Positions 1 to 64,000 of a DNA stretch of 64,000 bases are shown piece by piece. The notes beneath the pieces were generated by a model that had not been told where the DNA came from, made no database searches, and saw only the letters and a program-made list of their open reading frames with translations. The first letter of the stretch is position 1; each line of letters begins with the position of its first letter. The DNA is from Planktothrix rubescens CCAP 1459/22 (lineage in GTDB: Bacteria > Cyanobacteriota > Cyanobacteriia > Cyanobacteriales > Microcoleaceae). The DNA is taken from contig LR882958.1 of assembly GCA_904830895.1 (NCBI GenBank), positions 186,001 to 250,000 of the forward strand, in the 5' to 3' direction. The position numbers and the translations under genes are program-made.

Positions 1-35
1 GCCAGCAGGGGAAGCCATAATAAACCACGTTCCAT
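1..35 (-). CDS. 5' end of a gene running off the window edge
   Basis: Reading the minus strand from the ATG at 35-33 gives MERGLLWLPLL before the window ends. The hydrophobic start fits a membrane anchor or signal segment, and it resembles the opening of small membrane-anchored conserved cyanobacterial proteins, but only eleven codons are visible. It is divergent from the protease gene at 189, and the 150 bases between them would hold both promoters. No function can be assigned. Confidence 0.4.
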   Translation of the reverse strand, partial: MERGLLWLPLL

Positions 36-127
36 AATAGTTTTTTCTGTGTGTTAATTTAGGATCTATGATCCTCTATTTTGAGGATGATAGATAGAAT
101 AGAAACAAGATTGTATGTTCTGACCCA

Positions 128-142
128 AGAAACCCGGTTTCT
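128..142. repeat. Dispersed CCGGGTTTCT palindrome
   Basis: AGAAACCCGGTTTCT is a near-perfect palindrome. Related copies lie at 4942-4956, 4994-5008, about 5036-5075 and 48085-48099, all outside genes. It looks like a short REP-type element rather than a gene-specific operator. Confidence 0.6.
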
Positions 143-188
143 CCGGTTTAGATGTTAACCTATTATCAACCTTAACCGTTGAAAAACG

Positions 189-2021
189 ATGAAAAAATTT
201 TTCCTATTCTGCTTATTTTTAATTGGTTTGGGCTGGGCAGTTTCTAACTTCTCCGGTCTTGCCAATCAAGGCAGTTATGACAGTATTGTACTTGATTTTA
301 GAGAATCTTTAGGAAAACAAGAAATTGCCAATCAAGTTCGGACAATAGCCGAAAAATATCAAATTGTTCCCTATCTCAATAGTGAATTTTCCCAAGCAGA
401 TAATGTTTATGTGGTTAGAGGGGATGCTAAACTACTCAAATCCTTGAGAAAATCTTTGGGTAAACAAACAGAATTTATTGAACCCAATTATATCTATAGT
501 GCTGACGAAATCCCAGGGAAAAATTCCCAAGCTGCGATTATTTATGATACGGCAAATGCCATTCCTAATGACCCTTTATATGGAAAACAATGGAATTTTC
601 GCAGTATTAATTTAGAAGGAGCCTGGAGTGAAACCCAGGGAGAAGGAGTTACCGTTGCCATTATTGATAGCGGAGTTAGTCTAGTTCCCGATTTAGAACA
701 GACCCAATTTGTGGAAGGCTATGATTTTGTAAATGATAAAATTGAAGCCTTTGATGATAACGGACATGGAACCCATGTTGCCGGAACTATTGCCCAATCA
801 ACTAATAATAATTATGGTGTAACAGGCATTGCTTACAAAGCCAAAATTATGCCCTTAAAAGTATTAAGTTCCGGGGGCGGAGGCACGATTTCTGATATTG
901 CCGAAGCGATTAAATTTGCTGCTGACCATAACGCCGATGTGATTAACATGAGTTTAGGCGGTGGTGGCGAAAGTAACTTAATGCAAGAAGCCATTGATTA
1001 TGCCTATTCTAAAGGAGTTGTAATTATTGGCGCGGCGGGAAATTCCGGGGAAAATTGCGCCGGATATCCTGCCCGTTATCCTAAAGTTTTAGGTGTGGCT
1101 GCGTTAGATGCGGCCGGAAATAAAACCCCCTATTCTAATTTTGGGGCTGGGGTTGATATTGCCGCCCCAGGAGGATTAATTGAAGGAGAAAATCAAGTCG
1201 GAGGTATCCTACAAAATACCATTGACCCGGCAACGGGTGAGGCGGTTTTTGCAGCTTTTCAAGGTACAAGTATGGCGGCGCCGCACGTTGCTGGGGTAGC
1301 TGCATTAATTAAAGCTAGTGGAGTTACCGAACCAAATCAAGTAATTAATATTCTCAAAGAATCTGCCCGCAAAGTTGCAGAAGACCCCCTAAATCATTTT
1401 GGGGCGGGTCATTTAGATGCTACAAATGCCGTGCAAATGGCATTAAAAGGACAAATTACTTTCCGAGATTTCTTTCGTTGGTTACGCGATAATGGCTATC
1501 TGAGTCCTCGATTTTGGGTTGATGGCGGGGCGGTAGCATTATTACCTAAATTAGCGATGGTTTTGGGTTCCTATTTATTAGCTTGGTTTCTGAGAAATTA
1601 TTTTCCGTTTCAATGGGGTTGGTCTTTGGCTGGAGGATTAGTTGCTGGAAGTAGTGGTTTATTTTTTCTGCGGGGTTTCTATATCTTTGATTTACCCCAA
1701 TGGCCGATGCGAATGATGGGTAGTTCTCTCCCCGAATTAGGGGGAGCAATTCAAGGAAGTTCTACCTTAAATCCCATTTTTGCTAGTGTATTAATTCCAG
1801 TAATTTTAATCCTATTATTCCTGGGACATCCCCAGTGGAAATGGGTAGCGATTGGAATAACAATTGGAACAGCAAGTTGTTTAGGAATTAGTGCAATAGT
1901 CTCTCCTACTGTTTGGGGATTAGGCACAGGTTTCGTCTCTCAATTGTTTTTAGTTACCAATGCTTTGTTATGTTTTGGGTTAGCTCGTTTAGCGATTAAA
2001 ACTCAGGTGAACGCAATATGA
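189..2021 (+). CDS. Subtilisin-like S8 serine protease with C-terminal membrane domain
   Basis: Peptidase S8 family, probably exported and membrane-held. Residues 1-25 form a hydrophobic signal or anchor segment, followed by a region of about 85 residues placed like an I9-type propeptide. The catalytic domain runs from about 130 to 415. The triad is visible: Asp160 in VAIIDSG, His193 in NGHGTHVAG and Ser361 in GTSMAAPHVAG, with the oxyanion Asn in GAAGNSG. After about residue 435 the protein has roughly four to five hydrophobic spans to the end, unusual for a plain secreted subtilase, and these would anchor the enzyme. Its stop overlaps the start of the next small gene (ATGA), so the two are likely translationally coupled. 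The family call is firm; the substrate is unknown. Confidence 0.9.
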   Translation: MKKFFLFCLFLIGLGWAVSNFSGLANQGSYDSIVLDFRESLGKQEIANQVRTIAEKYQIVPYLNSEFSQADNVYVVRGDAKLLKSLRKSLGKQTEFIEPNYIYSADEIPGKNSQAAIIYDTANAIPNDPLYGKQWNFRSINLEGAWSETQGEGVTVAIIDSGVSLVPDLEQTQFVEGYDFVNDKIEAFDDNGHGTHVAGTIAQSTNNNYGVTGIAYKAKIMPLKVLSSGGGGTISDIAEAIKFAADHNADVINMSLGGGGESNLMQEAIDYAYSKGVVIIGAAGNSGENCAGYPARYPKVLGVAALDAAGNKTPYSNFGAGVDIAAPGGLIEGENQVGGILQNTIDPATGEAVFAAFQGTSMAAPHVAGVAALIKASGVTEPNQVINILKESARKVAEDPLNHFGAGHLDATNAVQMALKGQITFRDFFRWLRDNGYLSPRFWVDGGAVALLPKLAMVLGSYLLAWFLRNYFPFQWGWSLAGGLVAGSSGLFFLRGFYIFDLPQWPMRMMGSSLPELGGAIQGSSTLNPIFASVLIPVILILLFLGHPQWKWVAIGITIGTASCLGISAIVSPTVWGLGTGFVSQLFLVTNALLCFGLARLAIKTQVNAI

Positions 2022-2236
2022 GTATTACAGTAACAGGTACAATTGAACGCAAGGGATTTGGTTCTGGAACCTGGGCATTGGTCAGCGAGAGCAAAACCTA
2101 TGAACTCCATAATCCTCCTCAAGATTTGCAAAAATCTGGGTTAAAAGTCACCATTACAGGTCAAATTCGAGAGGATATTATGACGATGGCAATGATTGGC
2201 CCTGTGTTAGAAATAGAATCTTTTGAAACGGCTTAA
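2018..2236 (+). CDS. Small conserved protein coupled to the S8 protease
   Basis: A 72-residue soluble protein whose ATG overlaps the protease stop codon by four bases, implying translational coupling. The pattern of short beta strands (SITVTGTIERKGFGSG, YELHNPP, LKVTITGQIRE) suggests a small beta-barrel of OB-fold type, but this is inferred from sequence texture only. I do not recognise a named family. Tight coupling suggests it works with, or regulates, the protease upstream. Confidence 0.7.
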   Translation: MSITVTGTIERKGFGSGTWALVSESKTYELHNPPQDLQKSGLKVTITGQIREDIMTMAMIGPVLEIESFETA

Positions 2237-2370
2237 TTATTGAGCCATAGCAGGGAAATCCTCCTGATTTTAATTGGGGAGTTAGTGACCTAATATTTGG
2301 GAGGATTTTCAAAGAAACTGAACATGGAAATTAGTAAGTACCTAAACAAAATTAATTACACATCCTCCAC

Positions 2371-2432
2371 CCTATTCCCTCCCCCCCTAGCCCCCCGTGC
2401 ACGGGGGGTTTGGGGGGGCTGTTCCGGTGTTC
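2371..2432. repeat. GC-rich palindromic repeat CCCCCCGTGCACGGGGGG
   Basis: A perfect 18-base palindrome at 2391-2408 is flanked by C-rich and G-rich runs and by GTTCCGGTGTTCCCT. The same core recurs in the array at 55192-55440, and a related sequence lies inside trpE near 52919. It would fold as a strong hairpin downstream of the 72-residue gene. Confidence 0.75.
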
Positions 2433-2471
2433 CCTCTCTCAACTAGGTAATTTATTTTGTGCAACTACTTA

Positions 2472-3407
2472 ATGAGATATATTGATTTATTTTGTGGAAT
2501 TGGAGGATTTAGAATTGCAATTAATCAAGTATTAACTGCTAAAAATATTAATCCAAAATGTGTTTTTTCCTCGGATATTGACCCCGATGCTCAAAAAATA
2601 TATCAGATGAATTTTGGGGAACAACCCGCCGGAGATATTACTCAAATTGAAGCCAAAGATATTCCAGAACATGATCTTTTATTGGCGGGGTTTCCCTGTC
2701 AACCCTTTAGTATTTGTGGACAACTTAAAGGGTTTGAAGATACCAGAGGAACATTATTTTTTGATATTGCTCGAATTTTAGCTAATAAAAAACCCAATTA
2801 TTTTATCCTAGAAAATGTTAAACAATTAGTCGGACATAACCAAGGAAAGACTTTAAAATCTATTATTGAAGTTTTAGAAAAATTGGGTTATACTGTTGAA
2901 TATAAAGTATTAAATGCTTTAAATTGTGGATTACCCCAAAAGCGAGAACGGATTTTTATTGTCGGTTATCGTCAATCTTTACCGTTTCGCTGGGATATTC
3001 AAAAAATACCGATGAAACCCTTAACAGAAATCTTAGAACCGCAGGTTTCAGACTTTTATTATGCTTCTGAGAAAATCCGTAATAGTCGTTTAATTAAATA
3101 TCAAGGAAAAACCCATACTGAACCGACAATTTGGCATGAAAATAAAGCTGGTCATATTAGTGCTTATCCCTATTCCTGTGCCTTAAGAGCCGGAGCATCC
3201 TATAATTATTTATTAGTCAATGGAGAAAGAAGATTAACCGAGCGAGAAATGCTGCGTTTGCAAGGGTTTTCCGATGAATTTAAAATATTGGGTTCCTATT
3301 CTACTTTTCGCAGGTTAATTGGCAATAGTGTGGCCGTTTCTTGTGTAGAAATTGTGATGAATTGCTTATTAAATACGATAGAAAATTTTGCTATAGATTT
3401 GAAGTGA
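2472..3407 (+). CDS. DNA (cytosine-5-)-methyltransferase
   Basis: A C5-cytosine DNA methyltransferase of about 311 residues, normal for a M.HhaI-like enzyme. Visible motifs: I (DLFCGIGGF) at the extreme N terminus, IV with the nucleophile Cys (GFPCQPFS), VI (ENV in FILENVKQL), VIII (QKRERIFIVG) and X (RLIGNSVAV). The frame is open from a TTG at 2457, but the ATG at 2472 puts motif I right at the start, as is usual. The target-recognition region between motifs VIII and X is short. No restriction endonuclease is recognisable next to it, so it looks like an orphan or solitary enzyme. Specificity cannot be read from sequence; methylation of a HIP1-like site is a possibility only. Confidence 0.9.
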   Translation: MRYIDLFCGIGGFRIAINQVLTAKNINPKCVFSSDIDPDAQKIYQMNFGEQPAGDITQIEAKDIPEHDLLLAGFPCQPFSICGQLKGFEDTRGTLFFDIARILANKKPNYFILENVKQLVGHNQGKTLKSIIEVLEKLGYTVEYKVLNALNCGLPQKRERIFIVGYRQSLPFRWDIQKIPMKPLTEILEPQVSDFYYASEKIRNSRLIKYQGKTHTEPTIWHENKAGHISAYPYSCALRAGASYNYLLVNGERRLTEREMLRLQGFSDEFKILGSYSTFRRLIGNSVAVSCVEIVMNCLLNTIENFAIDLK

Positions 3408-3431
3408 CCACAAAGGCACGAAGACACGAAG
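3408..3431. repeat. Dispersed AAGGCACGAAGACACGAAG-type repeat
   Basis: Directly after the methyltransferase stop. Close relatives occur at 10900-10917 (degenerate), 19513-19539 and 30222-30249, each just outside a coding region. Such sequence is scattered in many cyanobacterial genomes; no function is evident. Confidence 0.55.
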
Positions 3432-3526
3432 AAATCGGGTTTTTGTGTCACCTCTGGCCTAATGACAAGTTTCGCGCTAGGCTTTATGTTAATAAATTGC
3501 AACAATCACTAATTTTGACGAGGAAC

Positions 3527-3598
3527 CCTAGGTTGCATAGGGACGTCACCAACAGAATGCTTGAGTTAGGCCCTGTGTGCCGGATAACCTAAGTATTC
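3527..3598 (+). promoter_or_regulatory. Structured ahcY leader with mutually exclusive hairpins
   Basis: Two nested helices can form: CCTAGGTT (3527-3534) with AACCTAAG (3586-3593), enclosing GCATAGGG (3535-3542) with CCCTGTGTGC (3571-3580). A competing 8-bp helix pairs GAATGCTT (3555-3562) with AAGTATTC (3591-3598), and the two outer arms overlap at 3591-3593. Competing helices 45-115 bases before a start codon are the hallmark of a switching leader. ahcY genes elsewhere are controlled by SAH riboswitches, but the consensus of that class as I know it is not obvious here. A different or degenerate sensor, or a fortuitous fold, is possible. Confidence 0.35.
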
Positions 3599-3639
3599 TC
3601 ACGGAAACTGAAAATAATTTCTGTCTAGGAAACAACTAA

Positions 3640-4920
<1,281 letters not shown>

Positions 4921-4941
4921 ATCAGTTTAGGACTTACGCCA

Positions 4942-5075
4942 AGAAACCGGGTTTCTACGAAAAATATGAATGTTTTTCGCGCTTATATCTAAGAAGAAAT
5001 CCGGTTTCTGAGATAGATTTTTAAGCCACCCTTTAAACCGGGTTTCTGAACCTGAAGCCCGGTTTTTGAATGACT
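4942..5075. repeat. Cluster of CCGGGTTTCT-type palindromes
   Basis: Three or four imperfect copies of AGAAACCGGGTTTCT in tandem fill most of the gap between ahcY and the DedA gene. Each is self-complementary, so the transcript could fold into consecutive hairpins and act as a terminator-like barrier for ahcY. Confidence 0.55.
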
Positions 5076-5099
5076 GAAAACTTAATTTAAGAAAAGATT

Positions 5100-5708
5100 A
5101 TGGTTGAATGGATTACTAATACCATGAGTTCCTTGGGGTATCTAGGAATTGGTTTATTAATGTTTTTAGAAAATCTATTTCCGCCTATTCCTTCTGAGTT
5201 AATTATGCCCTTAGCTGGTTTTACGGTATCCAGAGGAGAAATGCAATTTTTTCCGGCGGTTTTAGCGGGAGTTGTCGGAACAATATTAGGGGCGTTTCCT
5301 TGGTATTATGCGGGTAAATTCTTTGGGGAAGAACGGTTAAGAGATTTAGCCGACAAATACGGAAAATGGATTACAGTGACCGGAAAAGATATTGATAAAG
5401 CCAATAATTGGTTTACTCGATATGGCGGAATGGCGGTTTTTTTATGTCGTTTAGTTCCCGGGGTGAGAACCTTAATTTCTTTACCTGCGGGTCTAAATCA
5501 TATGCCGTTAACTCCTTTCATTATCTATTCTACCATTGGTACAACCCTTTGGGTGACTTTTTTAACCGGAGCCGGGTATTTGTTAGGAGACCATTATGAT
5601 TTGGTTGAAGAATATATAAGCCCTATTTCTAAGATTGCGTTATTAAGTTTAGTCATTGGTTTTGGTCTTTGGATTCTTCGCAAAAACATGAGAAAAAGCG
5701 CCGAATAG
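5100..5708 (+). CDS. DedA-family membrane protein
   Basis: A DedA/VTT (SNARE-associated) inner-membrane protein, 202 residues with four to five hydrophobic spans. Visible family features are the N-terminal FLENLFPPIPSELIMPLAG block, the ALGxFPWYYAGK-like segment (GAFPWYYAGKFFGEERL) and the conserved FLCRLVPGVRTLISLPAGLNHM motif with its key Arg and Pro. DedA proteins are implicated in phospholipid (undecaprenyl-phosphate or phosphatidylethanolamine) translocation and membrane homeostasis. It is followed by the convergent murJ gene. The exact lipid cannot be told from the sequence. Confidence 0.9.
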   Translation: MVEWITNTMSSLGYLGIGLLMFLENLFPPIPSELIMPLAGFTVSRGEMQFFPAVLAGVVGTILGAFPWYYAGKFFGEERLRDLADKYGKWITVTGKDIDKANNWFTRYGGMAVFLCRLVPGVRTLISLPAGLNHMPLTPFIIYSTIGTTLWVTFLTGAGYLLGDHYDLVEEYISPISKIALLSLVIGFGLWILRKNMRKSAE

Positions 5709-5735
5709 TAGAGACGTGCCACGGCGCGTCTCCTC
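5708..5735. repeat. GTAGAGACGTGCC...GGCGCGTCTC repeat
   Basis: A palindromic repeat (TAGAGACGTGCC / GGCGCGTCTC) directly after the DedA stop codon. A second, better preserved copy is embedded in frame inside nifJ at 36890-36917. Confidence 0.65.
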
Positions 5736-5753
5736 CCTCAGTTATCAGTTTAA

Positions 5754-7367
5754 TTATCTTTGAAACCGTTGGCGAAGTCGGGAGACTAATAAATCCACTT
5801 CGGGTAATTTGAGAAATAGAATTAATACCATAAAAACAATTAGGCCGATAATCCCCGGAAGCACTAATTCTAGTAATAAAAACCCAAAATTATCACCGAG
5901 GGCTAAAATTCTTAAGCCTTGTAATGTTCCCCAACTCACCAACCCAGAAATTAGACTAATTATTGTTAATCCCAAAAAGGGTAAACTCCACTCCCGCCAG
6001 GGTAAACCATTTAATTTTATATGTAATAGCCATAAAAACATCACCATAGAAACAATATTAACCACAACTGTTGCGAAGACTAAACCCGGCGCACCCCAAG
6101 ATTTAACCAACATAAAATCTAATAACCCATTCAAGAAAATATTAAAAATACTAACTTTAAAAGGAGTCTGTCCATCTCCTAAACCATAAAATACCCTAAC
6201 TAATACATCCCGTCCTAAATAAAAGAACATCCCCACGGAATAGGCAACTAAAACCGAAGCTACAAACTCCGACGCCTGTAAATTAAACGCATAACGTTCA
6301 TAAACAATTCTCACCGTTGGTAAGGCTAAAGCTACCATTAATGTACTTAACGGTAACATCGTAATAGCTGTTAATATTAACGCCTGACGAATCCGATCTT
6401 TTAATTCTGGCCATTGTTCAGGATCTCTTAAACGAGCAAAAACGGGTAAAAAAGGAACCAAAATCATATTAGAAATGATTCCCAATGGCGTTTGAACTAA
6501 TAATCCAGAATATCCCATAGCCGATGCAGCTTGAGGAATATAAGAGGCAAAAAATAAATCCGTATAAACATTAATTTGTAACATTCCTGATGATAAAGTA
6601 GCGGGTAGCATCACTTTCATTACATCTTTTAACCCAGGAATTTTAAAATTAAAGCGTAGTCTTAAAGTCCCTAACCCCGATTTCCACATCGCCGGAACTT
6701 GAATAATCCATTGTAAAACCGCCCCCGCCAAAGTCGCCCAAGCTAATACTTCCCCTCCTAAAACCATATATTTAGGACTACCTACCTCATCCCCTAAAAT
6801 CCCAATTAAAACCCCTAATCCTAAAATTAAAGCCGCACTAGAAAACAAAGGACTAATAGACGGCAACCAATACATATCCGCCGCATTCAGTGTACCAAAT
6901 CCAATCCCAATTAAACCAGCAAATAAAGCCATCGGAGCCATGATTTTTAACTGTTCAATGGCAATATTTCGGGTAGCTATTCCTTCAGGAGTTAGGCTTA
7001 AACCCGGAGCCATTAAATCAATTAATGGGGTAGCAAAAATTACTAACCCCACCGTTACGACTAATAAAACCATTCCGACTAATGTAGAAACAGTTTCGAC
7101 TAATGCTTCTGCATCTTTTCGCTCTCTATTTGCTAAAGCACTAACAATTGCACTATGAAATGGGCCGTTAATTCCACCTAATAAAATCAATAAAAATCCG
7201 GGGATAACATAAGCAAAATTATAGGCATCAATGGCTGGCCCCACACCAAAAGCCGCCGCCATTACTTGTTGACGGATTAAGCCAAATACTTTACTAATTA
7301 GGGTAGCAACTGCAACAATAGTGGCAATTCCTACTAATGAACGAGAGCGTTTAGGTTCTTCTGACAC
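5754..7367 (-). CDS. murJ: Lipid II flippase MurJ (MviN)
   Basis: MOP-superfamily integral membrane protein that moves lipid II to the periplasmic face for peptidoglycan synthesis. About 537 residues with some 13-14 hydrophobic spans, typical of MurJ. The N-terminal region KVFGLIRQQVMAAAFGVGPAIDAYNFAY holds the conserved Arg and the FG...DAY pattern. Later FLPVFARLRDPEQWPELKDRIRQAL and VRVFYGLGDGQTPFKV are also characteristic. The frame is open to a TTG at 7394, but the GTG at 7367, giving (V)SEEPKRSRSLVGIA, matches the usual N terminus better. It converges on the DedA gene and is divergent from sfsA. Confidence 0.93.
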   Translation of the reverse strand: MSEEPKRSRSLVGIATIVAVATLISKVFGLIRQQVMAAAFGVGPAIDAYNFAYVIPGFLLILLGGINGPFHSAIVSALANRERKDAEALVETVSTLVGMVLLVVTVGLVIFATPLIDLMAPGLSLTPEGIATRNIAIEQLKIMAPMALFAGLIGIGFGTLNAADMYWLPSISPLFSSAALILGLGVLIGILGDEVGSPKYMVLGGEVLAWATLAGAVLQWIIQVPAMWKSGLGTLRLRFNFKIPGLKDVMKVMLPATLSSGMLQINVYTDLFFASYIPQAASAMGYSGLLVQTPLGIISNMILVPFLPVFARLRDPEQWPELKDRIRQALILTAITMLPLSTLMVALALPTVRIVYERYAFNLQASEFVASVLVAYSVGMFFYLGRDVLVRVFYGLGDGQTPFKVSIFNIFLNGLLDFMLVKSWGAPGLVFATVVVNIVSMVMFLWLLHIKLNGLPWREWSLPFLGLTIISLISGLVSWGTLQGLRILALGDNFGFLLLELVLPGIIGLIVFMVLILFLKLPEVDLLVSRLRQRFQR

Positions 7368-7438
7368 GGAATATCCACAGGGGTTAAAATGCAAACCCTA
7401 GTTTAATCGGAATTGACCACTATTCAAACCTATTGCTC

Positions 7439-8380
7439 ATGGATTCTTATTTGTATCGCTATCCGCCCCTGGAGTCTGGAGTTTTGCTCAAACGCTATAA
7501 ACGATTTTTAGCGGATATTCAGTTAACCTCTGGGGATGTCATCACCGCCCATTGTCCGAATACCGGGCCGATGACCGGGGTTTGTATCCCTGGAAACCCG
7601 GTGATGGTGTCCTACAGCCCCAGTAAAACCCGCAAATATCCCTATACTTGGGAGTTAATTCAGTTAAATTCGGAGGTTGACCCCCCCCAGCCCCCCCTTA
7701 GTAATGGGGGGAGAGAAGAATCGGAACAATATCTTGAACCCACCCTTACCAAAGGGGGGAGAGAAGAATCGGAACAATATCTTGAACCCGCCCTTACCAA
7801 AGGGGGGAGAGAAGAACCGGAACAATATCCTCAAACCCCCCTGATACAAGAACGAAATCTTGAACCCCCCATTAGTAAGGGGGGGCTGGGGGGGTTAATT
7901 TGGACTGGAATTAATACCGCTTTACCGAATAAAATAATTAATTTAGCTTTAACAGAAAAGTTATTTCCCTCATTAGGAAATTATAGCGAAATTAGGAAAG
8001 AAGTTCCCTATGGAATGAATTTAAAAAGTCGGGTTGATTTTCTGCTGAAAGGAGAAGATAAACCGATTTATTTAGAAGTTAAAAATACTACTTGGTCTGA
8101 TGGGAAAATTGCTTTGTTTCCCGATACGGTAACTGAAAGAGGACAAAAACATCTCAAGGAATTAATTGAAGTTGTTAAACAAGGCGATCGCGCAGTTATG
8201 TTATATTTTATTAATCGAGGAGATTGTACAGAATTTGCCCCTGGAGATACCGCCGACCCGGTTTATGGTCAACTGTTAAGAGAAGCAATTTTAGTAGGTG
8301 TGGAAATCTTACCCTGTCGATTTGAAATTACCCCGGAAGGTATTAAATACTTAGGGTTAGCACTTTCGTTGTTGCGCTGA
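7439..8380 (+). CDS. sfsA: SfsA-family protein with a repeat-derived in-frame insertion
   Basis: SfsA homologue (an OB-like N-terminal part plus a PD-(D/E)XK-like nuclease core), 313 residues where the family is about 235-245. N-terminal features are LLKRYKRFLADI and ITAHCPNTGPM; C-terminal features are SRVDFLL, the catalytic-type YLEVKNTT and FPDTVTERGQKHL. The excess, residues about 80-152 (7676-7895), is encoded by GC-rich repeats and contains a 48-base unit (16 residues, core GGREESEQYLEP) present about 2.5 times, ending in PPISKGGLGG. The insertion keeps frame and lies in a surface-type linker. The ATG at 7439 is preferred over the TTG at 7433. Molecular role: probable nucleic-acid binding or nuclease. 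Confidence 0.9.
   Translation: MDSYLYRYPPLESGVLLKRYKRFLADIQLTSGDVITAHCPNTGPMTGVCIPGNPVMVSYSPSKTRKYPYTWELIQLNSEVDPPQPPLSNGGREESEQYLEPTLTKGGREESEQYLEPALTKGGREEPEQYPQTPLIQERNLEPPISKGGLGGLIWTGINTALPNKIINLALTEKLFPSLGNYSEIRKEVPYGMNLKSRVDFLLKGEDKPIYLEVKNTTWSDGKIALFPDTVTERGQKHLKELIEVVKQGDRAVMLYFINRGDCTEFAPGDTADPVYGQLLREAILVGVEILPCRFEITPEGIKYLGLALSLLR
7676..7895. repeat. Tandem 48-bp repeat inside sfsA
   Basis: The 48-base unit begins GGGGGGAGAGAAGAATCGG and ends CCCTTACCAAA, in about 2.5 copies between two CCCCCC(TTAGTAA)GGGGG palindromes. Related CCCCCTTAGTAAGGGGG palindromes lie at 35029-35115, 37645-37682 and 44118-44200. Because the unit is a multiple of three, copy-number change would keep the frame. 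Confidence 0.85.
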
Positions 8381-8577
8381 AGCCCATCCTAATCATCTAT
8401 TTCCCTGCTTAAAATTTATGACAGCATCACAAAATAAATAGTTAACTGGCTTGAGGTAATCTCTTGGGGCAATGCTTGTCAGCTATCTGTTATATCTAAA
8501 GTTGTTACTGCGTAAAGTTCTTTGAGGAAAGTAAATGACTTATGTTATAAGGCAAACCCACAGGAGTATAGAGTCCC

Positions 8578-9294
8578 ATGCTTGCCGAGGAAATTTTTAC
8601 ACCCCTGCCCGATCACACCCAACTTCCCTGTGAAGACGGTACTTTCGTGAAGAATTTTCAGGAACATCCCCAAAGTATTTTACTGACCAGTACGATTCGC
8701 CCGATCTTCGATCAAATTCATCCCGACGGACAGTACACGATTGGTCAAGATAGCGGCATTTATTGGCGTTTAACCGAACCACCGCAGAGGGGAGCCGAAG
8801 CCCCAGACTGGTTTTATGTGCCGAATGTGCCGCCGTTACTCAATGGCAAAGGCAGACGATCCTATGTGTTATGGCAGGAAATTATCCCGCCGCAGATCGT
8901 TTTAGAGTTTGTTTCTGGTGATGGATCTGAGGAACGCGATCGCACCCCTTGGAGTGGCAAATTTTGGATCTACGAAACGGTGATTCGTCCGGCATATTAC
9001 GGGATCTACGAAGTGGAAAAAGCGAGTGTTGAACTATATCACTTAATCGGTAGCCACTATGAATTAATGACTCCTAATGTTCATGGACAGTATGAAATTC
9101 CAGAATTACAAGTTGCGTTAGGTATTTGGCAGGGAAGCTATCAAAATATGGAATTGCCTTGGTTACGGTGGTGGAATTTGCAAGGAAAACTGTTGCCCAG
9201 TCCCGAAGAAAAAGTGATTCAAGCTGAACAGAAAGCCGAAAAATTAGCGGCAAAATTGCGGGAGTTAGGTATTGATCCAGAGACTCTTGATTAA
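8578..9294 (+). CDS. Uma2-family putative nuclease
   Basis: Uma2 (DUF820) family, a PD-(D/E)XK-like fold that is greatly expanded in cyanobacteria. The protein has 238 residues. The family core is seen as RGAEAPDWFYVPNV, QEIIPPQIVLEFVSGDGSEERD, GKFWIYETVIRPAYYGIYEV and the LYHLIGSHYELM block. The C-terminal 45 residues form a charged helix (EEKVIQAEQKAEKLAAKLRELG), typical of cyanobacterial members. It stands alone. Biochemical activity in this family is largely unproven, so nuclease is a fold-based inference. Confidence 0.85.
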   Translation: MLAEEIFTPLPDHTQLPCEDGTFVKNFQEHPQSILLTSTIRPIFDQIHPDGQYTIGQDSGIYWRLTEPPQRGAEAPDWFYVPNVPPLLNGKGRRSYVLWQEIIPPQIVLEFVSGDGSEERDRTPWSGKFWIYETVIRPAYYGIYEVEKASVELYHLIGSHYELMTPNVHGQYEIPELQVALGIWQGSYQNMELPWLRWWNLQGKLLPSPEEKVIQAEQKAEKLAAKLRELGIDPETLD

Positions 9295-9481
9295 CTGGTC
9301 AATTCTGGCGTGAAGGGCGATCGGCATTAGTGGGGGAAGTTTCACAAATTTCGTAGTGAGATTGGTAAAGACTGCTCAAATTACTTGTCCAGTGCCTTAT
9401 CTTTTAGGATAAAGCCATCCTTACAGTGCTACGCTACTCATAGTGTAGCTGCGTAAGTCCTGGGAGAGTTAACTGAAGATA

Positions 9482-9850
9482 ATGCAAGAAGCCAGAAATG
9501 TTTTAGGCGGAAAACTGGAAATGTGTTGCTCCGATCCGATGACCGGATTTTATCGGGATGGGTTTTGTTACACTGGAGGGCAAGATTTTGGTGTTCATGT
9601 AATTTGCGCCCAAGTCACCCCGGCATTCCTCGAATATACAAAAGCCCAAGGAAATGACCTTAGCACCCCCGTCACCGCCTTTGGGTTTCCGGGGTTAAAA
9701 TCGGGGGATCGGTGGTGTTTGTGTGCCTCCCGTTGGCAAGAAGCCCTGGATGCGGGAGTCGCGCCCCCGGTGGTGCTAGAATCAACCCATGTTAGAGCGT
9801 TGGAAGTGGTTGATCTGGATCAGTTGCAACAATATGCCGTTCAGGGTTAG
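9482..9850 (+). CDS. DUF2237-family protein
   Basis: A 122-residue conserved protein. The Cys- and Gly-rich pattern NVLGGKLEMCCSDPMTGFYRDGFCYTG, then GVHVICAQVT, FLEYTKAQGNDLSTP and GDRWCLCASRWQEALDAG, matches the DUF2237 family. The paired Cys in EMCCSDP and CLCASRW suggest a metal or thiol role, unproven. It starts at the ATG at 9482 and is followed 51 bases later by another small conserved cyanobacterial gene in the same direction, then an ABC ATPase, which may form one short operon. Confidence 0.85.
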   Translation: MQEARNVLGGKLEMCCSDPMTGFYRDGFCYTGGQDFGVHVICAQVTPAFLEYTKAQGNDLSTPVTAFGFPGLKSGDRWCLCASRWQEALDAGVAPPVVLESTHVRALEVVDLDQLQQYAVQG

Positions 9851-9901
9851 CTGAAAACGATATAGTAAGAAATTGAAATTATTAACGGTTTTTGAGATCC
9901 T

Positions 9902-10171
9902 ATGTTCACCGTAGACATTATTGTTAAATACACTCCCACCCCCTTATCGATTCAAAAAAAGTCTGCTGAGGATGCCCAAGGAGCTTACAATCAGATTTTA
10001 GATGCACTGCGGGGAGGAAATGCCCAGGTCTTAGAATTTACTTGCGATAAAATTACAGATAAAAAACTGGCAATTCTCAGTAGTGAGATTTCTGCGGTAC
10101 AAATTTCTGATAAAACCGGAGGAAATGCCGCAGGAAGACCTCCTGGTTTTGTTGGTGCAAAGGCAGAATAG
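9902..10171 (+). CDS. Conserved cyanobacterial small protein (UPF0367-like)
   Basis: 89 residues. The pattern VKYTPTPLSIQKKSAEDAQGAY, QVLEFTCDK, KKLAILSSEISAVQISDK and a C-terminal GGNAAGRPPGF tail agrees with my memory of the UPF0367 family, found almost only in cyanobacteria. No catalytic motif and no membrane segment are present. It lies five bases before the ABC ATPase gene, so the two are probably co-transcribed. Function is unknown. Confidence 0.75.
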   Translation: MFTVDIIVKYTPTPLSIQKKSAEDAQGAYNQILDALRGGNAQVLEFTCDKITDKKLAILSSEISAVQISDKTGGNAAGRPPGFVGAKAE

Positions 10172-10176
10172 AGGGA

Positions 10177-10869
10177 ATGACAACGAGCATGGAATCTTCA
10201 AGTCCAGCGATACGGGTACAAGAACTATGCTTTAGTTGGCCAAGCGGGGCGCAGGTCTTAAAATCCTGTTCCCTGGATGTTCCTAAAGGAGAGTTTTGGA
10301 TGCTTTTGGGAAGCAATGGTAGTGGAAAATCCACCTTATTGAGATTATTAGCTGGGTTATTACAGTCGAAATCGGGAGAAATTCAACTCCAAGGAAGGGT
10401 GGGGTTTGTGTTTCAAAATCCTGATCATCAGTTAGTCATGCCAACGGTAGGGGCGGATGTAGCCTTTGGATTAGTGGAGGATAAGTTACCCTGGATTGAA
10501 GTGAAACAACGGGTAGAAGATGCCTTAACTGCGGTGAAATTATTGGAGTTACAACGACGTCCGATTTATGCCTTAAGTGGGGGTCAAAAACAAAGAATTG
10601 CGATCGCTGGAGCCTTAGCTAGACATTGCCAAGTATTATTATTAGATGAACCCACAGCATTATTAGATCCCGATAGTCAAAATGATTTAGTGATTGAAGT
10701 CCAACGGTTAGTGAAAACCAGAGGCATTACAGCCCTATGGGTAACACACCGTTTAGAGGAATTAAACTATAGTGATGGGGCGTTTTTATTAGAAAATGGT
10801 CAGGCAGTAGGTCAAGGTGATCCTGAACCGTTGAAACGGCGATTAATGCAAAAAGAGTTAAAGGGTTAA
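10177..10869 (+). CDS. ABC transporter ATP-binding protein (ECF/CbiO-like)
   Basis: A stand-alone ABC ATPase of 230 residues. Walker A GSNGSGKST is near residues 43-51, the Q-loop VFQNPDHQLVMPT and signature LSGGQKQR follow, then Walker B LLLDEPTALLDP and the switch His in WVTHRLEEL. The Q-loop FQNPDHQLV with DVAFGL is the style of energy-coupling-factor (CbiO/EcfA) ATPases for vitamin or metal uptake. No transmembrane or substrate-binding partner lies beside it, as is common for dispersed cyanobacterial and plastid ECF-type genes. The substrate is unknown. Confidence 0.85.
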   Translation: MTTSMESSSPAIRVQELCFSWPSGAQVLKSCSLDVPKGEFWMLLGSNGSGKSTLLRLLAGLLQSKSGEIQLQGRVGFVFQNPDHQLVMPTVGADVAFGLVEDKLPWIEVKQRVEDALTAVKLLELQRRPIYALSGGQKQRIAIAGALARHCQVLLLDEPTALLDPDSQNDLVIEVQRLVKTRGITALWVTHRLEELNYSDGAFLLENGQAVGQGDPEPLKRRLMQKELKG

Positions 10870-10956
10870 CCAGTCTAATCAATTTTAGTTAATTTAACCA
10901 CAAAGACACAAAGAAGTTCTAAAAACGACGGATGATAGAAAAGATCGAGATCCCGA

Positions 10957-11637
10957 TTAAGATGGAGACACCCCGATAAAATCGATCATTTGATGTAATG
11001 ATCCCGGTTTAGTCACAATTAACACAGTAGACCCAGGTTCTAAAACCGTGCTCCCATTTGGAATCATCAAATCATCATGGGGGTGAGGTTGATAACCGAC
11101 AATCAGAGAACTCTCAGGAAACCTTGCATCCTGAGCAATTTCCGCCACACTCCGACCCGCCACACGACAACGATCTGGAATTGGCAGTTTGAGAACCTCA
11201 ATTTGTCCTTGCTCAAAGTGCATCATAGATTCTACTTGCGGATACTCAATGGCATTCACCATTGTAGATACCCCTAATTCCACGGTACTAACAATATGAT
11301 TTGCCCCGGACAAACGCAAAGGTTCGGCAAAATCAGGGTGGCGCATCCGGCTTAAAATATGGGGAACTCCGTAATGTTTGGCGAGGGTGACCATGGCTAA
11401 ATTCAGGGCATCACTTCTGAGCATCGCCGCCAAAGAAGTCGCTTTCCGAATTCCGGCTTCTAATAATACATCCGTACTTACCGCACTACCTTCAAAGGCC
11501 ATGGCCCCAATTTTTTCCCTGGCATAGCTACAGGCGGTGGGGTCAGTATCAATAACTGCCACCGTATGCCCAAGTTCTAACAATTTTTGGGCTAAACTCA
11601 ACCCAACTAATCCCCCGCCACCAATCAAAACATACAT
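10957..11637 (-). CDS. TrkA-like NAD-binding (RCK) regulatory protein
   Basis: 226 residues comprising a Rossmann RCK_N domain (VLIGGGGLVGLSLAQKLLELGHTVAVIDTD, residues 3-33, with the acidic ligand after the second strand) and an RCK_C domain (about 140-226; RVAGRSVAEIA, SLIVGYQ, GSTVLEPGSTVLIV). Such proteins gate K+ channels or Trk/Ktr transporters, and sometimes antiporters, in response to NAD(H) or nucleotides. It is divergent from the antiporter gene across a gap of about 60 bases, which suggests that the two are co-regulated and possibly functionally linked. No Trk or Ktr channel subunit is in the window. Confidence 0.85.
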   Translation of the reverse strand: MYVLIGGGGLVGLSLAQKLLELGHTVAVIDTDPTACSYAREKIGAMAFEGSAVSTDVLLEAGIRKATSLAAMLRSDALNLAMVTLAKHYGVPHILSRMRHPDFAEPLRLSGANHIVSTVELGVSTMVNAIEYPQVESMMHFEQGQIEVLKLPIPDRCRVAGRSVAEIAQDARFPESSLIVGYQPHPHDDLMIPNGSTVLEPGSTVLIVTKPGSLHQMIDFIGVSPS

Positions 11638-11698
11638 AGCAATACCTTAATTTTGGATTGATAATTAATCTTACCGTGTGGCAAGATTAACTGATAAT

Positions 11699-13285
11699 AT
11701 GAAGACTAATTATTCAGCAGTATCGAGAGTGGATGTTACCGAATTAGTCAGGATTTCAATTATTCTCCTACTGGTTTCGACGGGAGTGGCACTATTTTCC
11801 CGCAAAATTGGGATTCCCTACGTTACAGGTTTAGTGCTCGCAGGTTTGCCCTTCTCAGAATTTATGTCTCAATCGGTGGGTTTAGATCCGGTTTTAGTTT
11901 TGAATCTATTTTTACCTATTCTCATCTTTGAAGCCGGGATTAATACCGATGTTAGTCGTCTTAGGAGTACCTTTAAACCCATTGCCCTTTTAGCTGGCCC
12001 TGGGGCGATTTGTTCCGGTGGAATTATTGCAGTTTTATTAAAATTTGGCCTAGGACTCGATTGGATACCTGCCATCTTTATGGGGGTGATGTTAGCCAAT
12101 ACCGATACGGTTTCCATGATTGCGGTATTTAAGGAAATTCCAGTCCCTTCGAGACTTTCAACTATTGTGGAAGGGGAAACCCTGTTTAACGATGCGGCGG
12201 CTTTGGTTTGCTTTAATCTAATTTCACAATTTTATACCACAGGTTCCCTTACTGTCCTAGAAGGCTTTCAACAACTGCTGTTTAGCTCCGTTGGCGGGAG
12301 TCTGGTGGGCTTGGTCTTAGGCTACTTAACTATCCCTATCTTTGCCCGTTTAGATGATCCCCTGAATAGTCTATTACTCACCGTAGCCGTGGCATTAGGA
12401 ACTTTTCAAGTGGGGCAATGGCTAGGGGTATCCGGTGCGGTGGCGGTGGTCGTAGCGGGATTAATTTTTGGAAATCTGGGACTGTCTCGCCAAACCTCAG
12501 CTTCAAGTCGAATTACCCTATTGAGTTTCTGGGAATATGCGGGTTTTACCGTTAATACTTTTATTTTTCTATTAATTGGGGTAGAAATCGACCTAGTAAC
12601 CTTCTGGCAAACCTTACCTGCGGTTTTGTTAGCGGTTTTGGCGTACCAAGTCGCCCGTGGTTTAACGGTTTATCCCCTGTTAGCACTGGCGAGTCGGTTT
12701 GACCGTGTAATTCCCCTGCGTTGGCAACATTTGTTATTTTTTGGGAATATTAAAGGCTCCCTATCCATGGCTTTGGCTTTAAGTTTACCGACCACACTCC
12801 CAGGACGGGATATTTTAATTACCCTGGTTTTTGGTAGTGTTTTAGTCTCCTTAGTCGGGCAAGGTTTAAGTTTACCTTGGGTAGTTAAACGTTTGAATTT
12901 ATCAACGGTTTCTCTAACACAGCAACGGGTGGAAGAATGGCAAGCGGAATTAATTACCGCTAAAGCCGCCCAGGATGAATTGGATAGTTTATTAAAGTCT
13001 GGAATTTTACCTAAATCGGTCTATGAAGAAATGCGTTCTACTTATCAAGTAAAAATAGCGGGAGCCGAAAAGTCTTTGCGAGAATTTTATAATCGGCGTC
13101 CGGCAGATTTTGAACATTCTCAGGGAGATTATATTAGTAAATTAGACTCGATTCGTCGGCGTTTACTATTAGCGGAAAAAGGAGTTCTCAATGAAGCAAT
13201 GCGAAAGCGAATTTTATCAGAAACCGTTGCCCAAAAGCGTATTCAAATCCTTGACCAACAATTACTGCAACTAGAGGATGATTAA
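11699..13285 (+). CDS. Na+/H+ (monovalent cation/proton) antiporter
   Basis: Sodium/proton exchanger family with about 11-12 hydrophobic spans over residues 15-400 and a cytoplasmic C-terminal tail of about 125 residues rich in charged helices. Family features are IFEAGINTDVSRLR, GVMLANTDTVSMIAVFKEI, VEGETLFNDAAALVCF (the ND acidic motif) and LIGVEIDLVTF. The frame is open from a GTG at 11678, and the ATG at 11699 is an equally good start. The neighbouring divergent TrkA-like gene could supply nucleotide-sensing control. Ion preference (Na+ or K+) is not decidable from sequence. Confidence 0.88.
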   Translation: MKTNYSAVSRVDVTELVRISIILLLVSTGVALFSRKIGIPYVTGLVLAGLPFSEFMSQSVGLDPVLVLNLFLPILIFEAGINTDVSRLRSTFKPIALLAGPGAICSGGIIAVLLKFGLGLDWIPAIFMGVMLANTDTVSMIAVFKEIPVPSRLSTIVEGETLFNDAAALVCFNLISQFYTTGSLTVLEGFQQLLFSSVGGSLVGLVLGYLTIPIFARLDDPLNSLLLTVAVALGTFQVGQWLGVSGAVAVVVAGLIFGNLGLSRQTSASSRITLLSFWEYAGFTVNTFIFLLIGVEIDLVTFWQTLPAVLLAVLAYQVARGLTVYPLLALASRFDRVIPLRWQHLLFFGNIKGSLSMALALSLPTTLPGRDILITLVFGSVLVSLVGQGLSLPWVVKRLNLSTVSLTQQRVEEWQAELITAKAAQDELDSLLKSGILPKSVYEEMRSTYQVKIAGAEKSLREFYNRRPADFEHSQGDYISKLDSIRRRLLLAEKGVLNEAMRKRILSETVAQKRIQILDQQLLQLEDD

Positions 13286-13409
13286 AGCAGACTTGTGAAT
13301 ACTTACCCACCATTAAAAATCCGTCCGGCGGTCAGATTAAATTCTGGAAAAACTACGGATTTCACTGTTTCATTATAAAATTTAAGTTATTGTGGAGAAA
13401 TAAAATTGC

Positions 13410-16274
13410 TTATCTATCTTCAAGCATTTTGACGCAATCGTGTGTGATAAAATCCTGATAATTTGTTACAAATGGAGGTAGTCCAGGTGGTACAACAAAT
13501 TCTCCCGACGCTTCTCTATTTGCCACTTCTAAATTTAGTTCAAACAAAAATCCCAGAGAATCTTCATCTGGATTCATCCCATAACCTAAACGGACTGCTA
13601 GATCAAGATTAGCATGAGCTTTATGTAAAGGTGTATCCCCTGGTTGATCTAATGTTTGATACAATTCTCGTAAACTCCAATTATTTTTTATCATTGTTTT
13701 GCGACGAACTTCTCTTAATTTTATAGCTGCATCTGCAATACTTCTAACTTGAGATATTGTCGGATTTTGAGGCCAGGGAAAAGTATTAAATACCGATTCA
13801 GAAGTATACCGTGAATCTCCTTTTAAACTCGAACACTTTTCAGTAAACCAAAGCCAATGAATACCAGATTGTAAAATACCAAAAGAATAATCATCAGCTA
13901 AACTAAAAACTTGCAGAGCATCATTAGGACGGATATCAAAACTGACAAATTCAAATATTGATCTTTTAGTTACTCGACTACAAACAATATAACGGGGTAA
14001 AGATTCAATTTTTTCAATCATTTCAGGACGATATCTCCAATATTTCCACCAACGACGGAAATGTGTTTGGCGAGGGCCAGTTTCTTTACCAGTTTTCTTT
14101 TTTTCATCTTCAGCATTAGCCTGTATTGTAGGCATAACATACTTTTTTACATGAGCAAATGCTTGACTATATTTCATGGCTAAAGATGGATCAGCACATT
14201 TGTTTAAGTCAATGGCATAACGAGAAGGGAGACTTTGGGGATGGCTTAAGATATCATCACCAGTTAAATAAGGGTAAATGACTGGTTTGGATTTACGATC
14301 TTGTAAAAATACAGCGGCTTCTTCTGGCGATAGCAAAAAACCTTCATGTCCATGAGTTTGTCCCTGATAACAAGCTTCTGAATTAGCATTGGCGATAATT
14401 TTTTTAGCTTGAGTAACATCAAATCCCGCAGAAAGAGCCGAATTAATCCGATCTAATTCTAAAACTTGCCAAGGACTATCTAACGAGTCTCCTAACTGAG
14501 TGTAAAGTTTCTTTTTGCCCTGATATTCACCTTTTACCCAATTAACAATCGAAACATGAACGGCAGCATCACCCGACCAAACTTGACTAGATACAGCTTC
14601 GGTAATAGTGCCACTATTAGCAACAATATAGTCTAAACCACCTTCGCGGGAATAATTTTGACGAATTGTATTAGTACCAACTAAACCCGCCCGACCGCCT
14701 GTTATTAATTGATCATGGGTTTTGCGAAACCAATAAACACAGTAATCAGCACGTCCAGGTATATCTGGATATTTTTCTCTGAGTTTTCTCACATAATTAT
14801 TACCAAATTCTTGCTGCATTTTATTCTTGGATTGAAAAGGAGGGTTGCCAATAATTGCATCAGCTTTAACCCAATCTTCAAATAAAGCATCTTTACAAAC
14901 GATATTTTTATCTAGTGTATCTAAAGGAAGTGGGTTTTCATGTAAGCCTAATTTATCAATAGCCACTTTCCGAGCAATTATTAATGTTACCCGTGCTAAC
15001 TCTATGGCAAAAGGATTATTATCAATTCCATAGAATTGTTCTGGAGTAACAAATCCTATGCTTAACTGAGAAGTGCCTGATTTTTCCGCTATTTTATCCA
15101 GCAATAATTGTTCGGATTGTTTGAGTTCCTGGTAAGCCATATACAAAAAATTACCAGATCCACAAGCCGGATCTAATACCCGATAGTTTTGTATTTCTAG
15201 TCGCAAAGAGTTTAATTCTTCAATTGTATTGGCTTGCTCAATTTTATCCTCCCAATGTTTACTAATTGTGGGTCGGACAATTTTCATAATATCGTTTTCT
15301 GAGGTGTAATGAATACCACCACTATGACGACTTTCCCCGGTAATTGTACTTTCAAATATGCTACCAAAAATAGCTGGACGGATCTTACTCCAATCTTCAG
15401 AAGCAGATGCGGCTAAAAATTCTAATTCTTCCCTATGTAAATCAAGCGGAGGAATGGTCGAAAATAATCCACCATTAAAATAATCCACGTCTTGATAACG
15501 ACCATAAGGTGTAATTCCTTTGGTATTCATTTCCCGAAACAAACCATTATATAAAATATCGTATGTACTTTCGCCCTCTAAACATCGTTGAATACAGTTA
15601 GTAAAAAGGTTCGGGGGTAACATCCCTCTATACTGAGCAAACATTGCAATTACACATTGAAGCACAAATCTTTGAGCATCTAAATCGGTAAAATTATTTC
15701 TCTTATTTCTCTGACTTCTAGCCTGAAGTCTTTGAAATAACTCACCCATTCTTTGAGCCGCTCTTTTTGTTACTTCTATGATTTGCTGATTCCGAAAATT
15801 AGGACGCTGAGTGCTAAACTCCATAAAAGTAAAAGCGTCTAATCGTTCTGGTAATTCTACTAAACGAATAATATCAACTGGAGTATCAATGATTTTTTCA
15901 AAATCATAAATCCAAAACTCATCAAAATTACATAAAATTACATATCTTGGTCTGGGTGTTAAATTTCTGGAATATTCCCAGGCTTGACCATAATGTTGAT
16001 TTAGTTTTTTTTCTTTCTTTGATTTCATTTCTATTAATACAGAATCTAAGGGCTCACGTCGCCAAAAAAGATCGGCGAATCCTGTATTACCTTTCCTGCT
16101 ACCATCAGGAACAACTTCTTCACATATTGCTCCAGCCTCTCTTAAACCTTCTTTATAGCCAAATGCTTGAAAGAATTGATCTATAAATATTTGCCCTTCC
16201 CCTCTTTCTCGACCCGTAATATATTGCTGGCAATAATTAACAAAATGATGAATAGTTTCAGGTGTTGCTGGCAT
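13410..16274 (-). CDS. MmeI-like Type IIL restriction-modification enzyme
   Basis: A single 954-residue chain combining cleavage and adenine methylation. The N-terminal PD-(D/E)XK nuclease is visible as Asp68 in GFADLFW and Glu82-x-Lys84 in LIEMKSKK. A helical linker follows, then an N6-adenine methyltransferase with motif I DPACGSGNF near residue 368 and motif IV NPPF near 475, then a target-recognition region (about 630-850) with FPWPQNP. This domain order and size match MmeI-family Type IIG/IIL enzymes, which methylate only one strand for host protection. No separate specificity gene is needed and none is seen. The reading frame is intact. Specificity is not predictable by eye. Confidence 0.9.
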   Translation of the reverse strand: MPATPETIHHFVNYCQQYITGRERGEGQIFIDQFFQAFGYKEGLREAGAICEEVVPDGSRKGNTGFADLFWRREPLDSVLIEMKSKKEKKLNQHYGQAWEYSRNLTPRPRYVILCNFDEFWIYDFEKIIDTPVDIIRLVELPERLDAFTFMEFSTQRPNFRNQQIIEVTKRAAQRMGELFQRLQARSQRNKRNNFTDLDAQRFVLQCVIAMFAQYRGMLPPNLFTNCIQRCLEGESTYDILYNGLFREMNTKGITPYGRYQDVDYFNGGLFSTIPPLDLHREELEFLAASASEDWSKIRPAIFGSIFESTITGESRHSGGIHYTSENDIMKIVRPTISKHWEDKIEQANTIEELNSLRLEIQNYRVLDPACGSGNFLYMAYQELKQSEQLLLDKIAEKSGTSQLSIGFVTPEQFYGIDNNPFAIELARVTLIIARKVAIDKLGLHENPLPLDTLDKNIVCKDALFEDWVKADAIIGNPPFQSKNKMQQEFGNNYVRKLREKYPDIPGRADYCVYWFRKTHDQLITGGRAGLVGTNTIRQNYSREGGLDYIVANSGTITEAVSSQVWSGDAAVHVSIVNWVKGEYQGKKKLYTQLGDSLDSPWQVLELDRINSALSAGFDVTQAKKIIANANSEACYQGQTHGHEGFLLSPEEAAVFLQDRKSKPVIYPYLTGDDILSHPQSLPSRYAIDLNKCADPSLAMKYSQAFAHVKKYVMPTIQANAEDEKKKTGKETGPRQTHFRRWWKYWRYRPEMIEKIESLPRYIVCSRVTKRSIFEFVSFDIRPNDALQVFSLADDYSFGILQSGIHWLWFTEKCSSLKGDSRYTSESVFNTFPWPQNPTISQVRSIADAAIKLREVRRKTMIKNNWSLRELYQTLDQPGDTPLHKAHANLDLAVRLGYGMNPDEDSLGFLFELNLEVANREASGEFVVPPGLPPFVTNYQDFITHDCVKMLEDR

Positions 16275-16302
16275 ATAAGAATCAATATTTATGAGGTTCT
16301 AA

Positions 16303-16359
16303 CATTTGCATCTAACACATTCCAAATTAAAACATCTTGAATTAAAAAGCGTTTTCCAC
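16303..16359 (-). pseudogene. Partial duplicate of the MEKHLA gene segment
   Basis: Bases from about 16309 to 16359 repeat bases from about 16878 to 16931 of the MEKHLA-domain gene, encoding GKRFLIQDVLIWNVLD on the minus strand. The fragment has no start and lies on the far side of the 124-bp array. The array therefore separates two copies of one gene segment, as expected after unequal recombination or replication slippage. Confidence 0.8.
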
Positions 16360-16855
16360 ATTCCCGATCACGGATTTAAGAGGACGACGCAGATGAACAC
16401 AGATTAAAATCCGTGAAATCCGTGAAATCCTCTTAAATCTGTGATCCCGATTTCAAATATACAGATATTTAGAATAAACCGCCATTCCCGATCACGGATT
16501 TAAGAGGACGACGCAGATGAACACAGATTAAAATCCGTGAAATCCGTGAAATCCTCTTAAATCTGTGATCCCGATTTCAAATATACAGATATTTAGAATA
16601 AACCGCCATTCCCGATCACGGATTTAAGAGGACGACGCAGATGAACACAGATTAAAATCCGTGAAATCCGTGAAATCCTCTTAAATCTGTGATCCCGATT
16701 TCAAATATACAGATATTTAGAATAAACCGCCATTCCCGATCACGGATTTAAGAGGATGACGCAGATGAACACAGATTAAAATCCGTGAAATCCGTGAAAT
16801 CCTCTTAAATCTGTGATCCCGATTTCAAATATACAGATATTTAGAATAAACCGCC
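16360..16855. repeat. Four tandem copies of a 124-bp MITE-like unit
   Basis: Units start at 16360, 16484, 16608 and 16732, with exactly 124-base spacing. They are almost identical; the fourth has GAGGATGACG where the others have GAGGACGACG. Each unit contains a 19-base inverted repeat, GATCACGGATTTAAGAGGA against TCCTCTTAAATCTGTGATC (one mismatch), with two direct ATCCGTGAA copies between, followed by an AT-rich spacer. A degenerate piece of the same element occurs near 51036-51115. Near identity implies very recent amplification. No transposase is nearby, so a non-autonomous element is the best description. Confidence 0.92.
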
Positions 16856-17289
16856 GCTTGTCCACAATATTGCTCCTGTTCATCTAACACATTCCAAATT
16901 AAAACATCTTGAATTAAAAAGCGTTTTCCACTACTAGAAATTCTCACCCCTTGATAGTTTTTAACAAATCCTTTAGCCGTAGTTTCTGCTAACAAGCGAT
17001 CGCGTTCCTCCTGTACCATCGGTTCGGCGGTTTTTCGAGAGGGCATTTGAGTTAATTCTTCCCAGGTTAACTCCCACATTTTCAAGGCTTTTTGATTGCC
17101 ATAATTAAAAATTGGATCGGGTTCAATTCCGTGGGAAACTAACACAAAGGGTGAGTAAAATAAGGTTTCTGCAACCTCCTCCGGGGTGTCATTGAAATTT
17201 AACAGGATTTCCCCTGTCCAATGTTGATAACTCCTCAAAATTCTTTGGGTATGAATAATAATTCTGTCTTGTTTCCAGGGTGAAATCAT
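16825..17289 (-). CDS. MEKHLA-domain (PAS-like) protein with repeat-derived C terminus
   Basis: 154 residues. The core (SPFVLVSHGIEPDPIFNYGNQKALKMWELTWEELTQMPSRKTAEPM...VRISSSGKRFLIQDVLIWNVLDEQEQYCGQAA) fits the MEKHLA domain, a PAS relative found in plant HD-ZIPIII factors and in stand-alone bacterial proteins. The last residues (about YSKYLYI and the stop) are encoded by the 124-bp repeat unit, so the native C terminus has been replaced. The normal family ending after CGQAA would continue with a short beta strand. The protein may still fold. It is divergent from the hydrolase gene at 17327. Ligand and role are unknown. Confidence 0.8.
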   Translation of the reverse strand: MISPWKQDRIIIHTQRILRSYQHWTGEILLNFNDTPEEVAETLFYSPFVLVSHGIEPDPIFNYGNQKALKMWELTWEELTQMPSRKTAEPMVQEERDRLLAETTAKGFVKNYQGVRISSSGKRFLIQDVLIWNVLDEQEQYCGQAAVYSKYLYI

Positions 17290-17326
17290 CTATGATACAA
17301 AGATAGTGTTTACAAATCTTAATAAA

Positions 17327-18226
17327 ATGACAACCACAACTTCCCCCCAAATCACAACCCCCTTTGAACCCCAGACCTGGACATGGAAAGGTCATCAAAT
17401 CCAGTATACCGCCACCGGAAGCGGACAGCCCTTAGTGCTGATTCATGGGTTTGGTGCATCCATTGGACATTGGCGTCATAATATCCCTATTTTAGCCCAA
17501 GGAGGATACCGGGTTTTTGCTTTAGATTTATTGGGATTTGGGGCATCCGCAAAACCTAATCTCGATTATAGTTTAGAATTGTGGGAAGAATTACTAACAG
17601 ATTTTTGGGCAGAAAAGATTCAACAACCCGCTATTTTTATCGGCAATTCTATCGGGGCATTATTAGGTTTAATCATGGTTGCTAACCATTCTGAAATATC
17701 AGCAGGGGCGGTATTAATTAATTGTGCAGGAGGGTTAAATCATCGCCCCGAAGAATTAAATTTACCCCTGCGGTTGATTATGGGATTATTCGCAAAAGTT
17801 GTGAATAATCCTATTATTGGGCCGTTTATGTTTAATCAAATTCGGCAAAAACACCGCATTAGAAATACTTTACATCAAGTTTATGGCAATAAACAAGCCA
17901 TTACCGATGAATTGGTAGACCTATTATATACTCCTTCTAATGATATTGGTGCTCAACAGGTCTTTGCTTCGATTTTAACCGCCCCTCCCGGCCCTCAACC
18001 CTCAGAATTATTACCCCAAATTCAACAACCGTTATTAATTATTTGGGGAGAAACTGACCCTTGGACACCAATTACTGGGGCAAAAATTTATCAAGATTTG
18101 GCGGAAATAAATCCATCTGTTGAATTTATTTCAATTCCAGATACAGGTCATTGTCCCCATGATGAACGTCCTGAAAAGGTTAACTCTATTATTTTGAATT
18201 GGTTAGACCAATTGAGTATAAAATAA
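17327..18226 (+). CDS. Alpha/beta-fold hydrolase
   Basis: 299 residues from the ATG at 17327 (a GTG at 17306 is also in frame but adds no conserved sequence). The fold is clear from PLVLIHGFGASIGHWRHNIP (oxyanion HGFG), the nucleophile elbow GNSIGALLGL, the acid in WGETDPWTP and the catalytic His in DTGHCPHDE. This is a widespread cyanobacterial/plastid hydrolase group; some plant relatives act in chlorophyll breakdown. The substrate is unknown. It is followed 57 bases later by a glycosyltransferase in the same direction. Confidence 0.88.
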   Translation: MTTTTSPQITTPFEPQTWTWKGHQIQYTATGSGQPLVLIHGFGASIGHWRHNIPILAQGGYRVFALDLLGFGASAKPNLDYSLELWEELLTDFWAEKIQQPAIFIGNSIGALLGLIMVANHSEISAGAVLINCAGGLNHRPEELNLPLRLIMGLFAKVVNNPIIGPFMFNQIRQKHRIRNTLHQVYGNKQAITDELVDLLYTPSNDIGAQQVFASILTAPPGPQPSELLPQIQQPLLIIWGETDPWTPITGAKIYQDLAEINPSVEFISIPDTGHCPHDERPEKVNSIILNWLDQLSIK

Positions 18227-18283
18227 ACTCTTGTAGGGTGGGCTATACCCACCTAATTAATTAATAAAAAAGCCTAAAATATT

Positions 18284-19501
18284 ATGGGAATAGGAAACTA
18301 CGAACGCCAAAGCCAATATTTTAATAGTCCTGAAATTTATAAATCCTTAGAGGAAATTTATTCTGATTTAGATAGCTGGACTAATGAAATTTTTGAACAA
18401 GAATCTGACCGTTTTGAAAACGTAAATTTTCATATTTTACTCCCGCCTTTGTTTTATGAAGGTAAATTTATTAAAGGATTATATTTTAGTGAATCTGTAG
18501 ATTTATTAAATAAACTTTTACCTCAACTTTCTGAGGTTTTCTTTTCAATAGCTGATTCCCTTTGGTGTGCTTATCCTTGGTCTAATACGGCTGATGCCTA
18601 TTTTTGTTTATATGATAATCCCTCCCGTGCAGATTGGTTTAAAAAAACCTATCCTCAACGGGCTAATAAAATTTTAATTCCGGCTTCTAATGGCGATTTT
18701 ATTAATGAATATTTGATTGCACCTCAGCCCATTAAAACCAAAGATATTGATATTTTGTGCGTGGCTAAATTATCTCCTATTTATAATTTACCGATAATTG
18801 CCCAGGCATTAAATATTTATCAAAAAAAATATAATAAACCTTTAAAAATGACTCTAATTTTAGAGGATAATTTTGATTTTAATTCTATTGAATTACTAAG
18901 TAATGAAGCTCAATTAGAATGGCAAAAAATTCAAACTATTTTAGTTAACAATTTAGATAATATTAAAATAGTTTCTCAAGTTGACTATTATCAAGAAATG
19001 CCTCTGTATTATTCTCGGTCTAAAGTTTGTCTTTTGGGTTCTCTTTTAGAAGGAAAAAATCGCAGTCTTTCAGAAGCGATGAGTTGTAATATTCCGGTGA
19101 TTTGTTTTGGGCAATTCAATCAATATGTCAGAGGTAAAGCTGAATTATTCCCTACGGGATCAGGGTTATTATCGGAATTTGATCCTGAAGCTCTAGCTGA
19201 TAATATTCATACTACTTTAGATAATTTAACGGTTTTTCAACCCCGTTTTAATTATTTAAAATATCAAGGTCGCAAAAACTTTTTTAATACTTGTTTAGAT
19301 AGTTTTCCTTATTATTATAACACAGTTCCTGATTATATTAAAGGACAAGCCTATAATAATTTATGGTTAGATTTAGCCCTACAATATAATTATCAAATCA
19401 GTCTGCATGATTTTTTATATGGACGTTCTCCGCGATCGCATTTACAAGGATTAGTTAATATTTATAAAATTCTGAATCAATGGATTAGAATTCACGATTA
19501 A
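18284..19501 (+). CDS. GT4-type glycosyltransferase
   Basis: 405 residues. The C-terminal half has the group-1 (GT4/GT-B) pattern: DIDILCVAKLSPIYNLP after the linker, then VDYYQEMPLYYSRSKVCLLGSLLEGKNRSLSEAMSCNIPVICF, where EGKNRSLSEAM carries the E-x7-E nucleotide-sugar motif. The N-terminal half is less conserved. No membrane segment is evident. It probably transfers a hexose to a cell-surface glycan or lipid. Codon use is AT-rich like many accessory surface genes. The acceptor and sugar cannot be assigned. Confidence 0.8.
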   Translation: MGIGNYERQSQYFNSPEIYKSLEEIYSDLDSWTNEIFEQESDRFENVNFHILLPPLFYEGKFIKGLYFSESVDLLNKLLPQLSEVFFSIADSLWCAYPWSNTADAYFCLYDNPSRADWFKKTYPQRANKILIPASNGDFINEYLIAPQPIKTKDIDILCVAKLSPIYNLPIIAQALNIYQKKYNKPLKMTLILEDNFDFNSIELLSNEAQLEWQKIQTILVNNLDNIKIVSQVDYYQEMPLYYSRSKVCLLGSLLEGKNRSLSEAMSCNIPVICFGQFNQYVRGKAELFPTGSGLLSEFDPEALADNIHTTLDNLTVFQPRFNYLKYQGRKNFFNTCLDSFPYYYNTVPDYIKGQAYNNLWLDLALQYNYQISLHDFLYGRSPRSHLQGLVNIYKILNQWIRIHD

Positions 19502-19512
19502 GATTAAAGAGA

Positions 19513-19539
19513 GAAACACAAAGGCACTAAGACACGAAG
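19513..19539. repeat. Dispersed GGCACTAAGACACGAAG repeat
   Basis: ACACAAAGGCACTAAGACACGAAG sits between the glycosyltransferase and the cyclase-family gene. It is nearly identical to 30222-30249 and similar to 3408-3431. Confidence 0.6.
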
Positions 19540-19563
19540 TAAGAAGGTAGGATAATCACAATT

Positions 19564-20265
19564 ATGAAAACAATTAATTACCGCAGAATTATTGATTTAA
19601 CCCATAAAATTGATCCTGATATTCCTTTATGGCCAGGTGATCCTGCTGTGGAATTAGAAACTATAGCAGATTTTTCGACATCGGGATATTATTTAAGAAG
19701 GTTTTCCATGGGAGAACATAGTGGAACTCATTTGAATTCGCCTAAAAGTTTTTATCAAGATGGAATTGGAATTGATGATTATTCGCCAGAGTCTTGTATT
19801 CTTCCCGCAGTTGTGATTAATATTAGAGAAAAAGCTAGTCAAAATCCTGATTCAATTTTAACGGTGAGTGATATTGAATTATGGGAAAAACAGTATAATA
19901 TTATTCCTGAAAATAGTATGGTTTTACTTGATACAGGTTGGGAAAAAAAATGGCATAATCCCATTGATTTTTTAAATATTGATACTGAGGGAAAATTGCA
20001 TTTTCCAGGGTTTGGGAGTGAAGCAACTCAATTTTTAATCGAACAAAGAAATATTAAGGGAGTTGGAATTGATACCCATGGAGTTGATCCGGGTTTTGAT
20101 CATAGTTTTAATACTAATAAAATGATTTTGAAAAATAACGGTTTTGTGTTAGAGAATTTGACAAATCTGGATCAACTTCCCGCCACTGGAATTACCTTAA
20201 TTATCGGTATTTTAAAATTAACAGGCGGTTCGGGTTCACCTGTTTCTGTGTTAGCCTTAATTTAA
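19564..20265 (+). CDS. Cyclase-family (kynurenine-formamidase-like) metal hydrolase
   Basis: 233 residues of the cyclase superfamily (PF04199). The opening IIDLTHKIDPDIPLWPGDPAVEL and the metal-binding signature HSGTHLNSP, which supplies the two His ligands, are present, together with GIDTHGVDPG near residue 175. Family members include arylformamidase (KynB) and other cation-dependent amide or lactone hydrolases. No tryptophan-degradation gene is adjacent, so a kynurenine role is not supported. It follows the glycosyltransferase with a repeat in between. Confidence 0.85.
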   Translation: MKTINYRRIIDLTHKIDPDIPLWPGDPAVELETIADFSTSGYYLRRFSMGEHSGTHLNSPKSFYQDGIGIDDYSPESCILPAVVINIREKASQNPDSILTVSDIELWEKQYNIIPENSMVLLDTGWEKKWHNPIDFLNIDTEGKLHFPGFGSEATQFLIEQRNIKGVGIDTHGVDPGFDHSFNTNKMILKNNGFVLENLTNLDQLPATGITLIIGILKLTGGSGSPVSVLALI

Positions 20266-20354
20266 GTTAAACTGTTAATTACCCGGTCGTTTAACTCTTG
20301 AATTCTGACGACTTGAGCCATAATTTCCCCATCGGGGCGTTAAACTAGATAGAA

Positions 20355-22298
20355 ATGAGCGTAGCAACGGGAAAAGGTAGAATGAATAGGTCTTGGATCA
20401 AAACCTGGATGGGAGGGTCAAATCCTCAACAGATAGTCCCCCAGAAAACAAAGATTGGGAAAAGACTGGGGCGACTTTTGGGAAGTTGGATGATCGCCCA
20501 AGGGGTGCTGATGGGAACTCCGGCTTTTGCGGATAACGTCCCAAAAACCATCAGCTACAGTCAACTGTTGCAGAAAATTCAAGCCGGGGAAGTTCAAAAA
20601 ATTGAAGAAGACCCCTCACGACAAATGGCGAAAGTCACTTTGAAGGGAGAGAAAGATAAAAAGGCTGGGTCGATATATTTTGTCTCCCTGTTTGCCCAAA
20701 ACCCGGAATTGATGGGAGAAATTCGGGCAAATAATGTCGAGTATGGAGTTAGCCCTTCGGCGGATAATAGTATGGCCATGGGGCTGATCGTCAATATGCT
20801 GATTATTTTTGGCCTATTGGCGATTTTATTAATGATTCTGCGACGGTCTACCCAAGCATCGGGCCAAGCGATGAATTTTGGCAAATCCAAGGCCAGGTTT
20901 CAAATGGAGGCGAAAACTGGCATCTTATTTGAGGATGTGGCGGGAATTGAGGAAGCTAAGGAAGAATTACAGGAAGTTGTCACCTTCTTGAAGCAACCCG
21001 AACGTTTTACCGCGATTGGGGCTAAAATTCCCAGAGGAGTATTGTTAATTGGGCCCCCAGGGACGGGAAAAACCCTCTTAGCCCGGGCGGTGGCTGGGGA
21101 AGCCGGAGTCCCGTTTTTTAGTATTTCTGGGTCAGAATTTGTGGAGATGTTCGTCGGGGTCGGGGCTTCCCGGGTGCGGGATTTATTTAGAAAGGCGAAG
21201 GAAAATGCCCCTTGTTTGGTGTTTATTGATGAAATTGATGCGGTCGGACGTCAACGGGGCGCGGGTATTGGTGGGGGAAATGATGAGCGTGAACAAACCC
21301 TAAACCAATTATTAACGGAAATGGACGGTTTTGAAGGAAATACGGGCATTATTGTGATTGCGGCGACTAACCGCCCCGATGTTTTGGATGCGGCGTTATT
21401 GCGTCCGGGTCGATTTGATCGACAGGTTATGGTGGATTTACCTAGTTTTAATGGCCGCTTGGGGATTTTGGAAGTTCATGCTCGGAATAAGAGGTTATCG
21501 GAGGATGTTTCTTTAGATGCGATCGCCCGTCGGACGCCGGGATTATCGGGGGCAGATTTAGCGAATTTACTCAATGAAGCGGCGATTTTAACCGCCCGAC
21601 GTCGTAAGGAATCAATTACTCCTTTAGAAATTGATGATGCGATTGATCGGATTACGATTGGGTTAGCTTTAACGCCGTTATTAGATAGTAAGAAAAAGCG
21701 TCTGATTGCCTATCATGAAATCGGACACGCTTTGTTAATGACTTTATTGAAGAATTCTGATCCTTTAAATAAAGTTACTATTATTCCGCGTTCGGGAGGA
21801 ATTGGTGGTTTTGCTCAACAAATGTTTAATGAAGAAATGGTCGATAGTGGATTATATACGAAATCCTGGTTAACCGATCAAATTACCATTTGTTTGGGCG
21901 GACGAGCGGCGGAAATGGAGGTTTTTGGGGATTCGGAAGTTACGGTTGGAGCCAGTAATGATATTCAAACGGTAACGAATTTAGCCAGGGAAATGGTGAC
22001 TCGTTATGGAATGTCGGAATTGGGTTTAGTTGCTTTAGAAAGTCCCTCGGCGGAAGTGTTTTTAGGTCGAGGATTTCCTTCTCAATCGGAATATTCGGAG
22101 GAAGTAGCTACCCAAATTGATCATTTAATTCGAGATCTGGCTTTTGACTGTTATGAAAAAGCTCGAAAACTGGTTCGTGAAAACAGAATGTTAATGGATC
22201 AGTTGGTGGAATTACTGTTAGAAATTGAAACCTTGGAGGGAGAACAATTTCGGAAATTAGTGGCAGAATATACTCCCCTGACAGTTAAGGTTAGTTAA
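20355..22298 (+). CDS. ftsH: ATP-dependent zinc metalloprotease FtsH
   Basis: Membrane AAA+ protease of 647 residues that degrades damaged membrane proteins; cyanobacterial and plastid relatives repair photosystem II. Two N-terminal membrane segments are visible (about 40-58, with an alanine-rich signal-like end PAFADN, and about 140-160). Walker A GPPGTGKT is near 233, Walker B LVFIDEID follows, the second region of homology is [19 protein letters not shown], and the zinc site HEIGH is near 453 (the family usually has HEAGH). ATG at 20382 (MNRSWIKTW) is an alternative start. The long basic N terminus is unlike E. coli FtsH. All catalytic motifs are intact. Confidence 0.95.
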
Positions 22299-22353
22299 GC
22301 TGTTAAACACCTAGATTTAGGGCTGTTTTGTTCTCTGGCTGACCTGTTTGATC

Positions 22354-22393
22354 AAAAAAGCGATCGCCTCTGAAAAATTAGCAAGCGATCGCT
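22354..22393 (-). terminator. Intrinsic terminator built from two HIP1 sites
   Basis: On the minus strand AGCGATCGC and GCGATCGCT form a 9-bp hairpin followed by TTTTTT. It sits right after the minus-strand block ending at 22396. An almost identical copy is at 24706-24747. Confidence 0.75.
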
Positions 22394-22395
22394 AT

Positions 22396-22947
22396 CTAAT
22401 TGATTAATTGAAAAAGGGATAAACTCGCTCTAGTTGATGACTTTGGTTGTGAGCTAATCCATTCCAGAATTTGATCAACTTTCTGTTGTAAATTAGCAAC
22501 ATCAACAATGACCTTACCAATTCCGACATTTTCATCCCGAACTTTAAACTGACGCACATCGCGACCAAAGCCCATCAGTGCTGGACGTTCCACATAAGTG
22601 ACACGGTGCAACACCCGCCAAGTGTTATTGGGCTTACCCCCAAGAGTTTCACGCAACGCCCGTGCTTCTTCGTCATTGCTTTACAACCATTCCGGGTCAA
22701 CCACATAGTTAAAGAAGTCTTGGAAGTGTTGGGTACTCCCTTCAAGATAGAAACTCATAAAGCGATAACGGTCAACTTTTTCCCCTGGCAGGATGGGGTT
22801 ATCTTTATAGTCCGTCACCCCTTTATTTTCCATCCCACTCAAGTCAATATTCAACTCAAAACCCTTGCTACGAGATTCGGTTTTACTCATGGTTTGAGTC
22901 ATGTTAACGGTGGCTTGGGCGAAGAGTTCTGACTCCATATTGTGCAA
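22396..22947 (-). pseudogene. Conserved gene interrupted by an in-frame stop
   Basis: The minus strand reads MHNMESELFAQATVN... through FFNYVVDPEWL, meets a TAA at 22681-22683, and continues in the same frame as SNDEEARALRETLGG...ALMGFGRDVRQFKV to 22396. Joined, they make about 183 residues of continuous, protein-like sequence, so a single nonsense change has split one gene. The first part contains ELNIDLSGMENKGVTDYKDNPILPGEKVDRYRFMSFYLEG. I do not recognise the family. It lies 63 bases after the lamin-tail gene in the same direction and probably belonged to the same operon. A sequencing error is the alternative. Confidence 0.7.
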
Positions 22948-23010
22948 TGTAAATACGTTTTAGCTATTGCTCTGCAAAAGCACTTTTACATAGCAATAAG
23001 ACGACTTTAA

Positions 23011-24477
23011 CTAGAAAGAAACAGCGTAGTTATAGACTTTTGCGCCTGAACGGGGGATAATTGCCCAGCGCATTGTACTTTCAAGAAAATATTCGTACAC
23101 TGTACGATCCTTAGTACCAATTTGTAGTTCAAAAATCCAATTTTCTGGCACTGTTTCCCCAAAATCCGCAGTCTGGCGGTCAGAAGTAGGATATAAGATA
23201 AGTTTTGCATCTGCATTCATCAAAGAACGCAATTTTTCCGTAGCCATTGCTTTAGTAGCATCTGCTGGTAAACCAAAAAGACCCGGCTTTTTAAGAATCA
23301 TTGCTAAAGGACTTTCAGGATGAGTATCATCCTCCAGAAAACTCTTAATTGCTAAAGATAAAGCTTCAGTAAATGTAACTTTACCCGTTAAAGACATTTG
23401 TTTGTTAATTGCACTATGAGTCGCAACAAACTGTAATTGAGGAACTTGGAATTGTTGTTTGATACCAGCAATGGTATTTTTTCCATAAGCTAAAGTAGAA
23501 ACATTGTTTCCGGCTGCATCAAAAAGTTTAGCTTCATCTCCGGCATCATTCCAAATGGCAGTACCACTACCAAAGGAGAAACCACCCGTTTCAGGATGTA
23601 CTTCATTAGTATAAACGCGGAAACTCTTACCAGCTTCTAAGATAGTGCCTTGTGGGAACGTGAATACTTGCTTGAGGCTACCCGCAGAAGTGATTTTCCA
23701 ACCGGAGAGATTCGCTGGACTGTTACCGGGGTTGCTAATCTCTATATATTCATCGGCTTGAGTGCGTTTGACTTGACCTTTATAAACTAATTTGGAAATC
23801 GTTACATCTTTAGTCGCGGTGATGGTAAATTCTTCCGAGTCACTGACTAAAGGTTCGGGCGTTGTTTCCGGTGCAGGAGTTACTTCTGGTACGGGTTGGG
23901 GTGCGGGGGTTACTTCCGATGTTGTTTCCGGTGCAGGAGTTACTTCTGGTACGGGTTGGGGTTGGGGTGCGGGGGATTGAATAACAGGAACAGCACCTTT
24001 CACCAGGATTGAGTAAATTCGATTGCTTGAACCTGAAAAAGCTGTCGCGTTAGCACCAGAGGCAGTGAAAAGAGCTGTGCCAGTTAAATTTCCTAAGTCC
24101 CAAGCGTCCTGTGCAGTTTTACGGTTGAAACTGACAGAACCTGCTCCGGGATAATAGATCCCAATATAGTCACCTTTTTTCACTGTAATGGGTGTAGATA
24201 TGGCAAACTGGTTAAGTCCCACCACTGGGGTTTTGAGATCGCTCTTGCCCACTACTGACCAAGAACCTGCTTCCTTTCTGTAAATAATCAGTTGTACAGA
24301 TGCTGTTGTATCCGCCCAAATTTCCCAGGCATTAAGATCACCATTGATGTTGATGGGATTGTTGGTATCTACGATATAAAAATTAGTTCTGCTATCACTA
24401 ATTTCCCGCTTTTTCAGTTCATTTCCACCAGTCAAAGCTTCGGTAGATTGGAGACTTGATATTTCACTGTTATTCAT
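23011..24477 (-). CDS. Lamin-tail-domain (LTD) protein
   Basis: 488 residues in four parts. About 25-165 is a beta-rich segment (INGDLNAWEIWADTTASVQLIIYRKEAGSW...GDYIGIYYPGAGSVSF) resembling a carbohydrate-binding or jelly-roll module. Residues about 168-210 are a Pro/Thr/Glu linker with a repeated PEVTPAPETT motif. About 222-345 is an LTD (YIEISNPGNSPANLSGWKITSAGS...FTFPQGTILEAGKSFRVYTN...IWNDAGDEAKLFD). The final 140 residues are unassigned. No signal peptide is visible. Its ATG overlaps the stop of a truncated upstream gene (ATGA). LTDs in bacteria are usually in secreted or surface proteins; role unknown. Confidence 0.8.
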   Translation of the reverse strand: MNNSEISSLQSTEALTGGNELKKREISDSRTNFYIVDTNNPININGDLNAWEIWADTTASVQLIIYRKEAGSWSVVGKSDLKTPVVGLNQFAISTPITVKKGDYIGIYYPGAGSVSFNRKTAQDAWDLGNLTGTALFTASGANATAFSGSSNRIYSILVKGAVPVIQSPAPQPQPVPEVTPAPETTSEVTPAPQPVPEVTPAPETTPEPLVSDSEEFTITATKDVTISKLVYKGQVKRTQADEYIEISNPGNSPANLSGWKITSAGSLKQVFTFPQGTILEAGKSFRVYTNEVHPETGGFSFGSGTAIWNDAGDEAKLFDAAGNNVSTLAYGKNTIAGIKQQFQVPQLQFVATHSAINKQMSLTGKVTFTEALSLAIKSFLEDDTHPESPLAMILKKPGLFGLPADATKAMATEKLRSLMNADAKLILYPTSDRQTADFGETVPENWIFELQIGTKDRTVYEYFLESTMRWAIIPRSGAKVYNYAVSF

Positions 24478-24703
24478 GGATGTTTTATGTAACTTGTAAT
24501 TGATTCATCTATACTACCGCTATCTTGCGATCGCGTCCAATTAAACCTCACATCTTCCGTCATGGTTAATTCCACTGAAGTTGCGCCGTTATAATCATCG
24601 GCTAAGGTGAGGTTTTCACTAGGTACTGGGGGTGCTCCTTCGATGTAACCCAATAAAGTGGGAGCAAATTGAGCATTGCCAATCCATTTGTAAGTCCTAT
24701 TTG
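24474..24703 (-). pseudogene. 5'-truncated remnant of the gene upstream of the LTD protein
   Basis: An open minus-strand frame without a start codon reads TYKWIGNAQFAPTLLGYIEG, then APPVPSENLTLADDYNGATS, and ends SYIKHP at a TGA that overlaps the ATG of the LTD gene. The overlap shows it was once the upstream partner in an operon. Upstream the frame runs straight into the HIP1 terminator of the neighbouring Uma2 gene and hits a TGA, so its 5' part was lost at that point. I recall similar GYIEGAPPVPSENLT sequence from long uncharacterised proteins, but cannot name the family. Confidence 0.7.
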
Positions 24704-24705
24704 AT

Positions 24706-24747
24706 CAAAAAAGCGATCGCCCCTGAAAAAATTAGCAAGCGATCGCT
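24706..24747 (-). terminator. HIP1-based intrinsic terminator of the Uma2 gene
   Basis: Minus strand: AGCGATCGC, a loop, GCGATCGCT, then TTTTTTGATCAAA. It lies six bases past the Uma2 stop at 24753 and matches the copy at 22354-22393 closely, including the loop (TTGCTAATTTTTTCAG). Confidence 0.75.
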
Positions 24748-24752
24748 ATAAA

Positions 24753-25328
24753 CTACCAAATTTGTTCCAGATTTAGCACAAAATCTGGTAATACATCTTC
24801 ACCTGAAATACTATTAGGAATATCTAAAACTTCTATTTCTTTACCAATCCTGTAAATCTCAACTTGTTGATTTTTGCAATTAATTAACCAACCCAGCCGA
24901 CAGCCATTTTCCATATATTCTTGCATTTTGTCTTGAGTTTTTTTCAAACTATCATTAGGAGAAAGTAACTCAATCACAAAATCAGGACATAAAGGAATAA
25001 ACTTTTCTCTTTGTGCAGAAGTTAAAGCCAGCCAACGAGATTTTTCTAACCAAGCAACATCAGGCGATCGATCTGCTTTATTTGGTAAAGTAAAACCAGT
25101 GGATGAGTCAAAAACTTCACCTAATTGAGTACGTTCATTCCAAATTCCTAATTGTAAATTAAGTTTAGAATTGCGTTTTCCTGTTTCTCCTCCAGTGGGT
25201 GGCATAACAATTAATTCTCCCTCAGCATTACGTTCTAATTGTAAATCTGGATTAGCTGCACACAGTTGATAAAATTGATCATGTGTGAGTTTAATAATCG
25301 GATTGAGATTTAAAGTAACTGTATTCAT
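24753..25328 (-). CDS. Uma2-family putative nuclease
   Basis: 191 residues, the usual size of this cyanobacterial family. Features include LTHDQFYQLCAANPDLQLERNAEGELIVMPPTGG, the acidic position in DRSPDVAWLEKSRW, FVIELLSPNDSLKKTQDKMQEYMENGCRLGWLI and the C-terminal VLPDFVLNLEQIW. The PD-(D/E)XK-type core D...E-x-L is present. Unlike the copy at 8578 it lacks the charged C-terminal helix. It is a single gene with its own terminator. Such genes are copied extensively and may be mobile, but no evidence of that is seen here. Confidence 0.88.
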   Translation of the reverse strand: MNTVTLNLNPIIKLTHDQFYQLCAANPDLQLERNAEGELIVMPPTGGETGKRNSKLNLQLGIWNERTQLGEVFDSSTGFTLPNKADRSPDVAWLEKSRWLALTSAQREKFIPLCPDFVIELLSPNDSLKKTQDKMQEYMENGCRLGWLINCKNQQVEIYRIGKEIEVLDIPNSISGEDVLPDFVLNLEQIW

Positions 25329-25388
25329 TTTCCCCTCAAATTAATTGTTATAATTGATGACAAGTTGAAATTGAGATTAATTGAGTTT

Positions 25389-27428
25389 TCAGGTATTAAA
25401 ATGTGGAGTTTGTGGTTTTCCCATTCCGTCAGTTAAAGCATAACTGGTTGTTAATAACCACATCCAAAGTTTAGGATAACGGGGTTCTAACCAGGGTTGA
25501 ATTTTGCGACTGAAATTAGGAAGCCAACCGCAAAGGAAACTAATCATAGATAATACCATAAATTGAATAAAATTCTTCATCCATCTTAGAACTTCTCCCA
25601 CATTTACAAAGTCTAAAATCCAAATTAATAATAAAGGATTTATCCGGGCTGCTTTCAGGGCTAACCGCGTAAAAATCCACCAAGTTGTTCGATCTTTAAT
25701 AAAGGTTTCCGCAATTTCTTGAGATTCTGTTGCTAAAACCCCAAAAAAAGTATTTAAAATTGAGTTAATTTTTTCTGGGGGCAAATATTTACCCGTGGGT
25801 ACCATCATCCCTTTAGAAAATAACCAGGTAACAGAAACATTAGTTTGATACGCCCGAATTTGATCTAGGGATTTTGCGGTTAATAAATCATGTTTTAAAG
25901 CGGTATTTAATAGGTCTGTTAATCGAGATAAATTCCGCACTAAAGACCCAAATCCAGTAAACACCAAGGGAGATTGTAAAGAAGCAGCATCGCCAATTAA
26001 AATTAATCGATCAACACTAATTTTGCGATCGCTACTTCCGGTACTAAAATGCCCCGGAATATAGCCAAAAGTTGGTTTTTTCCAAACTAATTTATCCATA
26101 TCACAGCGACGATATTCGGGTAAAATAGTGAAAAAATCTTCATACATTTCCAATAGAGAACCGGGGTTTTTAGGATTAACTTGATGATAGTGAAACAGAT
26201 AAAAAGTTAATTCATTTCCTGCTCCGGGAAACAGTTCCCAAATTAACTGTCTACCCCGAGAAATATCCCCATGACTATTTAAAACGTCCCCATAGGTGGC
26301 ATCCCAAACCCCCGGTTCAAACCCCCCCTCAATTACCGCCCCCACCGTCGGACATACGCTATCAAAAGCCCGTCCTCCGTTCAATTGCCAAGCAATAGGG
26401 GAGGCCGTTCCCATGGCATCTACTAATAGCCTTCCGGTGGCAGTTCGTTCGGTTTGGCTGGGAATATGCAGGGAATTAATAGTAACTTGATTGGGGTTAA
26501 TATTCGCTTGTAAAAACTCCGTTTCATCCCAAATATCTCCTCCAGCTTGCTTGAGTTTTTCCCCGGATAATTTTAATAGAATTTCAGCATCTAAGGCAAC
26601 ATTTAAAACCGTTGGAGTATGGAGAATTTCAGCTTGAGCAATTTTAGGATTATAAGCATCAAAAAACTTATGAAATCCATCTTTATATTCTCTGGCGATA
26701 AAACTTTCGATTTCCGTCGGGGTAAATAATTTTAAATCAATTAAACTTTTTAACTCACTCCGAGAAATATTCCATTCTCGGTTCATCCGACCAAAAGGCA
26801 ACCGTTCAATTAATAATACTTTATAGCCTAATCTTGCCATCACCGCCGCATGAATTACCCCTAAAGCACCCCCGATATAAATTAAGTCATAATTAGGGGA
26901 ATCATCGGTCTGGGAATCATCACTTTTAAAAATAACTTGTTTAGGAGTTTGGGGATTTCTTACTCCTTCTCGCCAGCGTTTTTCCCACCAATAAACCCGT
27001 TTGAGATCAAATTCCCCATTGGGCATTTTTTTGAAGTATTTGACCGTTAAAGGATAATCTTTTTCTAATCCTTCAAAAATAGATTGTTGAGATAAATTAA
27101 TCTCTGGAGGTTCGGGATATTGATGGGGAAATGCGGTTCTAATTTCGGTTTCTAAATGCTTTAAAAATAGTTTTTCTTGGGTTTTGGGCGGTTGACCGAT
27201 GCGAAATACTTTTAAATAAGTTGTCCGTTGCACTGACCAAACAAAAATTGAAAGTTCATGACATTCTGTTGTGTTTTCATGCTGGGGAGAAAACCGCAAC
27301 CTAAAACCATCGGGGGTGATAAATTTTTCCCCCATTTCTGCTTGAAATTTTTCTTGCAACCAAGTACAAACCTGTTGAGTACCGGGAGTGGGAACTTCAA
27401 GATATAAAATTTCTTTGATGTTTGCCAT
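25389..27428 (-). CDS. cruA: CruA-type lycopene cyclase-like flavoprotein
   Basis: 679 residues. An N-terminal domain of about 170 residues precedes an FAD-binding fold beginning YIGGALGVIHAAVMARLGYKVLLIER at about 184-209. Further features are GRMNREWNISRSEL, RLLVDAMGTASPIAW, LILIGDAASLQSPLVFTGFGSLVRNLSRL and a hydrophobic C-terminal stretch (FMVLSMISFLCGWLPNF). This layout matches the CruA/CruP family; the long N-terminal domain favours CruA, which cyclises lycopene to carotenes in cyanobacteria lacking CrtL. CruP or a related oxidoreductase cannot be excluded without alignment. No other carotenoid gene is in the window. Confidence 0.68.
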   Translation of the reverse strand: MANIKEILYLEVPTPGTQQVCTWLQEKFQAEMGEKFITPDGFRLRFSPQHENTTECHELSIFVWSVQRTTYLKVFRIGQPPKTQEKLFLKHLETEIRTAFPHQYPEPPEINLSQQSIFEGLEKDYPLTVKYFKKMPNGEFDLKRVYWWEKRWREGVRNPQTPKQVIFKSDDSQTDDSPNYDLIYIGGALGVIHAAVMARLGYKVLLIERLPFGRMNREWNISRSELKSLIDLKLFTPTEIESFIAREYKDGFHKFFDAYNPKIAQAEILHTPTVLNVALDAEILLKLSGEKLKQAGGDIWDETEFLQANINPNQVTINSLHIPSQTERTATGRLLVDAMGTASPIAWQLNGGRAFDSVCPTVGAVIEGGFEPGVWDATYGDVLNSHGDISRGRQLIWELFPGAGNELTFYLFHYHQVNPKNPGSLLEMYEDFFTILPEYRRCDMDKLVWKKPTFGYIPGHFSTGSSDRKISVDRLILIGDAASLQSPLVFTGFGSLVRNLSRLTDLLNTALKHDLLTAKSLDQIRAYQTNVSVTWLFSKGMMVPTGKYLPPEKINSILNTFFGVLATESQEIAETFIKDRTTWWIFTRLALKAARINPLLLIWILDFVNVGEVLRWMKNFIQFMVLSMISFLCGWLPNFSRKIQPWLEPRYPKLWMWLLTTSYALTDGMGKPQTPHFNT

Positions 27429-27518
27429 TCTCAGCTTGACCTCAGTTGCAATAACTTTACCAGATCAAGTTGTACCATAAAAGGGTATCAACTGTTCGAG
27501 TAATTTGGAGAAACAAAA

Positions 27519-28895
27519 ATGACTGAAAAAACGCCAATTCAGGGTTTAATTGGGCAACAGCGAGACTTTTTTGCCACTGGACAAACCCAGGATATCCAGT
27601 TTCGCCTTACCCAACTTCAGGGTTTGAAACAGGCGATCGCCTTCCATGAAACAGCCATTATTAATGGGATAAAAGCCGATTTATGCCGTCCTGACCTGGA
27701 ATCATGTTTTGAGTTTTCCCCCGTTGCTGAACTCAATTATGCCATTAAACATCTCAAATCTTGGGTTAAACCCCAAAAAATTCCCGCCTCTTTAGGTCAA
27801 CTTCCCGCCTCAACATTTATTTATCCTCAACCTTTAGGAATTATCCTAATTATAGGCCCTTGGAATTATCCCTTTCAACTATTGATTTCTCCTTTAATTG
27901 GAGCGATCGCGGCGGGCAATTGTGCAATTTTAAAACCTTCGGAAATTGCTGTTAATACCTCTAAAATTATTAGTGATATTATCAGCAAAACCTTTAATTC
28001 TGAATATATTGCCGTGGTTGAAGGCGGAGTCGAAACCAGTCAAGAATTATTGGCCGAAAAGTTCGATCATATTTTCTTTACCGGGGGGCAAAAAGTCGGT
28101 CAAATTGTCATGGAAGCCGCAGCTAAACATTTAACCCCAGTTACTTTAGAATTAGGAGGAAAAAGTCCCTGTATTGTCGAGGATGATATTCAATTAGATT
28201 ATACCGCAAAACGGATTATTTGGGGTAAATTAATTAATGCGGGTCAAACTTGTATCGCCCCCGATTATTTATTAGTGAATTGTCTAATAAAATCGGAATT
28301 AATTATCGCGTTGCAAAAATGGATTAAAACTTTTTTGGGCGATAATCCCGAAACCAGTCCCGACTATTCCCGGATTATTAATCACTTTCATTTTAACAGA
28401 TTACAGCAATTTTTAAAAGCGGGCAATATTATCACTGGAGGCAAAACCAACCCAGAAACAAAATATATTGCTCCCACTTTAATTGATAATATTTCCTGGG
28501 ATGATTTAATTATGCAGGAGGAAATTTTTGGGCCGATTTTACCTATTTTAGAATATCAGGATTTAGGAGAAGCGATCGCAAAAATCAACAGTCGTCCCAA
28601 ACCTTTAGCATTATATTTATTTTCTAACGATAAAAACAAACAAAACCGAATATTACAAGAAACCTCATCAGGAACCCTCTGTTTTAATGATACCGTACTG
28701 CAAATTGGGGGGAAATCTTTACCCTTTGGCGGTGTTGGAGAAAGTGGGATAGGAAGTTACCATGGAAAAACCACCTTTGATCGATTTTCCCATTATCGCA
28801 GTGTATTAAAACAAACATTTTTATTAGATTTACCCCTACGTTATCCACCCTATAAAGGCAAAGAATGGTTAATAAAAAAAATTCTAATGCAATAA
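27519..28895 (+). CDS. Aldehyde dehydrogenase (fatty-aldehyde type)
   Basis: 458 residues, the shorter class-3-like ALDH without mitochondrial-type extensions. Features are IIGPWNYPFQLLISPLIGAIAAGN (cofactor channel), KPSEIA, FFTGGQKVGQIV, the Glu in ELGGKSP near 210 and the catalytic Cys in GQTCIAPDY near 241, then EEIFGPILPI and FGGVGESGIGSYHGK. In cyanobacteria this type oxidises fatty or apocarotenal aldehydes; Synechocystis Slr0091 acts on such substrates. It is divergent from cruA, which hints at, but does not prove, an apocarotenoid link. Confidence 0.9.
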   Translation: MTEKTPIQGLIGQQRDFFATGQTQDIQFRLTQLQGLKQAIAFHETAIINGIKADLCRPDLESCFEFSPVAELNYAIKHLKSWVKPQKIPASLGQLPASTFIYPQPLGIILIIGPWNYPFQLLISPLIGAIAAGNCAILKPSEIAVNTSKIISDIISKTFNSEYIAVVEGGVETSQELLAEKFDHIFFTGGQKVGQIVMEAAAKHLTPVTLELGGKSPCIVEDDIQLDYTAKRIIWGKLINAGQTCIAPDYLLVNCLIKSELIIALQKWIKTFLGDNPETSPDYSRIINHFHFNRLQQFLKAGNIITGGKTNPETKYIAPTLIDNISWDDLIMQEEIFGPILPILEYQDLGEAIAKINSRPKPLALYLFSNDKNKQNRILQETSSGTLCFNDTVLQIGGKSLPFGGVGESGIGSYHGKTTFDRFSHYRSVLKQTFLLDLPLRYPPYKGKEWLIKKILMQ

Positions 28896-28954
28896 TGCGG
28901 TTAAGAAATAGATATAAAATCGCTCTCAAAGCATTTTTAGGAATGTCGGATTAA

Positions 28955-30229
28955 TTAATCTAAAAATAAAGTTTTAAAGCTGTGGCGACGATATCGGGGG
29001 GAGTCGGGAGTGAAATAACTCCACAGGGTTTCCCAATAAAAAAATGAGATTCCATCAAAGCCGCGATCGCGCACAACCTTCATTTGTTTTTCAATTTGTT
29101 CCATCGGAACAGGATGGCGTAATGTTCCACTTAATAACCCAATAATTACCGGGACTTTCCGCCTAGCAATTTGAACAGATTCATGGTCTAATTCTGAAAT
29201 AAATTTTACCATACTATCTCGATAAACTTGTAAAATAATTTCATCCACTAATCCTTGATCGACCCAGGTTAACCAATCTTGTAAATACATTTCATAGGTA
29301 TATTCATAAGGATTAGGGGATAAAGAAATAAGACAATTAGGTTTAGCTATTTTAACTTTTTTAACAATTCTTTCAACTAATTTAGTAATTTTATTTGCTC
29401 TCCAACTTCGCCATTCTTGATCATAATAATCATTAGGGGGAGACTGACCATTATGTTCTTTTTGATAGAGTTTAATGGTATATTCATCATAGCCAAATTC
29501 CACGGGAAGACCGAAATGATCATCCAGTTGAATCCCATCAATATTATATTTCATCACTACTTCTAAAATCAAATCTTCAATAAACTGCTGGACTTGCGGA
29601 TGAAAGGGATTTAACCAGACATTTTGAATCGTCATCGCTTCTAAAATTTGATTCACAATCCAGTTTTTAACTTTAGTTTGATAGGAAACATCCTCAGAAC
29701 TCCTTAAAGGATCTAACTCTTTTTCTCCTTTTTGAGTTTGGGCGATCCAGTCGGGATGTCGTTGGACAATAGCAGAGTTTTTAGGCGCCATAAACCCATA
29801 TTCAAACCAAGGAATTACTTTTAATCCTTTTCTGTGTCCTTCTAAGACAATTTTTGATAGGATATCTCCCCCTAATTGGGTTATATTTAATAATGAATCT
29901 TGAGAGCGACCCATGACTCTTTTTCCCACTGCACTTTTATAAAATGTGCTTCCTCTATTCCAAACTACGGGATAAATGGTATTAAATTTTAGTTGCGATA
30001 ATTGATCTAAAGCGCGATTAATTCCCCAAGGAAAAAATAAGACTCCACTGCTAACATTTGTTAACCAAACTCCTCTAACTTCATTGGGGATAATTAAAAT
30101 CGGTTGCGAAGATGTGGGGGAAATTAAAAGGGCGATCGCTAAAATCAATGATAAAATTAAACTGGAAATTCCATAGATAATTAAGCTGGTTTTTTTTGTT
30201 AATTTCATTATTATTAAGAAAGGAAACAC
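28955..30229 (-). CDS. Glycoside-hydrolase-like (GH10-like/DUF187) protein
   Basis: 424 residues with an N-terminal hydrophobic anchor (SLIIYGISSLILSLILAIALLI). The body has the family pattern EVRGVWLTNVSSGVLFFPWGINRALDQLSQLKFNTIYPVVWNRGST, VIPWFEYGFM, IDGIQLDDHFGLP and FDGISFFYWETLW, a TIM-barrel arrangement seen in the GHL10/YngK group. Asp residues in QLDDH and the Glu in YWETLW are candidate catalytic positions. It probably acts on an extracellular or cell-wall polysaccharide at the membrane surface. The substrate is unknown. ATG positions at 30229 and 30208 are both possible starts. Confidence 0.85.
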   Translation of the reverse strand: MFPFLIIMKLTKKTSLIIYGISSLILSLILAIALLISPTSSQPILIIPNEVRGVWLTNVSSGVLFFPWGINRALDQLSQLKFNTIYPVVWNRGSTFYKSAVGKRVMGRSQDSLLNITQLGGDILSKIVLEGHRKGLKVIPWFEYGFMAPKNSAIVQRHPDWIAQTQKGEKELDPLRSSEDVSYQTKVKNWIVNQILEAMTIQNVWLNPFHPQVQQFIEDLILEVVMKYNIDGIQLDDHFGLPVEFGYDEYTIKLYQKEHNGQSPPNDYYDQEWRSWRANKITKLVERIVKKVKIAKPNCLISLSPNPYEYTYEMYLQDWLTWVDQGLVDEIILQVYRDSMVKFISELDHESVQIARRKVPVIIGLLSGTLRHPVPMEQIEKQMKVVRDRGFDGISFFYWETLWSYFTPDSPRYRRHSFKTLFLD

Positions 30230-30249
30230 AAAGGCACTAAGACACGAAG
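30222..30249. repeat. Dispersed GGCACTAAGACACGAAG repeat
   Basis: GGAAACACAAAGGCACTAAGACACGAAG overlaps the start region of the GH-like gene and matches 19513-19539 almost base for base. Confidence 0.6.
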
Positions 30250-30288
30250 AAGGAGAATTGCAAGCGCAACCTCAAATAATAGATTATT

Positions 30289-31830
30289 TTAATATAATTT
30301 TTTCCATTGCTGATCAATATTTTGGGTCGTATCAATGGTGGTAAGATAGTTTTTTTCGGAATCTGTAAAAGGTTGAGATGTGGTACGTTGGGAGGTTAAT
30401 AAATCAATAGTTGCGTCAGAAATATCCCCTTGACGTTGTTGTAAACGTTCTTGTAAAATATCCATTGGTGCTGTACATTCAATAATTTGTAGGGGTAATT
30501 GATGGGTATGACAGGTTTCTATGACTTCTCCCCGTCGTTCTTGTTGCTCATATTTGGCATCTAAAATTACCCAAAATCCTTGTTTTGCTAATAATAATCC
30601 TAATTCTAATAACCGTTTATAGGTTTTTTCGGTCATCTCTGGAGTATAGATTTCTTCTCCTCCTGGTTCGTGGAGAGGAACATTTGCTAAATGTTTTCTA
30701 ACTGCATCGGAACGAATATGAATGGCATTTAATTGTTTAGATAGTTGGCGGGCGGTGGTGCTTTTTCCTGACCCCGATAACCCCGACATCATCACGATTC
30801 CTCCTAAAGATTTGCGGGTATATTGCCAAGCTAATTTATAATATTGAGTGGCTTCTTGTTTGGCTATTTCTTTTTGTTTTTCAGTAATAGCTGAATCATC
30901 TAATATTAAGGAATTAACTTTGGCTCTAACATAGGCTTGACGGGTTAAATAAAAGGGTAATAATTGTAATCCTTCCCAGTCTCCAGTGTTTTCAATATAA
31001 GTATTTAAAAACTTATTTCCTAAATCATTCCGTCCTCGTCCTTCTAAGTCCATAACCACAAAAGCCACATCATAAATTACATCAACAAACCGAAATTCTT
31101 GATTAAATTCAATCCGATCAAATAGTAATATTTTATCTTGATAAATACAGATATTTTTTAAATGTAAATCTCCATGACATTCTCGAATAAATCGGTTTTT
31201 AATCCGACTCTTAAAAATAGCTTCATGGGTTTCAAAAAAGCTGTCTGTATATTGTTTTGTTTGTTCATATTGTTCTTGAGTTTGACAACAACCAATATAT
31301 TTTTCTGTTTTTAGATAGTTTCCATCAATAGCATGACGAATTTGAGCAATTTCTCCAAATTTTAAAATATGCTCATTGCTGGGACAATTGAGATGAAACT
31401 TAGCCACAACATTTCCTAAAGTTTCCATTTCCTGCTTAGTTAATTTATCTTGATTAAATAAATTAATAAATAAATTTTCTTGGGGGAATTGGCGCATTTT
31501 TAAGCTATATTCAATGGCATGATTTTGATTTTCCCCAAATTGAAAGCGATCGCCTATTTCTATTATTGGTAAAACCTCTAAATACAATTCCGGTGCTTGT
31601 TGCTGGTTCATTTGTAATTCTTGTTCACAAAAATATCGTCGTTTCTCTAAAGTTGAATAATCTAAAAATCCAAAGTCAACTATTTTTTTTATTTTATAAG
31701 CATATTCTCCCGTTAATAATATAAATGAAATATGAGTTTGTAAAAGTTCAATGGGTTCCTGTACCGGATGGGGATAAAAATCCGGTTCTAACATTTGTTG
31801 AATTAGCAGAGGAAGTTCAGAGTCAGTCAT
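30289..31830 (-). CDS. Fusion of an APH-like kinase and a P-loop kinase domain
   Basis: 513 residues. The N-terminal two thirds is an aminoglycoside-phosphotransferase/kinase-like fold with the catalytic loop CHGDLHLKNI near 218 and the metal-binding LLFDRIEFN. The C-terminal third is a P-loop NTPase with Walker A MSGLSGSGKSTTARQL near 350 and IRSDAVRKHLA, like gluconate/zeta-toxin-type small-molecule kinases. This two-domain architecture is widespread in bacteria, often annotated as bifunctional aminoglycoside phosphotransferase/ATP-binding protein, but real substrates are unknown and drug resistance should not be assumed. It lies 59 bases upstream of the GH-like gene in the same direction. 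Confidence 0.85.
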   Translation of the reverse strand: MTDSELPLLIQQMLEPDFYPHPVQEPIELLQTHISFILLTGEYAYKIKKIVDFGFLDYSTLEKRRYFCEQELQMNQQQAPELYLEVLPIIEIGDRFQFGENQNHAIEYSLKMRQFPQENLFINLFNQDKLTKQEMETLGNVVAKFHLNCPSNEHILKFGEIAQIRHAIDGNYLKTEKYIGCCQTQEQYEQTKQYTDSFFETHEAIFKSRIKNRFIRECHGDLHLKNICIYQDKILLFDRIEFNQEFRFVDVIYDVAFVVMDLEGRGRNDLGNKFLNTYIENTGDWEGLQLLPFYLTRQAYVRAKVNSLILDDSAITEKQKEIAKQEATQYYKLAWQYTRKSLGGIVMMSGLSGSGKSTTARQLSKQLNAIHIRSDAVRKHLANVPLHEPGGEEIYTPEMTEKTYKRLLELGLLLAKQGFWVILDAKYEQQERRGEVIETCHTHQLPLQIIECTAPMDILQERLQQRQGDISDATIDLLTSQRTTSQPFTDSEKNYLTTIDTTQNIDQQWKKLY

Positions 31831-32003
31831 ATTAAAAAAAGATCAAAATGAATTGAATTTTGCGAAAGAAACGGTAATCAGTTGGGTATTATTTTTATTA
31901 TCTCACCGAAAAAAGCAAATTCTCATAATTTGAAAATAAAAGTTACAGAAAATTTGCTATGATCAACGATAGAATTGTTCAAACCGTTTTACAGAAATAG
32001 TCA

Positions 32004-33005
32004 ATGACAGAACCCAAATCCTTTAATGTCTTTGGTGTTGGAAATGCCCTCCTCGATATTTTGGCATTAGTTGAGGATAATTTTATTCAAAGCCATGACC
32101 TCAACCGAGGTGCTATGACCCTGATGGATACGGTCAAACAGGGGAAATTATTGCAACAATTAGAAAACAATTCTCTAGAATTACGTTGTGGGGGCTCTGC
32201 TGCTAATACTATGATTGCGATCGCCCAAAGTGGCGGTACGGGAATTTATTCGGGTAAAGTTAGTACGGACACCAATGGCGAATTTTATCAACAGGATATG
32301 GTCGCCGCTGGAATTGGGTTTGAAATTGAACCCGCCGAGAGTAGCCAAGGGCCAACGGGAACCTGTTTAGTATTAACAACTCCCGACGCAGAACGTACTA
32401 TGTGTACTAATTTGGGGGTTTCTACAACTTTATCCGTGGCGGATATTAATCTTGATCATTTAAGTCAGTGTGAATACAGTTATATTGAGGGCTATTTGTG
32501 GGATGCACCCGAACCCCGTAAGGCTAGTATTGAAACGATGGAACAGTCCAAACGCCTAGAGGTAAAAGTGGCGTTTACCTTTTCCGATATGTTTTTAGTG
32601 GGACGGTTTGGGGATGATTTTCGCAGTGTTTTAACTGAATATTGTGATGTCTTGTTTTGTAATGCGGATGAGGTGCGCCACTTCTGCGGTAGCGAAGATT
32701 TAGAGGTTTGCGCCCGTCAGTTAGGAGAAAAGGTAAATTTTGTTTTTATTACTAATAGTGATAAGGGCTGTTTAGTAGTGGAAAACCAAACCCTAATTCA
32801 TGTTCACGGTTTCCCGGTTAAACCCGTGGATACTGTTGGGGCGGGGGATGCCTTTGCAGGTGGGGTATTATACGGACTTACCAACGGTTTAACCACTACC
32901 CAAGCCGCCCGTTGGGGAAACTATCTCGGTTCCCAAATTGTTCAAATTCATGGCCCCCGCTTACCCGGATCTCAACGGGATAAATTAAAGGAAATTATTA
33001 GTTAG
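32004..33005 (+). CDS. PfkB-family carbohydrate/adenosine kinase
   Basis: 333 residues of the ribokinase fold. The first signature is LRCGGSAANTMIAIAQSGG, the lid and substrate strand are GKVSTDTNGEFYQQD, and the second signature DTVGAGDAFAGGVLYGL near 278 carries the catalytic Asp and the anion hole. This subgroup is usually annotated adenosine kinase or sugar kinase. Adenosine kinase would fit with ahcY recycling, but the genes are 28 kb apart. It is flanked by minus-strand genes and has its own upstream region. Confidence 0.88.
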   Translation: MTEPKSFNVFGVGNALLDILALVEDNFIQSHDLNRGAMTLMDTVKQGKLLQQLENNSLELRCGGSAANTMIAIAQSGGTGIYSGKVSTDTNGEFYQQDMVAAGIGFEIEPAESSQGPTGTCLVLTTPDAERTMCTNLGVSTTLSVADINLDHLSQCEYSYIEGYLWDAPEPRKASIETMEQSKRLEVKVAFTFSDMFLVGRFGDDFRSVLTEYCDVLFCNADEVRHFCGSEDLEVCARQLGEKVNFVFITNSDKGCLVVENQTLIHVHGFPVKPVDTVGAGDAFAGGVLYGLTNGLTTTQAARWGNYLGSQIVQIHGPRLPGSQRDKLKEIIS

Positions 33006-33105
33006 GGTCTGGGGTGAGGGTTCGGGTTTCGGGGTTATTAGCAAGGGAGGACGCTCTCATTGCTCTTTGCAAACTGCTCCCCCTGCTTCCCCCTACTCCC
33101 TAAAA

Positions 33106-33690
33106 TTAAGCTTCGGCGTCGCCTTCCTCACCCCGTTCTGGACGAATGATGCTAACAACTACTTGTTCGCCATCACCCGTGGCTTTAACTCCATCAGGTA
33201 AGTTAAGTTCTCTAATATGCAGGGCTTGACCTTGATGTAATTCCGTGACATCCACATCAATACGAGCGGGAATGCTACCGGGTTCGCACTCAATTTCCAA
33301 TTCAGAGAGGACGACATCTAACAGACCGCCTTCCATTTTGACCCCAATAGATTCGCCGACAAAATGCAGACGAACAGAAACGGTTAAACTGTCTTGTTGA
33401 GCCACGGAAAAGAAGCTCAGGTGATAGGGAAATCCCTTCCAAGAATGTTTTTGCACTTCTCTGAGTAGGGTTTTACCACTCCAAGAGATATCAGGAATAT
33501 TCAGTTGAATTAGAGCCTGGTTAACAACGTTCTTTTTGAGTAGGTTTTCTACGGTTTTCGCCGGAATGGTAATGCTAATGGATTCTGCCCCTTGATGGCC
33601 ATACAGCACCGCCGGAATTAATCCTTGACGACGCAAAGCATTGGGTTTAGAGCCTTCTGGTCGTTTTTGACCTTCAATCGTAATTTCCAT
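33106..33690 (-). CDS. rplY: 50S ribosomal protein L25 (CTC type)
   Basis: 194 residues. An N-terminal L25 5S-rRNA-binding domain (ITIEGQKRPEGSKPNALRRQGLIPAVLYGH) is followed by a CTC-type beta domain (about 95-185; SVRLHFVGESIGVKMEGGLLDVVLSELEIECEPG, VDVTELHQGQALHIREL). The frame is open 34 codons further upstream to 33792, but that extension runs toward a repeat and lacks homology; the ATG at 33690 (MEITIEGQKRPEG) is the natural start. The tail is acidic (GEEGDAEA). The 4 x 47-bp array lies 84 bases before the start and is probably part of its upstream region. Confidence 0.92.
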   Translation of the reverse strand: MEITIEGQKRPEGSKPNALRRQGLIPAVLYGHQGAESISITIPAKTVENLLKKNVVNQALIQLNIPDISWSGKTLLREVQKHSWKGFPYHLSFFSVAQQDSLTVSVRLHFVGESIGVKMEGGLLDVVLSELEIECEPGSIPARIDVDVTELHQGQALHIRELNLPDGVKATGDGEQVVVSIIRPERGEEGDAEA

Positions 33691-33773
33691 GAGGTTTCTT
33701 TTACTTAGGGTAAAACGCTTAAAAATTTTTAGCCAAACTATCATTATACCAAAATCTAGCCAAATCGCCATAA

Positions 33774-33955
33774 AAAATCCTCCCATTACCAAGGGGAGGG
33801 CTGGGGTGGGGTCTAAATAAAAAATCCTCCCATTACCAAGGGGAGGGCTGGGGTGGGGTCTAAATAAAAAATCCTCCCATTACCAAGGGGAGGGCTGGGG
33901 TGGGGTCTAAATAAAAAATCCTCCCATTACCAAGGGGAGGGCTGGGGTGGGGTCT
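33774..33955. repeat. Four tandem copies of a 47-bp unit
   Basis: Units spaced exactly 47 bases (TCCCATT at 33781, 33828, 33875, 33922) read TCCTCCCATTACCAAGGGGA followed by GGGCTGGGGTGGGGTCTAAATAAAAAA. The inner CCTCCC...GGGAGG arms form a hairpin. The last copy overlaps the stop codon (33954-33956) of the dihydroorotate-dehydrogenase-like gene. Copies are identical over the unit. Confidence 0.92.
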
Positions 33956-34964
33956 AAACTAAACTATGATCGGGTTGATAGGATGTAATTGTCTTCATAT
34001 ATTGGGCGCGTTCATAAGCTGATTTATCCTCACAATGGAGTTGCGACATAGAACCCTGCATTTGTTTAACAGACTCATATTCGTGTTCTTCCATCCAGTG
34101 TTTCATATCCTCCTCCATGACTTTAATATAATTAAAACCATGACGTAATAAGGTTGAACACACTTGAGTAATTTTTGCCCCCGCCATTAATACTTTAATT
34201 GCATCATGACCACGTTGAACCCCACTGGTACAGGCTAAATCCGCATTAATTCGACCATATAAAATTGCAATCCAACGCATAGGTAAACGCAGGTCATGGG
34301 GACTACTTAAAATAGTTCCCGGTTCAACAATCAATTCTTCGGGGTTAATATCCGGTTGCAGAAAGCGATTAAATAATACTAAACCATCGGCCCCCGCATC
34401 GCAACATTGTTTCGCCATATTCGCCATATTGCTGAAATAGGGACTCAGTTTTAAAGCCAGAGGAATAGTAACTTCTGCCTTAACATCTCTAATGGTATTA
34501 AGATAGTTTTGTTCGATTTGTTCTCCTGTTAAATTAATGTCCGTTGGTACATAATAAATATTCAATTCAATCGCATTCGCCCCCGCCTGTTGCATCAGTC
34601 GAGCATATTCCACCCAACCCCCAGGAGAAAAACCATTTAAACTAGCAATAATCGGGATATTTGTTGATTCTCTAGCCTGACGAATATGTTCTAAATAAAG
34701 TTCTGGCCCAACGTGGTATTCATCAGGTTCAGGAAAATAACTTAAAGCCTCCGCAAAGCTATTTGTTCCGTATTCTAAATGATGATGCAGTTCAAATTTA
34801 TCCCGCAGTAATTGTTCCTCAAATAAGGAATGTAAAACCACCGCAGCTGCCCCCGCATCTTCTAAGCGTTTAATATTATCAATATCTTCAGATAACGGTG
34901 CAGCAGCAGAAGGAACAATCGGAGTTCGTAAATTTAATCCTAGATAAGTTGTGGTTAAATCCAT
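33954..34964 (-). CDS. Dihydroorotate dehydrogenase-like flavoprotein
   Basis: 336 residues of the DHOD/FMN TIM-barrel family, beginning MDLTTTYLGLNLRTPIVPSA. FMN-site features are PIIASLNGFSPGGWVEYARLMQQAGANAIELNIYY, PLALKLSPYFSNM and GLVLFNRFLQPDI; a partial LACTSGVQRGHDAIKVLMAGA segment lies where the phosphate-binding loop should be. This subfamily is annotated as dihydroorotate dehydrogenase-like; it is not the pathway PyrD of cyanobacteria. It is 184 bases downstream of nifJ on the same strand, an association I have seen in other cyanobacteria, so a ferredoxin-linked redox role is plausible. The natural substrate is unknown. Confidence 0.85.
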   Translation of the reverse strand: MDLTTTYLGLNLRTPIVPSAAAPLSEDIDNIKRLEDAGAAAVVLHSLFEEQLLRDKFELHHHLEYGTNSFAEALSYFPEPDEYHVGPELYLEHIRQARESTNIPIIASLNGFSPGGWVEYARLMQQAGANAIELNIYYVPTDINLTGEQIEQNYLNTIRDVKAEVTIPLALKLSPYFSNMANMAKQCCDAGADGLVLFNRFLQPDINPEELIVEPGTILSSPHDLRLPMRWIAILYGRINADLACTSGVQRGHDAIKVLMAGAKITQVCSTLLRHGFNYIKVMEEDMKHWMEEHEYESVKQMQGSMSQLHCEDKSAYERAQYMKTITSYQPDHSLV

Positions 34965-35028
34965 TGTTTTTAGTCCTAAGTTTTAGATGATTAATAATGA
35001 TTGGTTTGACGCCGAGATCACACCCCCT

Positions 35029-35115
35029 AAATCCCCCTTAGTAAGGGGGACTTTGACTTTCTGGTTCCCCCCTCAAAAAAAGGGACTTTGAACATCCGGT
35101 TCCCCCCTTGGGGGG
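35029..35115. repeat. CCCCCTTAGTAAGGGGG-type palindromes
   Basis: Two to three GC-rich inverted repeats with the linker GACTTTGA and GGTTCCCCCC lie between nifJ and the downstream gene. The same family is found inside sfsA and nifJ and between hcp and hoxU (44118-44200). Confidence 0.8.
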
Positions 35116-35148
35116 CTAGGGGGGTCTAGGGGGCAGGTTAAGAAGGAT

Positions 35149-38100
35149 TTATACAGGTGTAGTTTCTGGGGGTTTACCTTCCGAAATTGGGGCTGATTTC
35201 CCTTCAGAATGACCGTTATTACCCTTAGTTTCTAACGGACGAGCGGCCATATATTCATACATTTTCCAACGGGTACTGACGTCTTCTTGGGCTTCTTTTA
35301 ACAACCGTTTGGCATCAGCAGGTTTGCTCTTGGTCAACATTTTGAAACGGTTTTCCGCATACATAGACGCCTCAACGGTTTTCTTAGGTGATTTAGAATC
35401 CAAAATTAACGGGTTTTTGCCTGCTTCTTTCAAGTCGGGGTTATACCGATACAGTAACCAACGGCCACTTTCCACCAGATCTTTTTGATGGGTCATAGCC
35501 GTTGTCATATTAATCCCGTGGGCAATACAGTGAGAATAGGCAATAATAATTGATGGCCCGTCGTAGGCTTCCGCTTCCAAGAACGCCTTCAGCGTGTGTT
35601 CATCCTTGGCCCCCATCGCCACACTCGCCACATAAACGTTACCGTAGGTCATGGCAATTAGGCCTAAGTCCTTCTTGGGTGACGCTTTTCCTCCGGCTGC
35701 AAACTTAGCAACCGCGCCGCGGGGGGTGGCTTTCGAGGACTGACCCCCGGTGTTGGAATAAACTTCGGTATCCAAAACCAAAATATTAACGTTACGGCCA
35801 CTGGCAATAACATGATCTAAGCCACCGTAACCAATATCATAGGCCCAACCATCTCCCCCAATAATCCAAACGGATTTTTTAACTAAATAATCAGCCAAAC
35901 TGAGTAACTGTTGGGCGTCAGGGGAATTGACTCCTTGCAGTTTTTCTTTGAGTTGGACGACCAGTTTCCGTTGTTCCCAAATATCAGCCTCTGATTTTTG
36001 GGAATTATCAGTAATTTGCGTAACTAAATTATCCCCGACGTCGCCGCCTAGTTTATGTAACAATTCCAGAGCAAACCCAGCGTGTTTGTCAATGGACATA
36101 CGGAAGCCTAAACCAAATTCGGCGTTATCTTCAAATAAGCTATTAGACCAAGCCGGGCCGCGACCGTCGGCGTTTGTTGTCCAGGGGGTTGTGGGTAAGT
36201 TCCCGCCATAAATAGAGGAACATCCGGTGGCGTTAGCCACGATCATCCGATCGCCAAATAACTGCGTGACTAACTTAATATAGGGAGTTTCGCCACATCC
36301 GCCACAGGCGCCGGAGAACTCAAATAACGGTTCTTGCCATTGTTGTTGACGGATCAAATCTGGCCGTAATTTTAACCGATCGGGGTTGGGAATACCCAGG
36401 AAAAAGTCCCAATTCGTCGCTTCTTGTTCCCGCAGGGGTAACTGGGGTTCCATGTTGATCGCTTTTCTTGAAGGCATGGATTTATTTTTTGCCGGGCAAA
36501 CATCCACACAGATGCCACATCCGGTACAGTCTTCCGGGGCAACTTGGATGGTGAATTTTTCCCCGGTAAAGACTTTATCCTTAACGTTGGTAAATTTGAA
36601 ACTGGCGGGGGCGTTTTCCAGGGCAGCCTCATCGTAAGCTTTACCCCGAATTGTGGCATGGGGACAAACCATCACACATTTACCACACTGGATACAGACA
36701 TCCGCATCCCAAACCGGGATATCCTGGGCGACGTTGCGTTTTTCCCATTTGGAGGTTCCGGTGGGATAAGTACCATCGCAGGGCAGTTTACTAACGGGTA
36801 AATCATCCCCCCGTCCGGCGATCATCATGCCTTCAACTTCTTTAACAAAGGTAGGGGCTCCGACGGATACGGGTTCGGCCCGCCGTAGTAGAGACGTGCC
36901 ATGGCGCGTCTCTACAACATTGGCAACGTTGACTTCATAAAGGTGTTCTAGGGTCTCATCAACGGCCTTTAAGTTTAAGCGAACAATTTCTGCTCCTTTC
37001 TTACCATAGGTTTTTTCGATCGCTTTTTTGATTTGGGCGATCGCTTCTTCCCTTGGCAATACTTTCGCTAAGGCAAAGAAACACACCTGCATAATAGTAT
37101 TGATCCGGTTTCCCATCCCCGTATCACGGGCAACTTTATTGGCATCAATAACATAGAATTTCAGATTTTTTCTAACAATATCTTCCTGAATTTCTAAGGG
37201 CAGATATTCCCAAACTTGATCGGGGCCGTATGGACTATTTAAGAGGAAAGTTGAACCTTCCATCGCGCATTGGAGAACGTCTAATCTTTCGATAAACGTC
37301 CATTGATGGCAACCGATAAAATTAGCTTGACTAATTAAATAAATCGACCGGATCGGTTGCGGCCCAAAACGCAGGTGAGAAACGGTAACAGCCCCGGATT
37401 TTTTGGAGTCATAAACAAAATATCCTTGGGCATAATTATCGGTTTCTTCCCCAATAATTTTGATTGAGTTTTTATTCGCGCCAACGGTACCATCTGCACC
37501 TAAACCGTAGAACATCGCCCGCACCACGTTATCGGGTTCGGTGGAGAAGTTGGGATCGTATTCTAAAGATGTGTGGCTGACATCATCATTAATACCGATG
37601 GTAAAGTGATTTTTGGGTTTAACCCCCCCTTGATAAGTAACCCCCTCTTGATCCCCGCCTTGGTAAGGGGGGGTTGGGGGGGTAATATTCTCAAAAATAC
37701 TCTTAACCATTGCCGGGTTAAATTCCTTGGAAGATAACCCATAACGTCCACCTACTAAGACTTTAAGATTTTTAATCTTAGCTTTAAGAGTATCGTTATC
37801 TCCTAACATCACTTCTTGAACCGCCGTAACCACATCCAAATAGAGAGGTTCTCCACTAGAACCGGGTTCTTTTGTCCGATCTAAAACCGCGATCGCTTTG
37901 ACAGTTTCTGGCAGTTCAGCAATTAATTGTTCCCCATCCCAAGGCCGATATAATCGAACTTTTAATACCCCTAATTTTTCCCCTTGGGCATTCAAATAAT
38001 CCACGGTTTCATGGACGGTTTCACAACCGGAACCCATGAGAATAATTACCCGTTCGGCATCGGGGGCGCCGTGATATTCAAATAGTTTATAATTACGTCC

Positions 38101-38865
38101 CGTCCGTTGCCCCAATTTATCCATTGCCCGTTGTACAATTTCGGGGGTTTGATCATAAAAAATATTAACGGTTTCTCGGCCTTGGAAATAAACATCGGGG
38201 TTTTGGGCCGTTCCTCGCAGGACAGGACGGTCAGGTGTTAAAGCGCGGTTGCGATGTTCATAAACGTATTTATCATCGATTAATTCTCGGATATCACTAT
38301 CCTCTAATAGTTCAATTTTTTGGACTTCATGGGAGGTACGAAATCCGTCAAAAAAGTGAATAAAAGGAATTCGTGATTCTAGGGTGGATGCCTGGGCAAT
38401 TAAGGCCATATCCTGGGCTTCCTGCACCGAGGCGGAACACAACAGGGCGAACCCCGTGGCCCTAGCTGCCATCACATCACTATGGTCGCCGAAAATAGAT
38501 AACCCTTGGGCGGCTAAGGAACGGGCGGCCACTTGGATCACGGCACAGGTTAACTCTCCCGCGATTTTGTAGAGGTTGGGGAGCATTAACATTAACCCTT
38601 GGGATGCGGTGAAGGTGGTTGTCAGGGAACCCGCTTGTAAAGCCCCGTGTACGGCCCCAGCCGCCCCGCCTTCGCTTTGCATTTCTACCACGGCCGGAAC
38701 CGTCCCCCAGAGGTTTTTATCCCCCACGGAGGCCCAAGCATCAGCCCATTCTCCCATGGGTGAGGACGGGGTGATCGGATAAATGGCGATAACTTCACTC
38801 AAACGATAAGCAACACGAGCAACGGCTTCGTTACCATCTAGGGTTGCATAATTTTTTGTATTCAT
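35149..38865 (-). CDS. nifJ: Pyruvate:ferredoxin (flavodoxin) oxidoreductase
   Basis: Oxidatively decarboxylates pyruvate to acetyl-CoA and passes electrons to ferredoxin or flavodoxin; in cyanobacteria it serves fermentative and mixotrophic metabolism. 1238 residues from the ATG at 38865 (MNTKNYATLDGNEAVARVAYR), with AGAGAGGAA just upstream; the longer frame to 38958 crosses another repeat. Two [4Fe-4S] motifs (CIQCGKCVMVCP and CTGCGICVDVCP) and the TPP domain (GGCGETPY; GDGWAYDIGYGGLDH) are intact. Two in-frame repeat insertions are present: PPTPPYQGGDQEGVTYQGG (37613-37695) and ETRHGTSLLRRAEP (36890-36920), explaining a length above the usual 1190-1200. Confidence 0.96.
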   Translation of the reverse strand: MNTKNYATLDGNEAVARVAYRLSEVIAIYPITPSSPMGEWADAWASVGDKNLWGTVPAVVEMQSEGGAAGAVHGALQAGSLTTTFTASQGLMLMLPNLYKIAGELTCAVIQVAARSLAAQGLSIFGDHSDVMAARATGFALLCSASVQEAQDMALIAQASTLESRIPFIHFFDGFRTSHEVQKIELLEDSDIRELIDDKYVYEHRNRALTPDRPVLRGTAQNPDVYFQGRETVNIFYDQTPEIVQRAMDKLGQRTGRNYKLFEYHGAPDAERVIILMGSGCETVHETVDYLNAQGEKLGVLKVRLYRPWDGEQLIAELPETVKAIAVLDRTKEPGSSGEPLYLDVVTAVQEVMLGDNDTLKAKIKNLKVLVGGRYGLSSKEFNPAMVKSIFENITPPTPPYQGGDQEGVTYQGGVKPKNHFTIGINDDVSHTSLEYDPNFSTEPDNVVRAMFYGLGADGTVGANKNSIKIIGEETDNYAQGYFVYDSKKSGAVTVSHLRFGPQPIRSIYLISQANFIGCHQWTFIERLDVLQCAMEGSTFLLNSPYGPDQVWEYLPLEIQEDIVRKNLKFYVIDANKVARDTGMGNRINTIMQVCFFALAKVLPREEAIAQIKKAIEKTYGKKGAEIVRLNLKAVDETLEHLYEVNVANVVETRHGTSLLRRAEPVSVGAPTFVKEVEGMMIAGRGDDLPVSKLPCDGTYPTGTSKWEKRNVAQDIPVWDADVCIQCGKCVMVCPHATIRGKAYDEAALENAPASFKFTNVKDKVFTGEKFTIQVAPEDCTGCGICVDVCPAKNKSMPSRKAINMEPQLPLREQEATNWDFFLGIPNPDRLKLRPDLIRQQQWQEPLFEFSGACGGCGETPYIKLVTQLFGDRMIVANATGCSSIYGGNLPTTPWTTNADGRGPAWSNSLFEDNAEFGLGFRMSIDKHAGFALELLHKLGGDVGDNLVTQITDNSQKSEADIWEQRKLVVQLKEKLQGVNSPDAQQLLSLADYLVKKSVWIIGGDGWAYDIGYGGLDHVIASGRNVNILVLDTEVYSNTGGQSSKATPRGAVAKFAAGGKASPKKDLGLIAMTYGNVYVASVAMGAKDEHTLKAFLEAEAYDGPSIIIAYSHCIAHGINMTTAMTHQKDLVESGRWLLYRYNPDLKEAGKNPLILDSKSPKKTVEASMYAENRFKMLTKSKPADAKRLLKEAQEDVSTRWKMYEYMAARPLETKGNNGHSEGKSAPISEGKPPETTPV
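36890..36917. repeat. GTAGAGACGTGCCATGGCGCGTCTCTAC repeat inside nifJ
   Basis: A nearly perfect 28-base palindrome (arms GTAGAGACG/CGTCTCTAC) contributes TRHGTSLLR to the protein. A relative lies after the DedA gene (5708-5735). Confidence 0.85.
37625..37690. repeat. C/G-rich palindromic repeat inside nifJ
   Basis: AACCCCCCCTTGATAAGTAA and CCTTGGTAAGGGGGGGTTGG form inverted arms encoding PPTPPYQGG and TYQGG. It is the same family as in sfsA and the intergenic copies. Confidence 0.8.
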
Positions 38866-39234
38866 TCTTGAAATTCCTCTCTTTAATAAAAACTTGATGC
38901 GATGGCGTAGCCGCCACTTTGTGGCATCGCCCGCTTTCCTACAGAATTCTTTTGGCAATTTACGCGCCTGAATTCATACTTGGTGATGTTTAGTTGGAAT
39001 TTACGATCATTGTAATTCTGTAGTTAAACAGACGGAATTTTCCTTAACAATTAATTCAGCTTTCCCTAATAATCTCCGTCGTTGTTTAATTGAGGGTTTT
39101 CCATAGGTAAATCCTGATCGAGATTAAAACATCCTTAAATTTTGATTAAGAATTTTTGAGGTCTACTTTCCCTGAGTTACTGCTTTAGATCATCTAATAA
39201 AAATGGGGAAAAGTGGATCATTGCTTAACGTTTT
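38866..39234. other. nifJ-hypC intergenic region
   Basis: 369 bases with no convincing gene. A palindromic repeat (GCGATGGCGTAGCC ... GGCATCGC, about 38899-38932) lies in the presumed nifJ leader, and the rest is AT-rich. Both flanking genes read on the minus strand, so the nifJ promoter and any hypC terminator must lie here. No clear sigma-70 pair stands out by eye. Confidence 0.5.
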
Positions 39235-39468
39235 TTAACTTATTGTCATCATTTGTTGTAAGTCCGTTAAGGTTTGTTGGGCTGCCTGTTCATCCACAAT
39301 ACTCAAAGCAAAACCGACATGAACAATCACATAGTCACCCACTTGAACCTCTGGAACATAAGCTAAGTTGACTTCCTTGACCATTCCACCAAAGCTGACT
39401 TTGCCGACTTTTGCCAAGGGGTCATCACCGGAAATACTCAATAATTGACCTGGAATTGCTAAACACAT
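39235..39468 (-). CDS. hypC: Hydrogenase assembly chaperone HypC
   Basis: 77 residues starting MCLAIPGQLLSISG. HypC/HupF proteins carry an essential Cys immediately after the initiator Met, which binds the HypD partner and the hydrogenase large-subunit precursor during delivery of the Fe(CN)2CO unit. The frame opens three codons upstream (MHPMCLAI), but only the start at 39468 places Cys2 correctly. Other features are GGMVKEVNLAYVPEVQVGDYVIVHVGFALSIVDEQ. It is divergent from hoxE, linking maturation to the hox cluster. hypA, B, D, E and F are not in the window. Confidence 0.94.
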   Translation of the reverse strand: MCLAIPGQLLSISGDDPLAKVGKVSFGGMVKEVNLAYVPEVQVGDYVIVHVGFALSIVDEQAAQQTLTDLQQMMTIS

Positions 39469-39876
39469 CGGGTGCACCTAAAAATGTTACGTTTTTTGAA
39501 GCAAGGAGGGAAAACTGATGAAAAATCCAGACCATTTCTTGTGGTAGGGATTGTCCCAGTATTTCAGTCCGATTAATACCACATCCATTATTAACCCAGG
39601 CCGATTAATTCTTTTCTTTATTTTAATACTTTTTTCCATAAATTAGCAGTAGACTTACAACTTAGGAGAGAAGTTGGAACCCAACCCAGAATTATCGAGA
39701 TAAACAACACAACCGTTGTTTATACAACTCTCAACCTAGTCTATAATCCTTGAGTCCCCAAAGGTTCATGATTAAATTTGTGACCCTTTTGTGGTGAACT
39801 GAACCCAACTTTTCTAAAGGTATATTTGATTACAAAATGAGTGTCAAAATCCACATCATTAGTAGAGAACAGAACT
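39469..39876. other. hypC-hoxE divergent control region
   Basis: About 400 bases without a real gene. It holds the 9+6+9 inverted repeat described at 39700-39723. AT-rich sequence on both sides would contain the divergent hypC and hox promoters. In other cyanobacteria LexA and AbrB-like proteins bind hox upstream regions; I cannot identify their sites here with confidence. Confidence 0.55.
39700..39723. promoter_or_regulatory. Perfect inverted repeat ATAAACAAC-N6-GTTGTTTAT upstream of hox
   Basis: Nine-base arms (39700-39708, 39715-39723) separated by ACAACC are perfectly complementary. The site is 154-177 bases before the hoxE ATG and 232 bases before the hypC ATG. The geometry suits a dimeric transcription factor binding site; the identity of the factor is unknown. 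A transcript hairpin is less likely because of AT content and the lack of a T run. Confidence 0.5.
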
Positions 39877-40407
39877 ATGCAATCTTCTACGGTAACGACT
39901 GCAAAAGCCGATAAACCCAAAGCTGGAGCCACAAAAGGAGGCGATAAACGGTTTAAAGTCCTGGATATGACCATGAAGCGCAACCAATATCGTCAGGACG
40001 CCTTAATTGAGGTGCTACATAAAGCCCAAGAATCCTTTGGCTTTTTAGAAGAAGATGTTCTAATTTATGTGGCCAGAAATCTGAAACTTCCCCTCAGTTA
40101 TGTCTATGGAGTCGCCACCTTCTATCATTTATTCTCCCTTAAACCCAATGGCGCTCATACCTGTGTGGTTTGTTTAGGAACAGCTTGTTATGTCAAAGGG
40201 GGCGGGGATGTCTTAACCGCCTTAGAAGCCCGAACCGGAATTAAAGCCGGGGAAACCACCGCCGATGGTCAAATTTCGATTATGACCGCCCGTTGTATTG
40301 GGGCCTGTGGTATTGCTCCGGCCGTTGTCTTTGATGGCAAAGTAGCCGCCCAACAGACCTCGGAAATGGCCTGCGATCGCATGGCGGCATGGGAGCAGGG
40401 GGAGTAA
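39877..40407 (+). CDS. hoxE: Bidirectional hydrogenase diaphorase subunit HoxE
   Basis: NuoE-like [2Fe-2S] subunit of the pentameric NAD(P)-linked NiFe hydrogenase. 176 residues from the ATG at 39877; a GTG at 39841 would add 12 poorly conserved residues. The thioredoxin-like fold has the four-Cys cluster pattern [11 protein letters not shown] ... [10 protein letters not shown]. The helical N-terminal half ([49 protein letters not shown]) is typical of NuoE. First gene of the hox operon and transcribed away from hypC. HoxE couples the complex to ferredoxin or NAD(P)H electron donors. Confidence 0.95.
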
Positions 40408-40445
40408 GAGAGTAGGGGGGCCGGGGAGCCGGGGGGAGTAGGGAA

Positions 40446-40623
40446 GTGCGAGCGTCCTCGCTCGCTGACCTTAACCAAAAGTTAGCAAGTCTGACCTTAA
40501 CCAAAAGTTAGCAAGTCTGACCTTAACCAAAAGTTAGCAAGTCTGACCTTAACCAAAAGTTAGTAAATGCCAGCCTGACCTTACCCCAATATTTTACGAG
40601 TTAGCGAGCGAGGACGCTCGCAC
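40446..40623. repeat. Tandem 26-bp repeats framed by a 21-bp perfect inverted repeat
   Basis: Between hoxE and hoxF. Four copies of a 26-base unit (TGACCTTAACCAAAAGTTAG plus CAAGTC) start at 40466, 40492, 40518 and 40544; the last decays. They are bounded by perfectly complementary 21-base arms at 40446-40466 and 40603-40623 (cores GAGCGTCCTCGCTCGC and GCGAGCGAGGACGCTC). The structure could form a large stem-loop in the hox mRNA or be a small non-autonomous element. There is no ORF within. Confidence 0.9.
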
Positions 40624-40687
40624 TGCTGATTGATAACTGATTTGTCTTGATACTTGCCTGTTGCCTTTATAGAGGAAAACAAAAATT

Positions 40688-42304
40688 ATGGAATATAGCG
40701 AATTATTAGAATTAGCCGAGAAGGAACAAAAATCCCAAAAACCGATCCGGGTGCATTGTTGTACCTCAACCGGATGTGTGGCCTCAAATTCCTTGGGTGT
40801 CAAAGACCAAATGGATGCAGCCGTGAAAGCCGCCGGACTTGAGGAAAGAGTGCAAGTAGTCGGGGTCGGTTGCATGGGATTTTGTGGCCGGGGGCCGATC
40901 GTAGAAGTCGAACCCGTCGGACTCCAATACGAGAGAGTGACGCCCGAAGAAGCCCCCTCTATTATTGAAGCCCTGAATGGGGGAGAGGCTAAACCCGTCC
41001 TAGGCGATCGCCACCATCCCTTTTTTAGTGGCCAACTGCTAATTGTTCGAGAAAATAGCGGTAAAATTGACCCGGAAAAAATTGGTGAATATATCGCCGT
41101 AGGTGGATACCAAGCCCTGCACCATGCCGTTTATGAAATGAGTCCGGCCGAGGTGGTAGCTGAAATTACTAAATCTGGGCTCCGGGGTCGAGGCGGGGCC
41201 GGATATCCTACGGGATTAAAATGGGCCACCGTTGCCAAAATGCCCCCCGGACAGAAATATGTGATTTGTAACGCCGATGAAGGAGATCCCGGCGCCTTTA
41301 TGGATCGGAGTGTGTTGGAAAGTGACCCCCATCGGATCTTAGAAGGAATGGCGATCGCTGGATATGCTGTTGGTGCGACCCAGGGTTATATCTATGTCCG
41401 GGCCGAATATCCCCTGGCCATTTCCCGTCTACAAAAAGCCATTCAACAGGCCAAACGCCAAGGGATTTTAGGGAGTCAAGTCTTTGGATCGGGGATAGAT
41501 TTTCGCATTGATATTCGGGTGGGGGCGGGAGCCTTTGTATGTGGGGAAGAAACCGCCCTAATTGCCTCCATTGATGGGGGACGTGGCACTCCTCGCCCTC
41601 GCCCGCCCTATCCCGCCGTTTCCGGGTTATGGGGGGAGCCCACCTTAATTAATAACGTCGAAACCTTAGCCAATATTGCCCCAATTATTAAAAAAGGTAG
41701 CGACTGGTTTTCCAGTATCGGCACAGAAAAAAGCAAGGGGACTAAAATTTTCTCCCTCACGGGCAAAATTCGGAATACCGGTTTAATTGAAGTCCCCATG
41801 GGAATTAGTTTACGGACAATTATCGAGGACATGGGGGGCGGTATTCCCGGCGGGGTGAAGGTGAAAGCCGTGCAAACTGGAGGGCCATCGGGAGGTTGTA
41901 TTCCCGCAGAACATTTGGATACCCCGGTAGATTACGAATCCTTGGCCCAATTAGGATCTATGATGGGGTCAGGGGGTATGGTGGTACTGGACGAAGATAC
42001 CAGTATGGTGCAAGTTGCCCAATTCTATATGGAATTCTGTCGGGGGGAAACCTGCGGAAAATGTGTTCCCTGCCGCACCGGAACAGTCCAACTGTATCAA
42101 ATGTTAACCAAAATTCTCAATAAACAAGCTACTACCGCAGATATTGAGAAAATGAAACTGTTGTCGGAAATGGTCAAAGCCACCAGTTTATGCGGACTCG
42201 GACAAACAGCCCCTAACCCGGTCTTGAGTACGTTGCGTTATTTTCCAGAGGAATATCAGGCATTATTGCAACCAGAAGAAAGCGGACGGGTTTCGGGGTC
42301 TTAA
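40688..42304 (+). CDS. hoxF: Bidirectional hydrogenase diaphorase subunit HoxF
   Basis: NAD(P)H-binding flavoprotein of the hydrogenase, 538 residues. The N-terminal thioredoxin-like [2Fe-2S] domain has Cys25/30 and Cys62/66 (CCTSTGC, GCMGFCG). The NuoF core has the FMN/NADH signatures [36 protein letters not shown] and [14 protein letters not shown], and the C-terminal [4Fe-4S] ligands [15 protein letters not shown] plus a later Cys in SLCGLGQ. It follows the repeat-filled gap after hoxE. The absence of an additional C-terminal domain matches cyanobacterial HoxF. Confidence 0.97.
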
Positions 42305-42415
42305 CATCCCTAAAAATGGGATGGTTTCTATCTGCAATGGGTGACTATTTATTGGTATCAACAAAGATAAAATTCACCCATTGTATCCAATACTTGCAAG
42401 TAAGGATAATAAAAA

Positions 42416-44065
42416 ATGTTTTGCGAACAATGTGAACAAACCGCCAGTGGAAATGGCTGTCATCAATGGGGGGCTTGTGGTAAAAGTCCAGAAGTTAATT
42501 CAATCCAAGATTTATTAGTCTATTGCTTACGCAGTATTGCCCCCATTGCTTTAAAAGCTTATGAGTTAGGTATTCCTAATCGAGAAATTGATCGTTTTAC
42601 CTGTGAAGCGATGTTTTCAACGATGACGAATGTTAACTTTAGTACGAAGCGATTTGCTGATTCTGCCCAACAGGTTTTACAATTGCGAAAAACCTTAAAA
42701 CAAGCTGTTGAAAATCAGAGTCCCACCCCAATTTCCTGGCCAGAAATTTGTAATTATCAGCCGGATTTTGAGGGGGATTTATCCGAACAGGGACAACAGT
42801 TTGCCTTAGATTTAATTCAAAAAGCCAGTGGGAATATTGATATCTATTCCTTGCAATTAACCACCATTTATGGCATTAAAGGATTAGCTTCCTACGCCTT
42901 CCACGCCTACGAACTGGGTCAGGAAGATGAGAAGATTTATCAGTTTATCTATGAAGCCTTAATTGCTTTAGATCGGCAGGATTTAGACTTAAATGCCTGG
43001 GTGGGTTTAGCCTTGAAAGTCGGAGAAATGAACCTACGGGCGATGGAATTATTAGATGCCGGACATACCGGACATTATGGACATCCCACCCCGACAAGTG
43101 TTCCCTTAAATCATCGTCAAGGTAAGGCTATTTTAGTCTCTGGACATGATATTAAACAGTTAGAAGCCCTGTTAAAACAAACCGTAGATACGGGGATTAC
43201 GGTTTATACCCACGGGGAATTATTACCCGCCCATGGATATCCGATTTTAAAACAAAATTATCCCCATTTGTTCGGACATTTTGGCACAGCATGGCAGAAT
43301 CAAACCAAAGATTTTGCTAAGTTTCCTGGGGCGATTGTGGTGACAACAAATTGTTTAATGCCGCCCCATGAAACCTATGATCAAAAACTGTTTACTCTTG
43401 GGCCCGTGGGCTATCCGGGGTTAGGCTATTTACCCTCCGATGCTGATGGTATTCCTGACTTTACTCCAGTGATTCAAGAAGCGCTAGAACTCCCCGGCTT
43501 TTTGGATGATGAAACCCCCCGGGAAGTGAAAACCGGATTTGCCCATAATGCAGTTTTAAGTGTAGCTGATCATGTGGTTGAAGCGGTTAAAGCAGGGAAA
43601 ATTCGTCACTTCTTTTTAGTCGGCGGTTGTGATGGGGCCAAACCCGGACGGAGTTACTATACAGAATTTGTGGAAAAAGTTCCCCAAGATTGTGTTGTCC
43701 TCACCTTAGCTTGTGGAAAATTCCGCTTTTTTGATAAAGAATTAGGTGAAATTGGTAACATTCCTCGATTGATGGATGTGGGACAATGTAATGATGCTTA
43801 TTCTGCCATTCAAATTGCTTTAGGATTAGCTAAAGCTTTTGATATTGGTGTGAATGAATTACCCCTATCAATGATTTTGTCATGGTATGAACAAAAAGCT
43901 GTAGCGGTGTTATTAACTCTGTTATATTTGGGGATTCAAGACATTCGTTTAGGCCCGACATTACCCGCTTTTATTTCTCCGAATGTGTTCCAATTACTAT
44001 CGGACACCTATCATCTGAAAGCGATTTCTACCCCCGATGAAGATTTAGCCGCTTGTTTAGCCTAG
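42416..44065 (+). CDS. hcp: Hybrid cluster protein (hydroxylamine/NO reductase)
   Basis: 549 residues. The N-terminal cluster ligands are Cys3-x2-Cys6-x8-Cys15-x5-Cys21 (CEQCEQTASGNGCHQWGAC), the spacing of class I Hcp from anaerobes, which carries a cubane [4Fe-4S] rather than the [2Fe-2S] type of enterobacteria. Hybrid-cluster ligand regions are visible as YTHGELLPAHGYP, VTTNCLMPP, FLVGGCDGAKPGRSYYTEF, LTLACGKFRF and DVGQCNDAYSA. Hcp reduces NO (formerly hydroxylamine) under anoxia. It lies between hoxF and hoxU on the same strand, so is likely expressed with the hydrogenase and may draw electrons from it or from its diaphorase. Confidence 0.95.
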   Translation: MFCEQCEQTASGNGCHQWGACGKSPEVNSIQDLLVYCLRSIAPIALKAYELGIPNREIDRFTCEAMFSTMTNVNFSTKRFADSAQQVLQLRKTLKQAVENQSPTPISWPEICNYQPDFEGDLSEQGQQFALDLIQKASGNIDIYSLQLTTIYGIKGLASYAFHAYELGQEDEKIYQFIYEALIALDRQDLDLNAWVGLALKVGEMNLRAMELLDAGHTGHYGHPTPTSVPLNHRQGKAILVSGHDIKQLEALLKQTVDTGITVYTHGELLPAHGYPILKQNYPHLFGHFGTAWQNQTKDFAKFPGAIVVTTNCLMPPHETYDQKLFTLGPVGYPGLGYLPSDADGIPDFTPVIQEALELPGFLDDETPREVKTGFAHNAVLSVADHVVEAVKAGKIRHFFLVGGCDGAKPGRSYYTEFVEKVPQDCVVLTLACGKFRFFDKELGEIGNIPRLMDVGQCNDAYSAIQIALGLAKAFDIGVNELPLSMILSWYEQKAVAVLLTLLYLGIQDIRLGPTLPAFISPNVFQLLSDTYHLKAISTPDEDLAACLA

Positions 44066-44117
44066 GGTTAATTTCATGGGTGTCAAAGACGGCCGAAAAA
44101 ATCTGATTGTAGCCGAA

Positions 44118-44202
44118 TCAGATCCCCCTAAATCCCCCTTAAAAAAGGGGGACTTTGAAATCAATCCGGTTCCCCCATTACTAAGGGGGGTTAGGGGGGT
44201 CA
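44118..44202. repeat. CCCCCTTAAAAAAGGGGG-type palindromes between hcp and hoxU
   Basis: GATCCCCCTAAATCCCCCTT, an A-run, AAAAGGGGGACTTTGA, then GTTCCCCCATTACTAAGGGG and GGTTAGGGGGG. Strong hairpins are predicted and could attenuate transcription between hcp and hoxU. Confidence 0.8.
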
Positions 44203-44217
44203 AACCCTAAAAAATCA

Positions 44218-44248
44218 TGTAAAAATTATTAGGAAAAACTGCTATAAT
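44218..44248 (+). promoter_or_regulatory. Possible internal promoter before hoxU
   Basis: A consensus -10 box TATAAT at 44243-44248 lies 70 bases before hoxU, just after the GC-rich hairpins. A weak -35 candidate (TGTAAA, 44218-44223) is 19 bases upstream. If used, hoxUYH and the genes after it could be expressed separately from hoxEF-hcp. Confidence 0.35.
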
Positions 44249-44317
44249 GAAACCAGATACATCTTAAAGTTAAAGGATTAAATTTGATATTTAAACCTCA
44301 GAGGAGATGAAAAAATT

Positions 44318-45034
44318 ATGTCCGTAAAAACCCTAAAAATAGATGGAATTGATGTTGCTGCTGAAGAAGGAACATCTGTACTCAAAGCCGCCGAAGAAGC
44401 CGGGGTCAAAATTCCCAAACTCTGTCATTTAGACGGGGTTTCTGATGTGGGTGCTTGTCGGTTATGCCTAGTAGAAATTAAAGGAATTAATCGTTTATTA
44501 CCAGCTTGTGTAACCGAAGTTGCAGAAGGTATGGAAGTCTGTACCCAAACCCCCCAACTGCAAGAATATCGACGCATGACCGTGGAGTTATTATTCGCAG
44601 AAGGAAATCATGTTTGCGCCGTTTGTGTTGCTAATGGTAACTGCGAATTACAGGACGTTGCAATTGAAGTGGGCATGGATCATAGCCGTTTTCCCTATCG
44701 CTTTCCTGACCGGGAAGTAGACATTTCTCATAGTAAATTCGGCATCGATCATAACCGTTGTATTATGTGTACTCGGTGTGTGAGAGTTTGTGCTGAAATT
44801 GAAGGAGCCCACGTCTGGGATGTCGGCTATCGGGGAGCCGCAGCTAAAATTATTAGTGGTTTAAATCAACCCTGGGGGGATGTGGATGCTTGTACCTCCT
44901 GTGGTAAATGTGTCGATGCTTGTCCCACGGGTTCAATCTTTAAAAAAGGTACTACCACGGCGGAAATGCAACGGGATAGTGAAAAACTAGAATTCTTAGC
45001 AGATGCAAGAGGGAAACATCAATGGACAAGATAA
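44318..45034 (+). CDS. hoxU: Bidirectional hydrogenase diaphorase subunit HoxU
   Basis: 238 residues, NuoG N-terminal-like iron-sulfur protein linking the diaphorase to the hydrogenase. An N-terminal [2Fe-2S] domain (CHLDGVSDVGACRLCLVEI ... LPACVTEV) is followed by a His/Cys-type cluster (HVCAVCVANGNCELQ) and two [4Fe-4S] motifs (CIMCTRCVRVC and CTSCGKCVDACPTGS). The stop overlaps hoxY by 13 bases, so translation is coupled. A good GGAGATG Shine-Dalgarno-like stretch precedes the ATG. Confidence 0.97.
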   Translation: MSVKTLKIDGIDVAAEEGTSVLKAAEEAGVKIPKLCHLDGVSDVGACRLCLVEIKGINRLLPACVTEVAEGMEVCTQTPQLQEYRRMTVELLFAEGNHVCAVCVANGNCELQDVAIEVGMDHSRFPYRFPDREVDISHSKFGIDHNRCIMCTRCVRVCAEIEGAHVWDVGYRGAAAKIISGLNQPWGDVDACTSCGKCVDACPTGSIFKKGTTTAEMQRDSEKLEFLADARGKHQWTR

Positions 45035-45570
45035 AATTTGCTACGGTTTGGTTGGCGGGTTGTTCCGGTTGCCATATGTCGTTTTTAGACTTAGATGAAT
45101 GGCTGTTTGATCTCGCGGAAAAAGTCGATGTTGTCTTTAGTCCGGTGGGTTGTGATATCAAAGAATATCCTGAAAATGTCGATGTTTGTTTAGTGGAAGG
45201 GGCGGTTGCCAATGAAGAAAATTTAGAGTTATTATATCAAGTCAGAAAACGGACTAAACTCTTAATTTCCTTTGGAGATTGTGCGGTAACAGCTAATGTT
45301 CCGGCGATGAGAAATATGTTAGGCAGTACGGAACCTGTCTTAAAACGCTGTTATTTGGAACTGAGTGATATTGGGGCTCAATTGCCTAATGAACCGGGTA
45401 TTGTGCCTGAACTTTTAGAGCGAGTTCGTCCGATTCATGAATTAGTTGATATTGACATCTTTTTACCCGGATGTCCTCCTTCTGCGGATAGAATTAAATC
45501 GGCGATCGCTCCTTTATTAGAAGGAAAAAGACCCGTAATGGAAGGACGGGAAATGATCAAATTCGGTTAA
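45022..45570 (+). CDS. hoxY: NiFe hydrogenase small subunit HoxY
   Basis: 182 residues, the small subunit carrying the proximal [4Fe-4S] cluster. The cluster ligands are in AGCSGCHMSFLDLDE at the N terminus, then VCLVEGAVAN, ISFGDCAVTANVP and the C-terminal PGCPPSADRI. No Tat signal peptide is present, consistent with a cytoplasmic/thylakoid-associated bidirectional enzyme. It overlaps hoxU at its start. It is followed by 168 bases containing three GTTGTTGCGCTTAAGCGC-type repeats before hoxH. Confidence 0.97.
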   Translation: MDKIKFATVWLAGCSGCHMSFLDLDEWLFDLAEKVDVVFSPVGCDIKEYPENVDVCLVEGAVANEENLELLYQVRKRTKLLISFGDCAVTANVPAMRNMLGSTEPVLKRCYLELSDIGAQLPNEPGIVPELLERVRPIHELVDIDIFLPGCPPSADRIKSAIAPLLEGKRPVMEGREMIKFG

Positions 45571-45572
45571 TC

Positions 45573-45691
45573 GTTGTTGCGCTTAAGCGCACGAGAGGAT
45601 ATAAATTATAACCCTTAATTTTCATCCTCAAATCTAATAAAGATGCGCTGAAGCGCAACAACAATTTTTAGATGCGCTGAAGCGCAACAAC
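45573..45691. repeat. GTTGTTGCGC(TT/TG)AAGCGC palindromic repeats, three copies
   Basis: One copy in direct orientation (45573-45590) and two in the reverse (45644-45662, 45673-45691). The core GCGCTTAAGCGC is self-complementary. Further copies lie at 47176-47220, 47233-47277 and, in hoxW, 49558-49574. They crowd in the hox region. Confidence 0.85.
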
Positions 45692-45738
45692 GGGATAGAA
45701 ATGCTCAATCTTAATAACAAATTACAGAGGTTAAAAAT

Positions 45739-47169
45739 ATGTCTAAAACCGTTATTATTGATCCCGTAACTCGGATTGAAGGTCATGCTAAAATATCAGT
45801 CTATTTAGATGATGCGGGAGAAGTCGAAAATGCCCGTTTTCACGTCGTAGAATTTCGCGGTTTTGAAAAATTCTGCGAAGGAAGACCGATGTTTGAAATG
45901 GCTGGAATTACCGCTCGAATTTGCGGAATTTGTCCCGTTAGTCACCTCTTAGCTTCTGCAAAAACCGGGGATAAAATCCTTGCAGTGCAAGTACCTCCGG
46001 CGGGGGAAAAACTGCGCCGGATGATGAATTTAGCCCAATTAATTCAATCCCATGCTTTAAGTTTTTTCCACCTCAGTAGTCCTGATTTTCTATTAGGTTG
46101 GGATAGTGATCCTGCTAAACGCAATGTCTTTGGTTTAATGGCGGCTGATCCTGATTTAGCTCGGGCAGGAATTCGCCTGCGTCAGTTCGGACAAACGGTA
46201 ATTGAACTATTAGGAGCCAGAAAAATTCATGCGGCTTGGGCCGTTCCCGGTGGGGTGCGTTCTCCCCTTTCCGATGAAGGCCGAGAATGGATTATTAACC
46301 GCTTACCTGAAGCTCGACAAACCACCGAATTAGCTATTAGTATCTTTAAGCGTTTATTAGATACGGAATTAAAAACCGAAATTGATGTTTTTGGCAAATT
46401 CCCCTCATTATTTATGGGGTTAGTTGCCCCCGATGGTACTTGGGAACACTACGGCGGACACCTAAGATTTATTGATAGTAATGGGGAAATTGTTGCCGAT
46501 GGTTTGAGTGAAGATAACTATCAAGATTTCCTGGGAGAAGCCGTTGAAAATTGGTCTTATTTGAAGTTTCCCTATTACAAACCCCTGGGATATCCCGATG
46601 GTATTTATCGCGTTGGGCCCTTAGCAAGATTGAATGTTTGTGACTGTATTGGTACCGAAGATGCAGACCGAGAATTAATTGAATTTCGGCATCGGGCGGG
46701 GGGACGGGTAGCTACTTCTTCCTTCTTTTATCATTATGCTCGTTTGGTGGAAATTCTCGCTTGTATTGAAGCCATTGAACAGTTAGTTGATGACCCTGAT
46801 ATTATCTCAAAACGGGTGCGTTCAGAGGCGGGGATTAACTGTTTAGAAGGAGTGGGAGTTAGTGAAGCTCCACGCGGCACTTTATTCCATCATTATCAAG
46901 TAGATGAAAACGGATTAATTAAGAAAGTTAACTTAATTATTGCCACCGGACAAAACAATTTAGCCATGAATAAAACCGTGACTCAAATTGCCCAACATTA
47001 TATTCATGGAAATGAGATTCCAGAGGGAATGTTAAACCGAGTCGAAGCCGGAATTCGGGCTTATGATCCTTGTTTAAGTTGTTCCACCCACGCCGTCGGA
47101 CAAATGCCTTTGCACATCCAATTAATTCAAAAGGATGGAACAGTAATTAAAGAAAAATACCGCCATTAA
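45739..47169 (+). CDS. hoxH: NiFe hydrogenase large subunit HoxH
   Basis: 476 residues carrying the Ni-Fe active site. N-terminal ligand motif [10 protein letters not shown] and C-terminal DPCLSCSTH supply the four Cys. The start [21 protein letters not shown] is typical. After the final ligand motif a 25-residue tail [12 protein letters not shown]...KEKYRH remains; in this group the tail is cut off by the protease HoxW after nickel insertion, just past the His of DPCxxCxxH. The tail is intact here, yet hoxW is truncated. It lies in the hox operon and is followed by two 45-bp palindromic repeats. Confidence 0.97.
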
Positions 47170-47175
47170 CCCCAC

Positions 47176-47277
47176 CGTTGTTGCGCTTAAGCGCAATCTT
47201 AATGGCTAAAGCCCAACAACATTTTTCAATCCCGTTGTTGCGCTTAAGCGCAATCTTAATGGCTAAAGCCCAACAAC
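47176..47277. repeat. Two direct copies of a 45-bp palindromic element
   Basis: Identical 45-base copies at 47176-47220 and 47233-47277. Each has outer arms GTTGTTG/CAACAAC and two inner palindromes, GCGCTTAAGCGC and GGCTAAAGCC. They lie between hoxH and the small ferredoxin-like gene and keep an open frame that looks like, but is not, an N-terminal extension of it. Confidence 0.9.
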
Positions 47278-47303
47278 GGATTTATGATATTAGGAGGCAA
47301 AAA

Positions 47304-47567
47304 ATGCCAAAGGAAAACTTATATTTATGTATGGGTTCTGCTTGTCATCAGCTTGGAGTGTATGAAGTGTTACCGAAATTGCAAGCCTTGATGAGTGAAT
47401 ATGATATTGATCACAAAATTGAGCTAAAAGGCTCATTTTGTTTAGAAACTTGTAGTTCGGGAATTGTGATGAAATTTAAGGACTTACATTTTATTAATAT
47501 TAGTCCTCAAAATATTGAAGATAGATTTTTGCAAGAAATTCTTCCCGCCATTAAAGATCAGAATTGA
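47304..47567 (+). CDS. Small [2Fe-2S] thioredoxin-like ferredoxin
   Basis: 87 residues starting MPKENLYLCMGSACHQLG, with AGGAGG eight bases upstream deciding this start. The open frame reaches back to 47178, but that part is repeat-coded. The fold is the NuoE C-terminal/thioredoxin-like ferredoxin with the four-Cys pattern CMGSACHQLGV ... GSFCLETCSSG. It resembles the C-terminal domain of HydC/NuoE and stand-alone ferredoxin genes beside [FeFe] hydrogenase operons of anaerobes. Ten bases separate it from the PAS gene. It could relay the redox state of the hydrogenase pool to the sensor downstream. Confidence 0.85.
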   Translation: MPKENLYLCMGSACHQLGVYEVLPKLQALMSEYDIDHKIELKGSFCLETCSSGIVMKFKDLHFINISPQNIEDRFLQEILPAIKDQN

Positions 47568-47577
47568 GATAAACACC

Positions 47578-48078
47578 ATGTTAGAAACAACTCAGAATCA
47601 CCTCTGGCAACTTTTGTGGGAATATGATCCTAACGGTTTAATTGCCGTAGATTCAGACTTGATGATTAAAGTTGTTAATCCGGCTTTTTGTAAACTATTT
47701 AATGTTGAAGCGAGTGAAATTATTGGTAAACCCGTAACCGAAATTTTAGGGAATGTAGATCATTTTAAAACTGTTTGGGAAACTAATCAGGTAATTCGGG
47801 GACGGGAAACAGAATATCCTGAATATCATTTGTATATTCGAGAGTTTATTTTTCCCATTAAGGAAGAAAATATTATTGGCTGTATTATGAGCGATATTAC
47901 CGCCGAAATGGAACGTAAAAAAGAAACGGATATAATCAAGGCAGAAACCGTTAAAAAAGTGAATGAAGTAGTTGATAATCAAATGAAAGTCGCTCAAGAA
48001 ATTGCCGGGTTATTAGGAGAAACCACCGCCGAAACTAAAATTAGTTTACTCAAAATTATTGAACTGGTGAATCAGTAA
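47578..48078 (+). CDS. PAS-domain sensor protein in the hox cluster
   Basis: 166 residues from the ATG at 47578. A single PAS domain (about 15-115: DPNGLIAVDSDLMIKVVNPAFCKLFNVEASEIIGKPVTEILG ... GCIMSDITAEMERKKE) is followed by a helical tail (KKVNEVVDNQMKVAQEIAGLLGETTAETKISLLKIIELVN) that looks like a signalling or dimerisation coiled coil but has no kinase catalytic domain. In related operons of anaerobic bacteria a PAS protein ends in a similar QEIAGLLGETTAETK segment before SpoIIE. It is therefore probably the partner of the phosphatase encoded 51 bases downstream. Cofactor not evident. Confidence 0.85.
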   Translation: MLETTQNHLWQLLWEYDPNGLIAVDSDLMIKVVNPAFCKLFNVEASEIIGKPVTEILGNVDHFKTVWETNQVIRGRETEYPEYHLYIREFIFPIKEENIIGCIMSDITAEMERKKETDIIKAETVKKVNEVVDNQMKVAQEIAGLLGETTAETKISLLKIIELVNQ

Positions 48079-48084
48079 ACTATC

Positions 48085-48099
48085 GGAAACCGGGTTTCT
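48085..48099. repeat. Dispersed CCGGGTTTCT palindrome
   Basis: GGAAACCGGGTTTCT lies in the 51-base gap between the PAS and SpoIIE genes. Same family as 128-142 and 4942-5075. Confidence 0.6.
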
Positions 48100-48129
48100 A
48101 TCTATTCCCTATATTTTAATAAAATTAAT

Positions 48130-49296
48130 ATGAGTCAAGATAACTTTTTTGATATTTGTCACCTGAGTTTGAATAAAAAAGGCGAAGAACTTTGTGGTGA
48201 CCAAGTTAAATTTACCAAAAGCGAAACTAAAAGCACTATTGTTTTATCCGATGGTTTAGGAAGTGGGGTAAAAGCGAGTATTTTAGCCACCTTGACCACG
48301 GAAATTTTAATCACCATGTTAAATGCGGATGTTCCTTTAGAGGAAGTGATTAAAACCGTGATTGGAACTTTACCTATCTGTCAGGTGAGAAAAATTGCCT
48401 ATGCAACTTTTACGATTATTTCGATTAATCATTTAACCAATGAATTTAAAGTAATTAATTTTGATAATCCGCCAATTCTTTATTTTAAAAAAGGTCGCAT
48501 TGTTAAATTAGAAACCAAAATTGATAAGATTTTAGGGAAAAAAATTCAATATTCAGAAGGAACATTAGAGCGGGGAGATTTTATTGGGGCGATTAGTGAT
48601 GGTATCCTTTATGCGGGGTTAGGGGATACGATGAATTTTGGCTGGGGTTGGGATAATATTGCTAAATACATGGAGAGAATTTTTATTAGTCAAGCGACTA
48701 ATTCTCGAACAATTATTGAGCAAGTAATGTCTGAAACCCGTTCTTTATATCGGGAAAATATTGGCGATGATGCAACTTTTGTGGGGGTTTATGTTAGAAA
48801 ACCTAACCCGGTCATGATTTTTACTGGCCCGCCTTTAGATATTACTCAGGATGAATTATATGCCGATAGGTTATTAAATTTCCCCGGCAGAAAAGTAATT
48901 TGTGGCGGAACAACTGGAAATTTAGTCGCAAATTATATGGGAGAAACTATTGAAATGGATATTGCAACCATGCGAAAAGATTTACCGCCTATTGGTAAAC
49001 TAAAAGAGGTGGATTTAGTTACAGAAGGAATTTTAACGATTTCTAAAGCCACGGAAATTTTGAGAAAATGTAAGGGGGATATTGCCCGGTTAGCTTCTGA
49101 TAATAATGGGGCGGTTTTATTGGCGCGGGAAATTATCGAAGGAGATTCGATTTATTTTTTAGTAGGTCAACAAATTAATGAGTTTTATCAGAATCCTTTA
49201 TTACCTAAAAATATTTCAATTCGTCGTAACTTAATAGAAGATTTAGTCCAGTTACTTCGCAGTCAACAAAAGGAAGTTGTGATAGAATATTGTTAA
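48130..49296 (+). CDS. SpoIIE-type PP2C serine phosphatase of the hydrogenase cluster
   Basis: 388 residues. The N-terminal 225 form a PP2C/SpoIIE phosphatase with metal-binding Asp in IVLSDGLGSGVKA, GDFIGAISDGILYAG and GDDATFVGVYV. The C-terminal domain (about 225-388: FTGPPLDITQDELYADRLLNFPGRKVICGGTTGNLVANYMGE ... SDNNGAVLLAREIIEGDSIYFLVG) is not a standard SpoIIE part and has a conserved GGTTGN loop. The opening HLSLNKKGEELCGDQV and the whole layout match SpoIIE proteins encoded with hydrogenases in clostridia-like anaerobes. The substrate is presumably a phosphoprotein, perhaps an anti-sigma-antagonist-type partner, not seen here. Confidence 0.88.
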   Translation: MSQDNFFDICHLSLNKKGEELCGDQVKFTKSETKSTIVLSDGLGSGVKASILATLTTEILITMLNADVPLEEVIKTVIGTLPICQVRKIAYATFTIISINHLTNEFKVINFDNPPILYFKKGRIVKLETKIDKILGKKIQYSEGTLERGDFIGAISDGILYAGLGDTMNFGWGWDNIAKYMERIFISQATNSRTIIEQVMSETRSLYRENIGDDATFVGVYVRKPNPVMIFTGPPLDITQDELYADRLLNFPGRKVICGGTTGNLVANYMGETIEMDIATMRKDLPPIGKLKEVDLVTEGILTISKATEILRKCKGDIARLASDNNGAVLLAREIIEGDSIYFLVGQQINEFYQNPLLPKNISIRRNLIEDLVQLLRSQQKEVVIEYC

Positions 49297-49316
49297 TAAT
49301 AAATATAGAAAATAAT

Positions 49317-49628
49317 ATGATTTTAATTGTCGGATATGGGAATCCCATTCGAGTAGATGATGGTGTTGGTCAAGCGGTAATAACAGAGGTTGAACAGTGG
49401 AATTTAACGAATGTGCGATCGCTTTCTATCCATCAACTCACCCCCGCAGTTGCCGCAGAAATGGCGGAAGTTGATACGGTTATTTTTGTCGATGCTGCTT
49501 TAGAAGGAGATACGGTTAATATTATTTCCTTGGAAGCCTTACCCTCAAAATATCTCAAGCGCAACAACGAATTTATTCAACCTCAATTAACGATGCCAAA
49601 TGGTTTGATTTCCAGGTTGATCAATTAG
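49317..49628 (+). CDS. hoxW: Hydrogenase maturation protease HoxW, C-terminally truncated
   Basis: 103 residues; the family is about 150-160. The N terminus MILIVGYGNPIRVDDGVGQAV and the metal-ligand Asp59 in FVDAALEGD are normal. Native sequence stops near residue 77 (SLEALPS). After that come YLKRNN, encoded by the repeat CTCAAGCGCAACAAC (49558-49574), and then LTMPNGLISRLIN from antisense cysS sequence. The C-terminal region containing the second conserved metal His and the helix completing the fold is absent, with no downstream remnant before cysS. The TTG at 49290 is in frame but the ATG at 49317 is better. Activity is doubtful. Confidence 0.9.
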   Translation: MILIVGYGNPIRVDDGVGQAVITEVEQWNLTNVRSLSIHQLTPAVAAEMAEVDTVIFVDAALEGDTVNIISLEALPSKYLKRNNEFIQPQLTMPNGLISRLIN

Positions 49629-51026
49629 GGTAATTCCTAATGCTTTCAATTGATCTCGAATCCGATCGCCTTCGGGATAATTTTTAGCTTTTTTCGCCTC
49701 TGACCGTTGCTGAACTAAGGCTTCAATTTCACTATCACTTAACCCTAAATTCTGACTTTCCTCTGGTTTTGCTTCTAACCCGAAAACCGTGGCTAATTCC
49801 ATTAAAGTTTGCCAAGTTTTCTGTAAGTGTTCGGTCGGGGTATTAATATCGCCTCCATGAATTAATATATTGCGATCGCGTCTTAATTCCTTGGCTAATT
49901 CAAACAAAATTACTAACCCTTCCGGGGTATTAAAATCATCATCCATTGCCTCTTTAAACCGACCAATAGCATCATCAATTAAGGTTTTTTCATCGGGTTT
50001 AAAGCCTAATTTATCGCCATATTCCCTACCAAATAATAGCCCCTCTTTTAACGTATTCCATCCATTTTCAGCCGAAGCGATCGCCTCATCGGTAAAATCT
50101 AAAGGTTTGCGATAATGGGCTTGTAAAATAAATAAACGAATCACCATCGCATCCAAAGGACTATCTAATAAACCGCGAATTGTGGTAAAATTTCCTAAAG
50201 ATTTAGACATCTTTTCACCACTCACCCTCACCATGCCATTGTGCATCCAATAATTGGCTAAAGGTTGATGAGTTGCGCCTTCAGATTGAGCAATTTCATT
50301 CTCATGGTGAGGGAAGACTAAATCCCCGCCGCCGCCATGAATATCAATGGTATTTCCTAATAGCGATCGCACCATTGCAGAACATTCAATATGCCATCCA
50401 GGGCGACCTTTTCCCCACGGTGAATCCCATGCAGGTTCCCCTAGTTTTGCGGCTTTCCAGAGGGCAAAATCCGAGGGATCTTTCTTCTTAATTGTATCGG
50501 TATCGGAGGAGGAAATTCGACCACTCGCACCCGCTTGTAATTGTTCCTGTTGGCGGCCGGATAATTTGCCATAATCGGCAAAATCTTTTACACTATAATA
50601 AACATCTCCATCGACTGCATACGCAATACTTTGATCTACTAATTCTTGGATTAATTGGATAATTTGGGGAAGATGTTCCGTCACCCTGGGATAAGCATTT
50701 GCATCCCGAATATTCAAGCGTCGGATATCTTCAAAATAGGCTTGAATATATTTATTAGAAACCGCCTCCATTGTTGCGCCTTCTAATTTGGCCCGGTTGA
50801 GAATTTTATCATCAATATCGGTAAAATTCTGAATATAATTAACGGTATAGCCACTATATTCTAAATAGCGTCTAACTATATCCCAAGCAATATAGGATCT
50901 AGCATGACCTAAATGGCAATAGTCATAAACCGTCACCCCACAGCAATACATTTTAACCTTTCCTGCTTCTAAGGGTTTAAAATTTTCTTTTTGGCGAGTT
51001 TGAGTATGATAAATTTTGATAACCAT
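49587..51026 (-). CDS. cysS: Cysteine-tRNA ligase
   Basis: Charges tRNA-Cys. 479 residues from the second Met (MVIKIYHTQTRQK; the frame opens four codons upstream). The HIGH-type motif is CHLGHARSY, and zinc ligands include Cys in YCCGVTVYDYCH and HIECSAMVR with HGGGGDLVFPHHENEIAQSE. KMSKS occurs in GEKMSKSLGNF. The C terminus GDRIRDQLKALGITLIDQPG is complete. Its 3' end overlaps the truncated hoxW by 42 bases on the other strand, so the hoxW deletion removed sequence up to the very end of cysS. Confidence 0.97.
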   Translation of the reverse strand: MVIKIYHTQTRQKENFKPLEAGKVKMYCCGVTVYDYCHLGHARSYIAWDIVRRYLEYSGYTVNYIQNFTDIDDKILNRAKLEGATMEAVSNKYIQAYFEDIRRLNIRDANAYPRVTEHLPQIIQLIQELVDQSIAYAVDGDVYYSVKDFADYGKLSGRQQEQLQAGASGRISSSDTDTIKKKDPSDFALWKAAKLGEPAWDSPWGKGRPGWHIECSAMVRSLLGNTIDIHGGGGDLVFPHHENEIAQSEGATHQPLANYWMHNGMVRVSGEKMSKSLGNFTTIRGLLDSPLDAMVIRLFILQAHYRKPLDFTDEAIASAENGWNTLKEGLLFGREYGDKLGFKPDEKTLIDDAIGRFKEAMDDDFNTPEGLVILFELAKELRRDRNILIHGGDINTPTEHLQKTWQTLMELATVFGLEAKPEESQNLGLSDSEIEALVQQRSEAKKAKNYPEGDRIRDQLKALGITLIDQPGNQTIWHR

Positions 51027-51035
51027 ATTTTTGAT

Positions 51036-51115
51036 CACGGATTTAGACGGATTTCACGGATTTCACAGATTTTTAAGAGTTAACAATCAACATTTAAACG
51101 GATTTTTAAGAGTTA
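51036..51115. repeat. Degenerate copy of the ATCACGGATTT...CCGTGAAATC element
   Basis: GATCACGGATTTAGACGGAT followed by two TTCACGGATTTCAC-like repeats and AGATTTTTAAGAGTT twice, between hisI and cysS. It resembles one arm of the 124-bp unit at 16360-16855. Confidence 0.6.
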
Positions 51116-51119
51116 AAAA

Positions 51120-51458
51120 TCAACAGTTGACTTCTTTAAAAAAACAACTTCTCGCCCCGGTATGACAAGCGATATTGCCAATTTGTTCTATTTTTAATAA
51201 TAGAGTATCGGCGTCACAATCATAATATAATGATTTCAGTTTTTGAATATGTCCTGATGTTGCTCCCTTGTGCCATAATTCAGAACGAGAACGACTCCAA
51301 TAGTGAACTTCCTTAGTTTCTAGGGTTTTTTGAATAGATTCTTTATTCATCCAAGCCATCATTAAAATAGTACCATCTTGGGCGTCTTGAGCGATCGCTG
51401 GAATTAACCCTTGCTCATTAAATTTTAATGCTTCTATCCACAAATAATCTTGATTCAT
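51120..51458 (-). CDS. hisI: Phosphoribosyl-AMP cyclohydrolase
   Basis: 112 residues catalysing the third step of histidine synthesis, opening the purine ring of PR-AMP. The signatures [39 protein letters not shown] and [29 protein letters not shown] include the zinc Cys residues. The chain ends here with no HisE (PR-ATP pyrophosphatase) domain; many bacteria encode a fused HisIE of about 210 residues, so HisE must be elsewhere. Upstream, on the same strand, is sufE. Confidence 0.94.
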
Positions 51459-51490
51459 AGTTGAGTTAATATTTTAATTTAATTAATCCC

Positions 51491-51940
51491 TTAAACTTCA
51501 ATATCAAGATTAGGATCACAGTTTTGAGCCTTTTTCTTGAAGGTTTGAAAAATATTATAAAAACCGTTAGCGCGAGAAGGAGTTAAACTCGCTTGTAATC
51601 CAGTTTCTTGAATAAACTCAGGGTTAAGTCCAACAACTTCTGTGGGAGTCATTCCATTCATTCCCATAATTAAAAAAGCAACTAATCCCTTAGTTAATTG
51701 AGAATCAGAATCCCCGTGAAACTGAACTTTTCCCTGTTCATCTAAGTTAGCAATCACATAAACCTGTGACACACAACCAGGAACTTTATTATCAGGAATT
51801 TTCTGATCTTCTGGAAAGGTAGGAAGTTTTTGGGCGATAGTAATTAATTGTTCATAACGCAATTTATTAGAAGAAGCACGTTTAAAACGCTGTACAATCC
51901 GTTCTAAACTAGGAGGTAAAGGGCTTGTGGTAGAAGACAT
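51491..51940 (-). CDS. sufE: SufE-family Fe-S assembly protein
   Basis: 149 residues. SufE accepts persulfide sulfur from the cysteine desulfurase SufS and hands it to the SufBCD scaffold. The active Cys is in VPGCVSQVYV near residue 55, in the usual conserved loop, with RYEQLITIAQKLP before it and FLIMGMNGMTPTEVVGLNPEF after. Cyanobacterial SufE often carries an extra BolA domain in plants, not here. Located immediately upstream of hisI (gap 32 bases). Confidence 0.93.
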   Translation of the reverse strand: MSSTTSPLPPSLERIVQRFKRASSNKLRYEQLITIAQKLPTFPEDQKIPDNKVPGCVSQVYVIANLDEQGKVQFHGDSDSQLTKGLVAFLIMGMNGMTPTEVVGLNPEFIQETGLQASLTPSRANGFYNIFQTFKKKAQNCDPNLDIEV

Positions 51941-52040
51941 AATCCAAAACCATAAAATTTCTACCTAAGTTTAGCAGGTGTTGGTTAGTGGTTGGTGAGT
52001 GACTTTTGGTGTGGCTATCGTAGCGCACGCACCCTAGGAT

Positions 52041-53582
52041 TCAAGATTTCAAGCAACGAATGGCTTCTAATAACCCCCGGGCTTTATTCAAGGTTTCCTC
52101 ATATTCTTTTTCAGGTTGGGAGTCAGCAACTACACCCGCCCCCGCTTGAACACTAACTTGATGTTCACCTTGACCCTGGTTTTGAACAATCATTGTGCGG
52201 ATAGTAATAGCAGTATTGAGTTGTCCTTCAAAATCATAGTAACCATAAACGCCGGAATAGGGGCCACGACGACACCCTTCTAATTCATGAATAATTTCCA
52301 TCGCCCGAATTTTCGGCGCGCCGCTCACAGTCCCGGCGGGAAAACAGGCTTTTAACAGATCCCAGGCGGTTTTATTTTCTGCTAATTCTCCAATCACATT
52401 ACTAACAATGTGCATCACATGAGAATAGCGTTCAATTACCATTAATTCATCAACTTTAACTGTTCCCATCCGACAAACTCGGCCTAAATCATTGCGTCCC
52501 AAATCGACTAACATAATATGTTCCGCGACTTCTTTAGGGTCTTTTAATAAATCTTCCCCTAACGCTTGATCTTCTTGATGGGTTTGACCTCGGCGCCGAG
52601 TACCCGCAATGGGACGGACGGTGGTAATTAATTTTCCTTCTAGGTTTTTGTCCGCTTTCACCATAACTTCTGGACTAGAACCGATTAATTGCCAGTTTCC
52701 AAAGTTAAAATAAGCCATATAAGGAGAAGGATTAATTAACCTTAAAGAACGATAAAGGGAAAAGGGATCGCCGGAATATTCGGCTGTTAATCTTTGGGAT
52801 AAAACCACTTGAAAGATATCCCCGGCTTTAATATGTTGTTTGCCTTTTTCTACATTGGTGCAAAATTGCTCCTGGGAAACATTACTAATATAGCTTAAAG
52901 GGGTTTGCTCACCCTGTTCACGGGGGGTTGGGGGGGCGGGGGGAGTCCATTCTAAAAGGGTATTTTCCGGGGATAATGGCGATTGTAATTTAGCCACTAA
53001 TTGTTTAACCCGATCACAAGCTTGTTGATAGGCCGTTTCTAAATCTGTATTCCGAGTATCAGCATAAGCGATCGCCCAAATTTTACGTTTAACCTGATCA
53101 AAGATTAATAAATTATCAACCTGCATCCATAACCCATCGGGTAAATCATCGGAATTGGGGGAATGTACAGGGACACGGGACTCGATCCATTGAATTAATT
53201 CATAACCCCAAAACCCAAATAGTCCCCCAATTCCGGCGGGTAACTGGGGTAATTTTACCGGATGATAGGGTTGTAAACAATCTTGTAGGGCTTGGAAGGG
53301 ATCGCCTATAAATTCTTGAATTGTTCCATCTCGCCATTTTTGTACCGTGTGGTCGCCATGAGCTTCTAAAATCCAAACTGGATCACAACCCAAGAAACTA
53401 TAACGCCCGATGCTTTCTCCACCTTCAACAGATTCCAAGAGAAAATTATAGGGTTGATTGGCACAAACCCGATACCAAGCCGAAACCGGAGTATCTAAAT
53501 CAGCCACCCATTCTTGATAGACCGGAATAAAATTTCCTGTGGAAGCCAGTTGAGCAAATTGGGAGAAATCGGGAAAAATCAT
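52041..53582 (-). CDS. trpE: Anthranilate synthase component I
   Basis: Converts chorismate to anthranilate in tryptophan synthesis with TrpG. 513 residues from the ATG at 53582 (MIFPDFSQFAQLA). N-terminal feedback-site region LLESVEGGESIGRYSFLG and catalytic core QVVLSQRLTAEY, PSPYMAYFNF, GSSPEVMVK, RPIAGTRRRG, LVDLGRNDLGRV and FPAGTVSGAPKIRAMEII are all intact. Near residue 218 the linker contains PPAPPTPREQGEQTPLS encoded by C-rich sequence resembling the CCCCCCGTGCACGGGGGG repeat, so a small repeat-derived insertion is likely. No trpG is adjacent. Confidence 0.96.
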   Translation of the reverse strand: MIFPDFSQFAQLASTGNFIPVYQEWVADLDTPVSAWYRVCANQPYNFLLESVEGGESIGRYSFLGCDPVWILEAHGDHTVQKWRDGTIQEFIGDPFQALQDCLQPYHPVKLPQLPAGIGGLFGFWGYELIQWIESRVPVHSPNSDDLPDGLWMQVDNLLIFDQVKRKIWAIAYADTRNTDLETAYQQACDRVKQLVAKLQSPLSPENTLLEWTPPAPPTPREQGEQTPLSYISNVSQEQFCTNVEKGKQHIKAGDIFQVVLSQRLTAEYSGDPFSLYRSLRLINPSPYMAYFNFGNWQLIGSSPEVMVKADKNLEGKLITTVRPIAGTRRRGQTHQEDQALGEDLLKDPKEVAEHIMLVDLGRNDLGRVCRMGTVKVDELMVIERYSHVMHIVSNVIGELAENKTAWDLLKACFPAGTVSGAPKIRAMEIIHELEGCRRGPYSGVYGYYDFEGQLNTAITIRTMIVQNQGQGEHQVSVQAGAGVVADSQPEKEYEETLNKARGLLEAIRCLKS

Positions 53583-53683
53583 AGCGGCGAACAATAAAAA
53601 AAATAAAGGATGAAGGTAAGAATAGACTATCCTCCATCCTAATATGTTTAGGGCATTGCCCTGGTTAATTGCACCTGATCGGT

Positions 53684-54127
53684 CTAAACGTCAGAGGTGG
53701 TTTTAGTTGTGAATTTGACTTTAACTGGATCAACATTGCTACCAATATTGTGAGCAACGCTATTCACAGATTGACGTCCTTCGTTGACTTTTTCAGGGAA
53801 AACGCCATCTTTAGGATGCAGGTATTCAGTTTCGCCGTTAGGGAAAACCCGATAGATTTTATAGTTGTCGATTTTGGGTTTGAATTTCGACCGCAGTTGA
53901 GTCCCTAAAGCTAGACACTGTTCCTTACGGGCTAAATACATCAGGTTGTCCCCTTCATTCATAATGGCTGCGCCACCTGTGGGCATTTCAAACACCTGTT
54001 CTTTGCTGCTAGTCCAGGTAATCGCATATTTTTCTTCAACTAGGGCTTTTGTTAATAAGCCACCAGTGCTACCACCAAACTTAGGCGGTGTTCCAGTCAG
54101 TGCTTCTGCCATAGGAATATCACTCAA
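53684..54127 (-). CDS. psaD: Photosystem I reaction center subunit II
   Basis: 147-residue extrinsic stromal-side PSI subunit that forms the ferredoxin docking site. Sequence features [96 protein letters not shown] and [12 protein letters not shown] are diagnostic. MAEALTG at 54112 is an alternative start. A single gene with its own upstream region of about 160 bases. It fixes the organism as an oxygenic phototroph. Confidence 0.98.
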
Positions 54128-54293
54128 ATTATGTTTTTAGGGCATCCTAACACTGATGTTACCCTTGTCTATAGCAGTCGTAAAGAACCGTTACAGAAAT
54201 TAGCAGGGTAGAGGGAGTCACTCTTAACTACAAAAACTTTTTTGACAAACGGGCCAGATTGCTCTAATCTCAAATACAATATTCAAAAATTCA

Positions 54294-55169
54294 ATGCGTG
54301 TTCAATCTTTTCGTCTTTTTAGGGGATTTCAGGTTCCTTCCGTATCAACGGCTATGACCTTTTGTGGATTAGTCCTTACGATTTTATTTCTATTAATAGC
54401 ATTATTATCACCTTTATTTTTAAATTGGGGATGGATACAAAGTCCTACGGAGTTTCTTTCTAACCCCATCCATCAACCGCCGTCTTCTCAACATTGGTTG
54501 GGAACGAGTCGTTTAGGATATGATGTCTTTTCTCGGACATTATTTGGGACTCAAGTAGCTTGGCAAGTCGTTTTATTAGCAACAATTTTGAGTGTGGGAA
54601 TCGGTGTACCATTGGGAATGGTGAGTGGATATTTAGGGGGAAAAATAGATCGGGTTTTATTATTTTTAATGGATACGATTTATACTTTACCCGGATTGTT
54701 ACTTTCAATTACTTTAGCGTTTGTGGTAGGAAAAGGGGTTTTGAATGCAGCGATCGCCCTTAGTGTAGCCTATATTCCTCAATATTATCGCGTGGTTCGC
54801 AATCACACTACTTCGGTTAAAACGGAATTATTTATTGAAGCCGCCCAAGCTTTAGGGGCAAGTACCAGTCGAATTTTAACCCGTTATTTGTTTTTAAATG
54901 TGATCCAAAGTGTTCCGGTATTATTTACATTAAATGCGGCGGATGCCATTTTAACTTTAGGGGGATTAGGATTTTTAGGCCTAGGTTTACCCGATGAAAT
55001 TCCCGAATGGGGACATGATTTAAGAATTGCCTTAGAAGCATTACCCACCGGAATTTGGTGGACAACTTTATTCCCAGGTTTAGCATTAACCATCATGGTC
55101 GTTGGTTTATCTCTCTTAGGAGAAGGATTAAACGATTTTCTCAATCCCCGTTTGCGGAATCAACGTTAA
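54294..55169 (+). CDS. ABC transporter permease (OppC/DppC family)
   Basis: 291 residues with about six hydrophobic spans and an N-terminal cytoplasmic stretch. OppC-type features: LGTSRLGYDVFSRTLFGTQVAW, IGVPLGMVSGYLGGKIDR, the EAA loop TELFIEAAQALGASTSRILTRYLF, and GGLGFLGLGLPDEIPEWGHDLR. It is a permease subunit for peptide or nickel-type uptake. Unlike usual operons no OppB, ATPase or binding protein is adjacent, a scattering seen in cyanobacteria. The substrate is unknown. Confidence 0.9.
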   Translation: MRVQSFRLFRGFQVPSVSTAMTFCGLVLTILFLLIALLSPLFLNWGWIQSPTEFLSNPIHQPPSSQHWLGTSRLGYDVFSRTLFGTQVAWQVVLLATILSVGIGVPLGMVSGYLGGKIDRVLLFLMDTIYTLPGLLLSITLAFVVGKGVLNAAIALSVAYIPQYYRVVRNHTTSVKTELFIEAAQALGASTSRILTRYLFLNVIQSVPVLFTLNAADAILTLGGLGFLGLGLPDEIPEWGHDLRIALEALPTGIWWTTLFPGLALTIMVVGLSLLGEGLNDFLNPRLRNQR

Positions 55170-55191
55170 TAATAGGGAACAGGGAACGCCG

Positions 55192-55440
55192 GATCTGGGA
55201 ACAGCCCCCCAAACCCCCCGTGCCCTGGGGGCTAACAGGGAACAGCCCCCCAAACCCCCCGTGCCCTGGGGGCTAACAGGGAACAGGGAACAGCCCCCCC
55301 AAACCCCCCGTGCCCTGGGGGCTAACAGGGAACAGGGAACAGCCCCCCCAAACCCTCCGTGCACGGGGGGCTAATAGGGAATAGCCCCCCCAAACCCCCC
55401 GTGCACGGGGGGCTAGGGGGGGAGGGAATAGGGAATAGGG
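55192..55440. repeat. Array of about five GC-rich hairpin repeats
   Basis: A unit of about 44-50 bases, AACAGGGAACAGCCCCCCAA then ACCCCCCGTGCCCTGGGGGC, is repeated about five times. Later units switch to the GTGCACGGGGGG palindrome. It resembles 2371-2432. Spacer lengths vary and no spacer is unique, so it is not a CRISPR. Confidence 0.9.
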
Positions 55441-55485
55441 AACAGGGAATAGAAATAATAAAAAAGTGATGTCTATAAAAAAATG

Positions 55486-55509
55486 GCTGTCCTCAATTAT
55501 TGGGACAGC
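55486..55509. terminator. Bidirectional hairpin terminator
   Basis: GCTGTCC (55486-55492) and GGACAGC (55503-55509) form a 7-bp stem, followed by ATTTTAATT on the plus strand and by CATTTTTTT on the minus strand. It would terminate the minus-strand small gene at 55578 and the plus-strand ABC permease. Confidence 0.65.
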
Positions 55510-55577
55510 ATTTTAATTAGGTATTTTTACTTCTTTGCATAAAGTTTTGATCCTAAGATTGTTCAAGACAAATTGCC

Positions 55578-55769
55578 TCACGCTTCGACTGTTTCCTCCG
55601 AATCTTCTGTATCTAAATTATCGGGATCAACGTAATAACAAACGGTGTCATCAACGCAGATTAAAGCCCAACCCGATTCATCAATATTTTTTAACTTATA
55701 GGCTCCTTGTTTCACAAAAAAGCCTTTGTGATTACGGGTTTCGGCTTTGACAAAAACTTGGCTATCCAT
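55578..55769 (-). CDS. Small conserved acidic protein
   Basis: 63 residues: MDSQVFVKAETRNHKGFFVK followed by GAYKLKNIDESGWALICVDD and an acidic tail (DPDNLDTEDSEETVEA). It has no signal, membrane segment or known motif. A small beta domain with acidic C terminus is suggested. It is preceded by a GGAGATGGGAT ribosome-site-like stretch and has a terminator downstream, supporting a real gene. I do not recognise the family. Confidence 0.65.
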   Translation of the reverse strand: MDSQVFVKAETRNHKGFFVKQGAYKLKNIDESGWALICVDDTVCYYVDPDNLDTEDSEETVEA

Positions 55770-56048
55770 AGTGATCCCATCTCCTTAATTTATTATCAAA
55801 AAATTTTTTGAACGGCTGATTTTGATTGTTAATAACCGAAGTTCTCAAATACTATCACTATTTTTTGTCTTTGTTAGTTAACTTATGTAATTTTTTGTTG
55901 CGCTTTCTTAATACTTTTTAGGAGTTTATAGATTTTCAGTCATTTTCAGCCGTTTTTATTGGATTTACAGCAGTTTAAAGAATTCAATTATCCTGTGAAC
56001 AATTACCTAATCATGCTAATTAGAGCAGCAAAATTAGGTAAAAGTTCC

Positions 56049-56468
56049 CTAACCTTCAAATAACCATTGTTTGACTCGGGCTAAGGATTTCCAGTCGGGT
56101 TTGCGAGTTAATCCATCTTCAAAATTCTTCGCTAATTCCTGTTGCCAGTCTGTATCTACTAATACTAACTGACTAGCGAGTTCAACGTGGGAACGTACCC
56201 CCGATTTCCCTAACTCTAACATCGCCGTCGCTAAATTCACTCGCGCTTGGGGATCATGGGGATTGAGTTTAACGGCCGATTTTGCCGCGTTATGGGCTAA
56301 TTTCGGTTTATCTGCTAATAGATATAACCAAGCTAAACTTGTCCAAGCATTACTATTTTTTGGGGCGTGATCACAAATATCCTTAAACACTGGAATCAAG
56401 GTTTCCGGGTCTTCCCCCGCTTGATACCGTTCAAAACCTTCCTTAAATAATTCTTCTGGAGTCGTCAT
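56049..56468 (-). CDS. TPR-like small protein
   Basis: 139 residues with tetratricopeptide-type helical repeats: residues about 5-35 (LFKEGFERYQAGEDPETLIPVFKDICDHAP), 39-72 (SNAWTSLAWLYLLADKPKLAHNAAKSAVKLNP) and 73-105 (HDPQARVNLATAMLELG). The remainder, DWQQELAKNFEDGLTRKPDWKSLARVKQWLF, is conserved in cyanobacterial relatives I recall. Likely a soluble adaptor mediating protein contacts; the partner is unknown. The upstream gap of about 280 bases (55770-56048) to the previous gene holds only AT-rich sequence. Confidence 0.82.
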   Translation of the reverse strand: MTTPEELFKEGFERYQAGEDPETLIPVFKDICDHAPKNSNAWTSLAWLYLLADKPKLAHNAAKSAVKLNPHDPQARVNLATAMLELGKSGVRSHVELASQLVLVDTDWQQELAKNFEDGLTRKPDWKSLARVKQWLFEG

Positions 56469-56632
56469 GATTTGTTGTAGATTTAAAATACGGCAATAGG
56501 CTACAAACTGGATTATTTAGTGCCCAATCTATACCTAGGGCGAAGTGCCAACCTTCCATTGTAACAGAACTTAAGTATATGTGGGGGGAATTCATGAATT
56601 CCCCCATTGATTCCCTTCACAAAGAATTGGTA

Positions 56633-56989
56633 TTAGGTGGCAAAGGACTTACCACAACCGCAGGTTTGAGTGGCTTGGGGATTGGTAAACTGAAACCCGC
56701 CACCAATTAGAGCATCCGTATAATCAAGGACTAGGCCGTAAATGTAGAGTAGGCTTTTGCGATCGCAAACGACCTTAAACCCCTCATAATCAAACACATC
56801 ATCATCCTCTCGAATGGTACTAGAGTCAGCAAAATCCATCAAATAGGACATTCCAGAACAACCGCCCTGGCGAACTCCGACGCGCAGACATAGATCTTTT
56901 CCTTGCTTTTCCCGCAGAAATTGGACTTGTTTGATGGCTGATTCGGTCATCTGAACCCCTTGGGTTGGGGCTTGAGTCGTTTGTGTCAT
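56633..56989 (-). CDS. HesB/IscA/SufA-family Fe-S carrier
   Basis: 118 residues of the A-type iron-sulfur carrier family. The three conserved Cys are in RQGGCSGMSY and the C-terminal QTCGCGKSF, with the family start LTESAIKQVQFLREKQGKDLCLRVGVRQGG. These proteins bind and pass Fe-S clusters to target enzymes. A high demand for Fe-S proteins (PSI, hydrogenase, PFOR, Hcp) exists in this organism. SufA or IscA1-type naming is not resolvable by eye, so no symbol is given. Confidence 0.93.
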   Translation of the reverse strand: MTQTTQAPTQGVQMTESAIKQVQFLREKQGKDLCLRVGVRQGGCSGMSYLMDFADSSTIREDDDVFDYEGFKVVCDRKSLLYIYGLVLDYTDALIGGGFQFTNPQATQTCGCGKSFAT

Positions 56990-57104
56990 GGGTTGGCCTG
57001 ACTCCTGTAGTAATGTTTTACACTGATCAAAAAATAATAGCCTTTTGATCGAGCTTCTCTATTTCTAATAGTTTATCAGAAACATCTGGGAGATTGAAAA
57101 CTCA

Positions 57105-57153
57105 GTGGCTTTAGACCACCAGATGAAAAGCGACTCAGGGGAATTTATTCCCC
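57105..57153. mobile_element. Left-end hairpins of the IS200/IS605-type element
   Basis: GTGG/CCAC (57105-57119, loop CTTTAGA) and the palindrome GGGGAATTTATTCCCC (57138-57153) lie just before tnpB. Subterminal hairpins are recognised by Y1 transposases in IS200/IS605 elements. The exact left cleavage point is not clear; about 57090-57103 is plausible. Confidence 0.6.
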
Positions 57154-57210
57154 GTGAATATTCTCATGATTTATGTTAACATAGTATTAGGTCGAAAAAA
57201 GGAGATTTCT

Positions 57211-58425
57211 ATGATAGTTCTGGAATACAAGTGCAAAGGCAAACCCAATCAATACAAAGCTATTGACGAAGCTATCTGTACTACCCAATTCATTCGCAAT
57301 AAAGCGATTAGATATTGGATGGATAGTTCAAGAGATTTGAAGATTGATAAATTCGCCTTAAACAAATATTCTACGACTCTTAGAAATGAATTCCCCTTTG
57401 TTGCCGACTTAAATTCAATGGCAGTCCAATCCGCCGCCGAGCGAGGATGGTCTGCCATTAGTCGTTTTTACGACAATTGTAAGAAAAACATTTCCGGCAA
57501 AAAAGGATATCCCAAATTCCAAAAAGATTGCCGTTCCGTTGAATATAAAACATCGGGATGGAAATTACACCCAACCAAAAGACAGATTACCTTTACCGAT
57601 AAAAATGGAATTGGTAAAGTTAAATTGTTGGGGAAATGGGATATCCACACCTACAATGTTAAAGACATTAAGCGGGTACGTTTAATCCGTCGTGCCGATG
57701 GATATTACGCACAATTTTGTCTGAATATTAATGTCACCGATATTCAACCCAAAACCGGAAAAGAAATAGGACTTGATGTTGGTATTGAGTCGTTTTACAC
57801 AGACTCAAATGGATATAAAGAACCGAATCCTAAGTTTCTGAGAAAGGCAGAAAAATCAATTAAGCAATCTCAGAGACAAATCTATAAAAAAGTTAAAGGT
57901 TCCTCGGGGAGACGGAAAGTTAGAAAAGTTTACGCTAAAAAACATTTAAAAGTAAGTAGGCAACGGATTGAACACGCCAAGAGAATTGCGCGTAACGTAT
58001 GCAAGTCTAACGACTTAGTGGTCTATGAAGATTTAAGTGTGAGAAATCTGCTTAAAAACCATTGTTTAGCTAAATCAATTACTGACGCAAGTTGGTATTT
58101 GTTTAGAAAATGGGTAGAATATTTTGCGGCTAAATTTGATAAATTAGCAATTCCTGTTGCACCCCATTACACTTCACAGAAATGTTCTAATTGTGGGGTA
58201 ATAGTGAAAAAATCTCTATCAACCCGCACCCATGTTTGTAATTGTGGATGTGAATTGCATAGAGATACAAATGCTGCAATTAATATTCTAAATCTTGGTA
58301 AACAAGCTAGGGGAGGGCATCCCCAAAGTAACGCTAATGGACTGGAAACCTCTACTCCTCTTGATGAAAGTCTGGTCGAGCAAGTGTCCAGGTTGAAGTT
58401 AGAATCTCAGTGTCTTCAGACCTGA
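57211..58425 (+). CDS. tnpB: RNA-guided nuclease TnpB (IS200/IS605 accessory protein)
   Basis: 404 residues from the ATG at 57211 (MIVLEYKCKGKPNQ), preceded by AAAGGAG; the frame opens to 57154. RuvC residues are intact: Asp in GLDVGIESFYTD, Glu in VVYEDLSVRNL and Asp in HRDTNAAINIL. The zinc ribbon CSNCGVIVKK...HVCNCGCELH is complete. TnpB uses an RNA from the right end of the element to cut DNA next to a short flanking motif, promoting retention of the transposon. No TnpA transposase is adjacent, so this is a solo (IS1341-type) element that would need a transposase in trans. The protein looks functional. Confidence 0.93.
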   Translation: MIVLEYKCKGKPNQYKAIDEAICTTQFIRNKAIRYWMDSSRDLKIDKFALNKYSTTLRNEFPFVADLNSMAVQSAAERGWSAISRFYDNCKKNISGKKGYPKFQKDCRSVEYKTSGWKLHPTKRQITFTDKNGIGKVKLLGKWDIHTYNVKDIKRVRLIRRADGYYAQFCLNINVTDIQPKTGKEIGLDVGIESFYTDSNGYKEPNPKFLRKAEKSIKQSQRQIYKKVKGSSGRRKVRKVYAKKHLKVSRQRIEHAKRIARNVCKSNDLVVYEDLSVRNLLKNHCLAKSITDASWYLFRKWVEYFAAKFDKLAIPVAPHYTSQKCSNCGVIVKKSLSTRTHVCNCGCELHRDTNAAINILNLGKQARGGHPQSNANGLETSTPLDESLVEQVSRLKLESQCLQT

Positions 58426-58434
58426 GAGTGTCAA
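58306..58434 (+). ncRNA. Predicted omega-RNA/right end of the tnpB element
   Basis: By analogy with characterised TnpB systems, the guide RNA spans the tnpB 3' end and the right end. Here a hairpin CTCAG/CTGAG (58406-58426) is followed by GAGAGTGTCAA; TCAA (58431-58434) fits a right-end cleavage tetranucleotide of the IS608 type. The 16-20 bases after 58434 would be the guide. Boundaries are inferred. Confidence 0.5.
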
Positions 58435-58530
58435 CGCAGATAAACCTGGCTGGGCGACCAAAATTTGTGTCCTTTTTCCGGGGGAAAAGCGATCGCTATT
58501 TCTCCCCCTAATCGGCTATTTTTTGCCCAA

Positions 58531-58728
58531 CTATTCCGGTTGTTGAGAATGTTGTCTAAGCCGCCAACTGAATAATAAGGCTAGAATAACCGAAGGTAAG
58601 CAAACGGCGATTAAGGCAATGGTTGAGGACGTGGGAATTGTCAGCAATGGGCCAACGAATTTGATCAAAACCGATAATCCTAGGGATAGGAGTAGAACTT
58701 TAAGTAAAAATGTGATTTTGTTATCCAT
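58531..58728 (-). CDS. Small two-helix membrane protein
   Basis: 65 residues from the ATG at 58728 (MDNKITFLLKV). Two hydrophobic helices (LLKVLLLSLGLSVLIKFVGPLL and ALIAVCLPSVILALLFSW) are joined by a short Pro/Thr/Ser loop, with a polar RLRQHSQQPE tail. No motif is recognised. It is preceded by a HIP1-containing spacer and divergent from the methyltransferase gene. Similar small membrane proteins are common and uncharacterised in cyanobacteria. Confidence 0.65.
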   Translation of the reverse strand: MDNKITFLLKVLLLSLGLSVLIKFVGPLLTIPTSSTIALIAVCLPSVILALLFSWRLRQHSQQPE

Positions 58729-58791
58729 AGATGGCATTCTATAAATATAGAGGGTGCGATCGCCATTTAATAGTTTACTTTAAAAATACCA

Positions 58792-60123
58792 ATGCTAAAC
58801 CACGACCCGGAATTATTAGAAAAAATTCGTCAACAGTTTGATTCCGCACCCTATCCTAGAACTCCCTTAGAACAATCACCGAAAACCGATTATGAATTGC
58901 TATTTATCCATAATTTAGTAACTTGCTATTATCTAAAATATCAGAAAGTTATTAACACAGAAGGTAAAATTATTTTAGATGCTGGATGTGGAACTGGATA
59001 TAAATCCTTAGTGTTAGCAGAAGCAAATCCAGGGGCTAAGATTGTTGGAATTGATATTTCTGAACAATCTATTGAACTAGCCCGTCAACGTTTAAAATTT
59101 CATGGGTTTGACAATGCCGAATTTTATGTTTTACCCATAGAAAATTTGCCCCAAATTGGGTATGAGTTTGATTATATTAATAATGATGAATCGTTGTATC
59201 TGTTCCCTGATATTACAGTGCCCCTGAAGGCGATGAAGTCAGTATTAAAACCAGAAGGAATAATTAGAAGCAATCTTCATAGTAAGTTTCAGCGTGTTAA
59301 TTATTTTAGAGCACAGTCCCTATTCAAAATGATGGGATTAATGGACGATAACCCGACGGATTTAGAGATTGAATTAACTGGGGAAATCATGGAGGCGTTG
59401 AAAGATCAAGTGTTATTGAAATTACAGACCTATAATTATGTAATAATTAAAGACAAGAAATTTTTCTTAATGAATTATCTATTTCAAGGAGACAAAGGTT
59501 ACACAATTCCCGAACTTTTTGCAACCTTAAGAAACTCAGATTTAGAGCTAATCAGTATGGTGAACTGGCGAAACTGGGAAGTTATCGATTTATTTAAGGA
59601 TGCTGAGAATTTACCTGCATTTTTAGGGATGAGTCTACCCGAACTCTCGGTAGAAGATCGCTTACATTTCTATGAACTCTTACATCCTATCCATCGTTTG
59701 CTTGATTTTTGGTGTGGTCATCCCATTACAAATGAGTCTATCGTTCCGGTGAGTAACTGGACAGATGCAGACTGGCAAACAACCCAAGTCCATCTCCATC
59801 CCCAACTCAAAACCAGCAAAGCTAAAGACGACTTAATTGAATGTGTCAAGACCCAAAAGCCTTTTGAAATCAGTCAATATGTTAAGTTACCGACCATTGT
59901 ACCAATCACCCTTGAAAGTCGTCGTGCTGCCTGTTTGCTGCCCATGTGGGAGACGGAACAGCCTATTATGTCCCTGGTAGAACGTTGGCAACAGATCCAA
60001 CCTGTAGACCCTGTTACCCTAGAACCGATCACTCCTGCAATTGCCTTTGAGCAGGTAAAGGAACTACTTACAACCCTAGATGCCTTTATGTATGTGCTTT
60101 TGCAGCATTCAGGATCAAGTTAA
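58792..60123 (+). CDS. SAM-dependent methyltransferase with C-terminal extension
   Basis: 443 residues. The N-terminal class I methyltransferase fold has motif I ILDAGCGTGYKSLVLAEANPGAKIVGIDISEQSIELARQRLKFHG (about 62-105) and later IIRSNLHSKFQRVNYFRA. Residues about 210-443 form a second domain without a recognised motif (HFYELLHPIHRLLDFWCGHPI, PLMWETEQP-like LPMWETEQPIM). Similar two-part proteins occur in cyanobacteria near surface-glycan or peptide modification genes. It is followed by the pilin gene with a 98-base gap. Substrate unknown. Confidence 0.8.
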   Translation: MLNHDPELLEKIRQQFDSAPYPRTPLEQSPKTDYELLFIHNLVTCYYLKYQKVINTEGKIILDAGCGTGYKSLVLAEANPGAKIVGIDISEQSIELARQRLKFHGFDNAEFYVLPIENLPQIGYEFDYINNDESLYLFPDITVPLKAMKSVLKPEGIIRSNLHSKFQRVNYFRAQSLFKMMGLMDDNPTDLEIELTGEIMEALKDQVLLKLQTYNYVIIKDKKFFLMNYLFQGDKGYTIPELFATLRNSDLELISMVNWRNWEVIDLFKDAENLPAFLGMSLPELSVEDRLHFYELLHPIHRLLDFWCGHPITNESIVPVSNWTDADWQTTQVHLHPQLKTSKAKDDLIECVKTQKPFEISQYVKLPTIVPITLESRRAACLLPMWETEQPIMSLVERWQQIQPVDPVTLEPITPAIAFEQVKELLTTLDAFMYVLLQHSGSS

Positions 60124-60221
60124 AAAAAAATTTTGTTAGGGTGATATGAAACTTTAGAGCAGTGGGTAAGTTAGAACTACCAGATAAAAAGTTAAACATC
60201 CCCCCAAACGGAGAAAAGATT

Positions 60222-60746
60222 ATGAAGACTGAATTTAAAGCGAAATTCCTGCAATACGTTTCTAATAGAAAAAAAGAAGAAGGTTTCACCTTAATTGAAC
60301 TGTTAGTCGTTATTATCATTATCGGTATTCTGGCTGCGATCGCTCTGCCTTCCTTCCTCAGCCAAGCGAGCAAAGCTAAACAGTCTGAAGGGAAACAATA
60401 CTTAGCTTCTATCAATAAAGGTCAACAGGCCTATTACGTAGAATATACTGCGTTTGGTACCTCAATCGATGCTTTACAAATTGGGATCAAAACCTCAACG
60501 AACAACTACACTTATGGCGTAAGCCCTACTGCTACTGGTGGTTCTACTTCTGGAGCCGTACCACTCGCAACTGGAGGTCTCAAGTCTTACGCAGGCATCG
60601 TTGCATTAGTAGGTACTGGGACTGCTGACAAAACAACCCAAAGTACCCTATGTGAAGGAGCAGCTGGCAGCACTCCTGCTGTAACAGCACCAGATGGTAC
60701 AGCCGCACCTGCTTGTGGTGCTACTATGACCGCAGTCACTAAGTAA
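60222..60746 (+). CDS. pilA: Type IV major-pilin-like protein
   Basis: 174 residues from the ATG at 60222, with GGAGAAAAG upstream; the longer frame to 60162 is repeat-free but not pilin-like. A prepilin leader of about 21 residues ends KKEEG, followed by FTLIELLVVIIIIGILAAIALPSFLSQASKAKQSEG, the type III prepilin signal with Glu5. The C-terminal part is rich in Thr, Ser, Ala and Gly (TATGGSTSGAVPLATGG) with two Cys (TLCEGAAGS, PACGATM) that can form the D-loop disulfide. The Ser/Thr-rich region is a natural O-glycosylation target, and a GT41 gene follows 125 bases downstream. Confidence 0.92.
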   Translation: MKTEFKAKFLQYVSNRKKEEGFTLIELLVVIIIIGILAAIALPSFLSQASKAKQSEGKQYLASINKGQQAYYVEYTAFGTSIDALQIGIKTSTNNYTYGVSPTATGGSTSGAVPLATGGLKSYAGIVALVGTGTADKTTQSTLCEGAAGSTPAVTAPDGTAAPACGATMTAVTK

Positions 60747-60871
60747 TTCCAAACAGACCATTAGTTGACTCTCCTAATATAAGAAACGGTGTAACCCTGC
60801 CTAATCAAATTTGATGATTGGGTGGGGCTATTCAGTTAGTAGTGATTAAATAACTGTGATTTTCTAAATTA

Positions 60872-63109
60872 ATGATATCAGAACAATCTTTAACTCTATC
60901 TTTTGATGGGCAGCAGCAAGCTGATGATGCTTGGCAAAAAGGAAATTATGGGGTAGTGACTCAACTCTATGAACAAGCCATTGAAGCTCAACCGGAGTGT
61001 AAAGCTTACTATTGGTACTTAGGTTTAGCACTCTTGCTACAAGGTCAAGAAACAGAAGCACAAACGACTTGGTTATGTGCAATGGCGGAAGGGGAGCCAG
61101 AAGAAATTGAGCAATGGACAGTAGAACTGATCCAGATTTTGCAAACTGAAGCTGACCATCAGTTAGAATTAAAAAATTATACAAATGCTTGGGCTATTCG
61201 TCAGCATATTCGAGAAATCAACCCGGAAGATATCAATAATTTATTGCATTTAATCGGATTATCAACCGTTATTAAAACCTATACTGGAGAAGACTTAAAA
61301 GAATGGGGAGTGATAGATTTCCTCAATTCAGAAGAATATATTGGCGTAGATTCTGATCTTTTACTAGAAGTTTTAAAAAGTGTTTTAGATTATGATCCAT
61401 TTTCTCCATCTACTTTAGAGTTCACAGAGGCGTGTTTACCTTATGTGAAAGATACATCATCATTTATAGTCACTTTTATTGAATTTATTTATAGAACTGC
61501 TTATATCTCTTATCGGCATTATTTAGCAGTCAAATATACTGAGTTATGTTTACACCTTGAACCTCAAAATTATGAGTTATTGATAAATTTATCAGCACTT
61601 TATCAGAATATTTCAGAATTTAATAAAGGGATAGAAACAGCTAAAGTTTCTATATCTATTGCTGATACTTTAACAAATAAAATTTATGCTAACTATATGC
61701 TGATGCGAGCTTTGATGAGTGCTGGAGGATATTGGGATGAGTTTACTGTTACACTCAACGAACACTTCTCACTGCTGCAAACTTTATTTGATCAGCAACC
61801 ACGATCTTTAGATCCTGCAACTACAGTGCGCTTATTTGCATCTAGCTTTTTCTTCGCGTATTTTCAAGATAATCCTCATAAAAATTTAGCAATTCGTCGC
61901 CAACTGGCTCAAATAGCCCAGTTGAATATTGAATCTTATGCTCTCAAGGAAGTAGAAAAATTTAGGAAGTGGAAGTCACCCCTGATCAAAATTGAAGAAC
62001 GTAGCAATAAACGTTTAAAAATAGGATATCTCTCTCATTGTTTACGTTCTCATTCTGTTGGTTGGTTAGCGCGATGGATATTCCAGCACCATGATCATAA
62101 CCGCTTTGAAATATATGGTTACTTCATGAGTACAGCAAAAACCAATGATCCTTTAAAAAATTGGTACTTTGATCATGTTAACAAAGGTCATTTATTAGGA
62201 TTAAGTGGAATAGAAGCAGCTGAAAAAATTTATGAAGATGAGATTGATATTTTAGTAGATTTGGATAGCATTACACTCACAAATAATGCTGACATTTTGG
62301 CGATTAAACCCGCGCCTGTTCAAGTTACCTGGCTGGGTTGGGATGCCAGTAATATCCCGATGATTGATTATTACATCGCTGATCCTTATGTTCTTCCAGA
62401 GGATGCTCAAGCCTACTATACTGAGAAAATTTGGCGTTTACCTCAAACTTATATTGCAGTAGATGGTTTTGAAGTGGGTGTACCAACCCTGCGTCGAGAT
62501 GAGCTAGGTATTCCCAATGATTCTATTATTTATTTGACCGCCCAAAGAGCATACAAATGTCATCCAGACATCGTAAGGTTACAATTACAAATTCTCAAAG
62601 CTGTACCTAATAGCTATCTTTTAGTTAAGGGTTTATCTGATCAAAAATCTCTGGAAAACTTCTTTTTTGAGATTGCACAATCTGAAGGAATAGAGTGTGA
62701 ACGATTAAAGTTTTTACCTTTGGCTGCTTCTGAGGAAATTCACAGAGGAAACCTTGGTATTGCTGATGTAGTCTTAGATACCTACCCTTATAATGGCGCC
62801 ACAACCACAATGGAAACTCTCTGGATGGGGATTCCAATAGTAACAAGAGTTGGACAACAATTTGCGGCTCGAAATAGTTACACCATGATGATCAATGCTG
62901 GAATTACAGAAGGTATTGCTTGGACAGATGAGGAATATGTGGAATGGGGAATTAAGTTAGGAAAAGATGAAAATTTACGCCAACAAATTGCTTGGAAATT
63001 AAGGAAAAATAGACAAACGGCTCCGTTGTGGAATGGGAAACAGTTTACCCGTGAAATGGAAAATGCTTATGAACAAATGTGGCAGAAGTATATTGAGGGG
63101 AAGAATTGA
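60872..63109 (+). CDS. TPR-GT41 O-linked glycosyltransferase (OGT/SPINDLY-like)
   Basis: 745 residues. The N-terminal half has helical TPR-type repeats (QQADDAWQKGNYGVVTQLYEQAIEAQPECKAYYWYLGLALLLQGQ; YTELCLHLEPQNYELLINLSALYQNISEFNKGIETAKVS). The C-terminal GT41 catalytic region shows LKIGYLSHCLRSHSVGWLARWIFQHHD, the GHLLGLSGIEAAEKIYEDEIDILVDLD and QVTWLGWDASNIPMIDYYIADP motifs, ADVVLDTYPYNGATTTMETLWMGIPIVT and a phosphate loop FAARNSY. These match O-GlcNAc- or fucosyl-transferases, which glycosylate Ser/Thr of proteins. The pilin just upstream is a likely substrate. Confidence 0.9.
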   Translation: MISEQSLTLSFDGQQQADDAWQKGNYGVVTQLYEQAIEAQPECKAYYWYLGLALLLQGQETEAQTTWLCAMAEGEPEEIEQWTVELIQILQTEADHQLELKNYTNAWAIRQHIREINPEDINNLLHLIGLSTVIKTYTGEDLKEWGVIDFLNSEEYIGVDSDLLLEVLKSVLDYDPFSPSTLEFTEACLPYVKDTSSFIVTFIEFIYRTAYISYRHYLAVKYTELCLHLEPQNYELLINLSALYQNISEFNKGIETAKVSISIADTLTNKIYANYMLMRALMSAGGYWDEFTVTLNEHFSLLQTLFDQQPRSLDPATTVRLFASSFFFAYFQDNPHKNLAIRRQLAQIAQLNIESYALKEVEKFRKWKSPLIKIEERSNKRLKIGYLSHCLRSHSVGWLARWIFQHHDHNRFEIYGYFMSTAKTNDPLKNWYFDHVNKGHLLGLSGIEAAEKIYEDEIDILVDLDSITLTNNADILAIKPAPVQVTWLGWDASNIPMIDYYIADPYVLPEDAQAYYTEKIWRLPQTYIAVDGFEVGVPTLRRDELGIPNDSIIYLTAQRAYKCHPDIVRLQLQILKAVPNSYLLVKGLSDQKSLENFFFEIAQSEGIECERLKFLPLAASEEIHRGNLGIADVVLDTYPYNGATTTMETLWMGIPIVTRVGQQFAARNSYTMMINAGITEGIAWTDEEYVEWGIKLGKDENLRQQIAWKLRKNRQTAPLWNGKQFTREMENAYEQMWQKYIEGKN

Positions 63110-63112
63110 TTC

Positions 63113-63547
63113 TTACGATTCAGAAGAAGGAAAATTTTCTATCCAACAAATATGAGGAGATAGTACATCTCTATAAATTGCATTGTAAAATCTTTCATCT
63201 GCTGTTACCATCTGGCATTTATTAGTAACAGCTAAGGAGAGGTAAACACAATCATAAATAGCTTGGTCAACTCGAACAGCAATTTCTAAAGCCATTGGCA
63301 TTAAGGACTGTGAGGGATAAATTTTTAAATCTCCTCCAATTAAAATAGTTAAATCATTTTGAGCGAGTTCTAAGGTGGTTTCTCCTCGTCGTACCCGCTT
63401 CCATAAAATGTTACCAATTTCCGAAAAAAAGAAATCAGGTACTAATAATTCATGGGCATCATCTAAGAGACACTGAGCAATTTCCGAATGAATCTCAGAC
63501 AATACCCATTTTACTGCTACATTGGCATCAACAACGAATGTATTCAA
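63113..63547 (-). CDS. PIN-domain ribonuclease toxin (VapC-like)
   Basis: 144 residues. The PIN fold carries the acidic triad in FVVDANVAVKWVLSE (Asp near 7), SEIGNILW (Glu near 44) and DQAIYDCVYLSLAVTNKCQMVTADERFY (two Asp). It starts four bases inside the antitoxin gene (ATGA overlap), so translation is coupled. VapC toxins cleave tRNA or rRNA when the antitoxin is degraded. The fold is firm; the target RNA is not known. Confidence 0.9.
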   Translation of the reverse strand: MNTFVVDANVAVKWVLSEIHSEIAQCLLDDAHELLVPDFFFSEIGNILWKRVRRGETTLELAQNDLTILIGGDLKIYPSQSLMPMALEIAVRVDQAIYDCVYLSLAVTNKCQMVTADERFYNAIYRDVLSPHICWIENFPSSES

Positions 63548-63795
63548 CGATTTCTATCCTCTCTCAGAAGTTCTACACTATCACTAAATATCTGATTGCC
63601 ATGTTTTTGACGTGCTACAAAAAGTTTAGCTCGGAAATTAGCTCTTGCAGAAACTTGAGTGGTGATTTCTGCTTCCGCTATTTGGGTGAGAATTGCTTTA
63701 ATTTCATCCTCTAAACTGCGGTTATGTTTTTGCGCCAAACTGCGAATTTTATCAAAAACAACGGGGTTGAGATTATCTAGGACAATCGGATTCAT
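63544..63795 (-). CDS. FitA-like ribbon-helix-helix antitoxin
   Basis: 83 residues, first gene of the pair. The N terminus VLDNLNPVVFDKIRSLAQKHNRSLEDEIKAILTQIAEAE resembles FitA-type antitoxins whose N-terminal arm binds DNA as a ribbon-helix-helix. The C-terminal half (ARANFRAKLFVARQKHGNQIFSDSVELLREDR) would wrap the toxin. The gene sits directly upstream of vapC and probably autoregulates the operon. No operator is obvious in the roughly 40 bases upstream. Confidence 0.85.
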   Translation of the reverse strand: MNPIVLDNLNPVVFDKIRSLAQKHNRSLEDEIKAILTQIAEAEITTQVSARANFRAKLFVARQKHGNQIFSDSVELLREDRNR

Positions 63796-63838
63796 TTCGT
63801 TTCCCCAATATGAGTAATTCTATTCTATTATTAATTTA

Positions 63839-64000
63839 TCAGTATTGAGGTAAATTGCCCATTTTTAGCAGAATTATTAAGTGTTCGATGCGTTCATATT
63901 CGTCAAGTTCCTGTTTTTCTGAAGGAGTTAGTTCGCCCGATTGACTACGATTTAAGAGAGTGTGCAAACGGCTTTGCATTTCCGGGGAGGGACGAAACTG
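63839..64000 (-). CDS. 3' end of a small conserved cyanobacterial gene (partial)
   Basis: The minus strand from the window edge reads QFRPSPEMQSRLHTLLNRSQ, then SGELTPSEKQELDEYERIEH and LIILLKMGNLPQY before a TGA at 63841-63839. The LTPSEKQELDEYERIEHL helix pattern recurs in small cyanobacterial proteins that often accompany toxin or nuclease genes. The start lies beyond 64000. Function unknown. Confidence 0.75.
   Translation of the reverse strand, partial: QFRPSPEMQSRLHTLLNRSQSGELTPSEKQELDEYERIEHLIILLKMGNLPQY

Follow-up and report, generated by a model that had tools for sequence, protein, structure and literature searches.

A ferredoxin, a PAS protein and a SpoIIE-type phosphatase related to the HydS/Hfs cassettes of anaerobes within the hox cluster of Planktothrix rubescens

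The DNA analysed here, referred to as the window, is a stretch of 64,000 nucleotides from Planktothrix rubescens CCAP 1459/22 (contig LR882958.1, positions 186,001 to 250,000). It carries the hox cluster with a trio of genes, located on the plus strand between hoxH and hoxW at exactly the coordinates of the original prediction, 47304-49296 (Table 1).

Table 1. Features of the hox cluster and of the trio, in window coordinates
Feature	Position	Strand	Remarks
hoxE	39841-40407	+	
hoxF	40688-42304	+	
hcp	42416-44065	+	part of hox cluster
hoxU	44318-45034	+	
hoxY	45022-45570	+	
hoxH	45739-47169	+	[NiFe] bidirectional hydrogenase large subunit; upstream neighbour of the trio
gap between hoxH and trio	47170-47303	+	two copies of the GTTGTTGCGCTTAAGCGC repeat
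TRX-like [2Fe-2S] ferredoxin	47304-47567	+	87 aa, four conserved cysteines
PAS protein	47578-48078	+	166 aa, PAS domain and C-terminal stretch VAQEIAGLLGETTAETK
SpoIIE/RsbU-type PP2C serine phosphatase	48130-49296	+	388 aa, conserved extra C-terminal domain
hoxW fragment	49317-49628	+	truncated, 103 aa

The intergenic distances are 134 bases between hoxH and the ferredoxin gene, 10 between the ferredoxin and PAS genes, 51 between the PAS and phosphatase genes and 20 between the phosphatase gene and hoxW. Scanning for promoters and terminators returned neither kind of site in the 134-base gap; promoter-like matches numbered 5, as compared with 12.4 in shuffled sequence. Passages of PMC2674450 describe hoxEF-hcp-hoxUYH of Lyngbya majuscula as a single transcript and hoxW as another, with genes 3' of hoxH that differ from those of the window. 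It should be added that a PFOR-like gene lies in the window divergently from hoxE. The hoxW fragment agrees with other Planktothrix over about 77 codons, after which the match stops; failed hydrogenase maturation through this truncation was considered and dropped, since a full-length hoxW is present with hypA and hypB at 2.72 Mb of the genome. The phosphatase gene occurs in one copy in this genome. Three stretches of viral contigs fitted a pattern, and tblastn revealed no relative among them.

All three proteins were found to be of the predicted kinds. The [2Fe-2S] thioredoxin-like ferredoxin scored 20.1 bits against 2Fe-2S_thioredx (PF01257), below the Pfam cut-off of 24.8; despite this, all four cysteines expected as ligands (C9, C14, C46 and C50) are invariant in 14/14 homologues, and a profile built from these 14 matches proteins of known structure, namely NuoE/HydC-type subunits and the alpha subunit of an Fe-hydrogenase (best E-value 1.6e-10). 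The PAS protein matched PAS families alone in Pfam (PAS_9, 36 bits, above cut-off), with no kinase domain. Residues 140-151 of its tail (QEIAGLLGETTA) are invariant in 18/18 homologues, and the protein keeps the helix LLGETTAETK; the tail sequence named in the original prediction, QEIAGLLGETTAETK, is indeed present and is almost identical to the end of R. albus HydS, VQEIASLLGETTAETK.

The phosphatase matched SpoIIE (PF07228) with 58.9 bits, above the Pfam cut-off, and its AlphaFold model (mean pLDDT 85.5) has a PP2C fold. In Foldseek, the model was closest to 5mqh (SpoIIE, E 5.5e-13), with 3pu9 and 3ke6 also matched; the best 50 of 1094 rows all read as PP2C-type. The first strand begins at residue 6, and the protein itself lacks an N-terminal regulatory domain. 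The predicted extra C-terminal domain comprises about 160 residues beyond the PP2C domain (approximately 225-388), is conserved, ends in KEVxxEYC and had no credible match in Pfam. Residues D24, D41, D157 and D213-D214 are invariant in 19/19 sequences and align with SpoIIE motifs, where they probably pair with the metal-site aspartates Asp610, 628, 746 and 795, ligands named in the consulted part of PMC3517971. Phosphatases of Planktothrix sp. PCC 11201 and P. paucivesiculata PCC 9631 share 98% identity with this one, and homologues at 53-98% identity occupy 23 loci in five phyla, so that the similarity is not random.

On plasmid pRUMAL01 of R. albus 7, the genes for Rex and AdhE are followed in the same direction by one for a phosphotransferase, two for (2Fe-2S) ferredoxins and one each for an [Fe-Fe] hydrogenase domain protein, a SpoIIE phosphatase and a 4Fe-4S protein, the last of which matches the [FeFe] profile. 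All three window proteins match proteins of this hydS operon in the same order (E-values assume a database size of one million letters): the ferredoxin is homologous to the small (2Fe-2S) ferredoxins (35% identity, E 1e-12), residues 18-164 of the PAS protein to the C-terminal end of the [FeFe] protein (35%, E 4e-22), and the phosphatase, C-terminal domain included, to the R. albus phosphatase (37.5% over 389 columns, E 6e-82). The resemblance to hydrogenase modules of clostridia-like anaerobes, proposed from the sequence, is thus a gene-for-gene homology. What the original prediction left out is that in the anaerobes the PAS domain forms the C-terminal portion of the putative sensory hydrogenase, so that the window carries a version without the H2-binding domain. 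A putative sensory group C enzyme is described in passages of PMC6776011; the label "group C" is that of the papers, and the NCBIfam model nearest to the HydS-type proteins is group B1 (TIGR04105), far under its cut-off.

The window PAS protein is therefore the counterpart of the PAS domain and tail of HydS, minus the H-domain and the Fe-S domain. The H-cluster domain (PF02906) fused to PAS, and the Fe-S domain PF04060 between the two (written Cx2Cx4Cx16C in the consulted part of PMC8163306), were found in the HydS-type loci L072 and L073 and not in the window protein. Other HydS/Hfs traits are present: a C-terminal PAS with an LLGExTAET-like tail, a SpoIIE-type phosphatase of the same family directly after the PAS gene, and upstream of these a TRX-like [2Fe-2S] ferredoxin, which precedes most, not all, of the HydS-type genes examined. 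The [FeFe] hydrogenase of HydS/Hfs operons is missing at the window locus, where hoxH is the neighbour, and a phosphotransferase gene as in R. albus is absent among the neighbours of the trio. The R. albus phosphotransferase may be the kinase to which HydS is proposed to signal; such signalling to an adjacent Ser/Thr kinase is reported in passages of PMC5707799.

HydS-type cassettes with a phosphatase of this family occur in small-genome members of the cyanobacterial phylum, in Desulfobacterota and in Planctomycetota. The small-genome members (families f42, f51 and f44, taken as Gastranaerophilales-like on account of their size and [FeFe] genes) have PAS fused to the H-domain in the loci examined. 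Among 297 genomes of Desulfobacterota, 13 are carriers (11 HydS-type, 1 short, 1 Cache-HAMP-receiver-PAS); Planctomycetota have 14 carriers in 246 genomes (13 HydS-type, 1 short) and Chloroflexota 2 in 251, both short. Photosynthetic carriers include Planktothrix, Arthrospira, Geitlerinema, Phormidium and Leptolyngbya relatives. An alignment of PAS proteins, from which rows below 25 bits, shorter than 100 residues or identical were left out, separates the short, or headless, group from the HydS-type one: Cys38 is found in 38/38 rows of the former, which are related sequences covering five phyla, and in 0/42 of the latter, and is missing by eye in R. albus and Monoglobus. Trp10 (36/38), Trp14 (37/38) and Trp67 (36/38) likewise mark the short group, with 0 in the HydS-type rows, which are often gapped at positions 10 and 14. 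Cys102 (35/38 versus 0/42) was rejected as clade-specific; as R. albus HydS carries a cysteine there by eye, Cys38 is the sole clade-specific cysteine retained.

For phylogenetic analysis, phosphatases below 150 bits or 330 residues were left out, leaving 135 loci with 88 distinct sequences. The first tree comprised 66 rows after removal by hand of 22 near-copies; for the second (61 rows), 8 further rows were removed and 3 clostridial ones added. In both unrooted trees, phosphatases accompanied by a short PAS protein, together with the lone cyanobacterial ones, form one clade (support 100/99), which also holds Chloroflexota, Desulfobacteraceae, Verrucomicrobiota and Planctomycetota, and within which photosynthetic cyanobacteria are a single clade (100/98 and 99/99). 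In the second tree, the adjoining sequences, in a group with support 92/93 and open inner order, are three from clostridia, two of HydS type from Desulfobacterota, one of HydS type from Planctomycetota and the Cache-HAMP-receiver one. The simplest reading of the unrooted trees would be one loss of the H-domain and a transfer into cyanobacteria; alternatively, the H-domain may have been fused repeatedly to an ancestral short PAS. Ancient vertical inheritance, with the cassette already present before the photosynthetic and non-photosynthetic lineages of the phylum diverged, might be suggested by the family phosphatase in 133 other genomes of the phylum (144 matches minus 11). We regard it as highly improbable: those examined among the 133 are HydS-type, matching at about 1e-75, and the five included in the trees (four of f42, one of f44) fall in other supported groups, the photosynthetic clade being nested among other phyla. 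Since the version of the small-genome members branches elsewhere, lateral spread, which the original prediction had offered as an alternative to ancient inheritance, fits better than ancestry within the phylum.

The genomic setting ties the short form to Hox. Among 39 distinct cyanobacterial phosphatases, a PAS gene lies at most 1.5 kb upstream in 33, a ferredoxin gene upstream in 32, hoxH upstream on the same strand within 3.5 kb in 27, and hoxW at most 1.1 kb downstream in 19; three of the loci (L013, L015 and L026) have less than 1 kb of upstream sequence. In a sample of 386 genomes of the phylum, HoxH (E up to 1e-60) was detected in 86 (85 within the class and one outside it), and a strong phosphatase match in 11. 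The layout had been called non-standard for cyanobacterial hox genes; this holds insofar as 11 of the 85 HoxH-bearing genomes of the class have the phosphatase, and fails insofar as hoxH precedes it in 27/39. All 11 carriers have HoxH, as against 85 of at most 253 genomes (Fisher 3.9e-6, uncorrected for kinship), where the 253, obtained from 386 by subtracting the 133 carriers of the HydS family that lie outside the class, may still include further non-photosynthetic genomes. Fifteen of 15 genomes examined, including one Planktothrix (G005) that lacks the phosphatase, carry a [NiFe] large subunit; uptake hydrogenases belong to this family as well. In five loci (L026, L029, L030, L031 and L033) the trio was not seen beside hoxH, and hoxEFUYH are on other stretches of the genomes; in L026 the contig ends there, and hoxF of L029 was read as two pieces.

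The association extends beyond cyanobacteria. Six of six non-cyanobacterial genomes without the H-domain (G427, G428, G429, G430, G534 and G782), one of them a side architecture, encode HoxH (46-71% identity) among hoxFUYH genes. The HydS-type carriers G909 and G710 gave no HoxH match at 1e-20, and G1195 gave one of 32%. In Desulfobacterota, both non-HydS-type carriers have HoxH (2/2, p 0.014), which is weak since HoxH at 45% identity or more is present in 36/297 genomes (hand count; 38 with the one-stop G957 and the split G758); among HydS-type carriers of that phylum it is 2/11 (G956 and G961), with a 38% match in G857. The PF02906 [FeFe] domain (E 1e-10) was not found in nine cyanobacterial carriers, G427, G428 and G429, and was found in G430. 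In the Sedimentisphaerales genome, the short trio is followed by a small ferredoxin-like ORF and an [FeFe] hydrogenase, with Hox-like genes elsewhere, a possible intermediate.

It should also be added that the trio is not an obligate unit, because the phosphatase lacks adjacent PAS and ferredoxin genes in family f13, in the Planktothrix assembly L023 (phosphatase and hoxW, without the other trio genes upstream) and in Acetoanaerobium. In f13, ferredoxin and PAS genes follow hoxH in G231 and a ferredoxin gene does so in G197; neither was found after hoxH within the 18-19 kb examined in G157 and G167. A mobile passenger with no role for the hydrogenase, placed beside hox by chance, would be in line with the lower GC of the trio (0.32-0.35 versus 0.40 for the window), with the repeats close to it, and with G005, which has hox but no phosphatase match and in which hoxW directly follows hoxH. 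Such an origin is nevertheless very doubtful, given that the position after hoxH recurs and that cyanobacterial phosphatases are 53-59% identical to those of other phyla.

We favour, with confidence slightly above even, the interpretation that the trio is a relative of HydS/Hfs without the H-domain, acquired by filamentous cyanobacteria and now tied to [NiFe] Hox. The analysis establishes the homology, the order of the genes, the conservation of catalytic residues, the structure of the clades and the link with Hox; every step of the signal path that follows, with its direction and target, is a proposal. The [2Fe-2S] ferredoxin, considered the redox input because it is the sole Fe-S protein of the trio, would exchange electrons with the Hox diaphorase or with the ferredoxin/NAD(P)H pool, and the PAS protein would sense its redox state, possibly through Cys38. 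In SpoIIE, a long regulatory helix touches two switch helices of the phosphatase (consulted part of PMC5468089); by analogy, the PAS C-terminal helix may dock in trans on those of the window phosphatase. The window phosphatase might then dephosphorylate a partner phosphorylated on serine or threonine, perhaps a STAS protein by analogy, and thereby adjust dark or anoxic hydrogen and fermentation functions. The path from ferredoxin to PAS to phosphatase is plausible, and the tail looks like an output element, since an identical type of tail followed by the phosphatase also occurs behind a Cache-HAMP-receiver-PAS protein.

In 25 cassette loci from outside cyanobacteria or from small genomes, the neighbour families shared by three or more loci, with functions read by eye, are response-regulator and histidine-kinase-like (8 loci), Rex-like (6) and GTPase-like, lyase-like and radical-SAM-like (3-4 each); reading by eye revealed neither a serine/threonine kinase nor a STAS partner among them. 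The Rex-like genes, with the annotated Rex of R. albus, the PFOR-like gene divergent from hoxE and the increased ethanol and adhE expression upon deletion of hfsA or hfsB (passages of PMC5707799) would suit a general anoxic or fermentative switch without Hox input, its position beside hox reflecting the use of both in the dark. This is possible and yet rather unlikely, as the Hox co-occurrence of 11/11 and 6/6 speaks against it.

A bolder form of the favoured explanation, compatible with it, is that Hox stands in for the missing H-domain: the cassette would continue to sense H2, through a hydrogenase acting in trans, with PAS and ferredoxin binding to HoxEFU or HoxYH and signalling H2 turnover. 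The conservation of ferredoxin, PAS tail and phosphatase in the absence of the H-domain, the presence of Hox even where not adjacent, and hoxE-like and hoxF-like genes directly before the trio in one Chloroflexota genome point in this direction; the several carriers with the trio away from hox do not, and we consider the proposal speculative, at perhaps one chance in a few. A joint reading, equally tentative, would see regulation swapped across unrelated hydrogenase classes: a HydS-type H2 sensor would have lost its H-cluster domain, with Hox as the sensor in trans; Hox would be read via the [2Fe-2S] ferredoxin and a PAS protein that gained the invariant Cys38; and a single such event would have been followed by spread with Hox over five phyla.

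To our knowledge, little is known about the control of cyanobacterial Hox beyond transcription, and this cassette, with relatives in anaerobes that have been proposed to sense H2, offers a genetic handle on it. New here is a HydS/Hfs cassette variant joined to another class of hydrogenase. Open-access titles and abstract openings contained no description of the trio beside cyanobacterial hox, among the matches listed, and the word phosphatase is absent from the consulted parts of PMC3858816 and PMC2674450. Moreover, the free-standing PAS protein splits the output half of HydS from the H-cluster, so that the step from PAS to phosphatase can be tested alone, with soluble proteins and without hydrogenase maturation.

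Compared with known systems, the R. albus hydS operon shares with the window the order of ferredoxin, PAS-bearing protein and SpoIIE phosphatase and the tail LLGETTAETK; it differs in that the H-cluster domain precedes PAS in one protein, whereas the window PAS stands alone, and in having a phosphotransferase upstream and an [FeFe]-like gene downstream, whereas the window hydrogenase is [NiFe] Hox. The hfsABCD operon of Thermoanaerobacterium is described like the hydS operon in passages of PMC11837493 and PMC5707799, and by these descriptions alone is it likened to the window: HfsB is an [FeFe] hydrogenase with PAS, thus retaining its hydrogenase domain, HfsC is serine-phosphatase-like and HfsD is an [FeFe] hydrogenase. 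According to PMC5707799, in the part consulted, deletion of hfsA or hfsB gave a higher ethanol yield and adhE expression, and deletion of hfsC or hfsD did not raise ethanol; in an operon deletion of T. thermosaccharolyticum, hfsD alone, without hfsC, restored high ethanol (passages of PMC11837493), hence the phosphatase seems not to be needed for this effect. SpoIIE, RsbU and RsbX, as PPM phosphatases, have the PP2C fold and metal-site motifs in common with the window phosphatase, which differs by its extra C-terminal domain and the lack of an N-terminal regulatory domain. In the regulatory [NiFe] hydrogenase of Ralstonia, HoxJ is likewise a PAS protein that reads the state of a hydrogenase (passages of PMC5707799 and PMC8163306); HoxJ phosphorylates HoxA, whereas the window PAS protein has no kinase domain in Pfam.

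The same C-terminal tail, LLGETTAETK, is common to the PAS protein of the window type and a Cache-HAMP-receiver-PAS protein of the non-cyanobacterial genome G782, and the latter protein would be a third input for the cassette. A clostridial phosphatase of the same family, from Acetoanaerobium noterae, is accompanied by neither a ferredoxin nor a PAS gene among its neighbours. It should be added that the 2.6 Mb record holding this locus is labelled a plasmid, and ribosomal-protein-like ORFs were seen in it by eye.

Within Planktothrix, a search of genome G005 for the phosphatase returned no match; its hox genes are present, with hoxW directly adjoining hoxH downstream, and it represents a natural strain for comparison, having hox without a phosphatase match. 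In the window, the hoxW reading frame terminates in cysS, and a GTTGTTGCGC repeat on the opposite strand lies about 10 bases past the point where similarity stops. A second, full-length hoxW, accompanied by hypA and hypB, is located elsewhere in the genome (C1:2722433).

Features of the window and of the compared loci
Feature	Location	Remark
nifJ (pyruvate:ferredoxin oxidoreductase), identity by eye	window 35149-38958	divergent from hoxE
hcp (hybrid cluster protein)	window 42416-44065	flanked by hoxF and hoxU
GTTGTTGCGCTTAAGCGC repeat	window 45573-45691, 47177-47251, 8368	sequence matches, <=3 mismatches
hoxW fragment	window 49317-49628	similarity to other Planktothrix stops at ~49548
Cache-HAMP-receiver-PAS	L148 (G782) 8861-11158	ahead of phosphatase
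Phosphatase, clostridial	L204 (A. noterae) 8001-9176	same family

Six GTTGTTGCGCTTAAGCGC matches (up to 3 mismatches) were found in the window versus 0.01 expected, five of them within gaps of the hox cluster. As for hcp, the same placement has been reported for Lyngbya and Arthrospira (PMC2674450).
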